A DNA stretch of 64,000 nt, from positions 1-64,000 of the forward strand of contig NZ_BMIK01000001.1 of the NCBI RefSeq assembly GCF_014642075.1, written 5' to 3'. Below, one piece after another: positions 1-64,000 of the stretch. The translations under genes and the position numbers were made by a program. How positions within the stretch are numbered: position 1 is the first letter of the stretch; every line of letters begins with the position of its first letter. Under the pieces are notes generated by a model. That model saw only the letters and a program-made list of their open reading frames with translations. It searched no databases and had not been told where the DNA came from. Origin of the DNA: Parapedobacter defluvii. Lineage in GTDB: Bacteria; Bacteroidota; Bacteroidia; Sphingobacteriales; Sphingobacteriaceae.

Positions 1-45
1 TAAGCGATATTGTGGAAAACGCCGGAATAACAAACTTGCAGAAAC

Positions 46-88
46 AAAAAGGCTGCCTCAAGAAATTACTTTTGAGACAGCCTTTTTT
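46..88. terminator. Strong hairpin terminator at the left edge, probably bidirectional
   Basis: Arms at 46-61 (AAAAAGGCTGCCTCAA) and 72-88 (TTGAGACAGCCTTTTTT) pair over about 16 bases with one C-A mismatch. The 3' arm runs into a T tract and the 5' arm starts with an A tract, so it could stop transcription in either direction. It probably ends a gene lying left of the window. Confidence 0.85.
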
Positions 89-142
89 GTTTGTCGGTTG
101 TTGTTGAAATTTAATTGTAATGCTGGCTAATGTGAGAATGTG

Positions 143-158
143 TTTTTGTTTACAAAAA
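143..158. promoter_or_regulatory. Candidate GntR/FCD operator 1
   Basis: TTTTTGTTTACAAAAA is a 16-base inverted repeat with one mismatched pair at its centre. The word TTTTGTTTACA recurs at 247-257, and as TTTTGTATACA at 1065-1075. Position about 125 bases before the regulator's ATG fits autoregulation. The link to the regulator is inferred from proximity. Confidence 0.5.
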
Positions 159-246
159 TATACTAATGGGATGTGAGATACTATCCCTGTCTCTGGGGGC
201 GCACGTTCCATTAGCGGAATATTTAATTTCAAAATTCTATATTTGC

Positions 247-260
247 TTTTGTTTACATTT
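247..260. promoter_or_regulatory. Candidate GntR/FCD operator 2 (half-conserved)
   Basis: TTTTGTTTACATTT shares its first 11 bases with the site at 143-158 but its right arm is degenerate. It starts directly after the -7 box at 238-245, so a bound repressor would cover the transcription start of the regulator gene. Confidence 0.4.
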
Positions 261-269
261 TTAATTCGT

Positions 270-908
270 ATGAAAGAAGATTCGCTTTCTGATAAGGTAT
301 ATACTGAAATCCGAGGAAAGATTTTGTCAAACCAATTGGCGCCGGGAAGCAGGCTTAAAGAAGATGTTTGGGCAAAAAAGATGGAGGTGAGCCGCGTGGC
401 TGTGCGGGAGGCACTAAACCGCTTGTTAGGTGAGGCGATGTTGGAGAAGGGTGAACGTGGAGGATATTTTGTCAAGTCTATGAATATGGACGATATCCGA
501 GAAATCCGGGAACTCAGGGAGGTGCTTGAGCTCGGTGCCTTGCAGATGGCGTGTGAAAAGCTGGAAGAAAATGATATTCGGGAATTAGAAAAGATTTGCA
601 ACGATTTCACTAATATGGTGAAAAGTGGTTATTTCGGCGGTGCCTGCGAGGCTGACGTCAAGTTTCATGAAACCTTGATAAATACGGCACGAAATCAGAA
701 GCTCAAAGTCATTTATATTTCCAGCAACATACCGTTATTTCATTTCAAACTCGGGCGTTCCAGCAGTCACATGGATGATTACGAGCAGACCGATAAAGAA
801 CATCGGGAAATTTTGGCAGCACTAAGGCGCAGGGATTTTGAGAGTGCCAAAGCCGTTTTGGTAGCGCACCTGCGCAGAGGCGAGCTTGAATCGTTGGACG
901 TTGGATAG
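270..908 (+). CDS. GntR-family regulator, FadR-type (FCD domain)
   Basis: DNA-binding regulator, probably controlling the adjacent sugar-acid/SusCD operon. Residues about 5-70 form a winged helix-turn-helix with the family pattern of SRVAVREALNRL followed by GGYFV. Residues about 80-205 are an all-helical FCD domain; the DxxxH pair in DVKFHE plus later histidines in LFHFKL and KEHREIL fit the metal/ligand site of that subfamily, whose ligands are often organic acids such as uronates or aldonates. The ATG at 270 is preferred over an upstream TTG at 243 because the -7 box ends at 245 and family members begin just before the first helix. The product is 212 residues, normal for the family. The ligand is unknown; an intermediate of the downstream pathway is the natural guess. 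Confidence 0.9.
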   Translation: MKEDSLSDKVYTEIRGKILSNQLAPGSRLKEDVWAKKMEVSRVAVREALNRLLGEAMLEKGERGGYFVKSMNMDDIREIRELREVLELGALQMACEKLEENDIRELEKICNDFTNMVKSGYFGGACEADVKFHETLINTARNQKLKVIYISSNIPLFHFKLGRSSSHMDDYEQTDKEHREILAALRRRDFESAKAVLVAHLRRGELESLDVG

Positions 909-923
909 CGTGTTCACGCTATC
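904..923. terminator. Hairpin over the regulator stop codon
   Basis: GATAGCGTG (904-912) and CACGCTATC (915-923) are perfect inverted arms, giving seven or more pairs, followed by TGGTTTTA. It includes the stop codon of the regulator. The T run is short, so termination may be partial. Confidence 0.5.
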
Positions 924-972
924 TGGTTTTATATAACAGTACAGGGCCTTTGTGGCTGTTCTCATGAGGTTT

Positions 973-992
973 CCCCGCCTTTTTGCGCGGGG
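973..992. terminator. Second GC-rich hairpin between regulator and susC
   Basis: CCCCGC (973-978) pairs with GCGGGG (987-992) around a CTTTTTGC loop. The T stretch follows only after TGGCCGC. With the hairpin at 904-923 it probably isolates the regulator transcript from the susC operon. Confidence 0.4.
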
Positions 993-1064
993 TGGCCGCT
1001 TTTGTGTTGACCTCAACTAAATAAAAAAATCAAATATTTTTGTTTGTATATAAAAATTGTTCAT

Positions 1065-1078
1065 TTTTGTATACAAAA
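1065..1078. promoter_or_regulatory. Candidate GntR/FCD operator 3 upstream of susC (perfect palindrome)
   Basis: TTTTGTATACAAAA is a perfect 14-base palindrome ending 10 bases before the susC ATG at 1089. A weak promoter, TTTG (1039-1042) with a 19-base spacer to CATTTTTG (1062-1069; 7 of 8 to TAnnTTTG), overlaps it, so binding would block initiation. It shares TTTTGTwTACA with the two sites before the regulator. Confidence 0.55.
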
Positions 1079-1088
1079 TAATCCGATT

Positions 1089-4000
1089 ATGAAAAGAAAA
1101 ACCTACTTTGTTATTTATCACCGATTGTTGGTGATGTGTTGTTGCTTACTCATTCCATGGGTGCTATCTGCCCAGGAATCTAGGGAAGTAACCGGTTTAA
1201 TTACCGATTCGTTACAGATGCCTATGCAGGGAGTAACTATTAGTGTTAAATCGCGTTCGACCCTTGCGACCAGTTCCGATGTAAATGGCCGGTTTATCCT
1301 CTCGGCACCCAAAGATGCGATACTTGTATTTTCATTGATTGGATATCGGACGGTTGAACACCCGGCGCAGCATGCCGATCCATTGTCAATTGTCATGTAT
1401 CCAGATGTTTCAATGCTGGAAGATGTGGTTGTTGTCGCTTATGGAACACAGAAAAAAAAGGAAGTGGTCGGTTCGGTCACTAGCATCAACCCTTCTGAAT
1501 TGAAAGTACCCTCCAGTAATTTAACCACAGCGTTGGCTGGCAGGCTCGCAGGTGTTATTGCTTATCAGCGCAGCGGCGAACCCGGCCAGGATAATGCGAA
1601 TTTCTTTATCCGCGGAGTTACGACTTTCGGCTATAAAAAGGATCCGTTAATCCTGATAGATGGTGTGGAGTTATCGACAACGGAATTGGCGCGCCTGCAG
1701 CCTGACGACATTGCCAGTTTTTCCATCATGAAAGATGCGACGGCAACTGCTTTATATGGTGCTCGCGGGGCGAATGGTGTGATCCTAGTTACGACGAAAG
1801 AAGGAAAAGTGGAGAATGCCAAATTCAGCTTCCGTTATGAAAATTCGTTTTCCGCGCCGACGAAAAATGTGGAGCTGGTAGACCCCGTTACGTATATGCG
1901 AATGGAAAACGAGGCGGTAACCACGAGAAATCCCTTGGAGATAACGCCTTATTTGGAGAGCAAGATCGACAATACCGAGGCAGGCATGGACCCACTGGCG
2001 TTTCCGACCACGGATTGGCGGAGGGAACTGTTTAAGGATTACGCCCACAACCAGCGGATGAATTTCAGTCTTACCGGTGGAGGGGCTGTTGCACAATACT
2101 ATTTGGCTGGCACATATAATCAAGATAACGGTGTGTTGAAAGTCGATGGAAGGAATAATTTTAATAATAACATCAGGTTGAATAGTTATGCCTTGCGGTC
2201 GAACGTAAGTATCAATGTGACGAAGACTACTGAGGTAGGTGTCAGGTTATATGGGACGTTTGACGACTATACCGGACCGATTTATGGTGGTGCCGAGATG
2301 TACAGGATGGTCATGCGGGCAAACCCGGTTCTCTTTCCGGCCTATTACCCCACTACCGAAAGCTATAAATATGTGCAGCACATTATGTTCGGAGGGTCTC
2401 TCCAAGGGAATTCCTTAAATCCATATGCCGAAATGGTCAAGGGTTACAAGGACTATTCCAAGTCGTTAATGTTGGCGCAATTGGAAATGAAACAGAATTT
2501 GGCTTTTGTGACGGAAGGGTTGACTTTTAGGGGGATGCTGAATACGAATAGGGAATCCTATTTCGATGTGACCAGGGCATACGCTCCTTTTTACTACGGC
2601 TTAGCTGGTTTCGATCGCCAATCCAATGTTTATACGTTAGAGGCCATCAATCCCAATTCAGGAACAGAGTACTTAGGGTATGAAGAGGGGCCGAAAATCG
2701 TCCGCACGAACTTATATGCCGAGCTTGCCCTGAATTATAACCGTACGTTTGGTGACAAACATGGTCTCAGCGGCCTCCTCGTCTACAATATGCGTAATTT
2801 TCTAGAGGGCAATGCGTCTTCGCTACTTAAGTCGCTGCCCTATCGCAATATGGGCCTTTCCGGTAGAGCAACATACGCATACGATGACCGGTATTTTGCA
2901 GAGTTTAACTTCGGTTACAACGGTTCCGAACGCTTTTATGTGGATAATCGCTTTGGATTTTTCCCTTCGGCAGGTGTGGCTTGGTCGGTGTCCAATGAAA
3001 AGTTTTGGGGAGGGATGTCGGATGTCGTGCCGCGGTTAAAGCTGCGTGCAACCTACGGATTGGTAGGGAATGATGCGATCGGAAGTGCGGAGGATCGTTT
3101 TTTCTATCTCTCTACTGTGGATATGAACAACGCGACGAGGGGTGCTACGTTCGGAACAAATTTCAACTATACACAAAGCGGGGTACTGGTTTCCCGGTAC
3201 GACAACCGATTGATTACTTGGGAAACCGCAACCAAAGCCAATTTCGGTTTGGAGTTTTCACTTTGGAATAAAGTTGATGTGCAAGCAGATTACTTTACTG
3301 AATATAGGAAAAATATCCTGATGGACAGGGCGTCCATCCCCGTAACGATGGGTCTTTCTGCCCCGGTACGGGCCAATGTGGGGGAGGCTTCCGGAAAGGG
3401 GGTTGATTTCTCCGTCGATTTCAACCATACGTTTTCAAACGGGTTTTGGCTCGTCAGCCGTGGGAATTTTACGTATGCGACAAGTCGCTTCGAAGTCGTG
3501 GAAGAGCCTGAATATAACGAACCCAACTTGTCAAAGCGGGGGTATTCGCTTTCGCAGCAGTGGGGCTACATCGCCGAGCGGCTGTTTATCGATGCGGCGG
3601 ATGTAGCGAATTCACCAACCCAGAATTTCGGGATATATGAAGCCGGTGATATCAAGTACAGGGATGTAAATGGCGATGGTATCATCTCTACGTTGGATCA
3701 GGTACCCATCGGGTACCCCACGGACCCCGAAATTATCTATGGTTTCGGCTTTTCCGCAGGGTTTAAAGGATTGGATTTCTCCTGTTTTCTACAAGGCTCT
3801 GCGTATTCTTCTTTCTGGATCAATCAGAACGGGTCTACCTCGCCGTTTGTTAACAACAACCAGGTGCTGAAAGCGTATGCGGATAGTTATTGGTCGGAAG
3901 AAAACCGGAATATCTATGCGGTATTGCCCCGGCTTTCAAAAACATTGAATGGAAACAACAACCAATTGAGTACCTGGTTTATGCGCGATGGGAGTTTTCT

Positions 4001-4205
4001 TCGGCTTAAATCCGTGGAACTTGGCTATACACTTCCCGAAGTCTTGTCTAAGAAGATTTATTTAAATAACCTGAGGGTATACCTTTCAGGCACCAACTTG
4101 GCCAATTGGAGCAAATTTAAGCTGTGGGACGTAGAAATGGGAAGCGAAGGGTTGGGGTATCCTTTACAGCAAGTATATAACCTGGGCGTGCAAGTTGGAT
4201 TTTAG
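1089..4205 (+). CDS. SusC/RagA-type TonB-dependent outer-membrane transporter (PUL1)
   Basis: Outer-membrane importer for an oligosaccharide or glycoconjugate, working with the SusD lipoprotein encoded next. From the ATG at 1089 (chosen over a TTG at 1044 because it opens a clean signal peptide MKRKTYFVIYHRLL...LSAQ) the protein has 1038 residues, usual for SusC. A carboxypeptidase-regulatory-like domain spans about 30-105, followed by the plug and a 22-strand barrel. The SusC/RagA signature DATATALYGARGANG and the following ILVTTK are intact, and the chain ends in the usual aromatic residue (VGF). It is the first gene of a run of 12 co-directional genes and has the candidate GntR operator in its promoter. 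Substrate is unknown. Confidence 0.95.
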   Translation: MKRKTYFVIYHRLLVMCCCLLIPWVLSAQESREVTGLITDSLQMPMQGVTISVKSRSTLATSSDVNGRFILSAPKDAILVFSLIGYRTVEHPAQHADPLSIVMYPDVSMLEDVVVVAYGTQKKKEVVGSVTSINPSELKVPSSNLTTALAGRLAGVIAYQRSGEPGQDNANFFIRGVTTFGYKKDPLILIDGVELSTTELARLQPDDIASFSIMKDATATALYGARGANGVILVTTKEGKVENAKFSFRYENSFSAPTKNVELVDPVTYMRMENEAVTTRNPLEITPYLESKIDNTEAGMDPLAFPTTDWRRELFKDYAHNQRMNFSLTGGGAVAQYYLAGTYNQDNGVLKVDGRNNFNNNIRLNSYALRSNVSINVTKTTEVGVRLYGTFDDYTGPIYGGAEMYRMVMRANPVLFPAYYPTTESYKYVQHIMFGGSLQGNSLNPYAEMVKGYKDYSKSLMLAQLEMKQNLAFVTEGLTFRGMLNTNRESYFDVTRAYAPFYYGLAGFDRQSNVYTLEAINPNSGTEYLGYEEGPKIVRTNLYAELALNYNRTFGDKHGLSGLLVYNMRNFLEGNASSLLKSLPYRNMGLSGRATYAYDDRYFAEFNFGYNGSERFYVDNRFGFFPSAGVAWSVSNEKFWGGMSDVVPRLKLRATYGLVGNDAIGSAEDRFFYLSTVDMNNATRGATFGTNFNYTQSGVLVSRYDNRLITWETATKANFGLEFSLWNKVDVQADYFTEYRKNILMDRASIPVTMGLSAPVRANVGEASGKGVDFSVDFNHTFSNGFWLVSRGNFTYATSRFEVVEEPEYNEPNLSKRGYSLSQQWGYIAERLFIDAADVANSPTQNFGIYEAGDIKYRDVNGDGIISTLDQVPIGYPTDPEIIYGFGFSAGFKGLDFSCFLQGSAYSSFWINQNGSTSPFVNNNQVLKAYADSYWSEENRNIYAVLPRLSKTLNGNNNQLSTWFMRDGSFLRLKSVELGYTLPEVLSKKIYLNNLRVYLSGTNLANWSKFKLWDVEMGSEGLGYPLQQVYNLGVQVGF

Positions 4206-4218
4206 AAGAACTTGAATT

Positions 4219-4318
4219 ATGAAACCTGCATAAATAAAAGGACATGAACTAAGCGAAGCGATCTCTTGAACGCTGCTGAAACATACAAGATGTGAAAAAT
4301 AATTTATGCAAGCTTCAT
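4219..4318 (+). promoter_or_regulatory. susC-susD intergenic stem element, copy 1
   Basis: Arms at 4219-4235 (ATGAAACCTGCATAAAT) and 4302-4318 (ATTTATGCAAGCTTCAT) pair over 17 positions, with A-C and C-A mismatches at the sixth and eighth pairs. The loop holds AAAAGGACATG. A matching element lies between susC and susD of PUL3 (41866-41929), where the inner stem has different bases that still pair. This could be an RNA structure tuning susC versus susD expression, or a REP/MITE-like repeat. Confidence 0.6.
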
Positions 4319-4343
4319 CACCGATAAAGAACAAATCAATCAG

Positions 4344-6230
4344 ATGAAAAGTATAAAAACCTTAATCGTTATCCCGTTGTTTCTGGTGTCGTCGTGCACC
4401 TACCTGGATGTGGTGCCGGATAATGTGGCAACGGTAGATAATGCGTTTACCATGCGGAACACCGCTGAGAAGTACCTGTTCACCTGTTACTCTTACTTAC
4501 CTAAAACGGGAAATCATATCTATGACCCAGCAGTGCTGGGAGCAGATGAAATGTGGTCGATCCGGGAAAACTGGGCGTCGCTGTCGGTTGTCCGCGGATT
4601 CCAGAACGTCGTAAATCCCTTTTTTGACTATTGGGTTGGCTATGAGGGCGGGATTCCGTTGTTCCACGGTATACGAGATTGTAATATCTTTCTTGCCAAT
4701 ATCCATAAGGTACAGGAATTGACGGAATTGGAACGAAGGCGATGGATCGCGGAGGCGAAATTTCTAAAAGCCTACTACCACTATTTTCTGCTCCGTATGT
4801 ATGGCCCCATACCGATCGTCCGGGAAAGCCTACCGATTTCTGCGGGCATAGAGGAAGTAAAAGTGTACCGGGAACCCATAGAAGAGTGCATGGCCTATAT
4901 CCTGCAATTGCTGGATGAAGCAGTAGTGGATTTGCCCGAGCGGATTGAGGCTGAAGAAACAGAATTGGGCCGGATAACCCAGGTAATTTGTTTAGCGGTC
5001 AAAGCCCAAGCGCTGACCCTGAATGCCAGTCCGTTGTTTAACGGAAATCCGGATTATGCATCTTTTACCGATAATCGGGGGGTACAGCTATTTACGGCGA
5101 CCTATGATCATGAAAAATGGTTGTTGGCTGCCGAAGCGCTCAAAAAGGCTATCGACTTGGCGCATAGCGTAGGCAATAAATTATATTATTACAGCGAAAA
5201 TGATCCGAATGGGGCGATGGTTTCGGAACGCACCAACCTAACAATGAATATTCGGGGTGCAGTAACAGCCAAGTGGAATCCCGAAATGATCTGGGCAAAC
5301 CCCAATGATTTGGTCACCAGCCAGCAGGCTGAAGCCCAGGCCCGGCTTGACGGCAATACGCCCGGTCTAGCCAGTACCAGCGGCATACTGGCACCGACCC
5401 TGCGGATGGCAGAATTTTTTTACTCAAAAAACGGGGTGCCTATCGAAGAAGATAAATCCTGGCGTTACGACGACCGATATGCATTACGGAGGGCAACTGC
5501 CGAAGACATCCACTACATCCAGGAAGGATATGAAACCGTGGAGTTGCATTTTGACCGGGAGCCCCGGTTTTATGGAAGTCTTGCCTTTGATGGTGCGATT
5601 TGGTATGGGCAGGGCCGGAAATCAGAGACGAACAACTGGTATGTACAGGCTAAACTTGGGCAGTATTCGGGAGGAAAGCCCTCAAACGGGTATTCCTCCA
5701 CGGGTTACTGGCCAAAAAAGCTAGTAAACGCAGACAATGTATACTCGGCAACGAATAATTATACCATCGTTCCTTATCCGTCGCCGATTATCCGGCTCGC
5801 GGATTTATACCTGATGTACGCGGAGGTGCTTAACGAATATTACGGCCCCACGGAAGAGGCTTATCACTACATCGACTTGGTCCGGGCCCGGGCGGGTCTG
5901 GGGGCGGTGGCGGAATCGTGGCGGTTGCATTCATCCGAACCCGAAAAACCGAGCACCCAAGAAGGGCTGCGTGAGATCATCCATCAGGAAAGGGGAATAG
6001 AGCTGGCGTTTGAAGGCGTCCGGTTTTGGGATGTACGCCGATGGAAGAAGGCTATTCAGGAATTCAACCAACAGGTCAAAGGGTGGAACCTGCTTCAGGA
6101 AACAGCCGAGGAATATTACATCCCGACCGTATTGCATTCCCGTCAATATCAATTGAAAAATTACTTCTGGCCCATCCGGGAACACGATCTTATTGTAAAT
6201 AAAAATCTGGTGCAGAATCCCGGATGGTAG
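4344..6230 (+). CDS. SusD/RagB-family surface glycan-binding lipoprotein (PUL1)
   Basis: Cell-surface lipoprotein that caps the SusC barrel and binds the incoming ligand. The signal peptide ends in a lipobox VSSC with C18 as the lipidated residue. The SusD N-terminal helical (TPR-like) region includes the typical RRWIAEAKFLKAYYHYFLLRMYGPIP stretch (shown here in part: AKFLKAYYHYFLLRMYG), and the C-terminal part has RLADLYLMYAEVLNEY and ERGIELAFEGVRFWDVRRW, both family hallmarks. Length 628 is at the high end for SusD. It is separated from susC by a 138-base gap holding the stem element and overlaps the next gene's possible upstream start, so translation is probably coupled. Ligand unknown. 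Confidence 0.94.
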   Translation: MKSIKTLIVIPLFLVSSCTYLDVVPDNVATVDNAFTMRNTAEKYLFTCYSYLPKTGNHIYDPAVLGADEMWSIRENWASLSVVRGFQNVVNPFFDYWVGYEGGIPLFHGIRDCNIFLANIHKVQELTELERRRWIAEAKFLKAYYHYFLLRMYGPIPIVRESLPISAGIEEVKVYREPIEECMAYILQLLDEAVVDLPERIEAEETELGRITQVICLAVKAQALTLNASPLFNGNPDYASFTDNRGVQLFTATYDHEKWLLAAEALKKAIDLAHSVGNKLYYYSENDPNGAMVSERTNLTMNIRGAVTAKWNPEMIWANPNDLVTSQQAEAQARLDGNTPGLASTSGILAPTLRMAEFFYSKNGVPIEEDKSWRYDDRYALRRATAEDIHYIQEGYETVELHFDREPRFYGSLAFDGAIWYGQGRKSETNNWYVQAKLGQYSGGKPSNGYSSTGYWPKKLVNADNVYSATNNYTIVPYPSPIIRLADLYLMYAEVLNEYYGPTEEAYHYIDLVRARAGLGAVAESWRLHSSEPEKPSTQEGLREIIHQERGIELAFEGVRFWDVRRWKKAIQEFNQQVKGWNLLQETAEEYYIPTVLHSRQYQLKNYFWPIREHDLIVNKNLVQNPGW

Positions 6231-6250
6231 CTCGACAAAAAAATAAACAG

Positions 6251-7426
6251 ATGAAACGCTTCAAACAACTCATATATTTAAGTATCGGCCTTTCTTCGCT
6301 ACTGGCTTGCAAGGAAGAGGTGCCGACTGCACTTACGGATGATGGTAATGCCCCCGGTAAAGTGTCTAATGTGACCGTCGAAAATCGGAACGGTGGTGCC
6401 AAGCTGACCTATTCGTTGCCCAACGATGCCAACCTACTTTATGTCAAGGCCGTGTATGAATATCCAGCGGGAAATGTCAAAGAGGTGCGGGCATCGGCCT
6501 ATGTGGATAGTTTGGTTATTGAGGGGATTGGCGATACCAAAGAACTGGATATTTCGTTGTTTTCCGTTAGCCGTTCCGAAAAGGTTTCGGAATCGGTTCA
6601 AGTTACCATCGTACCGATGACGCCGCCCGTCCAATTGGTCGCCACGTCATTAGAAGTAGGTTCGGAATTCGGTGGGATTTCCATTCATTTTCTCAACGAG
6701 CGGCGTCAAGATATCATCATCGAAATTTTGAAGAAAGTCGCCAATGACTGGACGAATCTCGATGCTTATTATACGAATAGTAAGGAAGGCTTGTTCACGA
6801 TTAGGGGACAGGAGGCAACATCCACGGAGTTCGGCTTGTACGTCCGGGATAAATGGAAGAATAAGTCGGATACGCTTGTGGTCGAATTGACTCCCTTATA
6901 TGAGGTGCAATTGCCATCGCCTACACCGGTCACGATCCTGCCAAATGATTATAACCAACACTATGCAGGACTAAACTATACCTATATGTTCGATGAAATT
7001 GTATCCGAAGGGAATTACATGGGAACTTTGTTGACGGAAAACTCCAATCTACCCCTGTCTTTCACACTTGATTTCGGAAGCCCCGTGAAATTTAGTCGCT
7101 TCCGGTATTGGATGCGCCAAGGCGATGCCCATATTTATAATTATGCAACTCCCGAAACATGGGAAGTGTGGGGATCGAATGAGTTGACGGCCGATTGGGA
7201 TAATTGGACAAAGATTATGGATTGCAGAGCTGTCAAACCGTCTGGACCTGGCACACCGTTGACGACCGAGGACCGGGAATTGGCCGCCCGGGGTCTTGAT
7301 TTCCCTTTCCCGGCAGGAACCGAACCTTATCGGTATATCCGATGGAAAACAACAAAAACTTTTGGTGCATTGAATGCGGTGCAAATTTCGGAACTGGCTT
7401 TTTATGGAGGTAGTAATGAAGAATAA
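6251..7426 (+). CDS. DUF4959/DUF5126/DUF5000-type surface lipoprotein
   Basis: Predicted surface-exposed glycan-binding lipoprotein. I chose the ATG at 6251 over the one at 6224 because it starts a lipoprotein signal peptide (MKRFKQLIYLSIGLSSLLAC, C20) followed by acidic KEE. Residues about 35-120 look like the fibronectin-like DUF4959 domain (PGKVSNVTVENRNGGAKLTYSLP), then a DUF5126-like middle domain, and from about 225 a galactose-binding-like DUF5000/discoidin fold with SFTLDFGSPVKFSRFRYW and ending in AVQISELAFYG. In Bacteroidota these proteins follow susD and replace SusE/SusF. Family assignment comes from recognised sequence patterns; the ligand is not known. Confidence 0.85.
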   Translation: MKRFKQLIYLSIGLSSLLACKEEVPTALTDDGNAPGKVSNVTVENRNGGAKLTYSLPNDANLLYVKAVYEYPAGNVKEVRASAYVDSLVIEGIGDTKELDISLFSVSRSEKVSESVQVTIVPMTPPVQLVATSLEVGSEFGGISIHFLNERRQDIIIEILKKVANDWTNLDAYYTNSKEGLFTIRGQEATSTEFGLYVRDKWKNKSDTLVVELTPLYEVQLPSPTPVTILPNDYNQHYAGLNYTYMFDEIVSEGNYMGTLLTENSNLPLSFTLDFGSPVKFSRFRYWMRQGDAHIYNYATPETWEVWGSNELTADWDNWTKIMDCRAVKPSGPGTPLTTEDRELAARGLDFPFPAGTEPYRYIRWKTTKTFGALNAVQISELAFYGGSNEE

Positions 7427-8657
7427 AAAAATTACAGGTATCCTCACTGGAACAAAGCGGGGCCTGGCGATGCTAGTTATAGTAACTGTATATGGACTAT
7501 CGTCCTGTAAGAAGATGGATGCCACATATCGGGATTATGTAAAAGGAGGAGAAATCGTCTATGTCAGCAAAGCAGATTCCGTCAAAATCTATCCGGGAAA
7601 CAACCGGATGTTGCTGACATGGTGGAAAGGAACCGATCCCAAAGTATCGTTGGCCCGCGTTTTTGGTGAGGATGGACAGTTGCTCAAAGAACAGCAGGTT
7701 GGAAAAGGAGTCATTGGACAATGGCAGGAAGTCTTATTGGAGGATATGCCGGAGGGCACCTATTCGCTGGACGTGGTCACCGTGGATGATAACGGTAATA
7801 CCTCAATCAAGGTGACGGTGCCCGGTATCTCCTATGGACCGAGATATGAAGCTTCGTTACAGACGCGGCGACTTGAACAGGCGGTGTATCTAAATGGAAA
7901 TGCCTATGTCAACTGGCGCGGACCAACCCCCGATGCGATTGCAACGGAAATTGTCTATGAGGATATAGATGGCCGGGAAATCACCGTGCGAACACCCGCC
8001 GGTGAAAACCAGACAGCGCTTGAGAAGTTTAAGAGCAGGACGCGATTTAAATACCGGACGTTATTTAAGCCAGCCAGCACGTCAATCGACACTTTTTATT
8101 CGGAGTATGTGGATGTCGAGCTGGAATACCTTTTGGATAAAGCTAAATTCAAACGATGGAATACAGCCGATTTTCCGTACACGGAATACGAAATGGGCAG
8201 TATATACAATATCGAACGGTTGTGGGACGAAGTATATACCGAATATGGGTACATTTACCTGGAAACCGAACCGTTACCGCGGAGCTTTACCTTCGATCTG
8301 GGGCAGCTTGCCCGTATTGAGCGTATCCGATTAAGCCCAAATTGGAGCTCGCAGTTATATAAAAATGGCAACATCAAGAAGGCCGAAATATGGGGGTCTG
8401 CGACGCCCGATGTGTCGGCTGACTTTTCGACCTGGACCTATTTGGGTACACTGGAGTCGTTCAAACCTTCCGGGCTCCCGTTGGGTGAATCCACGCCGGC
8501 AGACCTGGCGTACGCTCAGGCAGGTGAGAATTTCCAATTGGTGGATGATGCGCCTCCAATACGTTATATTCGTTTCGTTGTGCAAGAAACATGGTCGGGA
8601 TCCATTTCCATGCATATTACCGAGCTCACATTTTGGGGCGATGTGATTGAACCCTGA
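7416..8657 (+). CDS. DUF4998-type lipoprotein with C-terminal discoidin-like domain
   Basis: Second surface lipoprotein of PUL1. The ATG at 7416 overlaps the end of the previous gene by 11 bases and has a good GGAGG site, so the two are translationally coupled. The signal peptide ends in GLSSC (C31). The middle part (about 45-210) resembles DUF4998: VKIYPGNNRMLLTWWKGTDP and YSLDVVTVDDNGN. The last 150 residues (RSFTFDLGQLARIERIRL, HITELTFWG) form the same discoidin-like DUF5000 fold as the preceding protein, so the two lipoproteins probably bind related glycan features. 413 residues. Ligand unknown. Confidence 0.82.
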   Translation: MKNKKITGILTGTKRGLAMLVIVTVYGLSSCKKMDATYRDYVKGGEIVYVSKADSVKIYPGNNRMLLTWWKGTDPKVSLARVFGEDGQLLKEQQVGKGVIGQWQEVLLEDMPEGTYSLDVVTVDDNGNTSIKVTVPGISYGPRYEASLQTRRLEQAVYLNGNAYVNWRGPTPDAIATEIVYEDIDGREITVRTPAGENQTALEKFKSRTRFKYRTLFKPASTSIDTFYSEYVDVELEYLLDKAKFKRWNTADFPYTEYEMGSIYNIERLWDEVYTEYGYIYLETEPLPRSFTFDLGQLARIERIRLSPNWSSQLYKNGNIKKAEIWGSATPDVSADFSTWTYLGTLESFKPSGLPLGESTPADLAYAQAGENFQLVDDAPPIRYIRFVVQETWSGSISMHITELTFWGDVIEP

Positions 8658-8693
8658 AAAACCAATAAACTTTTAAATCAAAATAGTAGAAAT

Positions 8694-9986
8694 ATGAAAA
8701 TGAACGACAAGATGGATGCAGTAAATCAGCCATCAGCATTTACTTCGGACAACGCACACTCGAGAAGACGCTTTTTGCAAGCTCTTGGTGTTGGGGCGGC
8801 CGCAATAGGGCTGCAACAGATCAGCTGCTCGGGAACCAAGCAGGTAGCACAAGCCAATACCGGAAGTGGAGTTATCGACCTCACTTCCATTCCGGGTTTT
8901 GAAAAGACAACCGCGGACCCGCGCGCTTCGGAAGGGTGGCAGTCGATTTCCGATCGTAAAATCAAAGTCGGACTGGTGGGACACGGTGTTTGTAAATTTG
9001 CCGTGCAATTCGGCTTTCAGGATCATCCGAATGTGGAAGTGGTGGCTGTGAGTGACCTTTTTCCGGACCGCCTTGCCGAAATGGCTAAAATCGCGCGTTG
9101 CGACCGGACCTACCCATCGCTGGAGGAAATGCTGAAAAAGGATAAAGACATCGAGGCGGTATTTTTAGCAACCGATGCTCCCAGCCATGCCCAGCATGCA
9201 ATTATGGCACTAAATCGCGGCTTGCACGTAGCTTGTGCGGTACCGGCGGTATGGGGGTCATTGGAGGATGCTGATAAACTGTATGAAGCCTGGAAAAAAA
9301 GCGGGAAGAAATACATGATGTTTGAGACTTCCGCGTATCACGAAGATGTCCACGTCATGCGTGAATTGTATAAACGTGATTTTTTCGGAAAGATCGTCTA
9401 TTCGGAGGGAGAGTATTATCATTATTTCGGTACTCCGCTGGATGGCTATCGGAATTGGCGGAACGGCTTGGTGCCTCAATGGTATCCAACACATTCCAAT
9501 GGTTATTATGTCTGTGTGACCGGCCAGCGGTTTATGGAAGTTTCTTGTTTGGGGGTACCAAGTATCCTTGAGCAATTCCAACCGCAGAATAATGTGTACA
9601 AGAATCCGTTTGGAACCGAAATAGCCACATTCCGTACAAGCGAAAATGGAATTTCGAGGATGGCTGTAAGTTGGGATACCGCCGGTTTCGGGGCCGAAGC
9701 GGGCCGGATCAGGGGTGAAAAAGGATCCTATTACAACAATCAATTTCAGGGGCTGACGGATCAGGTGCCGGCCATCAAGCGTCCGCCACTTCCACCGGGC
9801 GTTGATGCCGGTGGTCACGGCGGAGCCCATGGTCACTTAACCAATGAGTTCGTCACGGCTGTTATTCAAGATCGGGCACCTTTGGTGGATTTGCCCATTG
9901 CGCTTAACCTGACGGTATCCGGAATCGTTGCGCACCAGTCTGCGTTGAAAGGTGGAGAATGGATGAAAATACCACAATATCGATAA
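8694..9986 (+). CDS. Tat-exported Gfo/Idh/MocA-family protein with CAVP in place of EKP
   Basis: NAD(P)-binding protein predicted to act in the periplasm. A twin-arginine signal (SRRRFLQ, residues 23-29) precedes a hydrophobic stretch; Tat export suits a protein that folds around its cofactor in the cytoplasm. The Rossmann motif GLVGHG lies at 93-98. The family's usual EKP tripeptide, whose lysine is catalytic in many members, is replaced by CAVP (181-184). The C-terminal half has the Gfo/Idh alpha/beta domain. A cytosolic paralogue at 16380-17504 shares the same substitution. NAD-dependent glycosidases of this superfamily (GH109-like) also depart from EKP, so glycosidase, oxidoreductase and epimerase activities are all possible. 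Confidence 0.85.
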   Translation: MKMNDKMDAVNQPSAFTSDNAHSRRRFLQALGVGAAAIGLQQISCSGTKQVAQANTGSGVIDLTSIPGFEKTTADPRASEGWQSISDRKIKVGLVGHGVCKFAVQFGFQDHPNVEVVAVSDLFPDRLAEMAKIARCDRTYPSLEEMLKKDKDIEAVFLATDAPSHAQHAIMALNRGLHVACAVPAVWGSLEDADKLYEAWKKSGKKYMMFETSAYHEDVHVMRELYKRDFFGKIVYSEGEYYHYFGTPLDGYRNWRNGLVPQWYPTHSNGYYVCVTGQRFMEVSCLGVPSILEQFQPQNNVYKNPFGTEIATFRTSENGISRMAVSWDTAGFGAEAGRIRGEKGSYYNNQFQGLTDQVPAIKRPPLPPGVDAGGHGGAHGHLTNEFVTAVIQDRAPLVDLPIALNLTVSGIVAHQSALKGGEWMKIPQYR

Positions 9987-10059
9987 TTAGTGCAAGTTAC
10001 CAAACGGTGGATCATTTCAATTAATAGGGTCCAGTCAACGGATCCAAAGGGAGCATACT

Positions 10060-11415
10060 ATGATAAATAATTGGCCGAAATCGGCAGAAACAACGAAGAA
10101 TAACGAAAAATGGATTCCCGGGGGGGTGGTGTCACTGAACCGGAAAGCAGAGCCTAACATCTGCTTTGCGAAAGGATTAGGAAGCCGGGTATGGGACATT
10201 GAAGGGCGGGAATACATTGACTACCAAGCGGGATTTGCTGCTGCTTTCCTTGGGCACAACGACCCGGATGTCAACGCAGCTGTAGCGGATTCAATCCGGG
10301 AAAATTTAGTGTTGATGGGAGCCGGTCCAACGAACCTTGAAGGAGAGTTTGCAAAGTTGTTCTGCGCGAGCGTCCCAACGGTCGAGAAAATACAGATTAC
10401 AACAACTGGATCTGAGGCTACCTACCATGCTATCCGGATTGCACGCGCAGCAACGGGAAAGACGCATGTCATCATTATGCAAGGCGGGTATAATGGCTGG
10501 CATAACGATGTTGCAGGCAACGTGATCAGCAATTTGGAGGATGTAGGGGAACGGGTGTCGCCGGGAGAGTATCCCTTCGATCCGCTTTCGGCGGGAATTC
10601 CCGCGGAACACCGTTCGCTGATCCATGTGGTCAACTACAACGACTTGGAATCCGTCAACTACATCGTTAAGCGTTTCCCGGTAGCATGTATTCTTTTGGA
10701 ACCTGTTCTCCAAAACATTGGCATTGTAAAGCCATTGCCCGGATACCTGGAAGGCTTGCGGGAGTTGGCGGATGAACAGGGCTTCCTGTTGATATTCGAC
10801 GAGGTGAAAACTGGTTTCCGCCATGCATTGGGAGGATACCAAAGCATTTGCAAGGTAACACCGGATTTAAGTACTTTTGGAAAAGCCGTTGCCAACGGTT
10901 ATCCATTCGGGGTCATTGGGGGCAAGGCCAAATACATGGATTATTTTGTGCATCCGTCCCGGGATAAACGGGTGCTGATAGCGGGAACATTTAATGCGCA
11001 TCCCATGACCACCGTTGCGGCCATTGCTACACTACGCAAACTTTCTTCTCCAACGTTTGGCGTGTATGAACATGTAAACAAACTTGGGCGTATGTTGGAA
11101 ACGGGGTTGAATGACATTTTCTCGGATTTTGACAAGCCGTTTTACGTGGCTCGGCAGGGGTCTGCATTCTGTGTGTATTTCATGGATCACGCCCCGGTAG
11201 ATTACCATGACTTGGCATCAAATCATGACTTCGCCTTCGACAGATCCTACCGCATGCAGCTCATCGAAGCAGGTATCTTCAATTTTCCGCTTCCGATAAA
11301 GCAAGGCAGTATCTCGTATGCGCATTCGGTATCCGACATTGAAGAAACACTCGAGAAGACCAAGAAGGTAGTAGGTAAATTAATCGAAAAACAAAAGGTA
11401 GCGACAACAATTTAG
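10060..11415 (+). CDS. Class III PLP aminotransferase, glutamate-1-semialdehyde aminomutase-like
   Basis: PLP enzyme that either removes or moves an amino group. Seen: the phosphate-binding GSEA (117-120) followed by [13 protein letters not shown], the YNGWHN loop, the cofactor aspartate in FDEVKTGFR (D247), and the Schiff-base lysine in [12 protein letters not shown] (K275). The overall pattern is closest to HemL-like aminomutases, but its place inside a catabolic operon makes a haem role unlikely. It has a good AAAGGGAG site before the ATG. A neighbouring amidohydrolase could supply a free amine as substrate. Length 451 is normal. Substrate and direction are inferred only. Confidence 0.88.
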
Positions 11416-11429
11416 GTACGAGCGAACCG

Positions 11430-12608
11430 ATGAAAATCACGTCTATAGAAACGCATGTCTGCAATGCACGGATGCGCAATTGGATATTTGTAAAGGTGGT
11501 AACGGACCAGCCGGGGCTGTGGGGATGGGGAGAGGCAACGCTTGAATGGCATACCCGTGCCGTGGTTGGTGCGGTTGAAGACATTTCCCAGCTTCTTGTC
11601 GGGGAGGATCCCCGCCGCATCGAGCACCTGTGGCAGATGATGTACCGTCAGCATTTTTGGCACGGCAACGGTGTGGTGCGTGGCACGGCCATCAGCGGGA
11701 TCGACATCGCCCTATGGGATATCCTTGGGAAGATTCACGGCGTACCCTGCCACGAGCTTTGGGGCGGGCGGGTACGGGACTACATCCGGCTATACTGCCA
11801 TTTGGGTGGGGGTAGAATGGAAGACTTCTACCAAACCAGACCCGATGATGCCAAACGTTTCGGCGAACTGGCCCTGCAGGCGGTTGAAGAAGGATTCACA
11901 GCGTTCAAGTCGATGGCTGTCCCCGAAACGATGCCGCTGGAAGGGCTTGTTCCGATCCGGTATGCCGAGGCGTGTGTCAGATCCATGCGCGAGGCAGTAG
12001 GCGATAACATTGATATTATGGTGGATTGCCACGCACGGCCCAGCCCGCTTATGGGGATGCAATTTGCGAAAGCATTGGAACCCTATGGCCTGTATTTTTT
12101 CGAGGAACCTTGTTGGCCGGAGACGATGGATGACCTGGCGCTGATTCAGCGGGCAGTTGCCACTCCGATTGCCAGTGGCGAGCGGTTGATCACCGTGCAT
12201 GCCTTCCGTGAATTGCTTGAAAAACGCGCCGTTAGTGTGATCCAGCCGGATATTACGCATTGCGGAGGATTGAGCGAAGTCCGGAAGATTGCGGCAATGG
12301 CGGAGGCCTATCGGGTGGCGGTTGCCCCACATAACCCGCAGGGCCCGGTCAGTACAGCCGCGTCCATTGAGTTCGGTTTCGCCACTCCGATGTATAGCAT
12401 TTGTGAAAGTGTGCATCAAGATGTCCCTTGGCGGGAAGATGTAGTGAGTGAAGGTTTCTCGGTCGAGCGGAAAGGCCGTATTGTACGCCCGAGTACCCGG
12501 CCCGGATTAGGTATTGAAATCGATGAAAATGAAATCAAAAAACATCCGTTCGAACAGGAAGTGCTGCAGCGGACGTTTTATAAAGACGGCAGTGTAGGCG
12601 ATTGGTAA
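11430..12608 (+). CDS. Enolase-superfamily sugar-acid dehydratase (galactonate dehydratase-like)
   Basis: Likely removes water from an aldonate to give a 2-keto-3-deoxy sugar acid. Metal ligands and catalytic residues typical of the D-galactonate dehydratase branch of the mandelate racemase subgroup are visible: D199-C-H201 (DCHAR), E225 in FFEEP, E251 in SGER, and H301 in APHNPQGP. The N-terminal capping domain is complete ([22 protein letters not shown]). 392 residues, normal. It lies 14 bases after the aminotransferase gene. In D-galactonate dehydratase the D-x-H motif reads DFHGR, so the exact substrate here may differ. Confidence 0.88.
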
Positions 12609-12621
12609 ACACAATACATCG

Positions 12622-13389
12622 ATGAACAAAAACTTAAAATACCAAACCGCAGCCATTACCGGTGGTTTGGGAGACATTGGCAAAGCTATTTGCCTGGCGT
12701 TTGCACGGAATGGCACCTCCATTGCCTTGTGCGATATCCGACCGTCCGAAGAGGCGGCTGCCTTCCTTTCGTTATTGGGCGATAGTTGCGGGGTCGAATG
12801 CACGTACCACCAGGTGGATGTAGCCGATCCGAACCAGGTGAAAAGTTGGCTGGGAGTTGTTTCAGGCCAATTGGGGATCCCAAACGTGGTTGTTGCCAAT
12901 GCCGCGCGGGTTACGCTTGCGCCTGCGCTGGAAATTACGCCGGAACAATGGAATCAGGAAATCAACGTGAATTTGAACGGTGCTTTTTACATGATCCAGG
13001 AAGCGGCACGCCTCATGGTTAATGGGGGCATTCCCGGCCACATGGTACTCATCGGCAGTTGGGCTGCACATCAGGTGCACCTGGACATGCCCGCTTACAG
13101 CGTAGCCAAGGCGGCTTTGCGCATGCTCTGTAAATGCATGGCGTTGGAATTGGCTCCAAAGGGGATTTTGGTTAACGAAGTTGCCCCCGGTTATGTACAG
13201 GCTGGCCTGAGTGGAAAGATCTGGAAGGAACGGCCGGATTTGTGCGAACAGGCTGCTGCCAGGGTGCCTACCGGGAATTTCATCAGCCCCGAAGCGGTAG
13301 CTGAAGAAGTGCTGCACCTGTGCCGTCCGGAAAACAGGAACATCACCGGATCGACGTTGCTGATGGATGGGGGATTGTCATTATCTTAA
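12622..13389 (+). CDS. Short-chain dehydrogenase/reductase
   Basis: NAD(P)-dependent SDR, cytosolic. The cofactor glycines are in TGGLGDIG (13-20), the NAA motif is at 93-95, and the catalytic set is S146, Y159 and K163 (YSVAK). 255 residues, standard classical SDR. Next to the dehydratase it could oxidise or reduce a 2-keto-3-deoxy acid, as SDRs do in the non-phosphorylating L-fucose and L-rhamnose routes; that is inference from context. Start codon follows the dehydratase stop by 13 bases. Confidence 0.9.
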   Translation: MNKNLKYQTAAITGGLGDIGKAICLAFARNGTSIALCDIRPSEEAAAFLSLLGDSCGVECTYHQVDVADPNQVKSWLGVVSGQLGIPNVVVANAARVTLAPALEITPEQWNQEINVNLNGAFYMIQEAARLMVNGGIPGHMVLIGSWAAHQVHLDMPAYSVAKAALRMLCKCMALELAPKGILVNEVAPGYVQAGLSGKIWKERPDLCEQAAARVPTGNFISPEAVAEEVLHLCRPENRNITGSTLLMDGGLSLS

Positions 13390-13397
13390 AATCGTAC

Positions 13398-14780
13398 ATG
13401 GGAACACGCTACGGAAACGAAACCGCGAATACAGCTTTTTTTGGATTAATCGGGGTTTCACGGCGGGAAATCAATCCGCCATTGGGTATCTATGCGCGCA
13501 ACTGGGGCGCAGGTTCAACCGATATTTCCGTTGGTTTTCACCGGCCGTTGACGCTTACCTGCTTGACCTTCCAGACGTATGCCGGAGAGCAGCCGCTGGT
13601 ACTGATCGGGGCCGATTTGGGTTGGTGGAAAAGCGCGGCGGACGAACTGAAATTGCGGAAAGGCATTCTCGATTCACTGGGGCTGGAGGAATCCCGGTTG
13701 ATGTTTTGCCTATCCCATACCCATGCAGGCCCCAGTTTGTCTACTGCCGATGCGGACAAACCGGGTGGTGAGTGGGTTGAACCTTATCTTGGCCAGTTGA
13801 AGGAAAAGGCGGTCGATGCCGTTCTGGAAGCACTTAACGCGGCTGCTTTGTCGACGTTGGAATGGCGATACGGAACCTGTGACCTGGCGACGAATCGTGA
13901 CTTGCCAATTGAACAGGAACGACGCGTAGTGGTCGGTTTTAATCCAACGGCGGAAGCAGACGATACGCTGCTCATCGGGCGGGTCACGGATGCCGATGGA
14001 AATGTGACGGCTACCCTGGTGAACTATGCATGCCATCCCACGACACTGGCGTGGGACAATCGGCTCCTGTCCCCGGATTACGTGGGCGCCATGCGCGAAT
14101 TGGTTGAAAGCCGCACCGGTGGTTTGGTGCTGTTCCTGCAGGGTGCTTCCGGCGAGTTGGCACCGGCGGAGCAATACGTAGGTGACACCGAAGTAGCGGA
14201 CGCACACGGACGTCGGCTGGGTTACGCCGTACTTGCAACGTTAGAAGGCATGGGAAACAAAGAAACCATATTGAACTACAGCCACGTGGTGGAGTCGGGT
14301 GCGTCATTGGCCGTATGGAACCGGCGGAAGATGGCCCCTTCGGCGCAGATAGCAGCCGTACGATCGCAGGTAGCTATGCGGTTGAAAGATATGCCCACTT
14401 TATCTGAAATCGAAGCTCAGTGGTTGGCCTGTACAGATCTGGTACTGAAAGAACGATTGTGGCGGAAGAAAGAGATCCGGAAAACGGTGGGTGAAGGGGA
14501 TACTTCCGCCATGCCCCTGTGGGTGTGGCGTATCGGGAATGCCTGTTTGGTGGGGCAGCCCAATGAGGCGTATTCCGGTTATCAGCAATCGGTACGTGCC
14601 GCATGTGCTCCGGTGCCAGTCTCGGTGATCAATATTGTCAATGGCTATGCGGGTTACCTTCCTCCCGAAGACCGGTATGGTGACGACATGTATGCCGTTT
14701 GGCAAACTCCTTTTGCTGCCGGCGCGCTGGAGCAACTGGAGAAACAGACCATCGATCTATTGAAGCAGATTTTAAGTTAA
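13398..14780 (+). CDS. Neutral/alkaline ceramidase-like amidohydrolase, cytosolic and single-domain
   Basis: Predicted Zn-dependent amide hydrolase. From the ATG at 13398, just after the SDR stop at 13389, the protein has 460 residues and no signal peptide; an in-frame upstream start at 13320 would overlap the SDR gene. Family features are present: INPPLG near the N-terminus, SHTHAGP (H107/H109), NYACHPTTL (H213), QGASGELAP (248-256), E390 in QPNEAYSGY and the tyrosines of NGYAGY. These match the Zn-ligand positions of bacterial neutral ceramidase. It is much shorter than true ceramidases and lacks their C-terminal domain. Inside a sugar-acid operon it more likely cleaves an N-acyl amino sugar or similar amide than ceramide. 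Confidence 0.8.
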   Translation: MGTRYGNETANTAFFGLIGVSRREINPPLGIYARNWGAGSTDISVGFHRPLTLTCLTFQTYAGEQPLVLIGADLGWWKSAADELKLRKGILDSLGLEESRLMFCLSHTHAGPSLSTADADKPGGEWVEPYLGQLKEKAVDAVLEALNAAALSTLEWRYGTCDLATNRDLPIEQERRVVVGFNPTAEADDTLLIGRVTDADGNVTATLVNYACHPTTLAWDNRLLSPDYVGAMRELVESRTGGLVLFLQGASGELAPAEQYVGDTEVADAHGRRLGYAVLATLEGMGNKETILNYSHVVESGASLAVWNRRKMAPSAQIAAVRSQVAMRLKDMPTLSEIEAQWLACTDLVLKERLWRKKEIRKTVGEGDTSAMPLWVWRIGNACLVGQPNEAYSGYQQSVRAACAPVPVSVINIVNGYAGYLPPEDRYGDDMYAVWQTPFAAGALEQLEKQTIDLLKQILS

Positions 14781-14792
14781 CTTTTTGACCCA

Positions 14793-16364
14793 ATGGTTTC
14801 TAATTTTACAACACTTGATATGTTAATATTTGCGGTCTACTTGCTGGGGATCGTAGGCCTTGGTGTGTTTGCCTCTCGCAAAGGCAAGGATACCAATCGA
14901 GATTATTTTTTGGCGGGCGATAAGCTTCCCTGGTGGATGGTGGGAGGGAGTATTATTGCTGCAAATATCAGCAGCCACCAACTTGTGGGTGTAATGGGGG
15001 TGGCATATGACCGTGGGTTTGTGGCAATGGTGGTGGAGTGGGGCGCTATTCTGATTGGTTTTAATGCGTTGTTATGGATTTTTCTTCCTTTTTATTTGCG
15101 CAATGGCTTTTACACTATGCCAGAATTTTTGCAGCGGCGATTTGGGGCGACATCGAAGACCATTTATGCACTGTTGGTATTGCTTACCTATATTTTTGTC
15201 GAGATCAGTGCCGTACTTTATCTCGGTGCGCTTTCGCTTCATGCATTGCTGGGCATCCCAATGTCTACAAGTGTAATCGCTCTTGCAGTGGCTACGGGAG
15301 TCTATACCGTTTTGGGAGGCCTTAGGGCTGTTATCTGGACGGAAATGGTGCAACTGGGCGTATTGATTCTGGGTATGATTGCGCTTTCTTTTACAACCAT
15401 TGACGCTGCGGGCGGGTTTTCGGCGGTGCTCGAAACTACAAAAGATTGGAAATTGATGATGCCAGCAGACGATCCGGATTTTCCGTGGACAATGTACTTG
15501 GGAGGGTTGTTATGTATCAGTGTGTTCTATAACGCGACGAATCAATTCATCGTGCAACGGACGCTGGCGGCAAAAAACGAATGGCATGCGCGGATGGGCG
15601 TGATTTTCGGTGATTATCTCAAATTTCTATTGCCGTTTTTAATTATTTTTCCTGCATTGGTAGCTCCTAAGTTGTTTCCCGATCTGGAGAAACCAGATTT
15701 GCTTTTCGCGATGTTGGTAGAACACTTGCTTCCCACGGGGCTGGTTGGGCTTGTGATGGCGGGGTTGATTGCGGCGGTCATGTCACATCTGTCCGGGGCA
15801 ATCAATTCATGTACCACGATCTTGACGATGGATGTTTATTTGCCTTATATCCGCCCGAAAGCAACCGAAAAAGATTCCGTTCAATTTGGGAGGTTGTCTG
15901 GGATGGTGGTAATTGTATTGGGGATTGTATGCACGGGTTTATTGGCATTATATTCTGAGAAGCCGATATTTATCTATTTGATGAATGCATATGGCTATTT
16001 TACACCGGGTATTGCCACAATGTTTTTATTGGGGATTTTGTGGAAACGGACAACGCATGCCGGTGCGATTTCTGCAGGGTTGCTTACCGTTCCGCTTTCG
16101 CTTGCACTCGAATTTGCCTTTCCCGAAATGTCGTTTTTCAATCGTACAGGTATCGTGTTTTGGAGCTGTATGGCCGTTTGTGCACTAATCAGTTTCGTGA
16201 CGAAACCGAAAACGGATGCGGAGTTGACTGGCCTTATTTGGAACAAAAGCAGTTTATCGCTACGCCCCGAGGAACGGGTCCAGCAACGGGGGCTACGAAA
16301 TCCGTTTATCTGGTGGGCGCTGATTACGGTGGTTGTGTTATTCTTTTATGTCAAATTTGCTTAA
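14793..16364 (+). CDS. Sodium:solute symporter (SSS family), PUL1
   Basis: Inner-membrane Na+-coupled importer that would carry the periplasmic product of this locus into the cytosol. It has 523 residues and about 13-14 hydrophobic helices. Family marks include the N-terminal DYFLAGDKLPWWMVGGSI, the helix with ISSHQLVGV, and GLIAAVMSHLSGAINS, which resembles the Na+ site region of SGLT-type carriers. It sits 12 bases after the amidohydrolase gene. The neighbouring cytosolic enzymes suggest the cargo is a mono- or disaccharide-like acid or amide. Confidence 0.9.
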   Translation: MVSNFTTLDMLIFAVYLLGIVGLGVFASRKGKDTNRDYFLAGDKLPWWMVGGSIIAANISSHQLVGVMGVAYDRGFVAMVVEWGAILIGFNALLWIFLPFYLRNGFYTMPEFLQRRFGATSKTIYALLVLLTYIFVEISAVLYLGALSLHALLGIPMSTSVIALAVATGVYTVLGGLRAVIWTEMVQLGVLILGMIALSFTTIDAAGGFSAVLETTKDWKLMMPADDPDFPWTMYLGGLLCISVFYNATNQFIVQRTLAAKNEWHARMGVIFGDYLKFLLPFLIIFPALVAPKLFPDLEKPDLLFAMLVEHLLPTGLVGLVMAGLIAAVMSHLSGAINSCTTILTMDVYLPYIRPKATEKDSVQFGRLSGMVVIVLGIVCTGLLALYSEKPIFIYLMNAYGYFTPGIATMFLLGILWKRTTHAGAISAGLLTVPLSLALEFAFPEMSFFNRTGIVFWSCMAVCALISFVTKPKTDAELTGLIWNKSSLSLRPEERVQQRGLRNPFIWWALITVVVLFFYVKFA

Positions 16365-16379
16365 TACGATAAGGAACAG

Positions 16380-17504
16380 ATGCAGGTTAACGATCAGATA
16401 CGTATCGGGGTAGTGGGAGGGGGATTCGGTACCAGCTTTTATTTTCACCTTCACCCTCACAGTAAGGTAGAAGCCGTGGCGGCAATGTTACCCGAAGAGC
16501 GGGTTAGGCTACAGTCGACTTATGCGTGTTCAAAAGTCTATGGGTCACTGACCGAGCTGCTTAAAGATCCGTGCGTAGATGCGGTTGCGCTATTTACTCC
16601 CGCGCCGCTGCATGCACAGCATTCCGTGGAAGCACTTCATGCAGGAAAACACGTAATGTGTGCGGTCCCAGTGGGATTGAGTGTCGAAGAGTGCGCGATG
16701 GTAAAAGAAGCGGTCCGGCAAACTGGACTTACCTACATGATGGCCGAAACAAGTGTCTACCGGCAGGACACAATCTCTGCCAAACAGTTTTTCCGCGATG
16801 GTTTATTCGGTGAGCTGATGGCAGCGGAAGCAACCTACCACCATCCGGGATTGGAAGACTATTTTTTTGATGCGATGGGAAAACCTACCTGGAGACATGG
16901 GCTGCCACCGATGCTATACGGTACCCACTGCACTTCCTTTTTGATTGGGGTTACCGGTGAGCGCTTGGCATCCGTAAACTGCATCGGTTGGGGGGATGAT
17001 AGCGCGCTGTTGAAAGGGAATCGGTATAACAACCCTTTCTGGAATGAAACGGCCTTGTTCAAGAGCGAACGGGGAATTGCGTTTCGCGTAAATATCAGTT
17101 GGAAAGGTGCGTTGCTTCCAACGGAGCGATGCGAATGGCATGGAGAAAAAATGAGCTTTTACAGTAAAGACCCCCGGGGTGTGGACGCTTTGGTGGTGAA
17201 GAGAACCCGGGCCATAGGGGCCGATGATGCAGGATTCCTTACCCATGAGCCATCCGTTGAATCTTACCGGCAACCGCTGTGGTGGCAAACTGAACTGTTA
17301 CCTGAATCCCTTCGGATAGATAGCGGGCACTACGGATCCCATACGTTTATCACCCACGAATTTGTGAACGCTTTGATTCAGGGACGTGAGCCTGAGGTGG
17401 GAATCGAAGAAGCCATTGCTTATACCCTGCCGGGCATTGTAGCCCATGACTCAGCGTTGAGGGGTGGAGAGAGTTTAGCAGTTCCTACTTTTGACCAATT
17501 ATAA
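16380..17504 (+). CDS. Cytosolic Gfo/Idh/MocA-family protein with CAVP in place of EKP
   Basis: Paralogue of the Tat-exported protein at 8694-9986 but without a signal peptide. Rossmann motif GVVGGGFG at 10-17. The catalytic EKP site reads CAVP (94-97), as in the exported copy, and the two also share HAQH before it, METS/FETS after it, GVTG/CVTG and a closing DSALRGGE/QSALKGGE motif. 374 residues. Possible roles: sugar dehydrogenase feeding the lactonase encoded next, epimerase, or NAD-dependent glycosidase. The pair suggests related chemistry on both sides of the inner membrane. Confidence 0.85.
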   Translation: MQVNDQIRIGVVGGGFGTSFYFHLHPHSKVEAVAAMLPEERVRLQSTYACSKVYGSLTELLKDPCVDAVALFTPAPLHAQHSVEALHAGKHVMCAVPVGLSVEECAMVKEAVRQTGLTYMMAETSVYRQDTISAKQFFRDGLFGELMAAEATYHHPGLEDYFFDAMGKPTWRHGLPPMLYGTHCTSFLIGVTGERLASVNCIGWGDDSALLKGNRYNNPFWNETALFKSERGIAFRVNISWKGALLPTERCEWHGEKMSFYSKDPRGVDALVVKRTRAIGADDAGFLTHEPSVESYRQPLWWQTELLPESLRIDSGHYGSHTFITHEFVNALIQGREPEVGIEEAIAYTLPGIVAHDSALRGGESLAVPTFDQL

Positions 17505-17513
17505 CCATGGGGC

Positions 17514-18431
17514 ATGGGAAATCTCGAAAACAAATGGCAAATAGCCGTTCCGGTTGCCTGTACGCTCGGCGAAGGCCCCATTTGGGAATCGCATTTGAAT
17601 CGACTGCTTTGGGTGGATATTTTAGAGGGGGTGATCCATGAATGGTATCCGGATTCAGGCATTCACCGGGCAAACCAATTTCCGTTTAAGATAGGAGCCA
17701 TCGTATTTAACGCCGACGGCGCGATAATCGCCGCAACGGACCAGGGCTTTGTCTGGATCGACTTGGATACAAAAAAGACGGAAGTGATTGCCAACCCCGA
17801 GGCAGACCTCCCGGACAATCGCTTCAATGACGGAAAGTGCGACGTTATGGGAAGATTTTGGGCGGGTACGATGGATGGCATAAACGGCCAACCTGGAGCA
17901 GGCAAACTGTACATGTTAGATCACGACGGCAGCGTTGATGTAAAAATCGATCCGGTTAGCTGCTCAAATGGATTGGCGTGGAATCATGACAACAGCGTAT
18001 TTTATTACATTGACACACCATCCCGACAAGTTGTTGCGTTCGATTTTGAGGCGGAAAACGGTGGGATTACCAACAGCAGGACAGCCATCCAGATTCCTGA
18101 AACCGAAGGCTTGCCCGACGGCATGGCTATTGACAAAGAGGGAATGCTTTGGACCGCATTGTGGGGAGGAGGTAAGGTGGCCAGGTGGAATCCCCAAACG
18201 GGAGAGAAAATAGGGGAAATCCCACTTCCCGTCACCCAGGTAACCTCCTGTGCTTTTGGTGGGAAAGACCTGAACGACCTGTACATCACGTCGGCCAAGG
18301 TCAATTTGGATGCTGACAGCTTAGCAAATCAACCGTATGCCGGTTGTTTGTTTGTCGTCAAAGAATTATTTATCAGCGGATATGAGCCGCATCGCTTTTT
18401 AGCAAAAAGAAAGGCCAATCGATCGCATTAG
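17514..18431 (+). CDS. SMP-30/gluconolactonase-family lactonase
   Basis: Six-bladed beta-propeller hydrolase that opens sugar lactones using a divalent metal. Seen: GEGPIWE near the N-terminus (metal Glu), PDNRFNDGKCDVMGRFWAGTMD, SNGLAWNHDN, and LPDGMAIDKEGMLWTALWGG, which together supply the usual Glu-Asn-Asn-Asp metal set. 305 residues, standard, cytosolic. As the last gene of PUL1, 9 bases after the Gfo/Idh gene, it fits hydrolysis of a lactone made by sugar oxidation upstream of the dehydratase. Its 3' end overlaps, on the opposite strand, a relic of an ABC permease gene. Confidence 0.9.
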   Translation: MGNLENKWQIAVPVACTLGEGPIWESHLNRLLWVDILEGVIHEWYPDSGIHRANQFPFKIGAIVFNADGAIIAATDQGFVWIDLDTKKTEVIANPEADLPDNRFNDGKCDVMGRFWAGTMDGINGQPGAGKLYMLDHDGSVDVKIDPVSCSNGLAWNHDNSVFYYIDTPSRQVVAFDFEAENGGITNSRTAIQIPETEGLPDGMAIDKEGMLWTALWGGGKVARWNPQTGEKIGEIPLPVTQVTSCAFGGKDLNDLYITSAKVNLDADSLANQPYAGCLFVVKELFISGYEPHRFLAKRKANRSH

Positions 18432-18520
18432 ACCCACGCGATAACGCTGAACAGGCGGACGTATTTGATGTGGCCCTCTTGTTCATTGCCGTTCCGATCG
18501 AAGCTGTTGTACAAACGCCA
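18428..18520 (-). pseudogene. 30-codon relic of an FtsX/MacB-type ABC permease
   Basis: Read on the minus strand from 18520, this encodes 30 residues beginning WRLYNSFDRNG and ending HIKYVRLFSVIAWV before a stop at 18428-18430. It aligns with residues about 264-288 of the intact permease just upstream (YHLYTADGDEQG...VKIFALVAIV), the end of the periplasmic domain entering a membrane helix. No homology continues on either side. It is best explained as the remains of a second, tandem permease gene, lost by deletion up to the end of the lactonase gene. The fragment is far too short to be functional. Confidence 0.6.
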
Positions 18521-18536
18521 GCGTTACCATAGCCGT

Positions 18537-20894
18537 CTACTCAGTCCTTATGGCTTTAATCGGGTTCTCCCGCGCTGCACGGAGAGACTTACCACATACG
18601 GTAATGGCGGCAATGACGAATGCGGCAAAACCGGCTAAGGCAAATACCCACCATTCGATCGCCGTTCGGTACACGTAGTTTTCGAGCCACCTGTTCATCA
18701 TCCACCAACCCAGTGGGAAAGCTACTAAAAAGGATATACCTACCAGCTTGAGGAAATCTTTTGATATCAATAAAATGATATTACTTACACTTGCTCCGAG
18801 TGTTTTCCGGATGCCGATTTCTTTCACTTTCGTTTCGGCCGTGTAAGTGACCAGCCCGAACAAACCGAGGCAGGAAAGTAGGATGGCCACACCGGCAAAG
18901 AGGTTGAACAATTTTCCGGCACGGATATCACTTTTGTACAGCGCATCAAAAGACTCGTCTAGAAATTGGTAATCGAATTCATAGTCTGCGTTGTGTTGTT
19001 TCCAAAGTTTCTCCACCGCTGCAAGCGCCTGTGTGGCTTGGGATCCCGTTGTCTTTACGTACATCGTATTCCATGACCAATCGGGATCCATAAACAAGAT
19101 ACAGGGCTCAATAGCCGTTTTCATATCCTTGAAATGGAAGTCTTTAAGGACACCAGCGATAATCCCCGGGTTATCATGGAAGGTAACGGGCTTACCGACC
19201 GGGTTGTCCAGGCCAATAATCTTAACCGCTGTTTCGTTCAGTAAGTAATGGTTACTATCCGCTGCTGTTCCCGTAAAACCTTTTCCTGCTACAAGTTCCA
19301 TATTCATCACTTCCGGAAACGCGCGGTCTACGGACAGCTGGTTGATCATGAACGAGTTCATGTTTGCCGGTTTTCCCTCCCATTCCAGGTCGCCTGTAGA
19401 GCTCTGCACGTTTAATATACGTTGAGTGGATGCAGTTACACCCAGTATGCCGGGCTGCTGCTCCAGTTGTTGCTTGATGCCGTCGAAGTTTTTTTGGAAA
19501 TTGTGACTTTCAAACGTAAGAATATTTTCTTTGGAATAGCCTAGATTCATGCTTCTGATGTACGCTAACTGCCTGCTGATAATGAGGGTAGCTACAATTA
19601 GGACGATCGAGCAGGTGAATTGAACGACGACCAACGCCTTTCGAAACCCGCTGTTCTTTCCAAGTCCCGGTATAATGCCTTTAAGTGCGAGTGCTGGATT
19701 GAAAGAAGACAGTATCAGCGCAGGATATACGCCTGCCAATATCAAGACAGCCAACAAAGACAAACCGAATATGGTCCACACGTTGCGATCCAATAAACTG
19801 AAAACCATTTCCTTTCCGGAGAGGCTGTTATACATCGGCATCAATGCATACAGTGATCCGATGGCAACGAGCATGGAAATGATAAATACCACAAAAGATT
19901 CAGCGATAAATTGCCAGAACAGATGCCCTTTATTGGCACCCACTACTTTGCGAACACTCACTTCTTTGCCTCTTCGGGTGGCGCGTGCAGTAACGAGGTT
20001 AACATAGTTAATACATGCAATAAGAAGAATCACAATGGCGACCAACGCGAAGATTTTAACTTGTTTCATTCCCTGCTCGTCACCATCAGCCGTATATAGA
20101 TGATACGTGGTAAGCGGTTGCATCAGGTAGTTGAGATCTTTCCAGAAATCCGAAGGCTGGTTTTTCCGATGGATGTCAGCCAGTTGTTTGCCCACAGCGG
20201 CCGCGTCGGCATTGGCTTTGAGCAGAAAATAGGTTTGGTAATTGAGGTTACCCCAATCGGCATTCAGTGGATTGTTGGGTCTGTTTTCCGCCAGTACATC
20301 GAAAGGCATCATCAATGAAAATTGCAAACTGGAGTTTTTGGGCATGTCTTCCATGACACCCGTCACTTTGTAAGCATTACCCTCTTTTACCTGTAAAATT
20401 TTACCCATCGCGGGTTCTTTGCCAAAATATTTCTCGGCAGCGGTTTTGCTTAGAACGATCGACCGGTTATCGGGAAATGGTTGTGCTGGATTCCCTTCCA
20501 ATAGGGTAAAGTCGAACAGTTTGAAGAAATTCTGATCAACGTACACACTGGCTTCCGTAAATTTTTTATCCTGATATTCCAGCAGGATGCTGTTGTTGAA
20601 GGTAGATGTGCGGCAAGCTTCTTCGATGGCAGGAATTTCAGCTTTTCCGAAAATGGCCAAGGGGGCGCTGGTGACAGGCCATAGCTGATCTTTGCTTTTC
20701 CCAATGGCGGCCGCCGCCACGTAAATACGGTCAGCTTTGCTGTGCATGCGATCGTAGCTTAGTTCGTCCGAAACCCATAACAACAATAATACAGAGGCTG
20801 CAAGGCTGATTGCGAGGCCAGCAATGTTGATAATCGCATATGATTTACTCTTGACAAGTGTGCGGAAGGCGGTTTTGATGTAGTTTTTTAACAT
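18537..20894 (-). CDS. FtsX/MacB-type ABC transporter permease (duplicated-domain form)
   Basis: Inner-membrane permease of the large Bacteroidota type, 785 residues, with two copies of the unit made of a MacB-like periplasmic domain and an FtsX domain. The first membrane helix spans about 20-42; RRGKEVSVRKVVGA and VKEIGIRKTLGAS are the characteristic loops of the two FtsX domains; the chain ends ENPIKAIRTE, as the family does. Such permeases usually work with an ABC ATPase and an HlyD-type adaptor in efflux or lipoprotein handling. The adaptor is encoded upstream, but no ATPase gene is present here. Confidence 0.92.
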   Translation of the reverse strand: MLKNYIKTAFRTLVKSKSYAIINIAGLAISLAASVLLLLWVSDELSYDRMHSKADRIYVAAAAIGKSKDQLWPVTSAPLAIFGKAEIPAIEEACRTSTFNNSILLEYQDKKFTEASVYVDQNFFKLFDFTLLEGNPAQPFPDNRSIVLSKTAAEKYFGKEPAMGKILQVKEGNAYKVTGVMEDMPKNSSLQFSLMMPFDVLAENRPNNPLNADWGNLNYQTYFLLKANADAAAVGKQLADIHRKNQPSDFWKDLNYLMQPLTTYHLYTADGDEQGMKQVKIFALVAIVILLIACINYVNLVTARATRRGKEVSVRKVVGANKGHLFWQFIAESFVVFIISMLVAIGSLYALMPMYNSLSGKEMVFSLLDRNVWTIFGLSLLAVLILAGVYPALILSSFNPALALKGIIPGLGKNSGFRKALVVVQFTCSIVLIVATLIISRQLAYIRSMNLGYSKENILTFESHNFQKNFDGIKQQLEQQPGILGVTASTQRILNVQSSTGDLEWEGKPANMNSFMINQLSVDRAFPEVMNMELVAGKGFTGTAADSNHYLLNETAVKIIGLDNPVGKPVTFHDNPGIIAGVLKDFHFKDMKTAIEPCILFMDPDWSWNTMYVKTTGSQATQALAAVEKLWKQHNADYEFDYQFLDESFDALYKSDIRAGKLFNLFAGVAILLSCLGLFGLVTYTAETKVKEIGIRKTLGASVSNIILLISKDFLKLVGISFLVAFPLGWWMMNRWLENYVYRTAIEWWVFALAGFAAFVIAAITVCGKSLRAARENPIKAIRTE

Positions 20895-20901
20895 CTTTTC
20901 A

Positions 20902-21000
20902 GTGTTTGGTGATCTATATTCGGTAATCAGGGGCTAAACGTTTACTATTTGTTGATCAATAACCCATTTTGTTTCAGCCACTCATCACTGACCACTGATC
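20902..21000. repeat. Degenerate ATCAC/GGTGA repeat, copy before the permease gene
   Basis: The gap before the permease start has GTGTTTGGTGATC (20902-20914) near the ATG and CCACTCATCACTGACCACTG (from 20978) further away, roughly inverted to each other. The same pair of words occurs before the adaptor gene at 22268-22351. A palindromic TAAACGTTTA lies between the arms at 20935-20944. Function unknown; REP-like spacer elements are possible. Confidence 0.45.
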
Positions 21001-21002
21001 TC

Positions 21003-22256
21003 TTAATTCCTGATATTCAACTCCTGAACCCGATCATACGTTTCGTAGCTCGAAGTAACCACCTTATCCCCGGGTTCCAGGCCGCTGATCACTTCGTAAT
21101 AATCGGGATTCTGCCGACCGAGCTGCACGTCTACCCGGTATGCTGTTTTGCCATCTTCGGTAAGCTTGAATACCCAGTTGCCTCCGGTTTGCTGGTAGAA
21201 TCCGCCTTTGGCCAACAGCACCGCTTTGGTTTCGTCGCTGAGTGCAAGGCGGATTTGTAGCGTTTGGCCACGCCGTATACCGTCGGGAACCTCATTTACA
21301 AACTCCATGTCAACCTGAAAACGGCCGCTGGTCACTTGGGTATATACCTTCTTGATGACTAATTTATAACTCTTGCCGGCAAATGAGAATTCACCTTCCA
21401 GATCGGGGTAGATACGGGAAATATAATGTTCATCGATATCCGCGCGGACTTTGAATCCGGTTAGTACGTCGATCTGGCCAAGGCGTTCACCGGCCGGTTT
21501 GTTTTGCCCGATTTCAGCATCGAATGAAGTGAGCTGTCCATCTACCGGTGACCGGAGGATGAGATCGCCTACCTTTTTACGCATCAGTTCCAAGGCGGAC
21601 ATGCCGCTGGCATACAGTTGTTTGTTTTGTTCGAGTGCTTGGACGCTCCGGATGGAATCTTGCTCAATGTTTTCACGGGTGAGCTTAATCCGCTGCACCT
21701 GGTAATCGTAGTTATTTTTAGCTTCTTGGTATTCCTGGCTGCCAATGGCTTTTTGCTCGTATAGCGTTTTGTTGAGGTCATATAAACGCTTGGCTTCTTT
21801 CAAGGCATTTTCGGCATCGGCCATCTGGTTGCGGTTGTCAATGGCGGTCTTCTGCGCATTGGTTTGGGCAATTTGCATTTGGGTCAGGTTGTTGTATACC
21901 TGCGTTTCCTGGGTCACCAAGCTCAATTCCAGGTCTGTATTGGAAAGCCGCATAATCGGGTCACCCTTTTTGAGTTTAGCCCCGTCTTCTACAAACTTCT
22001 CTTCCACCCTCCCGCCGACAGAGGCATCCAGAAAAATACTGGTAATGGGCAGTACAGTGCCATTTACAGGAATAAATTCACGGAAGGAATCTTCTTTGAC
22101 CTCGGATATGGTAATGCGTTCCGCGTCTACGTTGAGCTTTGAATTGCCAGAAGTGAAATAGTAGCTGGCAAATATCAACGCCAAGATACCCACTCCCCCT
22201 ACCACCAGGGTGATACGTTTACTGTTCCACTTTTTTTTCGGTAATGCTCTATCCAT
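21003..22256 (-). CDS. HlyD/MacA-type periplasmic adaptor subunit
   Basis: Membrane-fusion protein linking an inner-membrane pump to an outer-membrane channel. One N-terminal membrane helix (about 17-33, TLVVGGVGILALIFASYYF), then a lipoyl-like half motif (GGRVEEKFVEDGAKLKKGD), a long coiled-coil hairpin (about 105-210), the second lipoyl half (LRSPVDGQLTSFDAEIGQ), a beta-barrel region and a C-terminal part with GLEPGDKVVTSSY. 417 residues, normal. The permease gene follows after 108 bases on the same strand. No outer-membrane TolC-like gene or ATPase gene accompanies them. Confidence 0.9.
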   Translation of the reverse strand: MDRALPKKKWNSKRITLVVGGVGILALIFASYYFTSGNSKLNVDAERITISEVKEDSFREFIPVNGTVLPITSIFLDASVGGRVEEKFVEDGAKLKKGDPIMRLSNTDLELSLVTQETQVYNNLTQMQIAQTNAQKTAIDNRNQMADAENALKEAKRLYDLNKTLYEQKAIGSQEYQEAKNNYDYQVQRIKLTRENIEQDSIRSVQALEQNKQLYASGMSALELMRKKVGDLILRSPVDGQLTSFDAEIGQNKPAGERLGQIDVLTGFKVRADIDEHYISRIYPDLEGEFSFAGKSYKLVIKKVYTQVTSGRFQVDMEFVNEVPDGIRRGQTLQIRLALSDETKAVLLAKGGFYQQTGGNWVFKLTEDGKTAYRVDVQLGRQNPDYYEVISGLEPGDKVVTSSYETYDRVQELNIRN

Positions 22257-22267
22257 GTTTCTTTTTT

Positions 22268-22351
22268 GTGTTCGGTGATCGGTGTTCAGTGAATGCAGGG
22301 ACGATTATGCACTGCAATTACTCACCACCGACCACTCATCACCCACCACCC
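22268..22351. repeat. Degenerate ATCAC/GGTGA repeat, copy before the adaptor gene
   Basis: GTGTTCGGTGATC (22268-22280) and a stretch with CCACTCATCAC (22332-22342) repeat the arrangement seen at 20902-21000; the first word differs by one base and the 11-base second word is identical. Read on the minus strand, each start codon is preceded within about 10-15 bases by GATCACCrAACAC. Confidence 0.45.
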
Positions 22352-22553
22352 CTATACAACGCCGTGCCAAAAATATAACTGATTTGAAAACAGTTTGTTG
22401 TGATCGGTTATAAAACAAAACTGTTCGGAATCGAACACCTGCTGTGCGGTAGCGGACAATGAGCGGGAAACAATTGCCAATATCATTTTTGTTGGTTAGT
22501 TTTGCGTACCCTGAAAATATGCAGACAAACCTTGGATTTAAGATTAGTGATTT
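22352..22553 (+). promoter_or_regulatory. Divergent intergenic region with a promoter for the CocE-like gene
   Basis: TTG at 22474-22476, a 20-base spacer and TAGTTTTG at 22497-22504 form a good Bacteroidota -33/-7 promoter about 50 bases before the ATG at 22554. On the minus strand, a -7-like TATTTTTG (22368-22375) may serve the adaptor gene, but no matching -33 box is evident. Nothing else was seen. Confidence 0.5.
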
Positions 22554-24434
22554 ATGTTTTTCAGACAGATAACCTCCGTATTCCTTACCATTATAGCAAC
22601 ATGCGGTCTCTTATATGCACAACCCACACCCGCGGATTCGTTCTTTGTTAAACAACATTACATCAAAAAAGAATTACGGATACCGATGCGCGATGGCATA
22701 CACTTGTTTACGGCGGTTTATCTTCCGAAAGATACGACGAAGACTTATCCGATCCTTGTTATGCGTACGCCGTATAGTGTCGCTCCATATGGCGAAAGTC
22801 GTGACAAAGTGCCGCTTGGGCCAAACATGCAATTCACGCACGAGGGGTTTATTTTTGTTTATCAGGATATACGGGGCAAGTACCTCTCGGAAGGCGATTT
22901 CGTTGCCGTCCGCCCTTACATCCCGGACAAGCGGGGCCGACAGGATGTGGATGAAAGCTCGGACGCTTACGATACCATCGACTGGCTGCTGAAAAACATC
23001 AAGGGACATAACGGACGTGTGGGTATTTGGGGGATTTCTGCTCCGGGAGGATATGCAACGGCAGCATTGTTGGATGCCCATCCGAATTTAGTTGCTGTCT
23101 CGCCGCAGGCACCTGTGACAGATTGGTTTATGGGTGACGATCGCCATCATAACGGTGCTTTTATGTTGATGGGGTCGTTCTCATTCGTATCCTCCTACGG
23201 GCGGAAGCGTGACCGTATATCGGCAAATGGACTTGCGGGGTATGGAGGCTATGGTACGCCGGACGGCTATGATTTTTACTTGAAGCACGGTACCTTAAAA
23301 AATCTTTCACAGCTATTGGAACCGATAGAAAATCCATTGTGGGATGACCTCATGGGCCACGGCACGTACGATGCATTCTGGAAGGCCCGTACGCCGTTGC
23401 CCCATCTGAAAAATGTGCGGCCGGCCGTGTTGACGGTGGGCGGATGGTTTGATCAGGAAGATCTGTATGGTCCGCTGAAAACGCAGGCGGCCCTTGCGGG
23501 CCAAAGTCCGTCTACCGCTCAAACCTTTGTAATGGGGCCTTGGTACCACGGTACATGGGCAAGGGATAGAGGGGATTGGCTGGAAAATATTCCATTTGGT
23601 TCGGCAACTGGCGATTTCTACCGGGAGACCATTGAATTTCCTTTTTTCATGCATCACCTGAAGGGCAAGCCGGACCCGCATCTGCCCCCAGCCTATATTT
23701 TTGATACAGGTGCGCTCCGCTGGACAGCCTACGATCAGTGGCCACCTAAGCAGGCAATTTCCCGGAAACTCTACCTCCAGCCACAGGGGAAGCTAGCCCC
23801 GACCTCTCCTGTACCGGACAGTACAAATGAATTTGCAGCTTACTACAGTGATCCGAACCGTCCGGTTCCTTACACGGCAGAAACTCGGTTGTTGCGCGGG
23901 CGGGAATACATGGTGGAAGACCAGCGTTTTGCCGCCCGGAGGCCCGATGTACTGGTGTTTGTTTCCGAACCCTTGGAAGCGCCTTTGCAGCTAGCCGGAC
24001 GGTTGACCGCTAATTTATTCGTCAAGACCACTGGAACGGATGCCGATTTCATTGTCAAATTGATTGATGTGTTTCCCAACGATATGCCGAATTATCCGGA
24101 AAAGTCCGATGCGGTTATGGGTGGATACCAACTTATGGTGCGGGGTGAAGTGATGCGGGCAAAATTCCGCGACAGCTTTGAACAGCCAACCCCGCTTGAT
24201 ACAACGGCCGTGAATCGTGTCTCTTTCGATATGCAGGATGCCGCGCATACCTTCAAGAAAGGACACCGGATTATGGTGCAGATCCAAAGTTCCTGGTTTC
24301 CGTTGGTAGATCGGAATCCACAACAATTTATAGATATTTATCAGGCGGACGCATCGGATTTTAGGCCTGCTTGGCATCGTGTGTTTTTTACTCCGGAATA
24401 TCCGTCGAATATCGACATCATGGTCGTTGAATAG
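22554..24434 (+). CDS. CocE/NonD-family exported acyl hydrolase or X-Pro-type peptidase
   Basis: Secreted alpha/beta hydrolase, 626 residues, with a signal peptide MFFRQITSVFLTIIATCGLLYAQ. The S15/CocE family layout is seen: RIPMRDGIHLFTAVYLP at the start of the catalytic domain, VYQDIRGKYLSEG, the nucleophile serine in GIWGISAPGG, the acid in GGWFDQED and the histidine in GPWYHG. A C-terminal jelly-roll domain (about 390-626, LRWTAYDQWPP to VMVQIQSSWFPLVDRNPQ) is also typical. Related enzymes cleave alpha-amino esters, cephalosporin side chains or prolyl dipeptides. It lies 13 bases before an M28 peptidase gene, so a role in peptide scavenging is likely. Confidence 0.88.
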   Translation: MFFRQITSVFLTIIATCGLLYAQPTPADSFFVKQHYIKKELRIPMRDGIHLFTAVYLPKDTTKTYPILVMRTPYSVAPYGESRDKVPLGPNMQFTHEGFIFVYQDIRGKYLSEGDFVAVRPYIPDKRGRQDVDESSDAYDTIDWLLKNIKGHNGRVGIWGISAPGGYATAALLDAHPNLVAVSPQAPVTDWFMGDDRHHNGAFMLMGSFSFVSSYGRKRDRISANGLAGYGGYGTPDGYDFYLKHGTLKNLSQLLEPIENPLWDDLMGHGTYDAFWKARTPLPHLKNVRPAVLTVGGWFDQEDLYGPLKTQAALAGQSPSTAQTFVMGPWYHGTWARDRGDWLENIPFGSATGDFYRETIEFPFFMHHLKGKPDPHLPPAYIFDTGALRWTAYDQWPPKQAISRKLYLQPQGKLAPTSPVPDSTNEFAAYYSDPNRPVPYTAETRLLRGREYMVEDQRFAARRPDVLVFVSEPLEAPLQLAGRLTANLFVKTTGTDADFIVKLIDVFPNDMPNYPEKSDAVMGGYQLMVRGEVMRAKFRDSFEQPTPLDTTAVNRVSFDMQDAAHTFKKGHRIMVQIQSSWFPLVDRNPQQFIDIYQADASDFRPAWHRVFFTPEYPSNIDIMVVE

Positions 24435-24447
24435 CATTATAATAGAT

Positions 24448-25737
24448 ATGAAAACAATCAAATACCTACTTATCCTTTGCTGGTTACTGACCGGCGTTTT
24501 CGCCGGAGCGCAGGAAGCGGATTTATCCTATGCCAGGCATATTGTGAAAAAACTGGCTTCACCCGGATTCAACGGTCGCGGTTACCGGAAAGACGGTGAT
24601 AAAAAAGCGGCTGCTTTTATTGCAAAGACATTCGAGAAGCAGGGAGTGGCGCCTTTATTCGGCGATACCTACTATCAGCCTTTCGAATTGGGAGCCAATA
24701 CGTTTCCGGGAAAGTTGCGCGTGGCACTCAACGACAGGAATTTAAAGCCGGGTGTAGATTTTATCGTTTGGTCGGGAAGTCCGGCTGTCAAAGGACAATT
24801 TCCGGTGAAGGTCATTAAACGCAGCGACCTGTACGGGACGTTGTCGGATGCGGCTCAATATGCAGATGGCGCGCACTACCTATTGATCGATAATCGGAAA
24901 GACGAGCATGAAACCATGGAACAGGCGGAAAAAGCAAATGCCGCCATTCTGCATTTGCGGAATGCAACGGAGCTATCCTTGCCGGGTGTCATTGTATACG
25001 ATAATGCCAAGCTTACGTGGTCATCTCAGACCAAGCCGAGTGCCCGGCCCGTGATATTTGTAAACCAACCGTCTATCGATCCGGTGACCGTCACGTCGGT
25101 GGTGTTGGATGTGGAGTCGGTTTGGACACCAGCTTATGAAACGCAAAATGTAGCCGGTATCATCCGGGGAACCACAACACCGGATTCATTAGTTGTGGTA
25201 TGCGCGCATTATGACCATTTAGGCCGTATGGGAAAGAAAAACTACATTCCCGGAGCCAACGACAATGCCAGTGGGACGGCATTTATTCTGGATCTTGCCC
25301 GGTATTATGCTGCTCATCCACCCGCGTACACCCTAGTTTTTATTGCCTTTTCCGGTGAAGAATCCGGGCTTTTGGGATCCAAAGCTTTTGTGAAAAATCC
25401 CCCGTTTGATTTGTCTACTATCAAATTTCTGATCAATTTTGATATGGTAGGTACCGGGGAAGATGGAATGACGGTAGTCAATGCGCCCATGTTTCCCGAG
25501 GCGTTCAGCAAGTTGGTAGCCATCAATAAGGATAAAAACTATTTGAAGGCGGTAAATAGCCGTGGGGAATCCTGCAACAGTGACCATTGCCCATTTTATG
25601 AGAAAGGAGTGCCCAGCTTTTTTATATACACACAAGGAGGAATTGCCGCATACCACGACATCCACGACCGGTATGAAACGCTTCCTTTCACGGCATTTGC
25701 GAACCTGAAACAATTGATCATTGATTTCTTTGAATAG
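24448..25737 (+). CDS. M28-family exported zinc aminopeptidase
   Basis: Secreted metallopeptidase, 429 residues. The ATG at 24448 gives a signal peptide MKTIKYLLILCWLLTGVFAGAQ; an earlier start at 24379 would overlap the upstream gene and lose it. The zinc ligands of the M28 fold are visible: CAHYDHLG, GANDNASG, GEESGLLG, NFDMVG and the late histidine in AAYHDIHDRYETL. A protease-associated-like insert sits before them. It follows the CocE-like gene by 13 bases and is probably co-transcribed, converging on murF with only 15 bases between the stops. Confidence 0.9.
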   Translation: MKTIKYLLILCWLLTGVFAGAQEADLSYARHIVKKLASPGFNGRGYRKDGDKKAAAFIAKTFEKQGVAPLFGDTYYQPFELGANTFPGKLRVALNDRNLKPGVDFIVWSGSPAVKGQFPVKVIKRSDLYGTLSDAAQYADGAHYLLIDNRKDEHETMEQAEKANAAILHLRNATELSLPGVIVYDNAKLTWSSQTKPSARPVIFVNQPSIDPVTVTSVVLDVESVWTPAYETQNVAGIIRGTTTPDSLVVVCAHYDHLGRMGKKNYIPGANDNASGTAFILDLARYYAAHPPAYTLVFIAFSGEESGLLGSKAFVKNPPFDLSTIKFLINFDMVGTGEDGMTVVNAPMFPEAFSKLVAINKDKNYLKAVNSRGESCNSDHCPFYEKGVPSFFIYTQGGIAAYHDIHDRYETLPFTAFANLKQLIIDFFE

Positions 25738-25752
25738 CGTTTTCAGTCGGGT

Positions 25753-27054
25753 TTACAGGATATCCACCAACTTTTCAAATGCCATCCCCCGCGATGCTTT
25801 GAGCAATATAAGCGCTCCCTGTATCGGATGTCTGCGCAGAGCCTCAGCAGCTTCTTCGGTCGTTGCGTAAAATTCCGCACCTGTGTGGCGATGCTGGTAA
25901 AATGCCTTTCCGACAAGTATTATGCGGGACGCATCTACTGAACATGCCTGTGCAGCGATTTTGCCATGTTCTTCGTATGAATCTTCGCCAAGCTCAAACA
26001 TGTCGCCGAGGATGACCACCTTTTTGTCGCCTTTTAGCATGCGCAGGTTTTCCAATGCAGCAGCCATGCTGCTGGCATTGGCGTTGTAATAATCACGTAT
26101 GACGGTGTTGTGTGCCGTTTTGGTGAGTTGCGAACGGTTGTTGTTGGGCTGATAGCCTGCTATTCCCTGATTAATTTTTTCGGGGGATAAACCGAAATAG
26201 AGGCCGATGCAGGCGGCAGCGAGGATATTTTCTGTATTGTAGGACCCTGTAAGCTGGGTACGCACCCTATGCGGGGCCGTACTTCCGCTGGAGGCCCATT
26301 TTAATTCAAGCAAAGGGCTGGCCGCGATCAACTCACCCACAAGTTGGTTGTCAGGTGAGTAGCCATAGGTGATTATGTGCTCGATGTCCCGCGCAGCAGC
26401 CATCTCCCGAAGCAGCGGGTTATCATGTTGCAGAAATAAGGTGCCGCGATGGGCGGAAAGGTAATCGTAGAGTTCGCCTTTTGCTTTTTTTACCCCGTCA
26501 AAGCTGCCAAACCCCTCCAAGTGCGCTTTTCCGACGTTGGTGATAAGGCCGTGGGTAGGCTGCGCAATCCCGCAGAGGAATGCGATCTCCCCGATGTGAT
26601 TGGCACCCATCTCGATGATGGCTATTTCCGTTTGCCGGGAGATGGATAAGATCGTCAGCGGCACGCCGATGTGATTGTTTAAGTTGCCCTTTGTGGCGTA
26701 GGTGTTAAATTGCTGTGACAACACGGCGTGGATCAGTTCTTTGGTAGTTGTTTTTCCGTTCGTACCGGTAATGCCGATAAAGGGAATCTGAAGCTGGTCG
26801 CGATGATGCCTGGCTAAATCATGCAGGGCCGTCAATACATCCGGAACGAGCAGAAAACGGTCGTCTGTTTGATATTGAGCCTCGTCGATGATGACATAGG
26901 ACGCTCCTTTTTCAAGCGCTTCGGCGGCAAATGCGTTGCCGTTAAAATGTTCTCCTTTCAACGCGAAGAATAAGCTTTGGGGTTGTATATTGCGCGTATC
27001 CGTACTGATAGCCGGATGTTTCAGAAAATAGGCGTATAGCGATGCGGGTTCCAT
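25753..27054 (-). CDS. murF: UDP-MurNAc-tripeptide--D-alanyl-D-alanine ligase
   Basis: Cytosolic peptidoglycan enzyme that adds D-Ala-D-Ala to the UDP-MurNAc-tripeptide with ATP. The ATP loop GITGTNGKTTTKEL (about 105-118) is intact, followed by IIEMGANHIGEI and the C-terminal domain motif VILGDMFELGEDS. The N-terminal domain has DTRNIQPQSLFFALKG. 433 residues, normal. This is a housekeeping gene standing alone here, outside the usual division and cell-wall cluster. Confidence 0.95.
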   Translation of the reverse strand: MEPASLYAYFLKHPAISTDTRNIQPQSLFFALKGEHFNGNAFAAEALEKGASYVIIDEAQYQTDDRFLLVPDVLTALHDLARHHRDQLQIPFIGITGTNGKTTTKELIHAVLSQQFNTYATKGNLNNHIGVPLTILSISRQTEIAIIEMGANHIGEIAFLCGIAQPTHGLITNVGKAHLEGFGSFDGVKKAKGELYDYLSAHRGTLFLQHDNPLLREMAAARDIEHIITYGYSPDNQLVGELIAASPLLELKWASSGSTAPHRVRTQLTGSYNTENILAAACIGLYFGLSPEKINQGIAGYQPNNNRSQLTKTAHNTVIRDYYNANASSMAAALENLRMLKGDKKVVILGDMFELGEDSYEEHGKIAAQACSVDASRIILVGKAFYQHRHTGAEFYATTEEAAEALRRHPIQGALILLKASRGMAFEKLVDIL

Positions 27055-27108
27055 GGTACAAGTTTAGCTAAAAAGTAGGTAAGTTGGGAAGTACCTGCTG
27101 AATCGTGT

Positions 27109-28056
27109 TTATGACTTATCTTGGTTGGCTTTTTTATAAAATGCCGGCGTAACGCCCATTACCTGTTTGAATATTTTTGAGAAGTGATAGCGGTCTGAAA
27201 ATCCACAGTTATACGCAATCTGATCTATCGTTTGTGAACTGTGGTGCATCAGGCCGCACGCTTTTTCAACCCTGGTTTTCAGAATATACTGCTGAACAGT
27301 TGTCCCGGTTGTCAGTTTGAAAAGCCTGGCAAAAGAGTTAACCGCCATGTTTGCTTTGTAGGCGAGTTCATCATTACTCATTTTCGCGAAAAAATGTGCA
27401 TCGATATATTGCAATGCATCGAATATCCGATAATCTATTTTCCCGAACTTCCACAAGTCTTTTGGTATTTTGGCTACGAAGCGCAGGATAAGTTGTTTTA
27501 TCCGTAAACAATCAAAAAAATTAAACGTCGCGTCTTCTTCCTGACACGAAGTTTTAATCATATTGAGCTCTTGCTTGACATACTGATCACAATCAAAAGC
27601 ATAAACACCTGATTTTACAAAATCACTGGGAAAGCCGAGATGAAAGTGAATAAACAGGTGATCCGCTTTCCCCTCTTTGGAAAAAGAATCTAGCGAATCA
27701 GTTGGATGAATACGTCTCCCTACAATGCTTTCCCGGCCATTAAGGACTGTGCCATATCTCAGGCGCGTTGAAAATGATGTGTGAGGGGGAATGATGATGA
27801 GTTTATCTTCGTTTAGCGGAATGACATGATTATCAAAAAGAATAGCAGCTTGCTGCAACGTATTGTGATATAGCCGCCAAAAGGGTACGGATAAATCAAC
27901 ACAATCCCATTCTTCTAATACCCAGTATCGGCAACAGAATATTTTGATGTCGAAATCATTAAAGAGCTGCTTAGTGCCGGAGGGGTCTGTCTTTCTTTTT
28001 TCGGATATCCGTTCGATTATGTTTGTTTTATACATATTATTGTTTGGTGATGACAT
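27109..28056 (-). CDS. AraC-family transcriptional regulator
   Basis: Activator-type regulator, 315 residues. The C-terminal 95 residues hold two helix-turn-helix motifs (NSFARLFKLTTGTTVQQYIL and IAYNCGFSDRYHFSKIFKQ). The N-terminal 200 residues form a cupin-like sensing region (YRLYHNTLQQAAILFDNHVIP). It is transcribed away from PUL2 across a 600-base gap, so it probably controls the SusCD/fucosidase genes in response to a sugar. The ATG at 28056 is taken; an ATG eight codons further in is also possible. Confidence 0.88.
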   Translation of the reverse strand: MSSPNNNMYKTNIIERISEKRKTDPSGTKQLFNDFDIKIFCCRYWVLEEWDCVDLSVPFWRLYHNTLQQAAILFDNHVIPLNEDKLIIIPPHTSFSTRLRYGTVLNGRESIVGRRIHPTDSLDSFSKEGKADHLFIHFHLGFPSDFVKSGVYAFDCDQYVKQELNMIKTSCQEEDATFNFFDCLRIKQLILRFVAKIPKDLWKFGKIDYRIFDALQYIDAHFFAKMSNDELAYKANMAVNSFARLFKLTTGTTVQQYILKTRVEKACGLMHHSSQTIDQIAYNCGFSDRYHFSKIFKQVMGVTPAFYKKANQDKS

Positions 28057-28655
28057 GACAAATTGAAGATTAAATCAATTATTTTACATTATCCAATTGT
28101 GAGCGTTTGTTTTAAGTAAGTCCTGTCAAATAAGGGTTTTAAGTAATAAAGAAGTATTGGGGATAGTGTTTGTATAGATTTCAGTATTAGGAGCTATTTA
28201 CATTCAATTGAAAATTTTATACATAATTCGGGTCCAAATATAAAGCGAATTTAGAGAAGCTTAAGTAGATATGCAAATAGCAGTAATTGAACAAAAGACG
28301 AAATGTAGTTGATTATTGGCTTAAGTCTGCTACGGAAACGTACGATTAATTAACCTTTTTTATGATTGCGGTAAAACGGTGTTTTGCCCGTATAAAAGTA
28401 TAGTTCGGTCCAGGGAATGTTTTCAAATGCAAAATATGTATGAATGGCAGTTCGATTCACTGATATTGAAGATGTTAAATGGATGATCAATTATTACTAA
28501 ATAAACTCATTACCTTATAAATTTATTAATTATGAAACCGACCTGAGATTATCACAATGAGGTGCCAGACACAGTCTTACCTCAATTATCAACAGAAGTG
28601 TATCACCCAAAAAATTAATCCATTGACTGTAAGGTCAATACAAATGTAATTTGAT
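28057..28655. other. 600-base AT-rich gap between AraC gene and PUL2
   Basis: No gene was seen. Points of structure are a minus-strand -7-like box (CAAATATA, 28235-28242) for the AraC gene, an inverted repeat TGAGGT (28558-28563) with ACCTCA (28579-28584), and ATTGAC (28622-28627) with GTCAAT (28634-28639) close to the PUL2 start. The last two could be AraC or activator sites. No strong TAnnTTTG box precedes 28656. Confidence 0.4.
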
Positions 28656-29153
28656 ATGAAAAAACTGTATTACATTTTACCGATAATCCTTTTAATACCA
28701 CTTATGAAGACGGCGTCTGCCCAAACAACGGATATCATGAGTAACGGCGGAACATTAAAAGCCCAATTCAGCCCGGATAAGCTTGAAGAAGATTATCCGA
28801 AAGCCGTTGACAACGATAAAAACACCAAATATTGCTATGGATTCTCCAGTAATTTATGGTTACAATACCAGTCTCCAAATCCTGTGGTAGTTAATCAATA
28901 CCTACTAACTTCTGCCAATGATGTGCCGGCACGTGACCCAAGGAATTGGAAATTACTGGGATCCAACGATGGGAAAAAATGGATTAAACTGGATATGCGT
29001 GCAAAAGAGGAGTTCGAGGAGCGCATGGAAACCAACGTATATTCCTTTGAGAATACAACGCCGTATACTTACTATCGTCTGCATATCACTGCCAACAATG
29101 GCGATCAGGCTACGCAATTCGCGGAATGGAGGCTTTTCCATGTGACGGAATAA
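28656..29153 (+). CDS. Secreted discoidin (F5/8 type C) domain protein
   Basis: Small exported carbohydrate-binding protein, 165 residues. Signal peptide MKKLYYILPIILLIPLMKTASAQ, then one galactose-binding-like domain covering the rest: KAVDNDKNTKYCYG, LQYQSPNPVVVNQYLLTSANDVP, RDPRNWKLLGSNDGKKW and YRLHITANNG are typical of F5/8C modules. It has no lipobox and no catalytic part. As first gene of PUL2 it probably binds a glycan at the surface or in the periplasm. Confidence 0.85.
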   Translation: MKKLYYILPIILLIPLMKTASAQTTDIMSNGGTLKAQFSPDKLEEDYPKAVDNDKNTKYCYGFSSNLWLQYQSPNPVVVNQYLLTSANDVPARDPRNWKLLGSNDGKKWIKLDMRAKEEFEERMETNVYSFENTTPYTYYRLHITANNGDQATQFAEWRLFHVTE

Positions 29154-29177
29154 ATTAAGTAATAAACTATAAAAAAT

Positions 29178-30281
29178 ATGAAAAGATTGTTTACAAGGAT
29201 ATTTTTGGTTGCTGCAGTTGCAGCAATATCATCCTGTGAAGGAGAAATGGATTATTCTGAATACATGCGGGTTGTAGCTGTTGCGGACTTTACAACCACG
29301 GTGCAGGCTCCGAATAATTTGACGGTGAAAATTACCAATAATTCAAAGAACGCAAAAACTATCCAATGGGATTTTGGCGATGGATCGCCAGCTTCTTCGG
29401 AAACTGAACCGACGCATACATATTCCGAACCCGGAGTATATACGATTGCATTGAACATACAAAGTGCAACAGGTTTTGAAAGTACCAAAAGCCTCGATGT
29501 AACGGTTACGCCGGTTGATGTCATACCCGTTGTAAATTTTGCCTATGAACAAGAGGGTTCCGACCCTTTGAAAATAAAATTCACCAATCAATCTCAGGAT
29601 GGCATAACTTTTCTTTGGAATTTTGGAGATGAATCTGCCACATCAACAGATGAGTCCCCCACACATGTGTTTCCGGTGACGGGTAAGTACGCTGTGACGT
29701 TAACTGCGACAAGCACAACCGGCAACGACAATGCCAGGATAATTCATATCCGTGTGCCTAAATTAACCGAGCCTGAAAAATTGGATATTGTAAATCCCAG
29801 TTTCGAACTTGATCCGAAGGATAGCTATGTTATAACAGGTTGGGATCCAGTAGTTAATAACTACCCGGGTAGTCCAGGGTGGGGTGGGTTCTTTATCGCT
29901 GAAATTCCGAAGACAGGTACAAGGTGCTTGTTGTTCTGGACGCCATCCGTAGATTCCGGAAATGGCCACACACACGAATTGGCTTACCAAGGATCGGTGA
30001 CCCAAACTATTGGTGGGTTAGAGGATGGAAAGTACTCCTTCAGGGCATGGGTTTACTCCAAGGATATGGAAGGAATGAGCCTTTTAGCCAATGGAGGCGG
30101 AGAAGATATCATCAAAGAGGTGGGTACCAACGACGGTTATACACAACTAAGTCTCGATTTTGAGGTGGTGGGAGGTGTTGCAAAAATAGGATTTCTGATG
30201 AATAGACCCGAAGATATCGGTGATAATTGGAGTCCTGTTTTCCAGGTAGATGATGCCGAACTTTGGATATTGCCTCAATAG
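29178..30281 (+). CDS. PKD-repeat surface glycan-binding lipoprotein
   Basis: Lipoprotein with signal peptide ending AISSC (C20), followed by acidic EGEMDYSE, which suits outer-face export. Two PKD domains (about 35-115 and 117-200) each carry the WDFGDGSPASSETEPTHTY-type or WNFGDESATSTDESPTH pattern. The C-terminal 170 residues look like a beta-sandwich carbohydrate-binding module (NPSFELDPKDSYVITGWDP, VFQVDDAELWI). It is placed before susC, where surface glycan-binding proteins are usually found after susD. 367 residues. Ligand unknown. Confidence 0.86.
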   Translation: MKRLFTRIFLVAAVAAISSCEGEMDYSEYMRVVAVADFTTTVQAPNNLTVKITNNSKNAKTIQWDFGDGSPASSETEPTHTYSEPGVYTIALNIQSATGFESTKSLDVTVTPVDVIPVVNFAYEQEGSDPLKIKFTNQSQDGITFLWNFGDESATSTDESPTHVFPVTGKYAVTLTATSTTGNDNARIIHIRVPKLTEPEKLDIVNPSFELDPKDSYVITGWDPVVNNYPGSPGWGGFFIAEIPKTGTRCLLFWTPSVDSGNGHTHELAYQGSVTQTIGGLEDGKYSFRAWVYSKDMEGMSLLANGGGEDIIKEVGTNDGYTQLSLDFEVVGGVAKIGFLMNRPEDIGDNWSPVFQVDDAELWILPQ

Positions 30282-30353
30282 TATTTACAAAATCATGTGG
30301 AAACTTGATGGCCGTTTCAAGGCTTCATCATAGCTTAAAATCAATTTATTCGA

Positions 30354-33300
30354 ATGAAAAAGATACTAATACCAGGGCTATTTTTGTCCTTCTACCTGCT
30401 TCAGACCCGTGCCAGCACTATGACGAATATGGCTATGGATTACCGGTCTGAAAAGCTAATTTACCGATTCTCCGGCAATTCAGTTCAGGAAATTACCATC
30501 CATGGCAACGTTACAAGTAAAAATGGAAATTTACAGGGGGTTACGGTTTCAGTTGAAGGAACAAGTCGCAGCACCACTACGGATAGCGACGGTAACTACA
30601 CAATTTCCGTCCCAAAGGATGTGTTTTTGGTGTTTTCCTCCATGGGGTATAGCAGGCAGCGTATTGCGGTTAATAACCTCCGCACCATCAATGTGATTAT
30701 GGTGGAAGAGATTAACGCATTGGATGAAGTAGTTGTCAAGGGATACACCTCTCAGAAAAGGGCGAGCCTGACGAGTTCAATTGCTACGGTATCGGGTGAG
30801 GACCTGCAAAAGGGGCCGACGTCCAATATTTCCAACGCGTTGGTGGGACGGGTAACGGGTGTACTTGCAACTACCCAGTCGGGCAGACCGGGTACAGGTG
30901 CATGGATACAGATTAGGGGACGGAGTTCGGTGAATGAACCGGGGCCGCTGATTTTGGTTGACGGGGTTGTACGTGATGATTTCGGTAACATCGACGCAAA
31001 TGAAATAGCTAGCATTTCAATTTTAAAGGATGCATCTGCTACAGCTGTCTATGGTGCCAGGGCCGTGGGTGGGGTTATTTTAGTAACAACGAAAAGAGGG
31101 CAGGTCGGTAAGCCGACGATCACTTATACCGGTTCCCAGGGGGTGGAAGAGCCTACCAAATACCCAAATATGATGAATGCTTATCAATATGGCAGTATCC
31201 GTAACCAGGCCCAGTTAAACGGTGGTTTCGATCCTTCAAATCCATCCCATGTCAGCAGGTTTTTTACACAAGAGCAATTGGAAAATTTTAAAACCAATAG
31301 TACGGATTGGTTTAAGGAGACATTTAAGGAAAATAGCATGCTGGCCCAGCATAATATTTCTGTGAATGGCGGTTCGGAAGCGGTCAGGTATTTTGCGTCC
31401 CTTGGTTATGTGAACCAAACCGGTATGTGGGATCAATATAACTTTAACCGGTATAACTTTAGAACAAATGTCGATGCACGCATTAGCAACACCCTTAATG
31501 TCGGAATCAGTGTCGACGCAAGGCGGGCAAATACCGATGCCGCCGGTCTGGATGCTTATCCTATTTTTATGCATGCAATACAGGCAGCACCTATTTATTC
31601 GGTGCACAACGCCTCCGGCGCATTTAACTATATCAATGGGCAGGCAAATCCGGTGGCAGAGACCAGTCAGACCGGGTACGATAGAAACCGTAATGAAACA
31701 TTTGGGGCAACGCTGAATTTTGACCAGCAGCTACCCTTTATAACCAGAGGCTTAAGCGTAAAAGGCACTGCATCGTTTATCCGGAACTCGGTATTTCAGA
31801 AAGTATTTAATACACCCTATTTCCTGTATAAAGATAATGGTGAAGCAAGTCTCATGACGGTCAACAATTTAAATAAGACCCAGTTAAGTCAGAACATTAC
31901 AGACGGATCCCAGGTAACGTTGAATGCTTCGCTGAACTACGGACGTGAATTGGGTAAGCATAATGTTTCTGCAATTGTGCTCTACGAACAATTGGAAAGC
32001 AAGGGTTTTTTGATGGGGGGACTTAAGCGGGATTTTGTTTCTACTATCAAAGATGAGTTAAATGCAAGCGGGCCTCTCGAACAACAGTTGTCGGGGGTAT
32101 CCACATTGGGAGACGCGAGGCGCTCGGTAGTGGGTATATTCAATTACGGTTACCACGACAGATACCTGTTGGAGGCATCGGCAAGATACGATGGATCCTA
32201 TCGGTTTAATGCTGCTAATAGGTGGGGGTTATTTCCGGCTGTATCCGCGGGTTGGCGGCTGTCGGAAGAATCGTTTTTCAAAAATACGGAGGCGCTCGAT
32301 TTTATTGATAACCTAAAACTTCGTGCGTCCTGGGGAAAAACCGGAAACGATAAGATTTCATCCTTTCAATTTCTGGATTCCTATACTTACATGCAGGGGA
32401 AATATCCAGGAATCTGGCCTGATTTTTTTCCGCCGGTTATTGAAAACGAATCACAGATTAACCTAGTATCCGGTGTTTTCCCGAATTATAACCTCACATG
32501 GGAGAAGTTGATTACGACAAATATCGGGCTGGATGCGACCTTACTAAACAACAATCTGACATTGGAGGCAGATTATTTTTTCCGTACAACTTCTGATATG
32601 TTGAGACCTCGGATATTATCTGTGCCTGCTACATTTGGCAGAAAATTGCCCGACGAGAATTATGCGGAAATGAAAAGTAGAGGCATAGAGGCAGCCCTCT
32701 CTTACCGTGGCAATGTCAGTTCCCTGCTTTATACCGTAAGAGTGAATGCTTCGTATGCGACAAATAAATTGACCAAATTGGATGTGCCTGAAGGGGTGGC
32801 AGACTATCAGAACAGTTTAGGCCGGCCTTTGGATGCCATGGTGGGATACCTGGCAATGGGGTTATTCCAAAGCGCCGATGAAGTTGACAATTGGATTACC
32901 CAATTTGGCGCAAAACCAACCGTGGGAGATATTAAATATGCGGATGTGAGCGGGGATGGGGAAGTTACTGAAGCCGACCAGCTCCAGATCAGTGACAACG
33001 CCGGGGTGCCACAGGTCATTTACGGTCTTACAGCAAGTTTTCGGTGGAAGAATTTTGATGCTGACCTATTCTTTCAGGGAGCTGCAAAAAGGAGTATTAT
33101 GCTTGGAGAGGAAGCAATGGTGTTCTTCAGAGCTGAAGTAAATAACAGCTTTGCCTACCTCAGCGATTACTGGACACCGGAGAATACCGATGCCAAATAT
33201 CCACGGCCTACAATTGATTACAGTAACAATAATTCAAGAGGTTCAACTTTCTGGATGCGGGATGGCTCATACCTTCGGTTGAAGACAGTTAATATTGGCT

Positions 33301-33482
33301 ATTCATTTAATAACATCGAATGGATGAAAGCACATAATACCAAATTGAGGGTTTTTGCTTCGGGAACAAACCTGCTTACGTGGACCCCATTCGATGAGTT
33401 CGATCCTGAACTTGGCGATGGGACAGGTCGGTCTTACCCGCAGCAACGAAATATCACGTTAGGTATCAACTTATCGTTCTGA
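30354..33482 (+). CDS. SusC/RagA-type TonB-dependent transporter (PUL2)
   Basis: Outer-membrane importer, 1042 residues. The N-terminus starts with the signal peptide MKKILIPGLFLSFYLLQTRAS; after an unusual 30-residue spacer comes the carboxypeptidase-like domain (about 50-120, GNVTSKNGNLQGVTVSVEG). The plug contains DASATAVYGARAVGGVILVTTK, where the usual GARGANG has become GARAVGG. The C-terminus ends in the terminal aromatic residue (LSF). It follows two surface-binding protein genes and is 36 bases before its susD, with no intergenic stem element. Confidence 0.94.
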   Translation: MKKILIPGLFLSFYLLQTRASTMTNMAMDYRSEKLIYRFSGNSVQEITIHGNVTSKNGNLQGVTVSVEGTSRSTTTDSDGNYTISVPKDVFLVFSSMGYSRQRIAVNNLRTINVIMVEEINALDEVVVKGYTSQKRASLTSSIATVSGEDLQKGPTSNISNALVGRVTGVLATTQSGRPGTGAWIQIRGRSSVNEPGPLILVDGVVRDDFGNIDANEIASISILKDASATAVYGARAVGGVILVTTKRGQVGKPTITYTGSQGVEEPTKYPNMMNAYQYGSIRNQAQLNGGFDPSNPSHVSRFFTQEQLENFKTNSTDWFKETFKENSMLAQHNISVNGGSEAVRYFASLGYVNQTGMWDQYNFNRYNFRTNVDARISNTLNVGISVDARRANTDAAGLDAYPIFMHAIQAAPIYSVHNASGAFNYINGQANPVAETSQTGYDRNRNETFGATLNFDQQLPFITRGLSVKGTASFIRNSVFQKVFNTPYFLYKDNGEASLMTVNNLNKTQLSQNITDGSQVTLNASLNYGRELGKHNVSAIVLYEQLESKGFLMGGLKRDFVSTIKDELNASGPLEQQLSGVSTLGDARRSVVGIFNYGYHDRYLLEASARYDGSYRFNAANRWGLFPAVSAGWRLSEESFFKNTEALDFIDNLKLRASWGKTGNDKISSFQFLDSYTYMQGKYPGIWPDFFPPVIENESQINLVSGVFPNYNLTWEKLITTNIGLDATLLNNNLTLEADYFFRTTSDMLRPRILSVPATFGRKLPDENYAEMKSRGIEAALSYRGNVSSLLYTVRVNASYATNKLTKLDVPEGVADYQNSLGRPLDAMVGYLAMGLFQSADEVDNWITQFGAKPTVGDIKYADVSGDGEVTEADQLQISDNAGVPQVIYGLTASFRWKNFDADLFFQGAAKRSIMLGEEAMVFFRAEVNNSFAYLSDYWTPENTDAKYPRPTIDYSNNNSRGSTFWMRDGSYLRLKTVNIGYSFNNIEWMKAHNTKLRVFASGTNLLTWTPFDEFDPELGDGTGRSYPQQRNITLGINLSF

Positions 33483-33518
33483 TACCGATACCAGTTCACT
33501 GATTAAAGAAATATACTA

Positions 33519-35234
33519 ATGAAACGGATATCAATACTAACATTGTACATCGCGTCGCTTGCGGTTTTTCTGAGTTCCTGCTCGAAGGATTTACTGGATC
33601 AAAACAATCCCGACGCTATTACTTCCGAAGATCTCTGGAAAGACTCCAAATTGATAAGCTTATACCTGAATACGATTTACGGCGACAGACCGGGCTGGGA
33701 TTATAATTTTTATGATAACATCGTGGATGATTCCCGGAGCAATTGGACAGGCAATGAGCCCAATAACCACATTTATGATCAGTGGCTTGATTCGGATGTG
33801 GGGGGATACACAGCGTACTGGAAATATGAGGAAGTAGTAAGGATAAACGATTTTTTGGCCAATATCGACAATGCAGCGATGGACGAAGCGACGAAAACCC
33901 GCTATAAAGGAGAAGCGCGATTTATGCGGGCATTTTTGTATTTCGAAATGGTGCAGCGATATGGCGGAGTTCCTATCATAACGGAACCGCAAAAGATTAC
34001 CGATGATCTAAATGTTCCGAGAAAGGGTCTGAACGATTGTTTTAGGTTTATCGTTGCGGAACTAGATCAGGCTACTGCTGAGCTACCGGCTGATGCACCC
34101 CGGGGTAGGGTAAGCCAGGGTGCTGCCATGGCACTTAAGGGCAGGGTACTGCTATATTGGGCGAGCCCTCAGTATTTCACAACAGACGAAGAGGCCCTCT
34201 ATAAGGACGTGGAAACGATTTCGCCGGATACTCAAAAGCCGGGAGCGGCAGAACGATGGGAGGCAGCTGCTAAAGCCAATCGGGCGGTAATGGCCCTTAA
34301 TAAGTATGATCTTTATCCGGATTTGACAACACTATGGATAGACAAATCCGAAGCCAATAAGGAATCAATTTTTGAAGTTCAATACCTGAAAGGATACAAA
34401 ACCCACGGATTGGATGCATTGGTAAAGCCTCCGTTTCTTGGAGCGGGCGATGGTGGGCAACGTTTCCCCTTGCAGGAGCTCGTGGATGCCTTTCCGATGA
34501 AAAATGGCAGACGGATCGGCGAAAGCGGTTCAGGGTATGTTGCCAGTAACCCCTATGTTGGTAGGGACGATCGGTTTTATGCATTTATTGGTTACAATAC
34601 AGCGAAAACAAAAGGCAACAAAGGTGGGGTTTTAACGGAAATCTCGCTTGAGACCTACGAAGGAGGAAGAGACTTCGGCAATATGGATGCTGGCAACACG
34701 ATGACCGGATATTACACGTTGAAGGCACTGGATCCTCAAAACATCAACTATTCATACCGTGCTGGCTCAGACCAACCGTGGATTGAGTTTAGATACGCAG
34801 AGATTTTGTTGAATTATGCGGAGGCGGCCAATGAATATATGGCAACGCCTGACAATTCGGTTTATGATGCTGTAAATGCTGTTAGGACCAGGGCCGGCAT
34901 AACCGTACCATTGACTTACGGCAGCATGAACAAAAACCAGATGCGTGACTTAATCAGAAACGAACGCTATGTTGAATTTTGCTTAGTGGAACGCAAACGG
35001 TATTGGGATATTAAACGTTGGGGACTTGCCGAAGAAAAATTGAACAATGTAAAATACCACAGTGTATATATCACGCAATCTGAAGGCGGTTGGAACTATT
35101 CGTATCCCGAGCGGGATCCCCGGCCTTTGAGATTCGACAAAAGGATGTATTGGTTTCCGATTCCCGGATCAGAATTGACAAAAAACCCCAATCTTCAGCA
35201 AAATCAGTATTGGCCCCTGCCTGCGGGGCGTTGA
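33519..35234 (+). CDS. SusD/RagB-family surface lipoprotein (PUL2)
   Basis: Surface-exposed partner of the preceding SusC, 571 residues. Lipobox LSSC with C21, followed by SKDLLDQ, an outer-face export-like acidic patch. Family stretches present: YKGEARFMRAFLYFEMVQRYGGVPII, here recognisable from GEARFMRAFLYFEMVQRYGG, then RVSQGAAMALKGRVLLYWASP, EFRYAEILLNYAEAANEY and ERYVEFCLVERKRYWDIKRW. Ligand unknown; the fucosidase encoded next suggests a fucosylated glycan. Confidence 0.94.
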   Translation: MKRISILTLYIASLAVFLSSCSKDLLDQNNPDAITSEDLWKDSKLISLYLNTIYGDRPGWDYNFYDNIVDDSRSNWTGNEPNNHIYDQWLDSDVGGYTAYWKYEEVVRINDFLANIDNAAMDEATKTRYKGEARFMRAFLYFEMVQRYGGVPIITEPQKITDDLNVPRKGLNDCFRFIVAELDQATAELPADAPRGRVSQGAAMALKGRVLLYWASPQYFTTDEEALYKDVETISPDTQKPGAAERWEAAAKANRAVMALNKYDLYPDLTTLWIDKSEANKESIFEVQYLKGYKTHGLDALVKPPFLGAGDGGQRFPLQELVDAFPMKNGRRIGESGSGYVASNPYVGRDDRFYAFIGYNTAKTKGNKGGVLTEISLETYEGGRDFGNMDAGNTMTGYYTLKALDPQNINYSYRAGSDQPWIEFRYAEILLNYAEAANEYMATPDNSVYDAVNAVRTRAGITVPLTYGSMNKNQMRDLIRNERYVEFCLVERKRYWDIKRWGLAEEKLNNVKYHSVYITQSEGGWNYSYPERDPRPLRFDKRMYWFPIPGSELTKNPNLQQNQYWPLPAGR

Positions 35235-35255
35235 TAAAACGTAGACAAGAGCGCG

Positions 35256-35296
35256 CAAGAGGTAATTGGCTGGACAATTCCGGCCAATTACCCTTG
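35256..35296 (+). promoter_or_regulatory. Long hairpin between susD and the fucosidase gene
   Basis: GGTAATTGGCTGG (35261-35273) pairs with CCGGCCAATTACC (35280-35292), 13 pairs with one U-G, around the loop ACAATT. CAAG (35256-35259) and CTTG (35293-35296) extend the stem past one bulged A. No long T run follows directly, so it may be an attenuator or an mRNA stability element that sets transporter versus enzyme levels. Confidence 0.55.
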
Positions 35297-35337
35297 TTTA
35301 AAGGCTAAAAGACGTACAAATAGAAATTATCTCTAAG

Positions 35338-36795
35338 ATGAAACGTATTAATATCGGTTGTTTTGCCATTTGGTTTGTTTGTTTCAATGCATTGGGTATA
35401 AGTGCCTTTGCACAGACTCATTCCATGTCTAAAGCGTATCACCCCCCAAAAGATCCATTGGTACAGAAAAAACTTGCTGACTGGCAAGATCTTAAATTTG
35501 GGCTCTTTATGCATTGGGGAACTTACAGCCAATGGGGAGTTATTGAAAGCTGGACATTGTGTCCTGAGGATGAGTCGTTTATCAGCCGGGGAGGGGCCCA
35601 CGGAAATAACTATGTTGAGTACAAGGAATCTTACGAAAACCTTCAGATGACTTTCAATCCTGTCGATTTTGCTCCTGAAAAGTGGGTAACAGCAGCGAAA
35701 GATGCAGGAATGAAATACATGATATTTACTACAAAACATCACGACGGTTTCTGTATGTTTGATACGCAGGAAACGGATTATAAAATTACGGATGCCAGTA
35801 CCCCATTCTCGTCAAATCCCCGAAGCAATATAGCCGACGAAATATTTAAAGCGTTTCGAACGGGTGGCTTTATGATTGGTGCTTATTTCTCAAAGCCCGA
35901 TTGGCACAATGAAAATTATTGGTGGCCCTATTTTCCACCGAAAGACCGCAACCCCAATTATGATCCAGCCAGATACCCGGAACGCTGGCAGAATTTTAAA
36001 AACTTTACATTTAACCAGATTCGGGAATTAATGACCGATTATGGCCGGATAGATATTTTATGGTTAGACGGTGGTCAGGTCAGGCCGGTAGAGGTAGCGG
36101 GTAAGTCTGGAAGAGATGGCTCCCAATATTTCAATCAGGATATCGACATGCCTAAAATAGCTACCATGGCCCGAGCACTTCAACCGGGGCTTATTATGGT
36201 TGACAGAACAGTGGCGGGCGAATATGAAAATTATACCACACCGGAACAGGAGGTGCCGGATACACCTTTGCCTTATCCCTGGGAAACTTGTATGACAATC
36301 GGGGGTAGCTGGAGTTACAATCCCGACGATCAATTTAAATCAAGCCTCTCCCTTGTTCAAACATTAGTAAAGGTGGTGTCAAGAGGAGGAAATCTGTTAC
36401 TGAATATTGCACCGGGGCCACGTGGTGACTGGGACCCGGTTGCTTATGAAAGATTAAAAGATATAGGCAATTGGATGAAGGTAAATAGCGAAGGAATATA
36501 TGGATCAAAACCGGTAGCGCCTTATTCCGTTGGCAATATTTATTTTACTGAATCGGAAAATCAATCGGTCATATATGCATTTTGGCTTTCTGATAAAGAC
36601 GAGGTTTCTCTGCCCGAAACCCTGATGATTCCTTTGGAAAAAGTCGCGAAAAAAGTTAAGAAGGTGAGTTTAATGGGCAGCGATTCGGCGTTGGGCTGGG
36701 AACAACGGGCTGATCGTATTGCGGTGACTGTTCCCCATACATTGTCGGCGGGCAATCAGATAAAATACAGTGCAGTATTTAAAATCGAATTTTGA
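35338..36795 (+). CDS. GH29 alpha-L-fucosidase
   Basis: Retaining exo-fucosidase exported to the periplasm; signal peptide MKRINIGCFAIWFVCFNALGISAFA. The catalytic domain shows FGLFMHWGTYSQWGV (fucose-binding H59-W60), TTKHHDGF (H134-H135), and the nucleophile aspartate D244 in DILWLDGG. A small C-terminal beta domain follows from about 400. 485 residues, usual for bacterial GH29. It is the only glycoside hydrolase on the plus strand of PUL2, so other backbone-cleaving enzymes must be encoded elsewhere. Confidence 0.94.
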   Translation: MKRINIGCFAIWFVCFNALGISAFAQTHSMSKAYHPPKDPLVQKKLADWQDLKFGLFMHWGTYSQWGVIESWTLCPEDESFISRGGAHGNNYVEYKESYENLQMTFNPVDFAPEKWVTAAKDAGMKYMIFTTKHHDGFCMFDTQETDYKITDASTPFSSNPRSNIADEIFKAFRTGGFMIGAYFSKPDWHNENYWWPYFPPKDRNPNYDPARYPERWQNFKNFTFNQIRELMTDYGRIDILWLDGGQVRPVEVAGKSGRDGSQYFNQDIDMPKIATMARALQPGLIMVDRTVAGEYENYTTPEQEVPDTPLPYPWETCMTIGGSWSYNPDDQFKSSLSLVQTLVKVVSRGGNLLLNIAPGPRGDWDPVAYERLKDIGNWMKVNSEGIYGSKPVAPYSVGNIYFTESENQSVIYAFWLSDKDEVSLPETLMIPLEKVAKKVKKVSLMGSDSALGWEQRADRIAVTVPHTLSAGNQIKYSAVFKIEF

Positions 36796-36839
36796 TTTTC
36801 GTAACATTTGAGTAGTACTAACGCAAATGGTAGCATAAA

Positions 36840-36869
36840 AATCCCCCAATGTGCCTGCATTGGGGGATT
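36840..36869 (-). terminator. Intrinsic terminator of the GH88 gene
   Basis: AATCCCCCAATG (36840-36851) and CATTGGGGGATT (36858-36869) form a perfect 12-base stem with a six-base loop. On the minus strand the stem is followed by a T run (A residues at 36837-36841 on plus), so it stops transcripts coming from the GH88 gene. On the plus strand no T run follows, but it could still protect the fucosidase mRNA end. Confidence 0.85.
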
Positions 36870-36959
36870 CCATTAAATGCCGCCCGGGGCTTTCACGGGT
36901 TTCGGTCGCCCGCATTATGGTCCCGGCGATGTCGTGTTTTACAAACCTTGTTTCGCTTT

Positions 36960-38183
36960 TTAGTGACCTAACAGATGTTTGTACCGGATCAGTGCTTCTA
37001 CGTAGTAATAATCGGCATAAGACAAGGGTACATCAATTTCACTATTAGCAGGGAAATGTCCGGTGGAATGCATCAGTAGGAAACCGCCGTTGGTGCCTAT
37101 CGGTGCCTTATATGTGGCAGAGGAGAGGCTGGTAAGCATATGTTCGGCGGCTTTGAGGTAACGTTTTCTTTCCTTGCCCCTGACCATGCCCGATAGCTCA
37201 AGCAGTGCCGATGCGGTAATGGCTGCCGCCGATGCATCTCGCGGCACATCCGGACCGGAAACACTGTAATCCCAATACGGAATGCCGTCTTCGGGAAGAT
37301 TGGGCTGATCCAGTATGAATGCTGCAATTTTGCGGGCTTGATTCAGGTATGCCTTATCGTGAGTATCCCGGTACATCATCGTATATCCGTAGAGCCCCCA
37401 GGCTTGTCCACGTGCCCAGGCCGATTCATGGTGAGCTCCCTGATGGGTATGCTTGTGGCGTACGGCACCGGTCTCGGGGTCATAGTCGATGACATGATAG
37501 GAGCTGTTATCAGGTCGGAAGTGGTTTTTGAGTGTGGTATTGGCGTGTATTTTCGAGATGTCTGCATATTTGGGATTTCCCGAAACGCGCGATGCCCAAT
37601 TCAGGAATTCGAGGTTCATCATGTTGTCAATAATAACCGGAAATTTCCAGCTGTCACTGTTATGATCCCAGGAGCGGATGCAACCGACAGTTGAGTTAAA
37701 ACGGGAGGCTAGCGATTCTGCGCCTGTAAGCAGGACATCGCGGTAATGTGTGTTCCCGGTAAGCCGTAAGGCATTGCCAAAACTGCAATACAGCATGAAG
37801 CCCAGGTCGTGTGTACCTTTGTTGTCCTTTTCCTTTTCCAGTAACTGAAGCCTTTTTTCCGCTTCCTTTAACAGATCTGCGTCTTTGCTATATTCATAGA
37901 GATATAACAACGTGCCGGGGTAAAATCCAGAAATCCAGGAATTGCTTTTTGCGGTAGCTAAGGAATCGTTGGCTTTGTCAAACGTGCGGGGCAGTACACC
38001 GTCCGGCACCCGCGTCATCAAGGTTTTGTATTGTGCGACGGCATTGTTTATGTTTTTGTTTACAAATTCATCGGTCAGTGCCAGACTGTTCTGCTGGGCA
38101 CTCAGCGATGTTGTCATGGTCAGAGCCAATCCGAGACCCGCCATTTTTTTCATTGTTTGTCGGTATATCATACTGTTATTCAT
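36960..38183 (-). CDS. GH88 unsaturated glucuronyl/uronyl hydrolase
   Basis: Removes the 4,5-unsaturated uronic acid left on oligosaccharides by polysaccharide lyases, through hydration of the vinyl ether. The catalytic aspartates of the GH88 fold are visible: D126 in GTHDLGFM and D186 in PVIIDNMMNLEFL (numbered from the ATG at 38183), with HHESAWARGQAWGLYGY also typical. Starts at 38171 and 38153 are possible; the last gives a simple signal peptide, MKKMAGLGLALTMTTSLSAQ. About 400 residues, normal. Transcribed toward the fucosidase gene and divergent from PUL3. No polysaccharide lyase gene is in the window. Confidence 0.93.
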   Translation of the reverse strand: MNNSMIYRQTMKKMAGLGLALTMTTSLSAQQNSLALTDEFVNKNINNAVAQYKTLMTRVPDGVLPRTFDKANDSLATAKSNSWISGFYPGTLLYLYEYSKDADLLKEAEKRLQLLEKEKDNKGTHDLGFMLYCSFGNALRLTGNTHYRDVLLTGAESLASRFNSTVGCIRSWDHNSDSWKFPVIIDNMMNLEFLNWASRVSGNPKYADISKIHANTTLKNHFRPDNSSYHVIDYDPETGAVRHKHTHQGAHHESAWARGQAWGLYGYTMMYRDTHDKAYLNQARKIAAFILDQPNLPEDGIPYWDYSVSGPDVPRDASAAAITASALLELSGMVRGKERKRYLKAAEHMLTSLSSATYKAPIGTNGGFLLMHSTGHFPANSEIDVPLSYADYYYVEALIRYKHLLGH

Positions 38184-38786
38184 TACGTGTGAGGAAAGCT
38201 TCTGTACGTGCCCTTCAACGGTGGTCGTGTCTGGCGCCGTTGTTACAGGCGACAGCTCTTTCGTGAAACATATCTAGATACAGGCCTCATAAATTAGTAA
38301 CTACCCGCAATGATACATATTTGTAAGGAAATGCGCAAACGTTTACGCAACTATTCCAATGGTGGAAACTCCAAACACATTGTAATTTGCCTTAAGTCCC
38401 GGTAACGGAGGTAAGAATCTATATGCATATTGATGCATGATTTGCGTATTATTGCTTTTTTGTTTACCTTTTATTTGTCAATTAGAAGACTTTATGAATC
38501 TAATTTTAGCGTTTTATTGTTGTTATTAAAATAAAAAATGCAAAAACATGCAATTTATGAAAAGATATTCCTATACTTGTGGTATTGTTGCGGGATAAAC
38601 CTCCCCGTACATGTAATTATGAAGAGAAACCATACGAACATGCTTATAGGGAATGTTGTGGCTTTGTTTATCGGTCAGACGATCTCAATGCGTATAAAGC
38701 AATGTGAAGGGTTATTTATTGTGCTGATATTGGATACTATTTCAAACCATTTTATTATACCATTCATTTAATTAAACGCTTTAAAA
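38184..38786. other. 600-base divergent gap between GH88 and PUL3
   Basis: AT-rich and without a convincing gene; a 77-codon frame at 38538-38771 has no recognisable features. It holds a LacI-type operator (38332-38349). Near it are a plus-strand -7-like box CATATTTG (38316-38323, 7 of 8) and a minus-strand one read from CAAACACA (38372-38379, 7 of 8). The susC start lies over 400 bases beyond the operator, so PUL3 would have a long leader if it is expressed from there. Confidence 0.45.
38332..38349. promoter_or_regulatory. LacI-family operator
   Basis: TGCGCAAACGTTTACGCA is an 18-base palindrome with eight of nine pairs matched and the central AAACGTTT typical of LacI/PurR-family sites. It lies between the divergent GH88 and PUL3 promoters and could control either. 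No LacI-family gene is in the window. Confidence 0.65.
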
Positions 38787-41700
38787 ATGAGAAAATCGAT
38801 ACAATTTTCAATGATGATTGTACTGGGTATTCCACTGTGGGCCTTCGGTTTTAAGGGGGAAAAGGGGATGCTCAGTTCTGCTTTAACAAGAGGCGCCATC
38901 ACAGTAAGTCCGCTAAATTTGGTAGTGCAGCAAACGGTGAGCGGGCGGGTTATTGGTACAGACGGATTGCCATTGCCTGGCGTGAGTATATCCGTTGTCG
39001 GCAGTGAAGCTGCAACAAGTACCAACGAAGCCGGTAATTACAGTATTTCAGTGCAAACGGGTGCAACACTTCGTTTCTCGATGATTGGCTATGCGTCGCA
39101 AGACATCGTGGTCAGCGGGGCTACATTGAACGTCACCTTGGAAGCCAGCGGCCAAAGTCTGGATGAAGTGGTGGTGGTAGGGTATGGTACGATGAAACGA
39201 TCTGATCTGACAGGTGCGGTTGTTACCGCTGATCTTGAGGCGTTCAAAGAGGCGCCTAATACCAATATTTTACAATCTATCAAAGGAACCGTGCCAGGTT
39301 TACAAATCGGGCAAACGAATCAAGCTGGAGCGGAACCATCTATTGCGGTCAGAGGAAGAAATACCATCAATGGAAACACGGCGGTATTGATTGTGTTGGA
39401 CGGCATTATTTACAATGGAAGAATTGGCGATGTGAATCCCGCGGATATTGAATCGGTAAACATCTTAAAGGATGCCAGCAGTAAAGCCATTTACGGAGCT
39501 CAGGCTGCCAATGGCGTCATGTTGATCACAACCAGGGGCGGTAAAAAAGGGAAACCGACCATAAGCTATTCGACCTACCTGGCGTCTCAGACCCCAACTT
39601 CTGATATGAGGTTGCGTAATGCCGAAGAAAAGAAACAAATCATTCGGGATATATACTATCAAAACTCCTACCTGGCCCCGGACTACACACAGCCCAATCC
39701 CGATTGGGATTTTTCGGATACCGAACTTGTTCCGGAAAACGTGAGGGGGATCGAGGATGGAACCGACTATGATTGGTGGGGCGCACTGACAAACCCCGGT
39801 TTCATCACCGATCATGCCTTAACAATAGGCGGGGGTACTGAAAAAACTTCTTATTATTTGTCAGGCGGGTTTACGAAGCAAAGGGGCTTTTTGATGAATG
39901 ACAATTATAAAAGAAATACTGCGAGGATCAATGTGAGTACAGAGATTTCCGAATGGCTAACTGTGGGTGCAAATACGTTCGGTGCGTTTACTGACTATTC
40001 GGGTATTTACCCGAATATGGGTGCTATGAAATTGACTAGTCCGTTTGTTACACCCAAAGACGAAAACGGAGAATACATTATATACCCGACGGGAGCGACC
40101 AATATCATTAATCCATTTCTTGATGCGGCCGCAGATAATAAAGACCTGAAAACCCGGATCAACGGAACATTCTACGGAATCGTAAAAATCCCCCAGATTC
40201 CCGGCTTGGAATACCGGCTAAATCTGGGTAACGATTTTTTGTTGGAGAATTACTATTATGGCAGTCCCTATGCTGCGAATCTGGCTGGAGCAATATCAAA
40301 AAGCAATCAGCAACGGTTCGATATGACGTTTGATAACATCCTCTCTTATGAAAACCGATTCGGAGACCACGGCATATCAGCCACCTTGGTTGCAGGCTAC
40401 CGGAGAAACCAGTTTGAATCTACGTTGGCAGAAGGAACCAATGTGTCTAACATCTCACTTTCATACAACAGTCTGGAACAGGCAGAAATTCAAAGGACAA
40501 GCTCAGATGCGTGGAAAGAAACCTTCCTGTATCAGATGGGAAGGATAAATTACAACTACCGGGATACCTATATGCTGACCGCTACCTTACGTAAAGATGG
40601 ATTCAGCGGGTTTTCCAGGAATAATAAATCGGCCCTGTTCCCCTCTGTAGGTGCGAGTTGGGTGCTATCCAATGAACCGTTTGTGTCGATCCCCAATCTT
40701 GAATACCTAAAATTAAGAGGAACCTATGGGGTAAACGGCAATATGACGACCCGGTATAGTTCGTTGGCCCGGGTGACTACCGATGATGCTTCAAAGTATG
40801 TCTTCGGTGACGGGTCGGGTACCGCCATGGGGCAGTCAATGGGTTCTCTTGCCAATGATAACCTGAGCTGGGAGAAAACGAAAGGGCTTAATGTCGGCAT
40901 AGATTTTAGCTTATTCAGTAACAGAATCGGCGGAAACATAGACTACTATGATACGGAAACTACCGATTTATTGTGGAATGTAGTCATACCGGAAATCACC
41001 GGATTTCCTTCCATCTCAAGTAATGTCGGAAGACTTAAGAATAGGGGAATCGAAATCATATTATCCACAATCCCGGTGAGAACGGATAATCTTGAATGGA
41101 ATGTGAACCTGAATTTTGCGCGCAATACCAACAAAATTATGAGTCTTTTAGGTGAAGATAAGAATAATGACGGAAAGGAAGACGACCTGATTGGCAGTAA
41201 CCTTTTTATTGGAAAATCAATAGGTACCGTCTATCATTACCAGATTGATGGCATCTGGCAGCTTGATGATGACGTGATGACCGGCTATCAACCGGGGACT
41301 TATCGTATCGTAGATCAGAATGAAGACGGGAAGATAACCGCAGATCAAGACCGTGTATTTCTTGGCCAGACCGAACCTGCATACTTCTTTGGTATTCAAA
41401 GTGGACTGACCTATAAAAACATTACCTTCCGCTTTTTCATCAATGCCATTCAAGGTGGAAAGAACGGATATCTGGGTGCCAATGTACCCGCCAACGTGGC
41501 ATCAACCGGTAATTTTGCCAATTTGAATACCTTTAATTACGATTTATGGTCTGTAAGCAACCCAACCGGCAAATATGCCACCGGATGGACCGTGCCGCAA
41601 ATCAATCCCACCCCTTATTATTCGAGGAGCTTTGTGCGATTGCAGGACGTTTCGCTTGCTTATCAGTTTAATAGTTCGCTGATCAACAGAATAGGACTCA

Positions 41701-41846
41701 AAAATCTCAAACTAAATGTAAGTGGTAAAAACCTCTTAACTTTTACGAAGTGGGATGGATGGGATCCGGAAACCGGCCAAGGCATCAACAGTGACGCCTA
41801 TCCCGTAATGAAATCACTAAATGTAGGTCTTGAGCTTAGTTTATAA
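38787..41846 (+). CDS. SusC/RagA-type TonB-dependent transporter (PUL3)
   Basis: Outer-membrane importer, 1019 residues. Signal peptide MRKSIQFSMMIVLGIPLWAFG, then a 30-residue spacer, a carboxypeptidase-like domain (about 50-125, VSGRVIGTDGLPLPGVSISVVG) and the plug with DASSKAIYGAQAANGVMLITT, where GAQAANG replaces the usual GARGANG. The barrel is complete to the C-terminal LSL. The stem element at 41866-41929 separates it from susD. Substrate unknown; downstream enzymes point to a beta-galactoside-like or related glycan. Confidence 0.94.
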   Translation: MRKSIQFSMMIVLGIPLWAFGFKGEKGMLSSALTRGAITVSPLNLVVQQTVSGRVIGTDGLPLPGVSISVVGSEAATSTNEAGNYSISVQTGATLRFSMIGYASQDIVVSGATLNVTLEASGQSLDEVVVVGYGTMKRSDLTGAVVTADLEAFKEAPNTNILQSIKGTVPGLQIGQTNQAGAEPSIAVRGRNTINGNTAVLIVLDGIIYNGRIGDVNPADIESVNILKDASSKAIYGAQAANGVMLITTRGGKKGKPTISYSTYLASQTPTSDMRLRNAEEKKQIIRDIYYQNSYLAPDYTQPNPDWDFSDTELVPENVRGIEDGTDYDWWGALTNPGFITDHALTIGGGTEKTSYYLSGGFTKQRGFLMNDNYKRNTARINVSTEISEWLTVGANTFGAFTDYSGIYPNMGAMKLTSPFVTPKDENGEYIIYPTGATNIINPFLDAAADNKDLKTRINGTFYGIVKIPQIPGLEYRLNLGNDFLLENYYYGSPYAANLAGAISKSNQQRFDMTFDNILSYENRFGDHGISATLVAGYRRNQFESTLAEGTNVSNISLSYNSLEQAEIQRTSSDAWKETFLYQMGRINYNYRDTYMLTATLRKDGFSGFSRNNKSALFPSVGASWVLSNEPFVSIPNLEYLKLRGTYGVNGNMTTRYSSLARVTTDDASKYVFGDGSGTAMGQSMGSLANDNLSWEKTKGLNVGIDFSLFSNRIGGNIDYYDTETTDLLWNVVIPEITGFPSISSNVGRLKNRGIEIILSTIPVRTDNLEWNVNLNFARNTNKIMSLLGEDKNNDGKEDDLIGSNLFIGKSIGTVYHYQIDGIWQLDDDVMTGYQPGTYRIVDQNEDGKITADQDRVFLGQTEPAYFFGIQSGLTYKNITFRFFINAIQGGKNGYLGANVPANVASTGNFANLNTFNYDLWSVSNPTGKYATGWTVPQINPTPYYSRSFVRLQDVSLAYQFNSSLINRIGLKNLKLNVSGKNLLTFTKWDGWDPETGQGINSDAYPVMKSLNVGLELSL

Positions 41847-41865
41847 TTTTTAGAAAGTCAATCAT

Positions 41866-41929
41866 ATGAAACCTGCATGAGCTGTCATTCAAAAAAGGAT
41901 ATGTTTAAAATAGCTCATGTAAGCTTCAT
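41866..41929 (+). promoter_or_regulatory. susC-susD intergenic stem element, copy 2
   Basis: Arms at 41866-41883 (ATGAAACCTGCATGAGCT) and 41912-41929 (AGCTCATGTAAGCTTCAT) pair over 18 positions with the same A-C and C-A mismatches as copy 1 and one G-U. The loop has AAAAAGGATATG against AAAAGGACATG in copy 1. After the 3' arm both copies continue CATCACyG-TAAA and end AATCAG just before the susD ATG. The inner stem differs in sequence between copies but still pairs. Confidence 0.6.
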
Positions 41930-41950
41930 CACTGTTAAAAATTTAATCAG

Positions 41951-43651
41951 ATGAAAAAGATATTAACTTCCTTCTCTTGCCTGATTCTCCTTTCCGTGAG
42001 CTTCTCCTGTAAGGATGTCCTGGAAGAAAAACCGCTGGATTTTTACAGCCCGGAAAATAGTTTTGTGAGCTATGACGATTATCAGCGGGGGTTAACCGAT
42101 CTGTACGCCAAAGTAAGAACAATCTGTTATGCGGCTACGGAATACAAACCTTATCTCACCGCTACCGATATCGCCCAGGACGGACGGTATCAGCTTACAG
42201 CTCGTTTCGGCGGGCATACCAATTACCTGGTACCCACTAACAGTGATGTATTATTGCACTGGAGGAGTTGGTACAAGATCGTTAGTAATGCCAACACAAT
42301 TCTAGCAAGGGTTGGCAATTCGGGTCTTACAGACGACGAAAAAACACTCATTACTGCGGAAGCCAAATTTTTCCGGGCATTTGCCTATCGTTTCCTGGTG
42401 TATCTGTGGGGAGGTGTGCCGTTGATAACCGAAGAGGTTACCGCACCTAAGGCCGATTTCGTGCGGGCATCCAAAGCCGAAGTTCTCGAACAGATTATTT
42501 CCGATGCGACAGAAGCCGCCAACAATTTGCCGCCGATCAACCAGGTGACGGATGGTAAAGTATCCAACCTGGTCGCGCAGCAATTACTGGCGGAAACCTA
42601 TATTGCCCTGGAAAGATACGATGAAGCCATCGCAGCAGCCTCGGTGGTCATCGACGATCCCAATACCGATTTGATGCAAAATCGTTTTGGAAGCATGGTG
42701 AATCAAAACCCACAAGATGAGCTCCTGAATTTCACCCAGCCGGGCGACGTTTATTGGGACCTGTTCCGTGTAGGCAATCAGAACCGTAGCAGTGGTAATA
42801 GAGAAGCATTATGGGTGATTCAATATGAAACGGATATACCGGGAGGAATACTGGAATCCACAGGCGGCTATGCACACATGCACACATTAGAGCGGGTGGC
42901 GGGCCCTGCATCTTGGTTGACACTTAGGGATCCCGATGGGGAAGAAGGTGCCATAGGCGTTCCCATGTCGGACTATAATACGGGAGGGGCAGGCGTTTCG
43001 CTGATGATGAATACAGATTTCTTCCTGTATGACCTTTGGGAAAGTGATTGGAACAACGACATCCGGAATGCGCCCCATAATATTGTGCGCGATTTAGTGT
43101 ATACGAACCCGGCTTCCGCTTGGTATGGCAAAAGTGCGGTGGAAAATCCCGGTTCAACATTGATAGAACAACCATGGCGGTGGTATCCCCACCCTTCTAA
43201 AATTACGACACCGGGGCAACACCCGGACGGTGTGTATGTGGATAAAAGCCTTGGTACCATTAAAAATACGGCCGGAGCATTGTATCGCGACCGTTATATG
43301 ATGCGCTTGGCGGAAACCTATTTACTGAGAGCGGAAGCGTATCTGGGGAAAGGCGATCAGCAAAATGCGGCCAACGACATCAATGCAGTCAGACAGCGGT
43401 CAAAAGCGACACCGGTGGAACCGGCAGATGTTACCCTGGATTATATTCTGGATGAGCGGGCAAGGGAACTTGTCTATGAGGAGCCCCGGCGCATCACCCT
43501 GCACCGGACAGGAAAACTAGTAGAGCGGGTACGTAAGTACAATACCTTGAATAAGGACGAGATCCAGGATTACCATCAACTGTGGCCCATCCCGTATTCG
43601 GAAATTGAAGCCAACAAAGACGCGGTTCTTGAGCAAAACCCAGGGTATTGA
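41951..43651 (+). CDS. SusD/RagB-family surface lipoprotein (PUL3)
   Basis: Surface partner of the PUL3 SusC, 566 residues. The signal peptide ends SFSC with C20, followed by KDVLEEK, an acidic outer-face export patch. Family motifs: ITAEAKFFRAFAYRFLVYLWGG, here seen as AKFFRAFAYRFLVYLWGG, VAQQLLAETYIALERYDEA, MRLAETYLLRAEAYLG and LDERARELVYEEPRR. The ATG directly follows AATCAG, as in the PUL1 susD. The stop overlaps the earliest possible start of the next gene. Confidence 0.94.
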   Translation: MKKILTSFSCLILLSVSFSCKDVLEEKPLDFYSPENSFVSYDDYQRGLTDLYAKVRTICYAATEYKPYLTATDIAQDGRYQLTARFGGHTNYLVPTNSDVLLHWRSWYKIVSNANTILARVGNSGLTDDEKTLITAEAKFFRAFAYRFLVYLWGGVPLITEEVTAPKADFVRASKAEVLEQIISDATEAANNLPPINQVTDGKVSNLVAQQLLAETYIALERYDEAIAAASVVIDDPNTDLMQNRFGSMVNQNPQDELLNFTQPGDVYWDLFRVGNQNRSSGNREALWVIQYETDIPGGILESTGGYAHMHTLERVAGPASWLTLRDPDGEEGAIGVPMSDYNTGGAGVSLMMNTDFFLYDLWESDWNNDIRNAPHNIVRDLVYTNPASAWYGKSAVENPGSTLIEQPWRWYPHPSKITTPGQHPDGVYVDKSLGTIKNTAGALYRDRYMMRLAETYLLRAEAYLGKGDQQNAANDINAVRQRSKATPVEPADVTLDYILDERARELVYEEPRRITLHRTGKLVERVRKYNTLNKDEIQDYHQLWPIPYSEIEANKDAVLEQNPGY

Positions 43652-43656
43652 GACGG

Positions 43657-45633
43657 ATGAGGACGATTTATTGTATTGCCTGTTTATTCATAGGATTGCT
43701 TTGCGTGCGTTGTCATGTGCAATTGCCGTTAGCGGAAGTGAAAAATCGGGAAGGTGTCCCTGCCTTGTTCGTTAACGGGACTGCATACCCCCCGTATGCC
43801 TACATGTCATACCTCGGCGAACCTAGATTCTACCAGGAAATGGAAAAGGTGGGGCTGCATTTATACAACATCCCTGCCTACCTGGGTGATCGGGGTATTA
43901 ATTCGATTTCGGGTATCAAACCGTTTCGCTCACCCATTTGGGTGGGCGAAAATAAATTGGATTATACGAGTATTCGTAAAGATTTTGATGACCTGATTGC
44001 CTCAGATTCCAATGCAATGGCGATCATCCGAATTCACTTGGATGCACCGGTATGGTGGGAAACATTGCATCCGGAGAGTGCAAGCCTGCAACCCGACGGT
44101 TCCACGTTTCGGACTAGCATGTATAGTACGCTTTGGAAGGAAGAGGCCGGTAAGATACTGGCCCAACTGGTGCGTTGGTTGGAGCAATCACCTTATGCCA
44201 AACACCTGATTGGCATCCATGTAGCGGGGGGCCTAACCGAAGAATGGATGTATCATTTCAGGGATGAGTTTTACGATGAAAGTTCTGTAAGGCTTGAAAG
44301 CTTCAGGGAATGGTTGCGGACGCGCTATAGCGGCGATGTTGAACGGTTGAGGCGGTCCTGGAATCGCCACGACGTGACATTCGAGAATGCGCAGTTGGGT
44401 GATATCAGTGGAAAAGTGAGGACCGATCGATGGCGCCTTCCCGATACGGCGGGACAGGTCTTTGACACCTTTGTTTTCCACGGAGAAACCACGGCCGATA
44501 ATATCGCGCACTTCTGCCGTATTGTGAAGGAAGCAAGCCGTGGCAGATTACTTACAGGTGCTTTTTACGGGTATCATTACTTTGTGGATGATCCCCGCCG
44601 CGGGCACGGCGCATTGGCCAAGCTGCTTCGGTGCCCCGATTTAGATTACTTGTCCAGTCCGAACGACTATCATCGTGTTATTGGTGAAGATTGGGCACCT
44701 TTTGCGGCCATCAAATCGGTACAGTTGCATGGTAAGCTGTGGTTAGCGGAAAATGACACACGCACATCCATCACCACCCTGTTACGTGATCGGGCTCCGC
44801 ACATTCAACCCGAAGGTACCGCGTATACAGATGGGGTGTGGTTAGGACCTAAGTCGATGGACGAATCGGAAGCGTTGCTGTGGAAGAACCTCGGACGTAT
44901 GCTAGCCTACGGTTATGGAGGATGGTGGTTTGATATGTGGGGCGGATGGTTCAGCGATCCAAAATTAATGCATATCATTGCGTCCGGACAACGTTTTTTC
45001 GAGCGCTATCCGGATGAGGCATTTCCAGCAATGGCACCTAAGGTAGCCGTGATTGTTGACGAGAAACTGGGTGCGATGGATGCTTCATTCGGTAAGCTTA
45101 CGGGCAACTTATTGCGTAACCGGTACGCGTTGGGCAAAATCGGAGCGCCGTATGATCTGTATTTACGCGAAGACCTGGATGCGGTTAAAGCAGGGCAATA
45201 TCAGGTGGTGTGGTATATGGGGCTGCTGTCGTTGACCGACGAAGAGCAATCCTTTCTGGAGGAGGCCACTAGGCAAGGTGCTTGGATGGTTTGGACAGAC
45301 GGTGTTCGATCTACGGTATATCAACCCGATGGGGAGGTGCAACGCATGGATGCAAAGATTCAGTGGGATGCGCCTGAGATCAGTGAGTTGCTTGGAAGAG
45401 CCGGCGTGCACCGTTATCTGGAAGGGGGAACGGATGTTTTATACGCGGGAAGGGGATGGATATGCCTGCATACGGCTGACGGTGGAGACAAATTGATTAA
45501 ATTGCCATTCCGCGCCAAGGTAATTGATCCTGATTCCGAAGCGGTAATTGCCACCGGGGATTCTTTTGAAGTATCTATGAAAGCGAAATCAACCCGGATA
45601 TTCAGGTTAGTAAAAGATGACTTAAAGCATTAG
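43657..45633 (+). CDS. GH42-like (clan GH-A) glycoside hydrolase
   Basis: Exported enzyme of 658 residues, probably a beta-galactosidase or relative. The ATG at 43657 opens a hydrophobic leader (MRTIYCIACLFIGLLC); a TTG at 43648 is the alternative. A TIM-barrel domain occupies about 25-430. Candidate catalytic acids are E195/E196 in AGGLTEEWMYH and E365 in LWLAENDTR, which resemble the acid/base and nucleophile regions of GH42-type proteins. A Rossmann-like domain follows (VAVIVDEKLGAMD, from about 460), like the GH42 trimerisation domain. Specificity cannot be read from sequence; the family call is moderate. Confidence 0.7.
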   Translation: MRTIYCIACLFIGLLCVRCHVQLPLAEVKNREGVPALFVNGTAYPPYAYMSYLGEPRFYQEMEKVGLHLYNIPAYLGDRGINSISGIKPFRSPIWVGENKLDYTSIRKDFDDLIASDSNAMAIIRIHLDAPVWWETLHPESASLQPDGSTFRTSMYSTLWKEEAGKILAQLVRWLEQSPYAKHLIGIHVAGGLTEEWMYHFRDEFYDESSVRLESFREWLRTRYSGDVERLRRSWNRHDVTFENAQLGDISGKVRTDRWRLPDTAGQVFDTFVFHGETTADNIAHFCRIVKEASRGRLLTGAFYGYHYFVDDPRRGHGALAKLLRCPDLDYLSSPNDYHRVIGEDWAPFAAIKSVQLHGKLWLAENDTRTSITTLLRDRAPHIQPEGTAYTDGVWLGPKSMDESEALLWKNLGRMLAYGYGGWWFDMWGGWFSDPKLMHIIASGQRFFERYPDEAFPAMAPKVAVIVDEKLGAMDASFGKLTGNLLRNRYALGKIGAPYDLYLREDLDAVKAGQYQVVWYMGLLSLTDEEQSFLEEATRQGAWMVWTDGVRSTVYQPDGEVQRMDAKIQWDAPEISELLGRAGVHRYLEGGTDVLYAGRGWICLHTADGGDKLIKLPFRAKVIDPDSEAVIATGDSFEVSMKAKSTRIFRLVKDDLKH

Positions 45634-45635
45634 TT

Positions 45636-47891
45636 ATGAAGTATTGTTTCATATTTTTCCTAATCTCCACGCTCGTCGGTCTCCATACCGGTTACGCGCA
45701 GGTCGGAGGCGTTGAACGTTTGTCAAATGGCAAATTTGAGTTGGTATTCAAGCGCGCAAGCGGCGAGCTCGAAAAAATGGTGTCCGTGAAAGAAAACGCA
45801 TCCTTTTTGGTCGATGAAATTATTTCAGGAGGATCGCCTTGGGAGATTATCATCGATGGAACGGAAAAATCCAGGCGAATTGATGCCCGTGCGGCTTCAA
45901 ATTTCACCACTTCGCAAAAGGCTAATGGGTTGGAATTAACCTGGGCTGGGTTTGAAGGACTTCCCACAGATTTCCGTGTCACTGCTTACGTGGATTTGCT
46001 TCCCGATTCGGCGATGTCTGCCTGGCGCATCCGGGTTGACGGTATCGCTGGAACGTTGATCCGTAAAGTGACGTTTCCACGGATAGCTGGGCTGAAAGAT
46101 TTGGGAGAAGAAGAGTTAGCTGTACCGGACTGGATGGGGGCATTGCTCAAATCGCCACGTGCCGTATTGACGCCGGGCGGTGGTGGATTTGCGTGGGAGT
46201 ACCCGGGGCACATGTCTATGCAATTTATCACATTGTACAACCCGCATGATGCGGGTATTTACCTGGCAAGTGATGATTCGCTTGCTTATAGCAAGACATT
46301 TACGCTGTCAGTGGACAGCACAGGAATGTTGGTCTACGGAGTTGACAACTACCCTCCCTATGAACAGCAACTTACCTCTTATGAGCCTCCTTATGCCTTT
46401 TTAATCGGAGGGTTCCAAGGCGATTGGCTTACGGCGGCACAGCTCTATAAGCGTTGGGCGGAGCAGCAGCATTGGTGCAGGGACAGCCGCTTGGCCAATG
46501 GCAAGGTACCCGACTGGGTGGAAAACACCAGCTATTGGGTATGGAACCGGGGGCGTGCGGCAAATGTACTGCCTCCGGCAACCGCTTTGGGCAAGCGGCT
46601 CAACAGCCGCGTCAGTGTGCTGTGGCATTGGTGGCACGGCGGGTCGTATGATGATTCGTTTCCAGAATATTTCCCGCCGCGGGACGGCAACGAGGTGTTT
46701 AAAACGGCGGTAAGTGAGGCACAGCAGAAAGGAGTCAATGCGTTGGTGTATATGAATGCACTGAAATGGGGACCATCGACCCAAAGTTGGGTGAACGAAG
46801 GTGCCGAGCGATTTGCTGCGAAAGACATCAATGGAAATATGCTGAGCCACGTTTATAATATTTTCACTCATAAAGCACTGACCAACATGTGCGAGGCAAC
46901 GGATTTTTGGAAACAAAAATACGCTTCATTGGTTGATACGGCGATCAACCAGTATGGGGTGGGCGGAATATACATGGATCAGATATGCCTGAACAGGCGG
47001 TGTTACGACCCCACCCATGGCCACTCCATAGGAGGGGGGAATTATTGGATGACGCATGTGGCGGAAAAAGACCGGTTGATACGGTCTAAATTTCCGGCAG
47101 ACAGAAGTCCGGCATTGGCCGGTGAGGGCGTCGGGGAAAATTGGCTGCCCCATTTGGATGTGTTTTTAGCCTTACAGGTGAGTAAAGAACGCTACGCGGG
47201 GGTACATGATTGGCAGACCATCCCGCTTTTTCAGAGCGTTTATCATGCGTATGGAATCACATTTGGGAATTACTCCTCGTTGCTTACCCCGCCCTATGAC
47301 GAGATGTGGCCGCAAGAGCAGGCGCCTGACGATACCGAAACCCCCTTGGATGCGGAATTTAACACTCAATTCCTGATGGAGCAGGCCCGGTCATTCGTTT
47401 GGGGTATGCAGCCCATGATTGCCAATTATCAGCCCTTTTTGGACACCATCCGCCAAGAGGAGATCGATTTCATCGAGCGATTGGCCGATGTTCGCCAAGC
47501 GGGTTTGGATTATTTTGTTTTTGGTGAATTCCTGAGGCCGCCACACCTTGATGTTCCTGAAGAAACCATTGCGGTATCCCGGCTTTCGATTTATGCGGGC
47601 CGCAGCGGAAATGTTACCCGTTTCGAAAGCAAATTCCCTTCGGTATATGTGTCGGCTTGGCGGTCAAAGGAAGGGAAGGCAGCAGTGGCATTGGCAAGTA
47701 TCCGTAAACAGGATTATCGCGTAGACTTTGTGATGGATCCCGCCGAGTACGGTATAGGAGATGCGGGATCGGTCTTCGTGAATGACGAACACGGTCGACG
47801 GAAACTGATGGACTATGATGCGGGTAATTCGGCGGTTAGCTTGACGTTGCCACCGCTGGGAATCTGTTTTTTAGAGTTCGTGCCGAGATAA
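45636..47891 (+). CDS. DUF6259-family putative glycoside hydrolase
   Basis: Exported protein of 751 residues with signal peptide MKYCFIFFLISTLVGLHTGYAQ, two bases after the preceding stop. An N-terminal beta-sandwich (about 25-260) leads to a TIM-barrel-like region with VLWHWWHGGSYDDSFPEYFP, GGIYMDQICLN (D448) and AGEGVGENWLP (E497, E501); the aspartate resembles the nucleophile of GH31/GH36-type alpha-glycosidases. A C-terminal beta domain ends GICFLEFVP. It resembles DUF6259 proteins, for which I know no established activity. Tight coupling to the GH42-like gene suggests sequential cleavage of one glycan. Confidence 0.68.
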   Translation: MKYCFIFFLISTLVGLHTGYAQVGGVERLSNGKFELVFKRASGELEKMVSVKENASFLVDEIISGGSPWEIIIDGTEKSRRIDARAASNFTTSQKANGLELTWAGFEGLPTDFRVTAYVDLLPDSAMSAWRIRVDGIAGTLIRKVTFPRIAGLKDLGEEELAVPDWMGALLKSPRAVLTPGGGGFAWEYPGHMSMQFITLYNPHDAGIYLASDDSLAYSKTFTLSVDSTGMLVYGVDNYPPYEQQLTSYEPPYAFLIGGFQGDWLTAAQLYKRWAEQQHWCRDSRLANGKVPDWVENTSYWVWNRGRAANVLPPATALGKRLNSRVSVLWHWWHGGSYDDSFPEYFPPRDGNEVFKTAVSEAQQKGVNALVYMNALKWGPSTQSWVNEGAERFAAKDINGNMLSHVYNIFTHKALTNMCEATDFWKQKYASLVDTAINQYGVGGIYMDQICLNRRCYDPTHGHSIGGGNYWMTHVAEKDRLIRSKFPADRSPALAGEGVGENWLPHLDVFLALQVSKERYAGVHDWQTIPLFQSVYHAYGITFGNYSSLLTPPYDEMWPQEQAPDDTETPLDAEFNTQFLMEQARSFVWGMQPMIANYQPFLDTIRQEEIDFIERLADVRQAGLDYFVFGEFLRPPHLDVPEETIAVSRLSIYAGRSGNVTRFESKFPSVYVSAWRSKEGKAAVALASIRKQDYRVDFVMDPAEYGIGDAGSVFVNDEHGRRKLMDYDAGNSAVSLTLPPLGICFLEFVPR

Positions 47892-47957
47892 ACAGGTAAC
47901 CGATCGTAGCGAATGATGAGCTATGGGGCCATTCTATAAATAGAAGTGATAGAAAAG

Positions 47958-49187
47958 ATGAAAAGATTGCAGTTTTTAGCATGGGTCGCTGGAGGCAGCT
48001 TGTTGCTACAATCATGTGGATTTGGTAGTGTACAAAACCAGAGACAGGTGTCGACAGAGTCGGCTGCCGTTGTTGATGCGTCTATCGTGGTGGGTGCAGC
48101 GCGAACGGAGGAATACGTTCCATACCTGAAAGGAAAAAAGGTTGGATTAACCATCAATCACACTTCTACCATCGGCGACAAATTGAGCATGGATAGCCTG
48201 CTCGCATCCGGCGTGGAGATTGTACGCGGCTTTGGGCCGGAGCATGGCTTTCGGGGGAATGCGAGTGCCGGAGCAAAGATTGGCGATGAGGTAGATGAAA
48301 AGACGGGTGTGCCGTTGGTGTCGCTTTTTGGTGAAAAGTACAAACCGACGAAAGCGGATTTAGCGGGCATTGATGTGATGATATTCGATATGCAGGATGT
48401 GGGCGTACGGTTTTATACCTACCTATCTACGCTTCATTATATTATGGAGGCCTGTGCCGAGAACGACATCGAATTGATCATCTTGGATAGGCCGAACCCG
48501 AACGATGGCTATATAGACGGGCCTGTCTTGGAAAAGGGAAACGAATCGTTCGTCGGGATGCATCCCATTCCGATTACCCATGGCTTGACGTTCGGTGAGT
48601 ATGCCGCCATGATCAACGACCAGGGTTGGCTGGCGAACGGTGTGAAGTGCAAGATTAAGGTGATTCCCATGCTCAATTACCACCATGGGAAACCCTACAC
48701 GCTACCCATCCCTCCATCTCCCAACTTGAATACCCAGCAGGCGATTTTGTTGTACCCATCGACATGCCTGTTCGAGGGGACCGATATCAGCGAGGGGCGG
48801 GGCACGCTATTCGCCTTTTCGGTGGTGGGCAGCCCTAAGCTTCAGGGTAACTATGCGTTCTCTTTCACGCCTAAGTCCATCCCAGGAATGAGTGAAAACC
48901 CCAAACACCTGAATGAAACCTGCTATGGGTTGGATTTGCGGACATACGACACGGGCATATTTACACAAACTGGACGCATCAATTTGTCCTGGTTGAAAGA
49001 ACTATATGAAGCCTATCCAGACAAGGACCAGTTTTTCAAGGGGTCATTCAAACACTTAGCCGGAAACGATAAGCTGGCCCAGCAGATCAAGGATGGGGTG
49101 TCCATAGCGGATATCCAGAAAAGCTGGGAGCCGGCTCTCTCGGAATACAAGCAGCTCCGGAAGCAATACCTTTTGTATAACGACTAA
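47958..49187 (+). CDS. namZ: NamZ-type exo-beta-N-acetylmuramidase (DUF1343)
   Basis: Releases terminal MurNAc from peptidoglycan fragments. The ATG at 47958 starts a lipoprotein signal peptide (MKRLQFLAWVAGGSLLLQSC, C20); a GTG at 47946 is less likely. DUF1343 features are present: GLTINHTSTIG, FGPEHGFRGNASAGAKIGDE, GIDVMIFDMQDVGVRFYTYLST, DRPNPNDG, and a C-terminal half with LAGNDKLAQQIKDG and KQLRKQYLLY. 409 residues, normal. MurQ and an SSS transporter follow, forming a MurNAc salvage set like the one known in Tannerella. Confidence 0.9.
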   Translation: MKRLQFLAWVAGGSLLLQSCGFGSVQNQRQVSTESAAVVDASIVVGAARTEEYVPYLKGKKVGLTINHTSTIGDKLSMDSLLASGVEIVRGFGPEHGFRGNASAGAKIGDEVDEKTGVPLVSLFGEKYKPTKADLAGIDVMIFDMQDVGVRFYTYLSTLHYIMEACAENDIELIILDRPNPNDGYIDGPVLEKGNESFVGMHPIPITHGLTFGEYAAMINDQGWLANGVKCKIKVIPMLNYHHGKPYTLPIPPSPNLNTQQAILLYPSTCLFEGTDISEGRGTLFAFSVVGSPKLQGNYAFSFTPKSIPGMSENPKHLNETCYGLDLRTYDTGIFTQTGRINLSWLKELYEAYPDKDQFFKGSFKHLAGNDKLAQQIKDGVSIADIQKSWEPALSEYKQLRKQYLLYND

Positions 49188-49193
49188 GCCTTT

Positions 49194-49388
49194 GTGATCA
49201 TGTTCGCATTTCTAGATACGATCCTATTTTCTTGGATGCCAAATGAGCGGGTACTCCATCGCTTGGCAGGCATAAACTGCCTGATGGAGATGATCAAAGC
49301 AGGGAAAACACCATCGGATAGCTATCCATCTTGGTCTGCCGAACTTGCATCTTTCAAGCAGATGCGCGAGCGGTATCTGTTGTATTGA
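49194..49388 (+). pseudogene. C-terminal relic of a second NamZ/DUF1343 gene
   Basis: A 64-codon frame whose last 42 residues align without gaps to the end of the intact NamZ next to it: RLAGINCLMEMIKAGK matches HLAGNDKLAQQIKDGV, then SWSAELASFKQMRERYLLY matches SWEPALSEYKQLRKQYLLY. The first 15 or so residues (FAFLDTILFSWMPNERV) fit the preceding phenylalanine-rich segment of such proteins. All catalytic parts are missing. It is best read as the tail of a tandem paralogue left after deletion. The differences in sequence argue against a recent duplication. Confidence 0.75.
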
Positions 49389-49472
49389 GCAGGGCAATTA
49401 CCCCACTGTGGCATTATTTTCAATACCGCGATAACAGAAAATTTTGTAAAATTGTTTTTTTTAGATATTCAG

Positions 49473-50288
49473 ATGACGAACACGACTGAGAAAGAATCGA
49501 ATTACCAGGATTTGGATAAGATGGCTATCGGTGAACTACTGGTAAATATCAATAAGGAAGACCAAACGGTTGCCGATGCGGTGCAAAAGGCCATTCCGCA
49601 GATTGAACGTTTGATCGAAGCTACGGTGAAAAAGATGAAAGCAGGCGGGCGTCTGTTTTACGTGGGTGCCGGAACGAGCGGTCGTTTGGGTATCCTGGAC
49701 GCATCCGAATGTCCTCCTACTTTCGGTGTGCCCTATGATTGGATTATCGGCATCATTGCAGGGGGGGATACCGCGATCCGGAAAGCCGTTGAGTTTGCGG
49801 AAGACGATGAAGAACAGGCGTGGATTGATTTACAGGAATATGGCATCAATCATAAAGATGTGATCATCGGTATTGCTGCATCCGGCGGTACACCTTATGT
49901 AAAAGGGGCACTTAAGGCGGCAAATGCTGCGGGATTGGTGACGGGCTGTGTGGTTTGCAATGCCAATACGGTCATAGCTGCGGAAGCTCGATACCCCATT
50001 GAGGTGATCGTCGGACCGGAAGTGGTCACGGGATCTACCCGCATGAAGGCTGGGACTGCACAGAAACTGGTGCTTAACATGATCAGCACGACAGTGATGA
50101 TTCAGCTTGGGCGTGTAAAGGGGAATAAAATGGTGGACATGCAACTGACCAACAATAAACTGTTCAGCCGGGGTATCCGGATCATTATGGAAGAAACCGG
50201 TATTGACGCACAAACCGCGTCGGATCTACTGGAAAAATACGGCAGTGTCCGTAAGGCTATTGAACATTCGCATGTGGCGGATCATTAG
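49473..50288 (+). CDS. murQ: N-acetylmuramic acid 6-phosphate etherase
   Basis: Cytosolic lyase/hydratase that splits MurNAc-6-P into GlcNAc-6-P and D-lactate. A SIS sugar-isomerase fold is seen, with GRLFYVGAGTSGRLGILDASECPPTFG (motif VGAGTSGRLGILDASE, which includes the active-site glutamate), IGIAASGGTPYVKGAL, GPEVVTGSTRMKAGTAQKL and MVDMQLTNNKL. The ATG at 49473 is preferred to a TTG at 49452. 271 residues, typical. The matching MurNAc kinase is not in the window. Confidence 0.96.
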   Translation: MTNTTEKESNYQDLDKMAIGELLVNINKEDQTVADAVQKAIPQIERLIEATVKKMKAGGRLFYVGAGTSGRLGILDASECPPTFGVPYDWIIGIIAGGDTAIRKAVEFAEDDEEQAWIDLQEYGINHKDVIIGIAASGGTPYVKGALKAANAAGLVTGCVVCNANTVIAAEARYPIEVIVGPEVVTGSTRMKAGTAQKLVLNMISTTVMIQLGRVKGNKMVDMQLTNNKLFSRGIRIIMEETGIDAQTASDLLEKYGSVRKAIEHSHVADH

Positions 50289-50309
50289 TTAAAAACCTAT
50301 TAATTACGG

Positions 50310-51782
50310 ATGACACCTGCAGTTCTTCTTCTTTTTTTGGTAGTTTATTTCAGCCTGCTACTCGGAGTGGCTTATTTTACGTCACGTAAATCGGCAGATA
50401 ATTCCACATTTTTTGTGGCCAACCGGAGTGCGAAATGGTATATGGTCGCTTTTGGTATGATCGGCACGGCCTTGTCGGGAGTGACGTTCATCTCCGTGCC
50501 GGGAGCGGTGGGAAACAGTGACTTCGGTTATTTCCAGTTTATCCTGGGCAATGCTGTGGGCTTCCTCATCATCGCCTACGTACTGCTGCCGCTGTACTAC
50601 CGGATGAACCTGACCTCCATCTATACGTACTTGGAGGAACGGCTCGGACACCGGAGCTACAAAACCGGCGCCATGATCTTTTTGGTGTCCCGTACCATCG
50701 GCTCGGCATTCCGGCTCTACCTGGTGGCCATCATCCTGCAGTGGTTTATCTTCGACGCGTGGAACGTACCTTTTGCGGTCACCATCGCGCTCTGTTTGCT
50801 GCTCATCTGGTTATATACAAATAAGGGTGGGCTGAAAACCATTATCATTACGGACATGATGCAGACCTTCTTTTTGGTACTGGCTGTCGTGTTATCCATC
50901 TATTTCATGGCGGATAGCTTGGGAATGGGCCTGTTGGAGACCATCGAGACGGTGAAGGAGAGTAGTTATTCAAAAATGTTTTTTTTTGACGATTTCCTGG
51001 GTGACCGAATTCATTTCTGGAAACATTTCATCGGAGGGATTTTTGTTACCGTAGCCATGACCGGACTTGATCAGGATCTGATGCAGAAAAACCTCAGTAT
51101 GAAGACTATCGGTGAAGCCCAAAAGAATATGCTCACATTCACCGGGATTTTTGTGGTTATTAACCTCTTTTTTTTGGCGGTGGGTGCCTTGCTGTATATT
51201 TACGCCGGTAAAAATGGGATAGCTATAGGTAGCTTACCCACACCGGATTACCTATATCCGGAAATTGCGCTTCATCACCTTGCCATCGTACCCGGCATTA
51301 TTTTCATGATGGGCCTGACCGCTGCCACCTTTGCAACAACGGATTCGGCATTGACCGCGCTGACAACCTCCTTTTGCGTGGATTTCCTCAATTTTAACAA
51401 GAAGGCGGATCCCAATGACCGTGCCTTGGTTAAAACCCGTAACCGGGTGCATTTCGCGTTCTCGTTGATCATGTTACTGGTGATCATGGTCTTTCGGATC
51501 ATCAATGACGACTCCGTGGTTAATGCGATTTTTACTGCCGCCAGTTATACGTATGGCCCATTGCTGGGGTTATTTGCATTTGGTATCCTTACTAAGCGGC
51601 AGGTGGCCGACCGGCTGGTGCCTTATATCTGCTTGTTGTCACCCGCGCTGTGCTACGTGCTCAATACCTACGTTGTCGTACCGTATACTACTTATGCGGT
51701 CGGTTTCGAATTGATCATTTACAACGGCGCGCTCACCTGGCTGATGCTTTGGTTTAGCGGGGGCGCCAGCAAGAGGGCATAA
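50310..51782 (+). CDS. Sodium:solute symporter, probable MurNAc transporter
   Basis: Inner-membrane SSS-family carrier, 490 residues, about 13 helices. Family marks: TSRKSADNSTFFVANRS, GMIGTALSGVTFISVPGAVGNSDF, YRMNLTSIYTYLEERLG and GLTAATFATTDSALTALTTSF. It starts 21 bases after murQ. In Tannerella forsythia an inner-membrane MurNAc transporter, a kinase and MurQ form one operon, so MurNAc is the likely cargo here; the substrate is inferred from context. Confidence 0.85.
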   Translation: MTPAVLLLFLVVYFSLLLGVAYFTSRKSADNSTFFVANRSAKWYMVAFGMIGTALSGVTFISVPGAVGNSDFGYFQFILGNAVGFLIIAYVLLPLYYRMNLTSIYTYLEERLGHRSYKTGAMIFLVSRTIGSAFRLYLVAIILQWFIFDAWNVPFAVTIALCLLLIWLYTNKGGLKTIIITDMMQTFFLVLAVVLSIYFMADSLGMGLLETIETVKESSYSKMFFFDDFLGDRIHFWKHFIGGIFVTVAMTGLDQDLMQKNLSMKTIGEAQKNMLTFTGIFVVINLFFLAVGALLYIYAGKNGIAIGSLPTPDYLYPEIALHHLAIVPGIIFMMGLTAATFATTDSALTALTTSFCVDFLNFNKKADPNDRALVKTRNRVHFAFSLIMLLVIMVFRIINDDSVVNAIFTAASYTYGPLLGLFAFGILTKRQVADRLVPYICLLSPALCYVLNTYVVVPYTTYAVGFELIIYNGALTWLMLWFSGGASKRA

Positions 51783-51784
51783 GA

Positions 51785-51810
51785 AAAGGCTACCCGTTTG
51801 GATAGCCTTT
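51785..51810. terminator. Bidirectional terminator between the murQ operon and susD
   Basis: AAAGGCTA (51785-51792) and TAGCCTTT (51803-51810) form a perfect eight-base stem with loop CCCGTTTGGA, which may add two C-G pairs. Read on the minus strand the stem continues into TTTTCTT, a good T run for the susD transcript. The gene ends on both strands are within 25 bases. Confidence 0.75.
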
Positions 51811-51832
51811 AGCGTCGAGACAACCTTTCAAT

Positions 51833-53377
51833 TTATTTATTCCACCAAAGCTTGGTCGTGATGACGTCATCGCCTTGGTTGGCCAGTGCGTTTTGGTAGT
51901 TGGCGCGGTTCACGCTTTGTTCTTTTGCGGGATAAAACAACCGCTGCGGAATTCCATCGCCGAAGATCGGGTCAAAGCGGTAAGTTGTTGTCCCACTGGA
52001 TGTGGTGCGCTGCCAAACAATGTCGTTCGGCTTCACCAGGAATGTCGGGTACCCTGTCCGCCTGATCTCGGACCAGGCTTCCAGCCCCTGCGTGAACAGG
52101 GCGAAGTATTTCTGGGTAAGCACCGTCTCACGGCTTGCAGGTGGCAGGCCATCGGCATACGCCTTGGCTACCGTTGCGGCAATGCCCCATTTCTCCAGCG
52201 ATGCCTGTACGCCGCTGCGGTATTCCGCATCGCTCCAGTTGTTGTATTCGGCAATGAGAAATGCAACCTCGGCATATTCCTGAAGCGTCTCGCCAAAGTC
52301 GGCGGCGTTGACCACTGCTCCGGGTAGGCTGATCTCCGTGGGCCCGTTAATGCCTCCGGCTTCCAGTGGAAGGCCATACGGTTGACCGATGTATTGGCCA
52401 TCGGCGTTGGGCAGGGCATAAACACGCAGCCTGGGATCTTCCTGCTCGAACGGGCCGAGTTCGCCCTTCAATGCATTCACCAAGATGTGCGATACCGCGA
52501 AGTCTTTCCGGTTGGCGGTGACCGTCGCACGGTAGAGCGGAGCTTCGTTGGGTGCATTGGCGGCATAACGGAAAACAGCGTTGTGCGCATTGGAAGTGAA
52601 TACACCTTGCGCTAGGGCCGCCTCGATATGCTGGGTTGCCAGTTCGGGAGCCTTCGCACGTATGCGGGTAGCCAGCCGGAGCCGCAGTGAATTGGCAAAC
52701 CGGGCCCAGGACTCATTGGCACCTTTGTAAATGATGTCCGAATTGCCGAAGGTATTCTGATCCTTGTATTTCCACAACGTGTCCGCAGCCTGTTTTAGCT
52801 CATTGAGCAGGTCTTCGTAGATTTTCTGCTGCGACGCATATTTGGGAGTGTAATTGTCAGGATCCTGTTGCAGCGCCTCGAAATCCGGATCGTTGTTTCC
52901 ATAGGATTCGTAGGGGATATCGCCAAATACGTCCGTGAGCGAATGGAAGGTGAACGCCTTTAGTACCCGGCTGATGGCGATTTGGTTGGCGTTTGACCCG
53001 GCGGTTCCGGCAGATGCAACGGCTTTGGTGGCCTCGTCCGTGTTGAGCTTTATTACCTTGTTCAGGTTATTGAGGGCTTTGTAGGCATTGGCCCAGTAGG
53101 TATCCGCATAGCTCCTCGGGATATCGTAACGTGACTGGTCAGTGTAGATGTTCTGGCTGTAATATTGGGCGAAAAGCTGTGCACCCCGCAGTGAGAAGTT
53201 TTCGTTGCGGATGTTGTCCACCAGCTGCTTCTGTGCGGCCAGAATAATGCTCGGCGTAGGTACATTCGCCGGGCGGTTGGGATCGGTATTGATCTTTTCA
53301 AACTCGCTGTCGCTGCATGCACCGAATGTGAATGCAACCACAGCGATGTAAAGGATATTTTTGATGCTGATCTTCAT
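51833..53377 (-). CDS. SusD/RagB-family (SusD-like 2) lipoprotein (PUL4)
   Basis: Surface nutrient-binding lipoprotein of the SusD-like 2 branch, 514 residues. Lipobox FGAC with C21 and an acidic SDSEFEK after it. Typical parts: INTDPNRPANVPTPSIILA, ISRVLKAFTFHSLTDVFGDIPYE, ANESWARFANSLRLRLATRI, and a C-terminal segment with RRTGYPTFLVKP and RLFYPAKEQSVNRANYQNAL. It follows its susC by 19 bases on the minus strand. No enzyme genes accompany the pair, which may import a small nutrient or rely on enzymes encoded elsewhere. Confidence 0.93.
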   Translation of the reverse strand: MKISIKNILYIAVVAFTFGACSDSEFEKINTDPNRPANVPTPSIILAAQKQLVDNIRNENFSLRGAQLFAQYYSQNIYTDQSRYDIPRSYADTYWANAYKALNNLNKVIKLNTDEATKAVASAGTAGSNANQIAISRVLKAFTFHSLTDVFGDIPYESYGNNDPDFEALQQDPDNYTPKYASQQKIYEDLLNELKQAADTLWKYKDQNTFGNSDIIYKGANESWARFANSLRLRLATRIRAKAPELATQHIEAALAQGVFTSNAHNAVFRYAANAPNEAPLYRATVTANRKDFAVSHILVNALKGELGPFEQEDPRLRVYALPNADGQYIGQPYGLPLEAGGINGPTEISLPGAVVNAADFGETLQEYAEVAFLIAEYNNWSDAEYRSGVQASLEKWGIAATVAKAYADGLPPASRETVLTQKYFALFTQGLEAWSEIRRTGYPTFLVKPNDIVWQRTTSSGTTTYRFDPIFGDGIPQRLFYPAKEQSVNRANYQNALANQGDDVITTKLWWNK

Positions 53378-53396
53378 GACAATACAGGTTATCGGG

Positions 53397-56300
53397 TTAA
53401 AAATTTACGGTAACGTTCAATCCATAGGTTGCCGGCACGGGGATGTTTCCACCTTCTATGCCCTGTACGTTGCCGCCGCTGTTGGTAAACTCGGGATCGA
53501 TGTACTTGCTTTTCGTGTAGATGTTCCACAGGTTCCTGCCGTACAGGTTGACATCCAGGCGGGAGATGCCGATGTTGTTGTTGAGGTGGAACTGGTAGCC
53601 AAGAGTGATCTCCCGGAGTTTAAAGAACGTGGCGTCGAAGATGCTGAACGTCGTGGGGCCGTTGTATTCGTTGCGTGCCCAATCCTGCGCCGATATCCGC
53701 GTATCATTCGGACGGATGTTCGACGTGGTGTAGGTGCCGTCGGGAAGGAAGGTCACATCCGCCTGCACGCCGTCTACGACGATACCGTTTTCGCGGATGC
53801 CATTTGCAGCAGTACGGTCAAGGATACCCGAATACATCCCTACCTTATAGGTCTGTGAGAAGAAGCTGCCACCGACACGGCCATCGATGAGAAAGCCGAA
53901 TGTCAGGTTTTTGAACCGGAACTGGTTCTGGAATCCAAGCAGGTAGTCGGGCAGCACACTTCCCAATGGAACCAGTTGGCTTGTTTTGAGGTAGGTGCCG
54001 TCTTCCTGTACGACGCGCTGCCCATCGGGGGCATATACGAAATCATAACCCAGCAACTGGCCGTACGGTTGCCCTTCTCGCGCCACGAGCGTCACCAGGG
54101 CGTTGCTCAGTTCCAGCGTATTTACGCCTTCGTCGAGTTTGTCCACGCGGTTCCGGTTTTTCGACCAGTTGACCGTGCTGTTCCATTCAAAGGTGCTGTT
54201 TCTGACTGGCGTTCCGGTGAGCGTCACCTCAATACCCTTGTTGGTTACCCGGCCGGCATTCAGGATCTTGGCATCGTATCCAAAGGCTGCGGATACGGGT
54301 ACCGGCAGGATCTGATTTTTACTGATGTTGTCGTAGTAGGTCACATCCAACCCGAGCCTGTTATTGAAAAATACGAGGTTCAGCCCTGCTTCCCAAGAGC
54401 TAGTGATTTCGGGTTTCAGCAACGCGTTATTCAGCGTACCGGTCAGGCTGTAATTGGGGTTTCCGTTGAAGGCGGGTAGTGCTTCAAAAACCTGCTGTAA
54501 CTGGTAGGGATCCGTGTCGTTCCCGACCTGTGCCCACCCCGCGCGTACCTTTCCGAAGGTGAGGAAGGAGACGTCCCGCAGGAGCTCACTGAAGACGAAG
54601 CTTCCGGTTATGGAGGGATACAAGAAGGAATTATCGGCCGTGGGCAAGGTAGATGACCAGTCGTTGCGTATGGTGCCATCCACGTAAAGGAGGTCATTCC
54701 ATCCGGCCGAGAAGCTACCGAACAGTGAATACACCCGTTTGTGGTAGAAGGCATTGTTATTCAATACCGACGGCGCGTTTTTCAGGTTGTAATACAGTGG
54801 TACGATCAGTCCCCCTTGCGTGGTACCATCGGTGATGCGGCGCTGTTGGTCGCGGATGTTACCACCTATATTACCCGAAAGCGAGAACTGCGTCCATTGC
54901 TTGTTGGCCGAGGCGATGAACTCGTAGTTGTACTCGTTGAAGTGATTGCTGTATTCCTGGTACTGCGACTGCGAGCGCGAATAGACGGCGATGCGGTCCT
55001 GGAATTGATGGGCATAGACGTCGCCATGCACACGCGCGGAGAGGTCGAGCCAGTCCGTGGCCTGCAGGTTAAGCCCGATATTGCCATAGAGGCGGTCGCG
55101 CTTTTCTTCGAGGTAGCTCTCGTAGGCAGACCAGTAGGGGTTGTCGATAAACCGTGTAGCCTCGGCAGCAGGGGTGTCCTGGTAACCGGTACGGTTCCAT
55201 GCCCGGGGCGTTCCGTCCGCCCGCTTGTAGTCGGCAAGCCGTTTGTAGTCTACCTGTACACCACCCCATTGGAAGGCTTCCAGGATGATGTTCCGGTTGG
55301 ACGCACCCGACCACGGCCGGCCTAAGGTATTGTTGTGCGTATAGTTGAGGTTGCTGGATACGTTTAATCGGCCGAACTGCGTCGATCCGGCGAAGTTCAG
55401 CGTGTTCCTGCCCAGGCTGGAGTTGGGGACGGTACCCCGGACATACCGGTTGGTATAGGACAACCGGTATGCTGTGTTGCCGGAGGAGCCGGATATCGCC
55501 AGGTTGTTCGTATTGGAGATACCCGTGCGGAAGAAGTACGATACGTCGTGCTCGGGATATACCCAGGGCTGGGGGTTCAGGTAATCTGCCGGATATTCCG
55601 GATCCAGGTTGTACCAGTGCAACACCGGTGTCCCATCCAACCGGGGCCCCCAGCTTTCGTCGGCTGCATAATCGACGATGTTATACTCCTGGCCGTTGAT
55701 GGTGGCCGTATTGAACGACGTGGCGTAGCCCTGTCCGTACAACTGCTGGCGCTTAGGTAGCCTGACGATGTTTTCCAGCTCGATACCGGTGTTTAACGAG
55801 ATGTTGAATTTATCCTGTCCCTCACCCTTTTTTGTCGTGATGAGAATCACGCCGTTGGCGGCACGCGACCCATAAAGTGCGGCTGCGGAGGGGCCTTTCA
55901 ATACCGAAATATTGGCGATATCGTCGGGGTTGAGATCCTGAATCAGGTTGCCGAAATCTTTGCCTGCACTGCCGTTTATCATGGACGAGCTGTTGAGGTC
56001 GGTATTGTCTATCGGCGTGCCGTCGATGATGTACAGCGGCTGGTTGTTGCCGCTGATCGAGTTGATGCCACGCAGCAATACGCGCGTCGAGCCGCCGATG
56101 TTGCCACCGGAAGGGATGATCTGGAGCCCGGCGACCTTACCCGATATCGCACCGAGTGCGTTGGCAGGCCGGGTCGACAGCTCCTGGGCGTTGACATCCT
56201 GTACGGCGTAGCCCAGTGCTTTTTTCGCCCTCGATACACCGAAAGCGGTCACGACCACCTCGTCGAGGCTTTCGCTGCTGCTGGTCAGTTCGATGGTCAG

Positions 56301-56585
56301 CGGGCCACGTTGCTCACCAACGGTGATTTCACGCGAATCGAACCCTACAAAAGAAAAGACCAAAACGTCGGTGGGGGATAGGTTCCGGAGCGCAAAGGCA
56401 CCCTGCTGATCCGTTTGAGTGGAAAGCGGTTTCCCTTTGACGGTGACGGATACGCCCTCCAAGGGCGATTTGGAATGGACATCGATAACACTGCCCGTAA
56501 CGTCGGTTTGCTGGCTGAACGCTATCAATGGCGTCAGCAAATAAACAAGGTATATAAAGATACCCACACAAGTTAGCTTGTTCAT
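53397..56585 (-). CDS. SusC/RagA-type TonB-dependent transporter (PUL4)
   Basis: Outer-membrane importer, 1062 residues. Signal peptide MNKLTCVGIFIYLVYLLTPLIAFS, carboxypeptidase-like domain at about 27-100 (VTGSVIDVHSKSPLEGVSVTVKG), plug with GPSAAALYGSRAANGVILITTK and a full barrel ending VNF. The gene is visibly richer in G+C than its neighbours: 55021-55080 is 39 of 60 G+C, against 18 of 60 at 31261-31320 in the PUL2 susC. That base composition creates many long antisense frames, which are not real genes. The possible promoter is the TATTTTTG box on the minus strand at 56762-56769. Confidence 0.94.
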   Translation of the reverse strand: MNKLTCVGIFIYLVYLLTPLIAFSQQTDVTGSVIDVHSKSPLEGVSVTVKGKPLSTQTDQQGAFALRNLSPTDVLVFSFVGFDSREITVGEQRGPLTIELTSSSESLDEVVVTAFGVSRAKKALGYAVQDVNAQELSTRPANALGAISGKVAGLQIIPSGGNIGGSTRVLLRGINSISGNNQPLYIIDGTPIDNTDLNSSSMINGSAGKDFGNLIQDLNPDDIANISVLKGPSAAALYGSRAANGVILITTKKGEGQDKFNISLNTGIELENIVRLPKRQQLYGQGYATSFNTATINGQEYNIVDYAADESWGPRLDGTPVLHWYNLDPEYPADYLNPQPWVYPEHDVSYFFRTGISNTNNLAISGSSGNTAYRLSYTNRYVRGTVPNSSLGRNTLNFAGSTQFGRLNVSSNLNYTHNNTLGRPWSGASNRNIILEAFQWGGVQVDYKRLADYKRADGTPRAWNRTGYQDTPAAEATRFIDNPYWSAYESYLEEKRDRLYGNIGLNLQATDWLDLSARVHGDVYAHQFQDRIAVYSRSQSQYQEYSNHFNEYNYEFIASANKQWTQFSLSGNIGGNIRDQQRRITDGTTQGGLIVPLYYNLKNAPSVLNNNAFYHKRVYSLFGSFSAGWNDLLYVDGTIRNDWSSTLPTADNSFLYPSITGSFVFSELLRDVSFLTFGKVRAGWAQVGNDTDPYQLQQVFEALPAFNGNPNYSLTGTLNNALLKPEITSSWEAGLNLVFFNNRLGLDVTYYDNISKNQILPVPVSAAFGYDAKILNAGRVTNKGIEVTLTGTPVRNSTFEWNSTVNWSKNRNRVDKLDEGVNTLELSNALVTLVAREGQPYGQLLGYDFVYAPDGQRVVQEDGTYLKTSQLVPLGSVLPDYLLGFQNQFRFKNLTFGFLIDGRVGGSFFSQTYKVGMYSGILDRTAANGIRENGIVVDGVQADVTFLPDGTYTTSNIRPNDTRISAQDWARNEYNGPTTFSIFDATFFKLREITLGYQFHLNNNIGISRLDVNLYGRNLWNIYTKSKYIDPEFTNSGGNVQGIEGGNIPVPATYGLNVTVNF

Positions 56586-56761
56586 GGAATAACGTTTGAA
56601 GATTAATGTAAAAAGATAAAGTCGTAGAAGGAGGGCCGCAGCGGGTTAGCAGCACATTCGCATTCGATGCGATAGGAGACAGATAGAGAAATTATGTTTT
56701 GCGCCGTTGCGACTTCGTGTAAAGAATGTGATCATATGATAATGTCTATTAAATTAGTCGA

Positions 56762-56769
56762 CAAAAATA
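56762..56769 (-). promoter_or_regulatory. -7 box for the PUL4 susC
   Basis: On the minus strand this reads TATTTTTG. A TTG (CAA at 56790-56792 on plus) lies 20 bases upstream, giving a plausible -33/-7 promoter. Transcription would start near 56755, leaving a leader of about 170 bases before the ATG at 56585. It almost touches the opposite box at 56773-56780. Confidence 0.45.
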
Positions 56770-56772
56770 GTG

Positions 56773-56780
56773 TATATTTG
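56773..56780 (+). promoter_or_regulatory. -7 box for the DUF1684-deformylase gene
   Basis: TATATTTG matches TAnnTTTG exactly, about 25 bases before the ATG at 56806. It supports that start codon over one at 56770, which would lie inside the promoter. No -33 TTTG was found at the usual distance. Confidence 0.5.
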
Positions 56781-56805
56781 TGAAAAATTCAACTCTTTTC
56801 GACAT

Positions 56806-58053
56806 ATGACAAAAAAAGTACAATTCGTCTTGAAACGATCGATAAGTATCCTTGTTTTTTGTTGTTTTATGCTATCCGCTAAAAGCCAGTACAATGCAGA
56901 CAGTGTTCAGGCATCCCGGCAGTTGAAATTGGAACAGGTTGCGAAGGATCCGGGAGCACCCCTAGGGCCGGAAGATATCCAGCATGTCCATTATTATGAG
57001 CCTGACAGCGCCTTTCGGGTCCATGCCCGTGTGGAACGGTTGCATGGCGAGCAGCCCCTGCGGATGCCTACTTCTGATGGCACTAGCAAGGAATATGTAC
57101 GCTATGCCAAAGTACGGTTTACGGTGCAGGGAAATGAAGGCGAATTAATCCTTTATCGCAGCCAGGATTTATTCATGAATCCGCTTTACCGCGACCATCT
57201 GTTTCTGCCGTTCACTGATCTGACAAACGGTGACGAAACGTATGGTGGTGGAAGATATATCGATTTATCATTGACGGATATCCAAAATGGGAATGTCGTT
57301 ATTGATTTCAACGAGGCGTACAATCCTTACTGTGCGTATAGCAGCGGATACCGTTGTCCGCTACCTCCCGCCGAGAATGATTTGGCCATTGCAATTCTTG
57401 CGGGCGAGAAGAAATACACAGGGCCGATAAAAGAGCGGCCAAAGCCTGTGGCTCCTCCCAAGCCACTTAGCCGCAGCGAACAAAACCTTATCCGTTCCGG
57501 CGATACGACGCAATTGCTGCGGATTATCCAGGATACCATACCCAATGAGCTCCGTGTGTTGAAAACCACGTCCAACGACATTGACCCCAAGGAAGAATTG
57601 CTGCCGCTGTTGGCAAAGCGGATGTATCTTGCAGTGACAGATACGCTGCATCCAGGAGTGGGGATAGCTGCCCCGCAGGTGGGTATCAATCGCAATGTCA
57701 TCTGGGTACAGCGATTCGACAAAGAAGGAGAGCCGTTGGAATTATATCTTAACCCCAAAATCATCTGGCGGTCCAAGCTGCTTCGTAAAGGACTGGAAGG
57801 CTGCCTGTCTATCGCTGACACGATGGGACAGGTACTTCGAAATTATACGATACGTCTTACGTATCAGGATTCCGAAGGCCTTGACCACGAGGAAATGGTG
57901 GAAGGTTTTACCGCGGTGATCTTCCAGCATGAAACCGACCACCTGTTAGGCATCCTCTTTACGGACCGACTGGCCGAACAGGAAGCAAGCCCGTATTACC
58001 GTATCAACGACGAGACCGAGCTGTATTTGAAGCAGCGGTTACGGCGCCAATAA
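56806..58053 (+). CDS. Exported DUF1684-peptide deformylase fusion protein
   Basis: A 415-residue protein with a signal peptide (MTKKVQFVLKRSISILVFCC to SAKSQ), a DUF1684-like domain (about 30-205, with DFNEAYNPYCAYSSGYRCP and PPAENDLAIAILAGEK), a proline-rich linker (208-221) and a complete peptide deformylase domain (about 240-395). The three deformylase motifs are intact: GVGIAAPQ (284-291), EGCLS with C333, and QHETDH with H375, E376 and H379. Ordinary deformylases are cytosolic and stand alone at about 170-190 residues. Export and fusion suggest a different formyl-peptide or amide substrate in the envelope. Function is not known. Confidence 0.85.
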   Translation: MTKKVQFVLKRSISILVFCCFMLSAKSQYNADSVQASRQLKLEQVAKDPGAPLGPEDIQHVHYYEPDSAFRVHARVERLHGEQPLRMPTSDGTSKEYVRYAKVRFTVQGNEGELILYRSQDLFMNPLYRDHLFLPFTDLTNGDETYGGGRYIDLSLTDIQNGNVVIDFNEAYNPYCAYSSGYRCPLPPAENDLAIAILAGEKKYTGPIKERPKPVAPPKPLSRSEQNLIRSGDTTQLLRIIQDTIPNELRVLKTTSNDIDPKEELLPLLAKRMYLAVTDTLHPGVGIAAPQVGINRNVIWVQRFDKEGEPLELYLNPKIIWRSKLLRKGLEGCLSIADTMGQVLRNYTIRLTYQDSEGLDHEEMVEGFTAVIFQHETDHLLGILFTDRLAEQEASPYYRINDETELYLKQRLRRQ

Positions 58054-58455
58054 TTGAACCGGATACTTCTGTCGCATTTGCGTACGATTTGTTCCTAAGA
58101 TAGGAATATTTTCTGCGTTTTAAAGTCTACTAATTCAGTATACATTTGCTTCGCTTTCATTAAGAGGTTGGTAGGATAATAAAAATAGTTTAGCAATGTA
58201 TCAAACAAATACACATAGAGATCACCGAGGATGGCCGACATATGACCAAATTCGTCGGGTATCTGACGAACGAATTATGTTTCATATCACTATACCTTCC
58301 TGTTGCATGTGTTGCTGTTAAGTGAGCATTTCTTTCCCGTTTGCGCTAAGCTCAGCACTATAATTTACTTTATTATATTTTAAATACGTTTAATTCCACC
58401 ATACGGATTGAAGCCGGTGATTATTGGAAATCAATTCATTCATAGATTTAATTCA
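58054..58455 (+). promoter_or_regulatory. 400-base leader of the PUL5 susC
   Basis: No gene was seen. TACATTTG at 58141-58148 matches the -7 box exactly, with TTTT (58118-58121) 19 bases upstream as a weak -33. Transcription from there would give a leader of about 300 bases. Within it TTCGTC (58251-58256) and GACGAA (58265-58270) form a short stem. Confidence 0.4.
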
Positions 58456-61400
58456 ATGTATTCAATACGATATATACTTTTCCGGGCCATTTCAATACAG
58501 GCTATATGCACCTTGTTGTTGTTTGGGATGTCGTTTTCGCTAACCGCTCAGGAAACGCGCCCCCTGATTAACTCCACGCTGGATGGCGCGGTGGTCGACG
58601 CCGCGACGAAAGAGCCGTTGGCTGGGGCCTCCCTGCAGATACAGGGGGTCACCCATAGCACGAAAACCAATAATCAGGGGAAATTTCAGTTCATTACCGG
58701 GCAACGGTTTCCTTATACGCTGGTCGTGACGTATGTAGGCTACAAAACCAAAGAGGTGGTGGCCAGTGGCAGTCCGATAACGATCGAACTGGAACCGGAT
58801 GCGACGGGGCTGGATGAGGTCGTTGTTGTTGGGTATGGGGAACAGCGGAAAGGTAACCTTGTCGGAAGTGTGGCCAAGGTTAACCCTGCTACGATAAAAA
58901 CGATTCCCGAAGCCAGTTTCGATACACAGCTACAGGGTAATGTTGCCGGCGTGCAGATTAGTGGGGGCACGGGTATACCGGGCTCCAATACTTTTATCCG
59001 CGTGAGGGGGGCTACTTCCATTAATTCCAGTAACGATCCGCTGTATATCATTGATGGTATTTTTGTGAACAGCACGTCCCTGCAAAGTATTGAAGCCGAT
59101 AGGAATACTTCACCGCTGGCTGATTTAAGCCCCGAAGACATCGAAACCATTGAGGTATTGAAAGACGCTGCTGCCATCTCCATCTATGGGTCACGAGGTG
59201 CAAACGGAGTGATCATTGTCAGTACGAAGCGTGGTAAATTTGACCAGAAGCCGACCATCAATGTCAATACTTCCCAGGGATTGGGATGGGCACCTAAGAA
59301 ATGGGACTTGACTACCGGGCCTGAGCATGCGATGCTCGTGGAAGAATACCGGGCAAATGAAGGGCTGACACCGGTATTTACGGCCGATACCCGCGGGCTT
59401 CCGGAAGATCAGCCCACCTACGACCGTCAGGCTATTCTGAATCAAACAGCGCACTATCAGAATTATGGCGTTTCCCTGAATGGAGGAAGCCAGAATACCA
59501 GTTATTACCTGAGCGTGAACCACTCAGAGCAGGAAGGGATCTGGAAGACGATGGGCTTCAATCGCAGCGGTTTTAAGGTAAATGTAGACCAGAAAATCAC
59601 GGATAGGATCCGGGTTGGAACGACTAATACGTTATCACGGTCTATCCGTAACATCGGAAGGGCCGTAGGTAGCGGTGGAACGGGAGCATTGTATCAGGCA
59701 ACGGTTGACATCCCGACTTACCTGCCCATCTTTGATGGGGAAGGCAAACCATTAAGGTGGGTGAACTTTGACAACGTGTATTCATTGGTGACAGAAACGG
59801 ATAATTCGGCAATCAGTAACCACTACATCGGCAACATCTATGGGGAGGTTGACATTCTCCCTATGTTGAGATTCAAGAGTACCTTCAGCCTGGATTACAA
59901 CAACTATGAAGAAAACGAATATTGGAACACCAGCCTGCTCCGTGGGTTAGCGAATAATGGGGAAGCCACCAGGAGTTATACCACATCCAATTATTGGGTG
60001 AATGAGCAGACACTCGATTACAATACGACCATTGCGGATAAGCATAACGTCGGAATACTGGTAGGGAACCACATTGAGGGGACATTGATCACCAATACGT
60101 TTGCAAAAGGGACGAATTTTCCGAATAATTCCTATACCCTGATTTCTGCCGCGGCTAACCAGACGGTTGATGAGAGCTGGCGGAAAAATGCCCTGGTGTC
60201 TTTCTTCTCCAGAGTGCAGTATAATTTTGAGGGTAAGTACCTGCTGGAAGCGACTTTCCGGGCAGACGGTTCGTCTAAATTCAGCAAGAAAAACCGGTGG
60301 GGGTATTTCCCAGCCATCGGGGGTGCGTGGCGGATTTCGGATGAACCGTTCCTGGCGGGGAATACGGCCATTAGCAACCTGAAACTGCGGATGAGTTATG
60401 GAATAGCTGGCAATCAGAACGGTATCGGTGATTTTGCTTATCGTGGCCTATGGGGTGCAGGGCAGGGATATCCTGATAATGGTACCGCAGAACTGCCGGG
60501 CACTGCACCTTTGCAATTGGCGAACCCCGACCTGCGTTGGGAAAAGACGAGCCAATTCAATGTTGGTCTTGACTTTGGCCTGTGGAATAATCGCCTAAGC
60601 ATTGAGGCGAATTACTACCGCAAATATACCACGGACGCATTGCTGCAGATTTCGGTGCCGAATTACATCGGTTTCTCTTCTTACCTCTCCAATTATGGTG
60701 AAATCAGCAATAGAGGGTTTGAGTTGAGCATCAACTCGCAGAACATCCGGAAGAAGGATTTTACCTGGTCTACGTCGTTTAACGTTGCCCAAAACAAGAA
60801 TAGGATTGAGGTATTGCCCAGCCCGATGTCTTTCGAAGACCGCTCTTTCTTGCGCATTGAGCAAGGAGTTGCTTTGTATTCCTACTGGTTGTATAATTTT
60901 CAAGGAGTAGACCGAGAAACGGGAGACATGATCCTGGAAGACGTGAACGGGGATGGGGAGATTACACCGGCCGACAGGAAAGTGGTGGGCGATGCCTGGC
61001 CGAAATTTTTCGGCGGCCTGACGAATAACTTGACCTATAAACAGTTTGATTTTAATGTCCAGTTTACGTTTTCTTACGGTAATCGCCTGTGGAACCATAA
61101 CCGCATGCTGGGCGAACAGGGAGGTCGGCTGGATGCCAATCGGGTTATTTTCGCCAGCCAGTTGGACCGTTGGCAAGAGCCGGGTGATATCACCGATGTG
61201 CCGCGGCTTACGCTGAACAACTACAGCCGTCAGGAAGTAAGTCGCTTCTTTGAGGATGCTTCTTTCCTCCGGTTACGCACATTGACCGTTGGCTATACCA
61301 TTCCGTTGAAAAACAGCCGTGTAATCGATCGGTTGCGGCTTTACGTGGTAGGTACCAACCTGTGGATCACGACCCCTTATACAGGAGCTGATCCTGAAAC

Positions 61401-61500
61401 CCGGATAGAGCGTGGCGAGAATCAGAATATCCAAGGCTATGATTTTGCTTCGCCGCCTACGCCACGTACCGTACAATTTGGGGTTAATCTTACGCTTTAA
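58456..61500 (+). CDS. SusC/RagA-type TonB-dependent transporter (PUL5)
   Basis: Outer-membrane importer, 1014 residues from the ATG at 58456; an upstream TTG at 58408 would place extra residues before the signal peptide (MYSIRYILFRAISIQAICTLLLFG). The carboxypeptidase-like domain covers about 40-115 (DGAVVDAATKEPLAGASLQIQG), and the plug has DAAAISIYGSRGANGVIIVSTK. The barrel ends NLTL. It is followed by susD and a polytopic membrane protein gene, a different partner set from the other loci here. Substrate unknown. Confidence 0.94.
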   Translation: MYSIRYILFRAISIQAICTLLLFGMSFSLTAQETRPLINSTLDGAVVDAATKEPLAGASLQIQGVTHSTKTNNQGKFQFITGQRFPYTLVVTYVGYKTKEVVASGSPITIELEPDATGLDEVVVVGYGEQRKGNLVGSVAKVNPATIKTIPEASFDTQLQGNVAGVQISGGTGIPGSNTFIRVRGATSINSSNDPLYIIDGIFVNSTSLQSIEADRNTSPLADLSPEDIETIEVLKDAAAISIYGSRGANGVIIVSTKRGKFDQKPTINVNTSQGLGWAPKKWDLTTGPEHAMLVEEYRANEGLTPVFTADTRGLPEDQPTYDRQAILNQTAHYQNYGVSLNGGSQNTSYYLSVNHSEQEGIWKTMGFNRSGFKVNVDQKITDRIRVGTTNTLSRSIRNIGRAVGSGGTGALYQATVDIPTYLPIFDGEGKPLRWVNFDNVYSLVTETDNSAISNHYIGNIYGEVDILPMLRFKSTFSLDYNNYEENEYWNTSLLRGLANNGEATRSYTTSNYWVNEQTLDYNTTIADKHNVGILVGNHIEGTLITNTFAKGTNFPNNSYTLISAAANQTVDESWRKNALVSFFSRVQYNFEGKYLLEATFRADGSSKFSKKNRWGYFPAIGGAWRISDEPFLAGNTAISNLKLRMSYGIAGNQNGIGDFAYRGLWGAGQGYPDNGTAELPGTAPLQLANPDLRWEKTSQFNVGLDFGLWNNRLSIEANYYRKYTTDALLQISVPNYIGFSSYLSNYGEISNRGFELSINSQNIRKKDFTWSTSFNVAQNKNRIEVLPSPMSFEDRSFLRIEQGVALYSYWLYNFQGVDRETGDMILEDVNGDGEITPADRKVVGDAWPKFFGGLTNNLTYKQFDFNVQFTFSYGNRLWNHNRMLGEQGGRLDANRVIFASQLDRWQEPGDITDVPRLTLNNYSRQEVSRFFEDASFLRLRTLTVGYTIPLKNSRVIDRLRLYVVGTNLWITTPYTGADPETRIERGENQNIQGYDFASPPTPRTVQFGVNLTL

Positions 61501-61519
61501 CGAATAAAACAGTAAAAAA

Positions 61520-62896
61520 ATGAATTTCAGATTCTTCAATTATACAACGATAAAACGGTATGCTTACGCCATTGCTGTGGCAATGCTTTTGAACGCATGC
61601 GACAGTTTTCTGGAGATCGATCCCAAAGAGGCCATCGCTGAGGAGCTGGCCATTGTAGACAAAACGTCGTTGAATACCGCTATCCGGGGAGCATACCGGG
61701 CGTTGGGTGCTGCAGACTATTACGGTGAAGGTTATGTGAACCTGGGGTTTGTGCCCAGCGGGGACGTGATTTATAATGTGGCAGACAACATCTCTGATCT
61801 GAACTTCCGGTCAACAGATGCCGCATTTATCGGTCCCTGGGCTGCTATTTATAATACCATCAATATTGCCAATCATATTATTGAAAAGGCACCTGCCGTT
61901 ACCGATTTAAATCTGACAGACACCGAGCGCAATACCATCGTCGGGGAGGCGCATTTCATCCGCGCGCTGGCCTATTTTGATCTGGCCAGAGGATGGGGAG
62001 GCGTACCGATAAAATTATCGGCAACCAACGATCCGGATGGCGACGGTTTTACGCCACGGAGCACGCGCGATGAAGTGTATGACCTGGTGGAGAGCGAGCT
62101 GCAGTTGGCCGAAACGCTTTTGCCGGAAACCATAAACCGGATCAGGGCTACGAAATACACCGTTTGGGCGCTGCAGGCAAGATTGGCGCTGTACCGGGGG
62201 CAATGGCCGGAAGCTATTTCCTATTCGACCAAAGTGATTGACCAGACGGGATCGTATAGGCTGGTTACCCCATTCAGGGCCTGGTTCCGGGACAATGCTG
62301 TCCAGACGCAGGAATCCATCTTTGAGGTTGCTTTTTCAGCACAGAACCTCAATGGCATGCGGACACGGATGAGCCTGTTGGCCAATGGGGGCGAATACCG
62401 CTACAGGCCGGGCGACCCGGTGGTCAGCAAGCTGCGCAATCCGGCTACCGGTGGAGGCCGGGTGGCGTTGCTCGACAGTGCACAGCAGAGCGGGGCTACG
62501 CAGTATGCCGGAGCCCTGTATTACCGAAGCCCGGCAACCGACCCTTCGTATGTGCTGCGGATCGCCGAGCAATACTTGATCAGAGCAGAAGCACATGCCC
62601 AGCGCCGGGAATTGGCGGAGGCAAAGGCCGATCTTGATCAGGTGCGGGTCCGGGCAGGGTTGACGGCTTCCACTGCAACGACAGCGGAAGAATTACTGGA
62701 TGCCATCCTGGAGGAAAACCGGCTTGAGTTTCTGTGGGAAGCCCACCGTTGGTTTGACTTGGCACGGACAGGTAGGTTGAAAGAAAAGATCGAAGAACTG
62801 AAGCCCAACCTGACGATCCAGGCGTACCAGCAACTTTTCCCGATTCCGGTAGACGAGGTTACGCTGGGAGGGCTTGAACAAAATCCAGGCTATTAA
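61520..62896 (+). CDS. SusD/RagB-family surface lipoprotein (PUL5)
   Basis: Surface partner of the PUL5 SusC, 458 residues, the shortest SusD here. The signal peptide ends LNAC with C27, followed by DSFLEIDPKE. Family motifs: IVGEAHFIRALAYFDLARGWGGVPI, seen as GEAHFIRALAYFDLARGWGG, LQARLALYRGQWPEAISY, LRIAEQYLIRAEAHAQ and EENRLEFLWEAHRWFDLARTG. It begins 20 bases after susC. The membrane protein gene follows after 14 bases. Confidence 0.94.
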   Translation: MNFRFFNYTTIKRYAYAIAVAMLLNACDSFLEIDPKEAIAEELAIVDKTSLNTAIRGAYRALGAADYYGEGYVNLGFVPSGDVIYNVADNISDLNFRSTDAAFIGPWAAIYNTINIANHIIEKAPAVTDLNLTDTERNTIVGEAHFIRALAYFDLARGWGGVPIKLSATNDPDGDGFTPRSTRDEVYDLVESELQLAETLLPETINRIRATKYTVWALQARLALYRGQWPEAISYSTKVIDQTGSYRLVTPFRAWFRDNAVQTQESIFEVAFSAQNLNGMRTRMSLLANGGEYRYRPGDPVVSKLRNPATGGGRVALLDSAQQSGATQYAGALYYRSPATDPSYVLRIAEQYLIRAEAHAQRRELAEAKADLDQVRVRAGLTASTATTAEELLDAILEENRLEFLWEAHRWFDLARTGRLKEKIEELKPNLTIQAYQQLFPIPVDEVTLGGLEQNPGY

Positions 62897-62910
62897 TAAA
62901 CGATTATACC

Positions 62911-64000
62911 ATGGAACCCACATTTCAACAAGATGCTCAACACTGGCCCAAATGGAAACTTTATGGCTTCCGGTTTGTGTTTCTGGTTTTACTGTTGTTC
63001 ATCATTCCACTGGACTGGAAATTTTACCAGGAGCTGTTCAGCATTGATTGGGCAGCAGCTCCTTTTTATGACTTGCTGACGCTGACCAAGTACCAACCGC
63101 AGTTTTTTGCGCCTGCACGTCCCTGGGGTCAATACCTTGAATTTGTGAGCTTCTGGAACTGGCTGATTGTGGCCCTGATTGCGTTGGTGGGAGCGGCCAT
63201 CTGGAGTGTGGCCGATAAGCAGCGGCAGTCTTATCCCCAGTTGTATTATTGGTCGCGGGTATTGGTCCGTTACCGGTTGGCTTTGGGGCTTATCGCGTAT
63301 GGGATATATAAGGCGTTTCAATTGCAGCTGCCTTACCCTCCGCTGAGCAACCTGCTGACCAACTATGGGGATTTCTATTCCTGGAAGATCTACTACCAAA
63401 CGACCGGTATATCCCCGAAGTATGAAACGTTTCTGGGGGTGGTAGAAATTCTTGCGGGGTTCCTGTTGCTGTACCGGAGGACCGTAACTTTTGGCGCGGG
63501 GTTGATTATTGGTTTCATGGGAAACATTGTCGCGGTCAACTTCTATTATGGTTTGGGGGAACAGTCCTATAGCTTATTGCTAGTACTTTTTGCCGTATAT
63601 TTGTTTGCACAGGATGTGCCCCGGCTGTATCAGCTGTTGGTCAGCGAAAAACTTGCGGTGGCCGGCAAGGTAATCGGCCCTGTCTTCCGGGGTAACCTGA
63701 AGAGGTTAAAAGTAGCCACGCAGGCCTTAACGCTGATCTTCATCGTGTTTTTAGGAGTCAAAGCTTATGGCGGGCGTCAGCCGGCAGCCTATAAATTGCC
63801 GCGTACGCCGGGGCTTAGCGAGGCAGCCGGCCGGTATCTGGTGACAGAATATATCGTTAACGGTGATACGATTCCCTATTCAAAATCACACCCTTCCCGC
63901 TGGCAGGAAGTGATTTTTGAAGAGTGGGCGACTTTATCGGTCAAGAGCAATAGGCCGGTGATCATTGATAAGTCAAATGGGGAAGGTTATTATGAAGATG
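62911..64000 (+). CDS. Polytopic membrane protein, DoxX-like, cut by the window end
   Basis: Open from the ATG at 62911 to the window end, 363 complete codons and no stop. Hydrophobic helices lie at about 18-36, 81-100, 119-137, 172-190, 192-210, 219-236 and 267-285, followed by a soluble part (from about 288) with YLVTEYIVNGDTIPYS. The central helices (KYETFLGVVEILAGFLLLYRR, then FGAGLIIGFMGNIVAVNF) resemble DoxX-type membrane proteins. It sits 14 bases after susD, so it is probably part of the same operon. Function is unknown; an electron-transfer or envelope role is a guess. Confidence 0.75.
   Translation, partial: MEPTFQQDAQHWPKWKLYGFRFVFLVLLLFIIPLDWKFYQELFSIDWAAAPFYDLLTLTKYQPQFFAPARPWGQYLEFVSFWNWLIVALIALVGAAIWSVADKQRQSYPQLYYWSRVLVRYRLALGLIAYGIYKAFQLQLPYPPLSNLLTNYGDFYSWKIYYQTTGISPKYETFLGVVEILAGFLLLYRRTVTFGAGLIIGFMGNIVAVNFYYGLGEQSYSLLLVLFAVYLFAQDVPRLYQLLVSEKLAVAGKVIGPVFRGNLKRLKVATQALTLIFIVFLGVKAYGGRQPAAYKLPRTPGLSEAAGRYLVTEYIVNGDTIPYSKSHPSRWQEVIFEEWATLSVKSNRPVIIDKSNGEGYYED

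Follow-up and report, generated by a model that had tools for sequence, protein, structure and literature searches.

A conserved gene core with a ceramidase-like hydrolase and a class III aminotransferase in a SusCD operon of Parapedobacter defluvii, possibly serving N-acylated amino sugars

Bacterial ceramidase-like proteins are, to our knowledge, mostly without a known substrate, and activity on 2-amino-aldonates is not known to us for any class III transaminase. Both kinds of protein lie among sugar-acid enzymes in Parapedobacter defluvii, within the first 64,000 nucleotides of contig NZ_BMIK01000001.1 (the window). A sequence-only reading of the window had described eight ORFs at 8694-18431 as an operon for oxidative sugar-acid catabolism. 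All eight are at that position, co-directional and on the + strand, and they stand as a probably co-regulated set; the operon limits given were too short, a conserved operator and, 5' on the same strand, a regulator and SusC/SusD having been overlooked, and two DUF-domain genes also lying 5' of them.

The extended operon starts with a predicted GntR operator, TTTGTTTACAAA (145..156), an exact match to TTTGTWTACAAA, upstream of the gene for a GntR/FCD transcription regulator (243..908, +, likely Met 270; PF07729 and PF00392 above cut-off). There follow, on the + strand, a SusC-type TonB-dependent outer-membrane importer (1044..4205, likely Met 1089; PF07715 Plug, PF13715), with a second predicted GntR operator, the perfect palindrome TTTGTATACAAA (1066..1077), immediately 5' of its Met, a SusD-type surface binding lipoprotein (4344..6230; PF07980, PF14322) and two probable surface lipoproteins, judged by eye from their N-termini: a DUF4959-DUF5126-DUF5000 protein (6224..7426, lipobox-like) and a DUF4998-DUF5000 protein (7374..8657). 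The enzymatic part, also on the + strand, comprises GfoA, of Gfo/Idh fold with a twin-arginine (Tat-like) N-terminus (8694..9986; PF01408); AT3, a class III, GSAM-like PLP aminotransferase (10060..11415; PF00202); a DgoD-like aldonate dehydratase of the enolase superfamily (11430..12608; PRK14017); an SDR oxidoreductase (12622..13389; PF13561/PF00106); CerL, a short cytosolic neutral-ceramidase-like hydrolase (13398..14780; profile match to 2zws); a sodium:solute symporter of the SSS family (14793..16364; PF00474 and TIGR00813 above cut-off); GfoB, of Gfo/Idh fold without a signal peptide (16380..17504; PF01408); and an accessory SMP-30/gluconolactonase-like lactonase (17514..18431; PF08450, 286.2 bits). 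By ORF coordinates the six gaps from AT3 to SMP-30 are 8-15 bases each. Scans for promoters (22 matches, 25.9 in shuffled sequence) and terminators (23 and 23.2) gave no excess. As had been said before, there is no aldolase or kinase among the operon's families; kinase-like and aldolase-like genes are present elsewhere in the genome.

Five of these genes, those for AT3, the DgoD-like dehydratase, the SDR, CerL and the Na+ symporter, form a core. A search for the gene set in other genomes, which the sequence-only reading had proposed, found the five genes adjacent, co-directional and in the order given at 40 of 44 other distinct loci (L047 and L083, from repeat genomes of L046 and L082, being left out), and we therefore do not regard the set as a product of chance. 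The four exceptions are L051, where the set is divided between two distant loci of genome G159, both retained; L074, where the symporter match is broken into two pieces; and L077 and L078, where the arrangement is divergent. At a threshold of at least 69% identity, CerL and AT3 are found together: the 33 family genomes, out of 301, that have one also have the other, and so do the 3 phylum genomes, out of 395, the genome of the window being included in both counts. SMP-30 and Gfo/Idh proteins, previously counted as constant parts, are each found in just 5/44 other loci; a GntR ortholog is found in 34/44 and an M20 amidohydrolase in 18/44. The gene set is real and conserved, the core is very probably a functional module, and the module together with its regulon is well supported.

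We take the SusCD operon to be regulated by the GntR protein, probably through the predicted operator; the shared motif itself is read in these sequences. In the whole 5.8 Mb genome TTTGTWTACAAA has six sites, two of them at the operon (145 and 1066), and a control pattern made by reversing it has one match; TTTGTATACAAA at 1066 is the sole copy in the genome. An operator-like site at 38055, inside a GH88-like coding region, was set aside as likely chance; three more sites lie far from the operon, one near a ribosomal-operon gene start and two with no apparent connection. Of 43 loci (L047 and L083, repeats of two genomes, included), 27 have TGTWTACA-type sites 5' of AT3, a count which, like the 16-fold operator-site density, is descriptive because the upstream regions counted include some in which the motif had first been noticed. 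Such sites also stand before SusC in 7/7 Chitinophaga loci and, in the two genomes examined, in the divergent promoter of an operon for a PQQ dehydrogenase, an Nramp protein, an epimerase and an aldolase; L046, L047, L049, L082 and L083 have none in the stretch examined. Core-free stretches (L129-L137) also carry them, 0 to 3 each.

For CerL, a 12-sequence profile searched against solved structures matched the neutral ceramidase 2zws (E 6.1e-16). The start is the Met at 13398 (the mechanical ORF begins at GTG 13320), and the residue numbers used here start at Tyr (13395), one higher than from the true Met. The Zn ligands had been read as kept, and this holds: His108, His214, Glu391 and Tyr421, equivalent to the ligands of 2zws (His97, His204, Glu411 and Tyr448), are present in 47/47 aligned rows, as are the neutral-ceramidase residues Arg168, Tyr433 and His110; this alignment, like the 46-row alignments below, includes two rows from repeat genomes. 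The catalytic Ser of neutral ceramidase, in the LSP motif, is replaced by Ala256 in 41/47 rows, the window included, and is Ser in 6. Against PF04734 CerL scores 14.8 bits, under the gathering score of 32.1, and the description of it as shortened and cytosolic is borne out by its 460 residues, about 190 fewer than the 646 of 2zws, and by an N-terminus that reads as lacking a signal peptide. The structure model is of middling confidence, with a mean pLDDT of 74.5 and a pTM of 0.82 and 75/461 residues below 50, and is weak near several active-site segments (163-186, 214-220 and 253-260). The genome encodes five more ceramidase-like (PF04734) proteins, three of them near MurQ-like genes, two of these three sharing a stretch with an AGE-like gene. 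A fourth PF04734 gene is immediately followed by a gene resembling fold-type III D-amino-acid deaminases, RidA being close by, arranged as OngB, OngC and OngD of the pathway discussed below would be, which gives the fold an amino-sugar context.

AT3 keeps Lys275 in 46/46 rows and, in all 46, Arg28, the arginine of the SPVR motif of GSAM, its nearest kin among solved structures. The position of the GSAM Glu holds Lys414 and that of the GSAM Trp holds Phe59, in 46/46 rows each, whereas the genome's own hemL product has Glu and Trp there. Trp68 of GSAM is reported to contact Lys274 (PMC4909244). These replacements suggest that AT3 is a transaminase. We rejected a true HemL on account of them and of a hemL score of 297.2 bits against a curated cut-off of 527.3, the separate hemL gene scoring 561.7. 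Arg28 would be compatible, too, with an amine placed farther along the chain.

The DgoD-like dehydratase scores 334.6 bits against PRK14017 (D-galactonate dehydratase), above the cut-off of 311, and its catalytic and metal residues are present in 46/46 rows and in register with the paralog. A separate DgoD-like gene, adjoining an Eda-type aldolase gene, scores 695.3 bits and is 36% identical to it, and plain D-galactonate may therefore not be the substrate of the operon enzyme. In the SDR, Ser146, Tyr159 and Lys163 occur in at least 95% of 46 rows. From the sequence-only reading, sugar-acid catabolism of the oxidative type, supplemented by an amide hydrolase and a PLP enzyme, survives, and its likening to L-fucose and L-rhamnose routes does not, the dehydratase scoring 140.1 bits against an L-rhamnonate dehydratase cut-off of 393 and no L-fuconate dehydratase model being among the matches listed.

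Typical Gfo/Idh dehydrogenases hold their catalytic Lys in an EKP motif. AVP replaces EKP in 12/12 GfoA/GfoB ORFs (10 distinct proteins), the EKP/AVP pattern being unresolved in 9/26 c7, 1/7 c25, 3/3 c33 and 2/2 c43 proteins; because the usual catalytic Lys is absent, GfoA and GfoB are doubtful as the ordinary dehydrogenases they had been taken for, and a C1 dehydrogenase with the canonical catalytic Lys is missing from the window operon. GH109 structures are among the matches of both, and the GH109 C-terminal domain PF21252 was sought in both and found in neither; L084:2537-3922 has it. It is possible, judging by these likenesses, that GfoA is an NAD-dependent glycosidase.

Relatives carry further accessory genes. 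The aldolase of the PQQ dehydrogenase operon is present in 32/35 CerL genomes against 5/35 comparison genomes, and a PL21-like lyase in 28/35 against 0/35, the comparison genomes being hand-picked, not random. At E <= 1e-30 the aldolase has no match in the window genome, and at E <= 1e-60 the lyase has none in G000, G068 and G093, all three searched CerL genomes of the genus, the window genome among them. The one lyase tested, that of L071, matches 2fuq (E 6.2e-100), with the PL21 catalytic residues in register by eye, and scores 419.8 against a heparinase HepB model with a cut-off of 600. Lyase (27/45) and GfoA/GfoB (6/45) never overlap (P 0.0023, Fisher values ignoring relatedness). In G074, which has GfoA, a weaker relative of the lyase (45% identity) is encoded elsewhere. 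Heparin-like glycans, the targets of characterised PL21 enzymes, contain N-substituted glucosamine too; given the lyase in relatives, the uronic-acid part may be what the core deals with.

A precedent comes from the Ong pathway for oxidised chitin (GlcNAc-onate) in Pseudoalteromonas prydzensis ACAM 620, in which TonB-dependent importers and an SSS symporter are reported to work together with a deacetylase and a PLP enzyme, phosphorylation following only later (PMC9537276). We propose, at a little short of an even chance, that the GntR-regulated SusCD operon serves the uptake of a glycan fragment with an N-acylated amino sugar and its phosphorylation-free, oxidised breakdown. Taken by itself, an N-acylated amino sugar or its acid is the substrate that we somewhat favour over all others together; of the substrates listed earlier it is the likeliest, a uronamide or aminocyclitol being less likely. 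A glycan-cutting front end, here perhaps the two Gfo/Idh-fold proteins and in relatives a PL21-like lyase or beta-helix enzyme, would free the amino sugar, which would be oxidised at C1 to a lactone whose ring SMP-30 would open, and the Na+ symporter would carry sugar or acid into the cytosol. CerL would then strip the N-acyl group to give a 2-amino-2-deoxy-aldonate (a D-configured alpha-amino acid), AT3 would transaminate this to a 2-keto-aldonate, the SDR would reduce it to the aldonate and the DgoD-like enzyme would dehydrate it to KDG/KDGal, for cleavage to pyruvate and triose by an aldolase, in relatives perhaps the DHDPS-family protein of the same regulon and here enzymes presumably encoded elsewhere. 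This exact order of reactions is tentative, and we would sooner expect it to need revision than to hold. In favour of the proposal speak the conserved core and its co-occurrence across genomes, the shared operator motif, the retained catalytic residues, the Ong precedent and the surroundings of the other PF04734 genes. Against it speak the stronger DgoD match elsewhere in the genome, the want of a canonical C1 dehydrogenase in the operon and of the regulon aldolase in the genome, the want of a known class III transaminase for 2-amino-aldonates, the PL21-like lyase of relatives, Arg28 and the modest quality of the CerL model.

The amine might instead sit farther from the acid, as in a 4-amino-4-deoxy sugar, with the dehydratase acting ahead of AT3. 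Deacylation would then be followed by dehydration to a 2-keto-3-deoxy-4-amino acid, the SDR would oxidise C5 and AT3 would take an alpha-amino ketone as its substrate, in the manner of glutamate-1-semialdehyde chemistry. The invariant Arg28 and the kinship with GSAM would suit this scheme, as would the fit of its chemistry to the shape of the GSAM substrate, but the Lys414/Phe59 pair suggests a transaminase and the context indicates no rare amino sugar; because of the Lys414 result and the Ong precedent we rank it lower and consider it unlikely. Somewhat less likely again is a uronic acid amide-linked to an amino acid or amine, with CerL or the M20 enzyme of relatives cutting the amide and AT3 consuming the amine. 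The lyase contrast between CerL and comparison genomes and the M20 gene in other loci speak for such a uronamide; the lyase is, however, absent at the threshold given from the three Parapedobacter CerL genomes searched, and the N-substituted glucosamine of PL21 targets would serve an amino-sugar substrate as well.

An ordinary non-phosphorylating route of the D-galactose, L-fucose or L-rhamnose type, in which hydrolase and aminotransferase would be mere side genes, would account for the dehydratase, SDR and SMP-30, but it is these supposed side genes that belong to the constant core, while SMP-30 and Gfo do not; with GfoA/GfoB lacking the catalytic Lys motif, a better DgoD match elsewhere and the rhamnonate dehydratase cut-off missed, we find it improbable. 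Degradation of a lipid amide, with AT3 acting on a long-chain amine, is in our estimate very improbable: it would explain the invariant Zn ligands, Arg168, Tyr433 and His110, yet CerL as a true ceramidase was rejected on its Pfam score, its mostly replaced Ser, its missing signal peptide and its length, and SusCD and sugar-acid enzymes surround it. Returning to the amino-sugar proposal, there is some possibility, well below even, that the core is a plug-in whose glycan-cutting front ends can be exchanged (PL21-like lyase, beta-helix enzyme, Lys-less Gfo/Idh-fold glycosidases), and hence a second, enzymatically unrelated phosphorylation-free route for N-acetyl amino-sugar acids by ceramidase-like deacylase, class III transaminase, SDR and DgoD-like dehydratase. 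If so, amino-sugar deacylation would be assigned to some bacterial proteins annotated as ceramidase-like, a transaminase route would degrade amino-sugar acids, none such having been found in open-access literature listings on the gene set and pathway, and there would be an explanation of how an amino-sugar glycan could be used by several species of Pedobacter, Chitinophaga and Parapedobacter. The core in any case gives one ceramidase-like subfamily a tight, testable setting.

Among known systems, CerL shares with neutral ceramidase (PF04734; 2zws) the Zn-ligand set and further active-site residues and departs from it in Pfam score, length, signal peptide and Ser. AT3 has GSAM/HemL as nearest sequence family, with the PLP residues and Arg28, and differs in Lys414, Phe59, the hemL cut-off and the presence of a separate hemL. 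GfoA and GfoB resemble GH109 NAD-dependent glycosidases in fold, in the absence of Lys at the EKP position and in the structures matched, and differ in having no PF21252 match and in AVP, as against EVP in one GH109-type relative. With DgoD of the De Ley-Doudoroff (D-galactonate) route the operon shares the dehydratase family and catalytic residues, and it differs in the 36% identity to the stronger DgoD match and in the added amide hydrolase, transaminase and SDR. Like Ong, the operon would combine TonB-dependent import, an SSS inner-membrane symporter, a cytosolic amide hydrolase, a PLP enzyme for the amine, a transcription regulator and an expected KDG-type product with no first phosphorylation (PMC9537276). 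The operon's 13 proteins include no amidohydrolase family of the OngB type, the deacylase being D-aminoacylase-like in Ong and ceramidase-like here, and the only PLP enzyme, AT3 (PF00202), is of class III transaminase type, unlike the fold-type III deaminase OngC. Unlike Ong, the operon adds an SDR and a DgoD-like dehydratase, has no kdgK, and relies on SusCD and GntR instead, for a substrate that we infer.

The genes that the sequence-only reading had placed in one run, namely those for a Gfo/Idh protein, a class III PLP enzyme, a dehydratase, an SDR, a ceramidase-like protein, a symporter, a second Gfo/Idh protein and an SMP-30 lactonase, were all found as described. The run itself was confirmed, but its extent had been drawn too short. 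Specifically, genes for a GntR/FCD regulator, SusC, SusD and two DUF4959/DUF4998-type proteins lie upstream on the same strand, so that the genes first listed make up the latter part of a SusCD operon; the strand switches downstream of the SMP-30 gene (17514-18431). In the genome, which measures 5.8 Mb, the window opens contig 1.

We compared the surroundings of the short ceramidase-like hydrolase, CerL (13398-14780, + strand), in 11 loci of named species and in further genomes, counting 44 other distinct loci. The best-matching named relative in the locus scan is from Parapedobacter pyrenivorans (L046; hydrolase identity 75%), which suggests that the window genome belongs to Parapedobacter or a near relation. 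The class III PLP enzyme (AT3), the DgoD-like dehydratase, the SDR, CerL and the SSS symporter are contiguous and in this order in 40 of the 44 loci, with median intergenic gaps of -4 to 12 bases when ORF starts are set mechanically. SMP-30 is present in 5 of the 44, as are the Gfo/Idh proteins GfoA (8694-9986) and GfoB (16380-17504), and we therefore regard these as accessories. Of the 301 family genomes, 33 carry CerL, and AT3 at ≥69% identity is found in exactly those 33; one extra relative (54% identity) is in G220, a genome without a CerL match, where it adjoins SusCD on a short contig (L119:120-1463). Across 395 phylum genomes, CerL and AT3 are both in the same three. Genome G159 has CerL, the symporter and SMP-30 at 2.85 Mb and AT3, the dehydratase and the SDR at 3.99 Mb, each set with its own GntR gene, and this retention of both separated halves argues for a shared function.

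A palindrome, TTTGTWTACAAA, precedes the GntR gene and, immediately, SusC; there are six such sites in the whole genome, and its A form occurs once, at SusC (1066-1077). In 27 of 43 loci, TGTWTACA-type sites lie in the 320 bases that precede AT3. All seven Chitinophaga loci have such sites before SusC, with a constant spacing of 23 bases between two of the sites. In G207 and G270 such a site is also in the divergent promoter between SusC and an operon for a PQQ dehydrogenase, an Nramp protein, an epimerase and an aldolase. This aldolase, of the DHDPS family, is in 32 of 35 CerL genomes versus 5 of 35 others, the latter a chosen set and not a random draw; a search of the window genome at E <= 1e-30 did not find it. 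The Nramp-epimerase-aldolase trio (clusters c12-c20-c21) is also encoded at sites separate from the CerL core, in L129, L131, L132, L133, L134, L135, L136 and L137, and in L132, L133, L135 and L136 it is near NagA- and/or NagB-like genes (named by eye).

A profile of 12 CerL proteins matches the neutral ceramidase structure 2zws (E 6.1e-16). Four Zn ligands, together with His110, Arg168 and Tyr433, are retained in 47 of 47 alignment rows, whereas at the place of the ceramidase Ser 41 rows have Ala and six have Ser. The N-terminus is not hydrophobic. The AlphaFold model has middling confidence overall (mean pLDDT 74.5, pTM 0.82), and several segments of the active site are weakly predicted.

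The nearest solved structure to AT3 is that of GSAM, and AT3 retains the PLP residues and Arg28. The reading of AT3 as HemL itself was rejected or weakened: AT3 missed the hemL cut-off, a separate hemL is present elsewhere in the genome, and Lys414 and Phe59 stand, in 46 of 46 rows, where that hemL has Glu and Trp. In class III transaminases a positive residue at the position equivalent to Lys414 binds the alpha-carboxylate, and AT3 is thus read as a transaminase. The core dehydratase scores above the DgoD cut-off and keeps all catalytic residues, although its identity to the genome's stronger DgoD match is only 36%; it may therefore act on a related but different substrate. The stronger match (L159:5137-6285) adjoins an Eda-type aldolase elsewhere in the genome; from its sequence we read the third gene of that cluster as a putative DgoK-type kinase, and a family scan of this gene gave nothing at 1e-20. 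Where relatives have the DHDPS-family aldolase, this genome instead has the cluster just described and a sugar-kinase/Eda-type pair, both members of which score under the curated cut-offs.

A role of the Gfo/Idh proteins as dehydrogenases, as first proposed, is doubtful, since AVP stands at the EKP position in 12 of 12 GfoA/GfoB ORFs (10 distinct proteins). GH109 structures are among their matches, and a GH109-type protein in L084 has EVP there; other accessory Gfo/Idh proteins have DKP in all pattern-resolved members (17 of 26 in cluster c7, 6 of 7 in c25). None of the 45 loci compared has both GfoA/GfoB (6 of 45) and a PL21-like lyase (27 of 45), which suggests alternative front ends.

Three further ceramidase-like proteins of the genome are encoded near MurQ-like genes, two in L149:7145-15570, with an N-acylglucosamine-2-epimerase-like gene, and one in L151:7830-10569. 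In L147:8207-15465 (255-275 kb of contig 1) a ceramidase-like gene, its product without signal peptide, directly precedes one for a fold-type III D-amino-acid deaminase-like protein, with RidA and GSAM-like genes nearby, possibly a second Ong-like set with a ceramidase-like deacylase. For a fifth protein (L152), no MurQ-like or deaminase-like neighbour was recognised. Within the window, a NamZ exo-N-acetylmuramidase (both Pfam domains), a MurQ-like GKRP/SIS-domain protein and a second SSS-symporter-like protein follow in a row (47946-51782), probably a MurNAc recycling set, and a GH29 fucosidase (+) and a GH88-like protein (-) at 35338-38183 adjoin another SusCD pair.

The outline of the pathway first proposed was right, but its L-fucose/L-rhamnose model is unsupported. 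We infer both step order and substrate, and the core is best explained by phosphorylation-free catabolism of an N-acylated amino-sugar acid. In the Ong pathway for oxidised chitin in Pseudoalteromonas, N-acetylglucosaminate is imported by an SSS symporter, deacetylated and then deaminated by a PLP enzyme to KDG, with phosphorylation only afterwards (PMC9537276, whose passages on that pathway make no mention of the present gene set). The core mirrors this scheme but uses different enzymes: CerL stands in place of the deacetylase OngB, and AT3, the SDR and the DgoD-like dehydratase in place of the deaminase OngC. In its proposed working the core resembles the Ong pathway, of which it is not a member.
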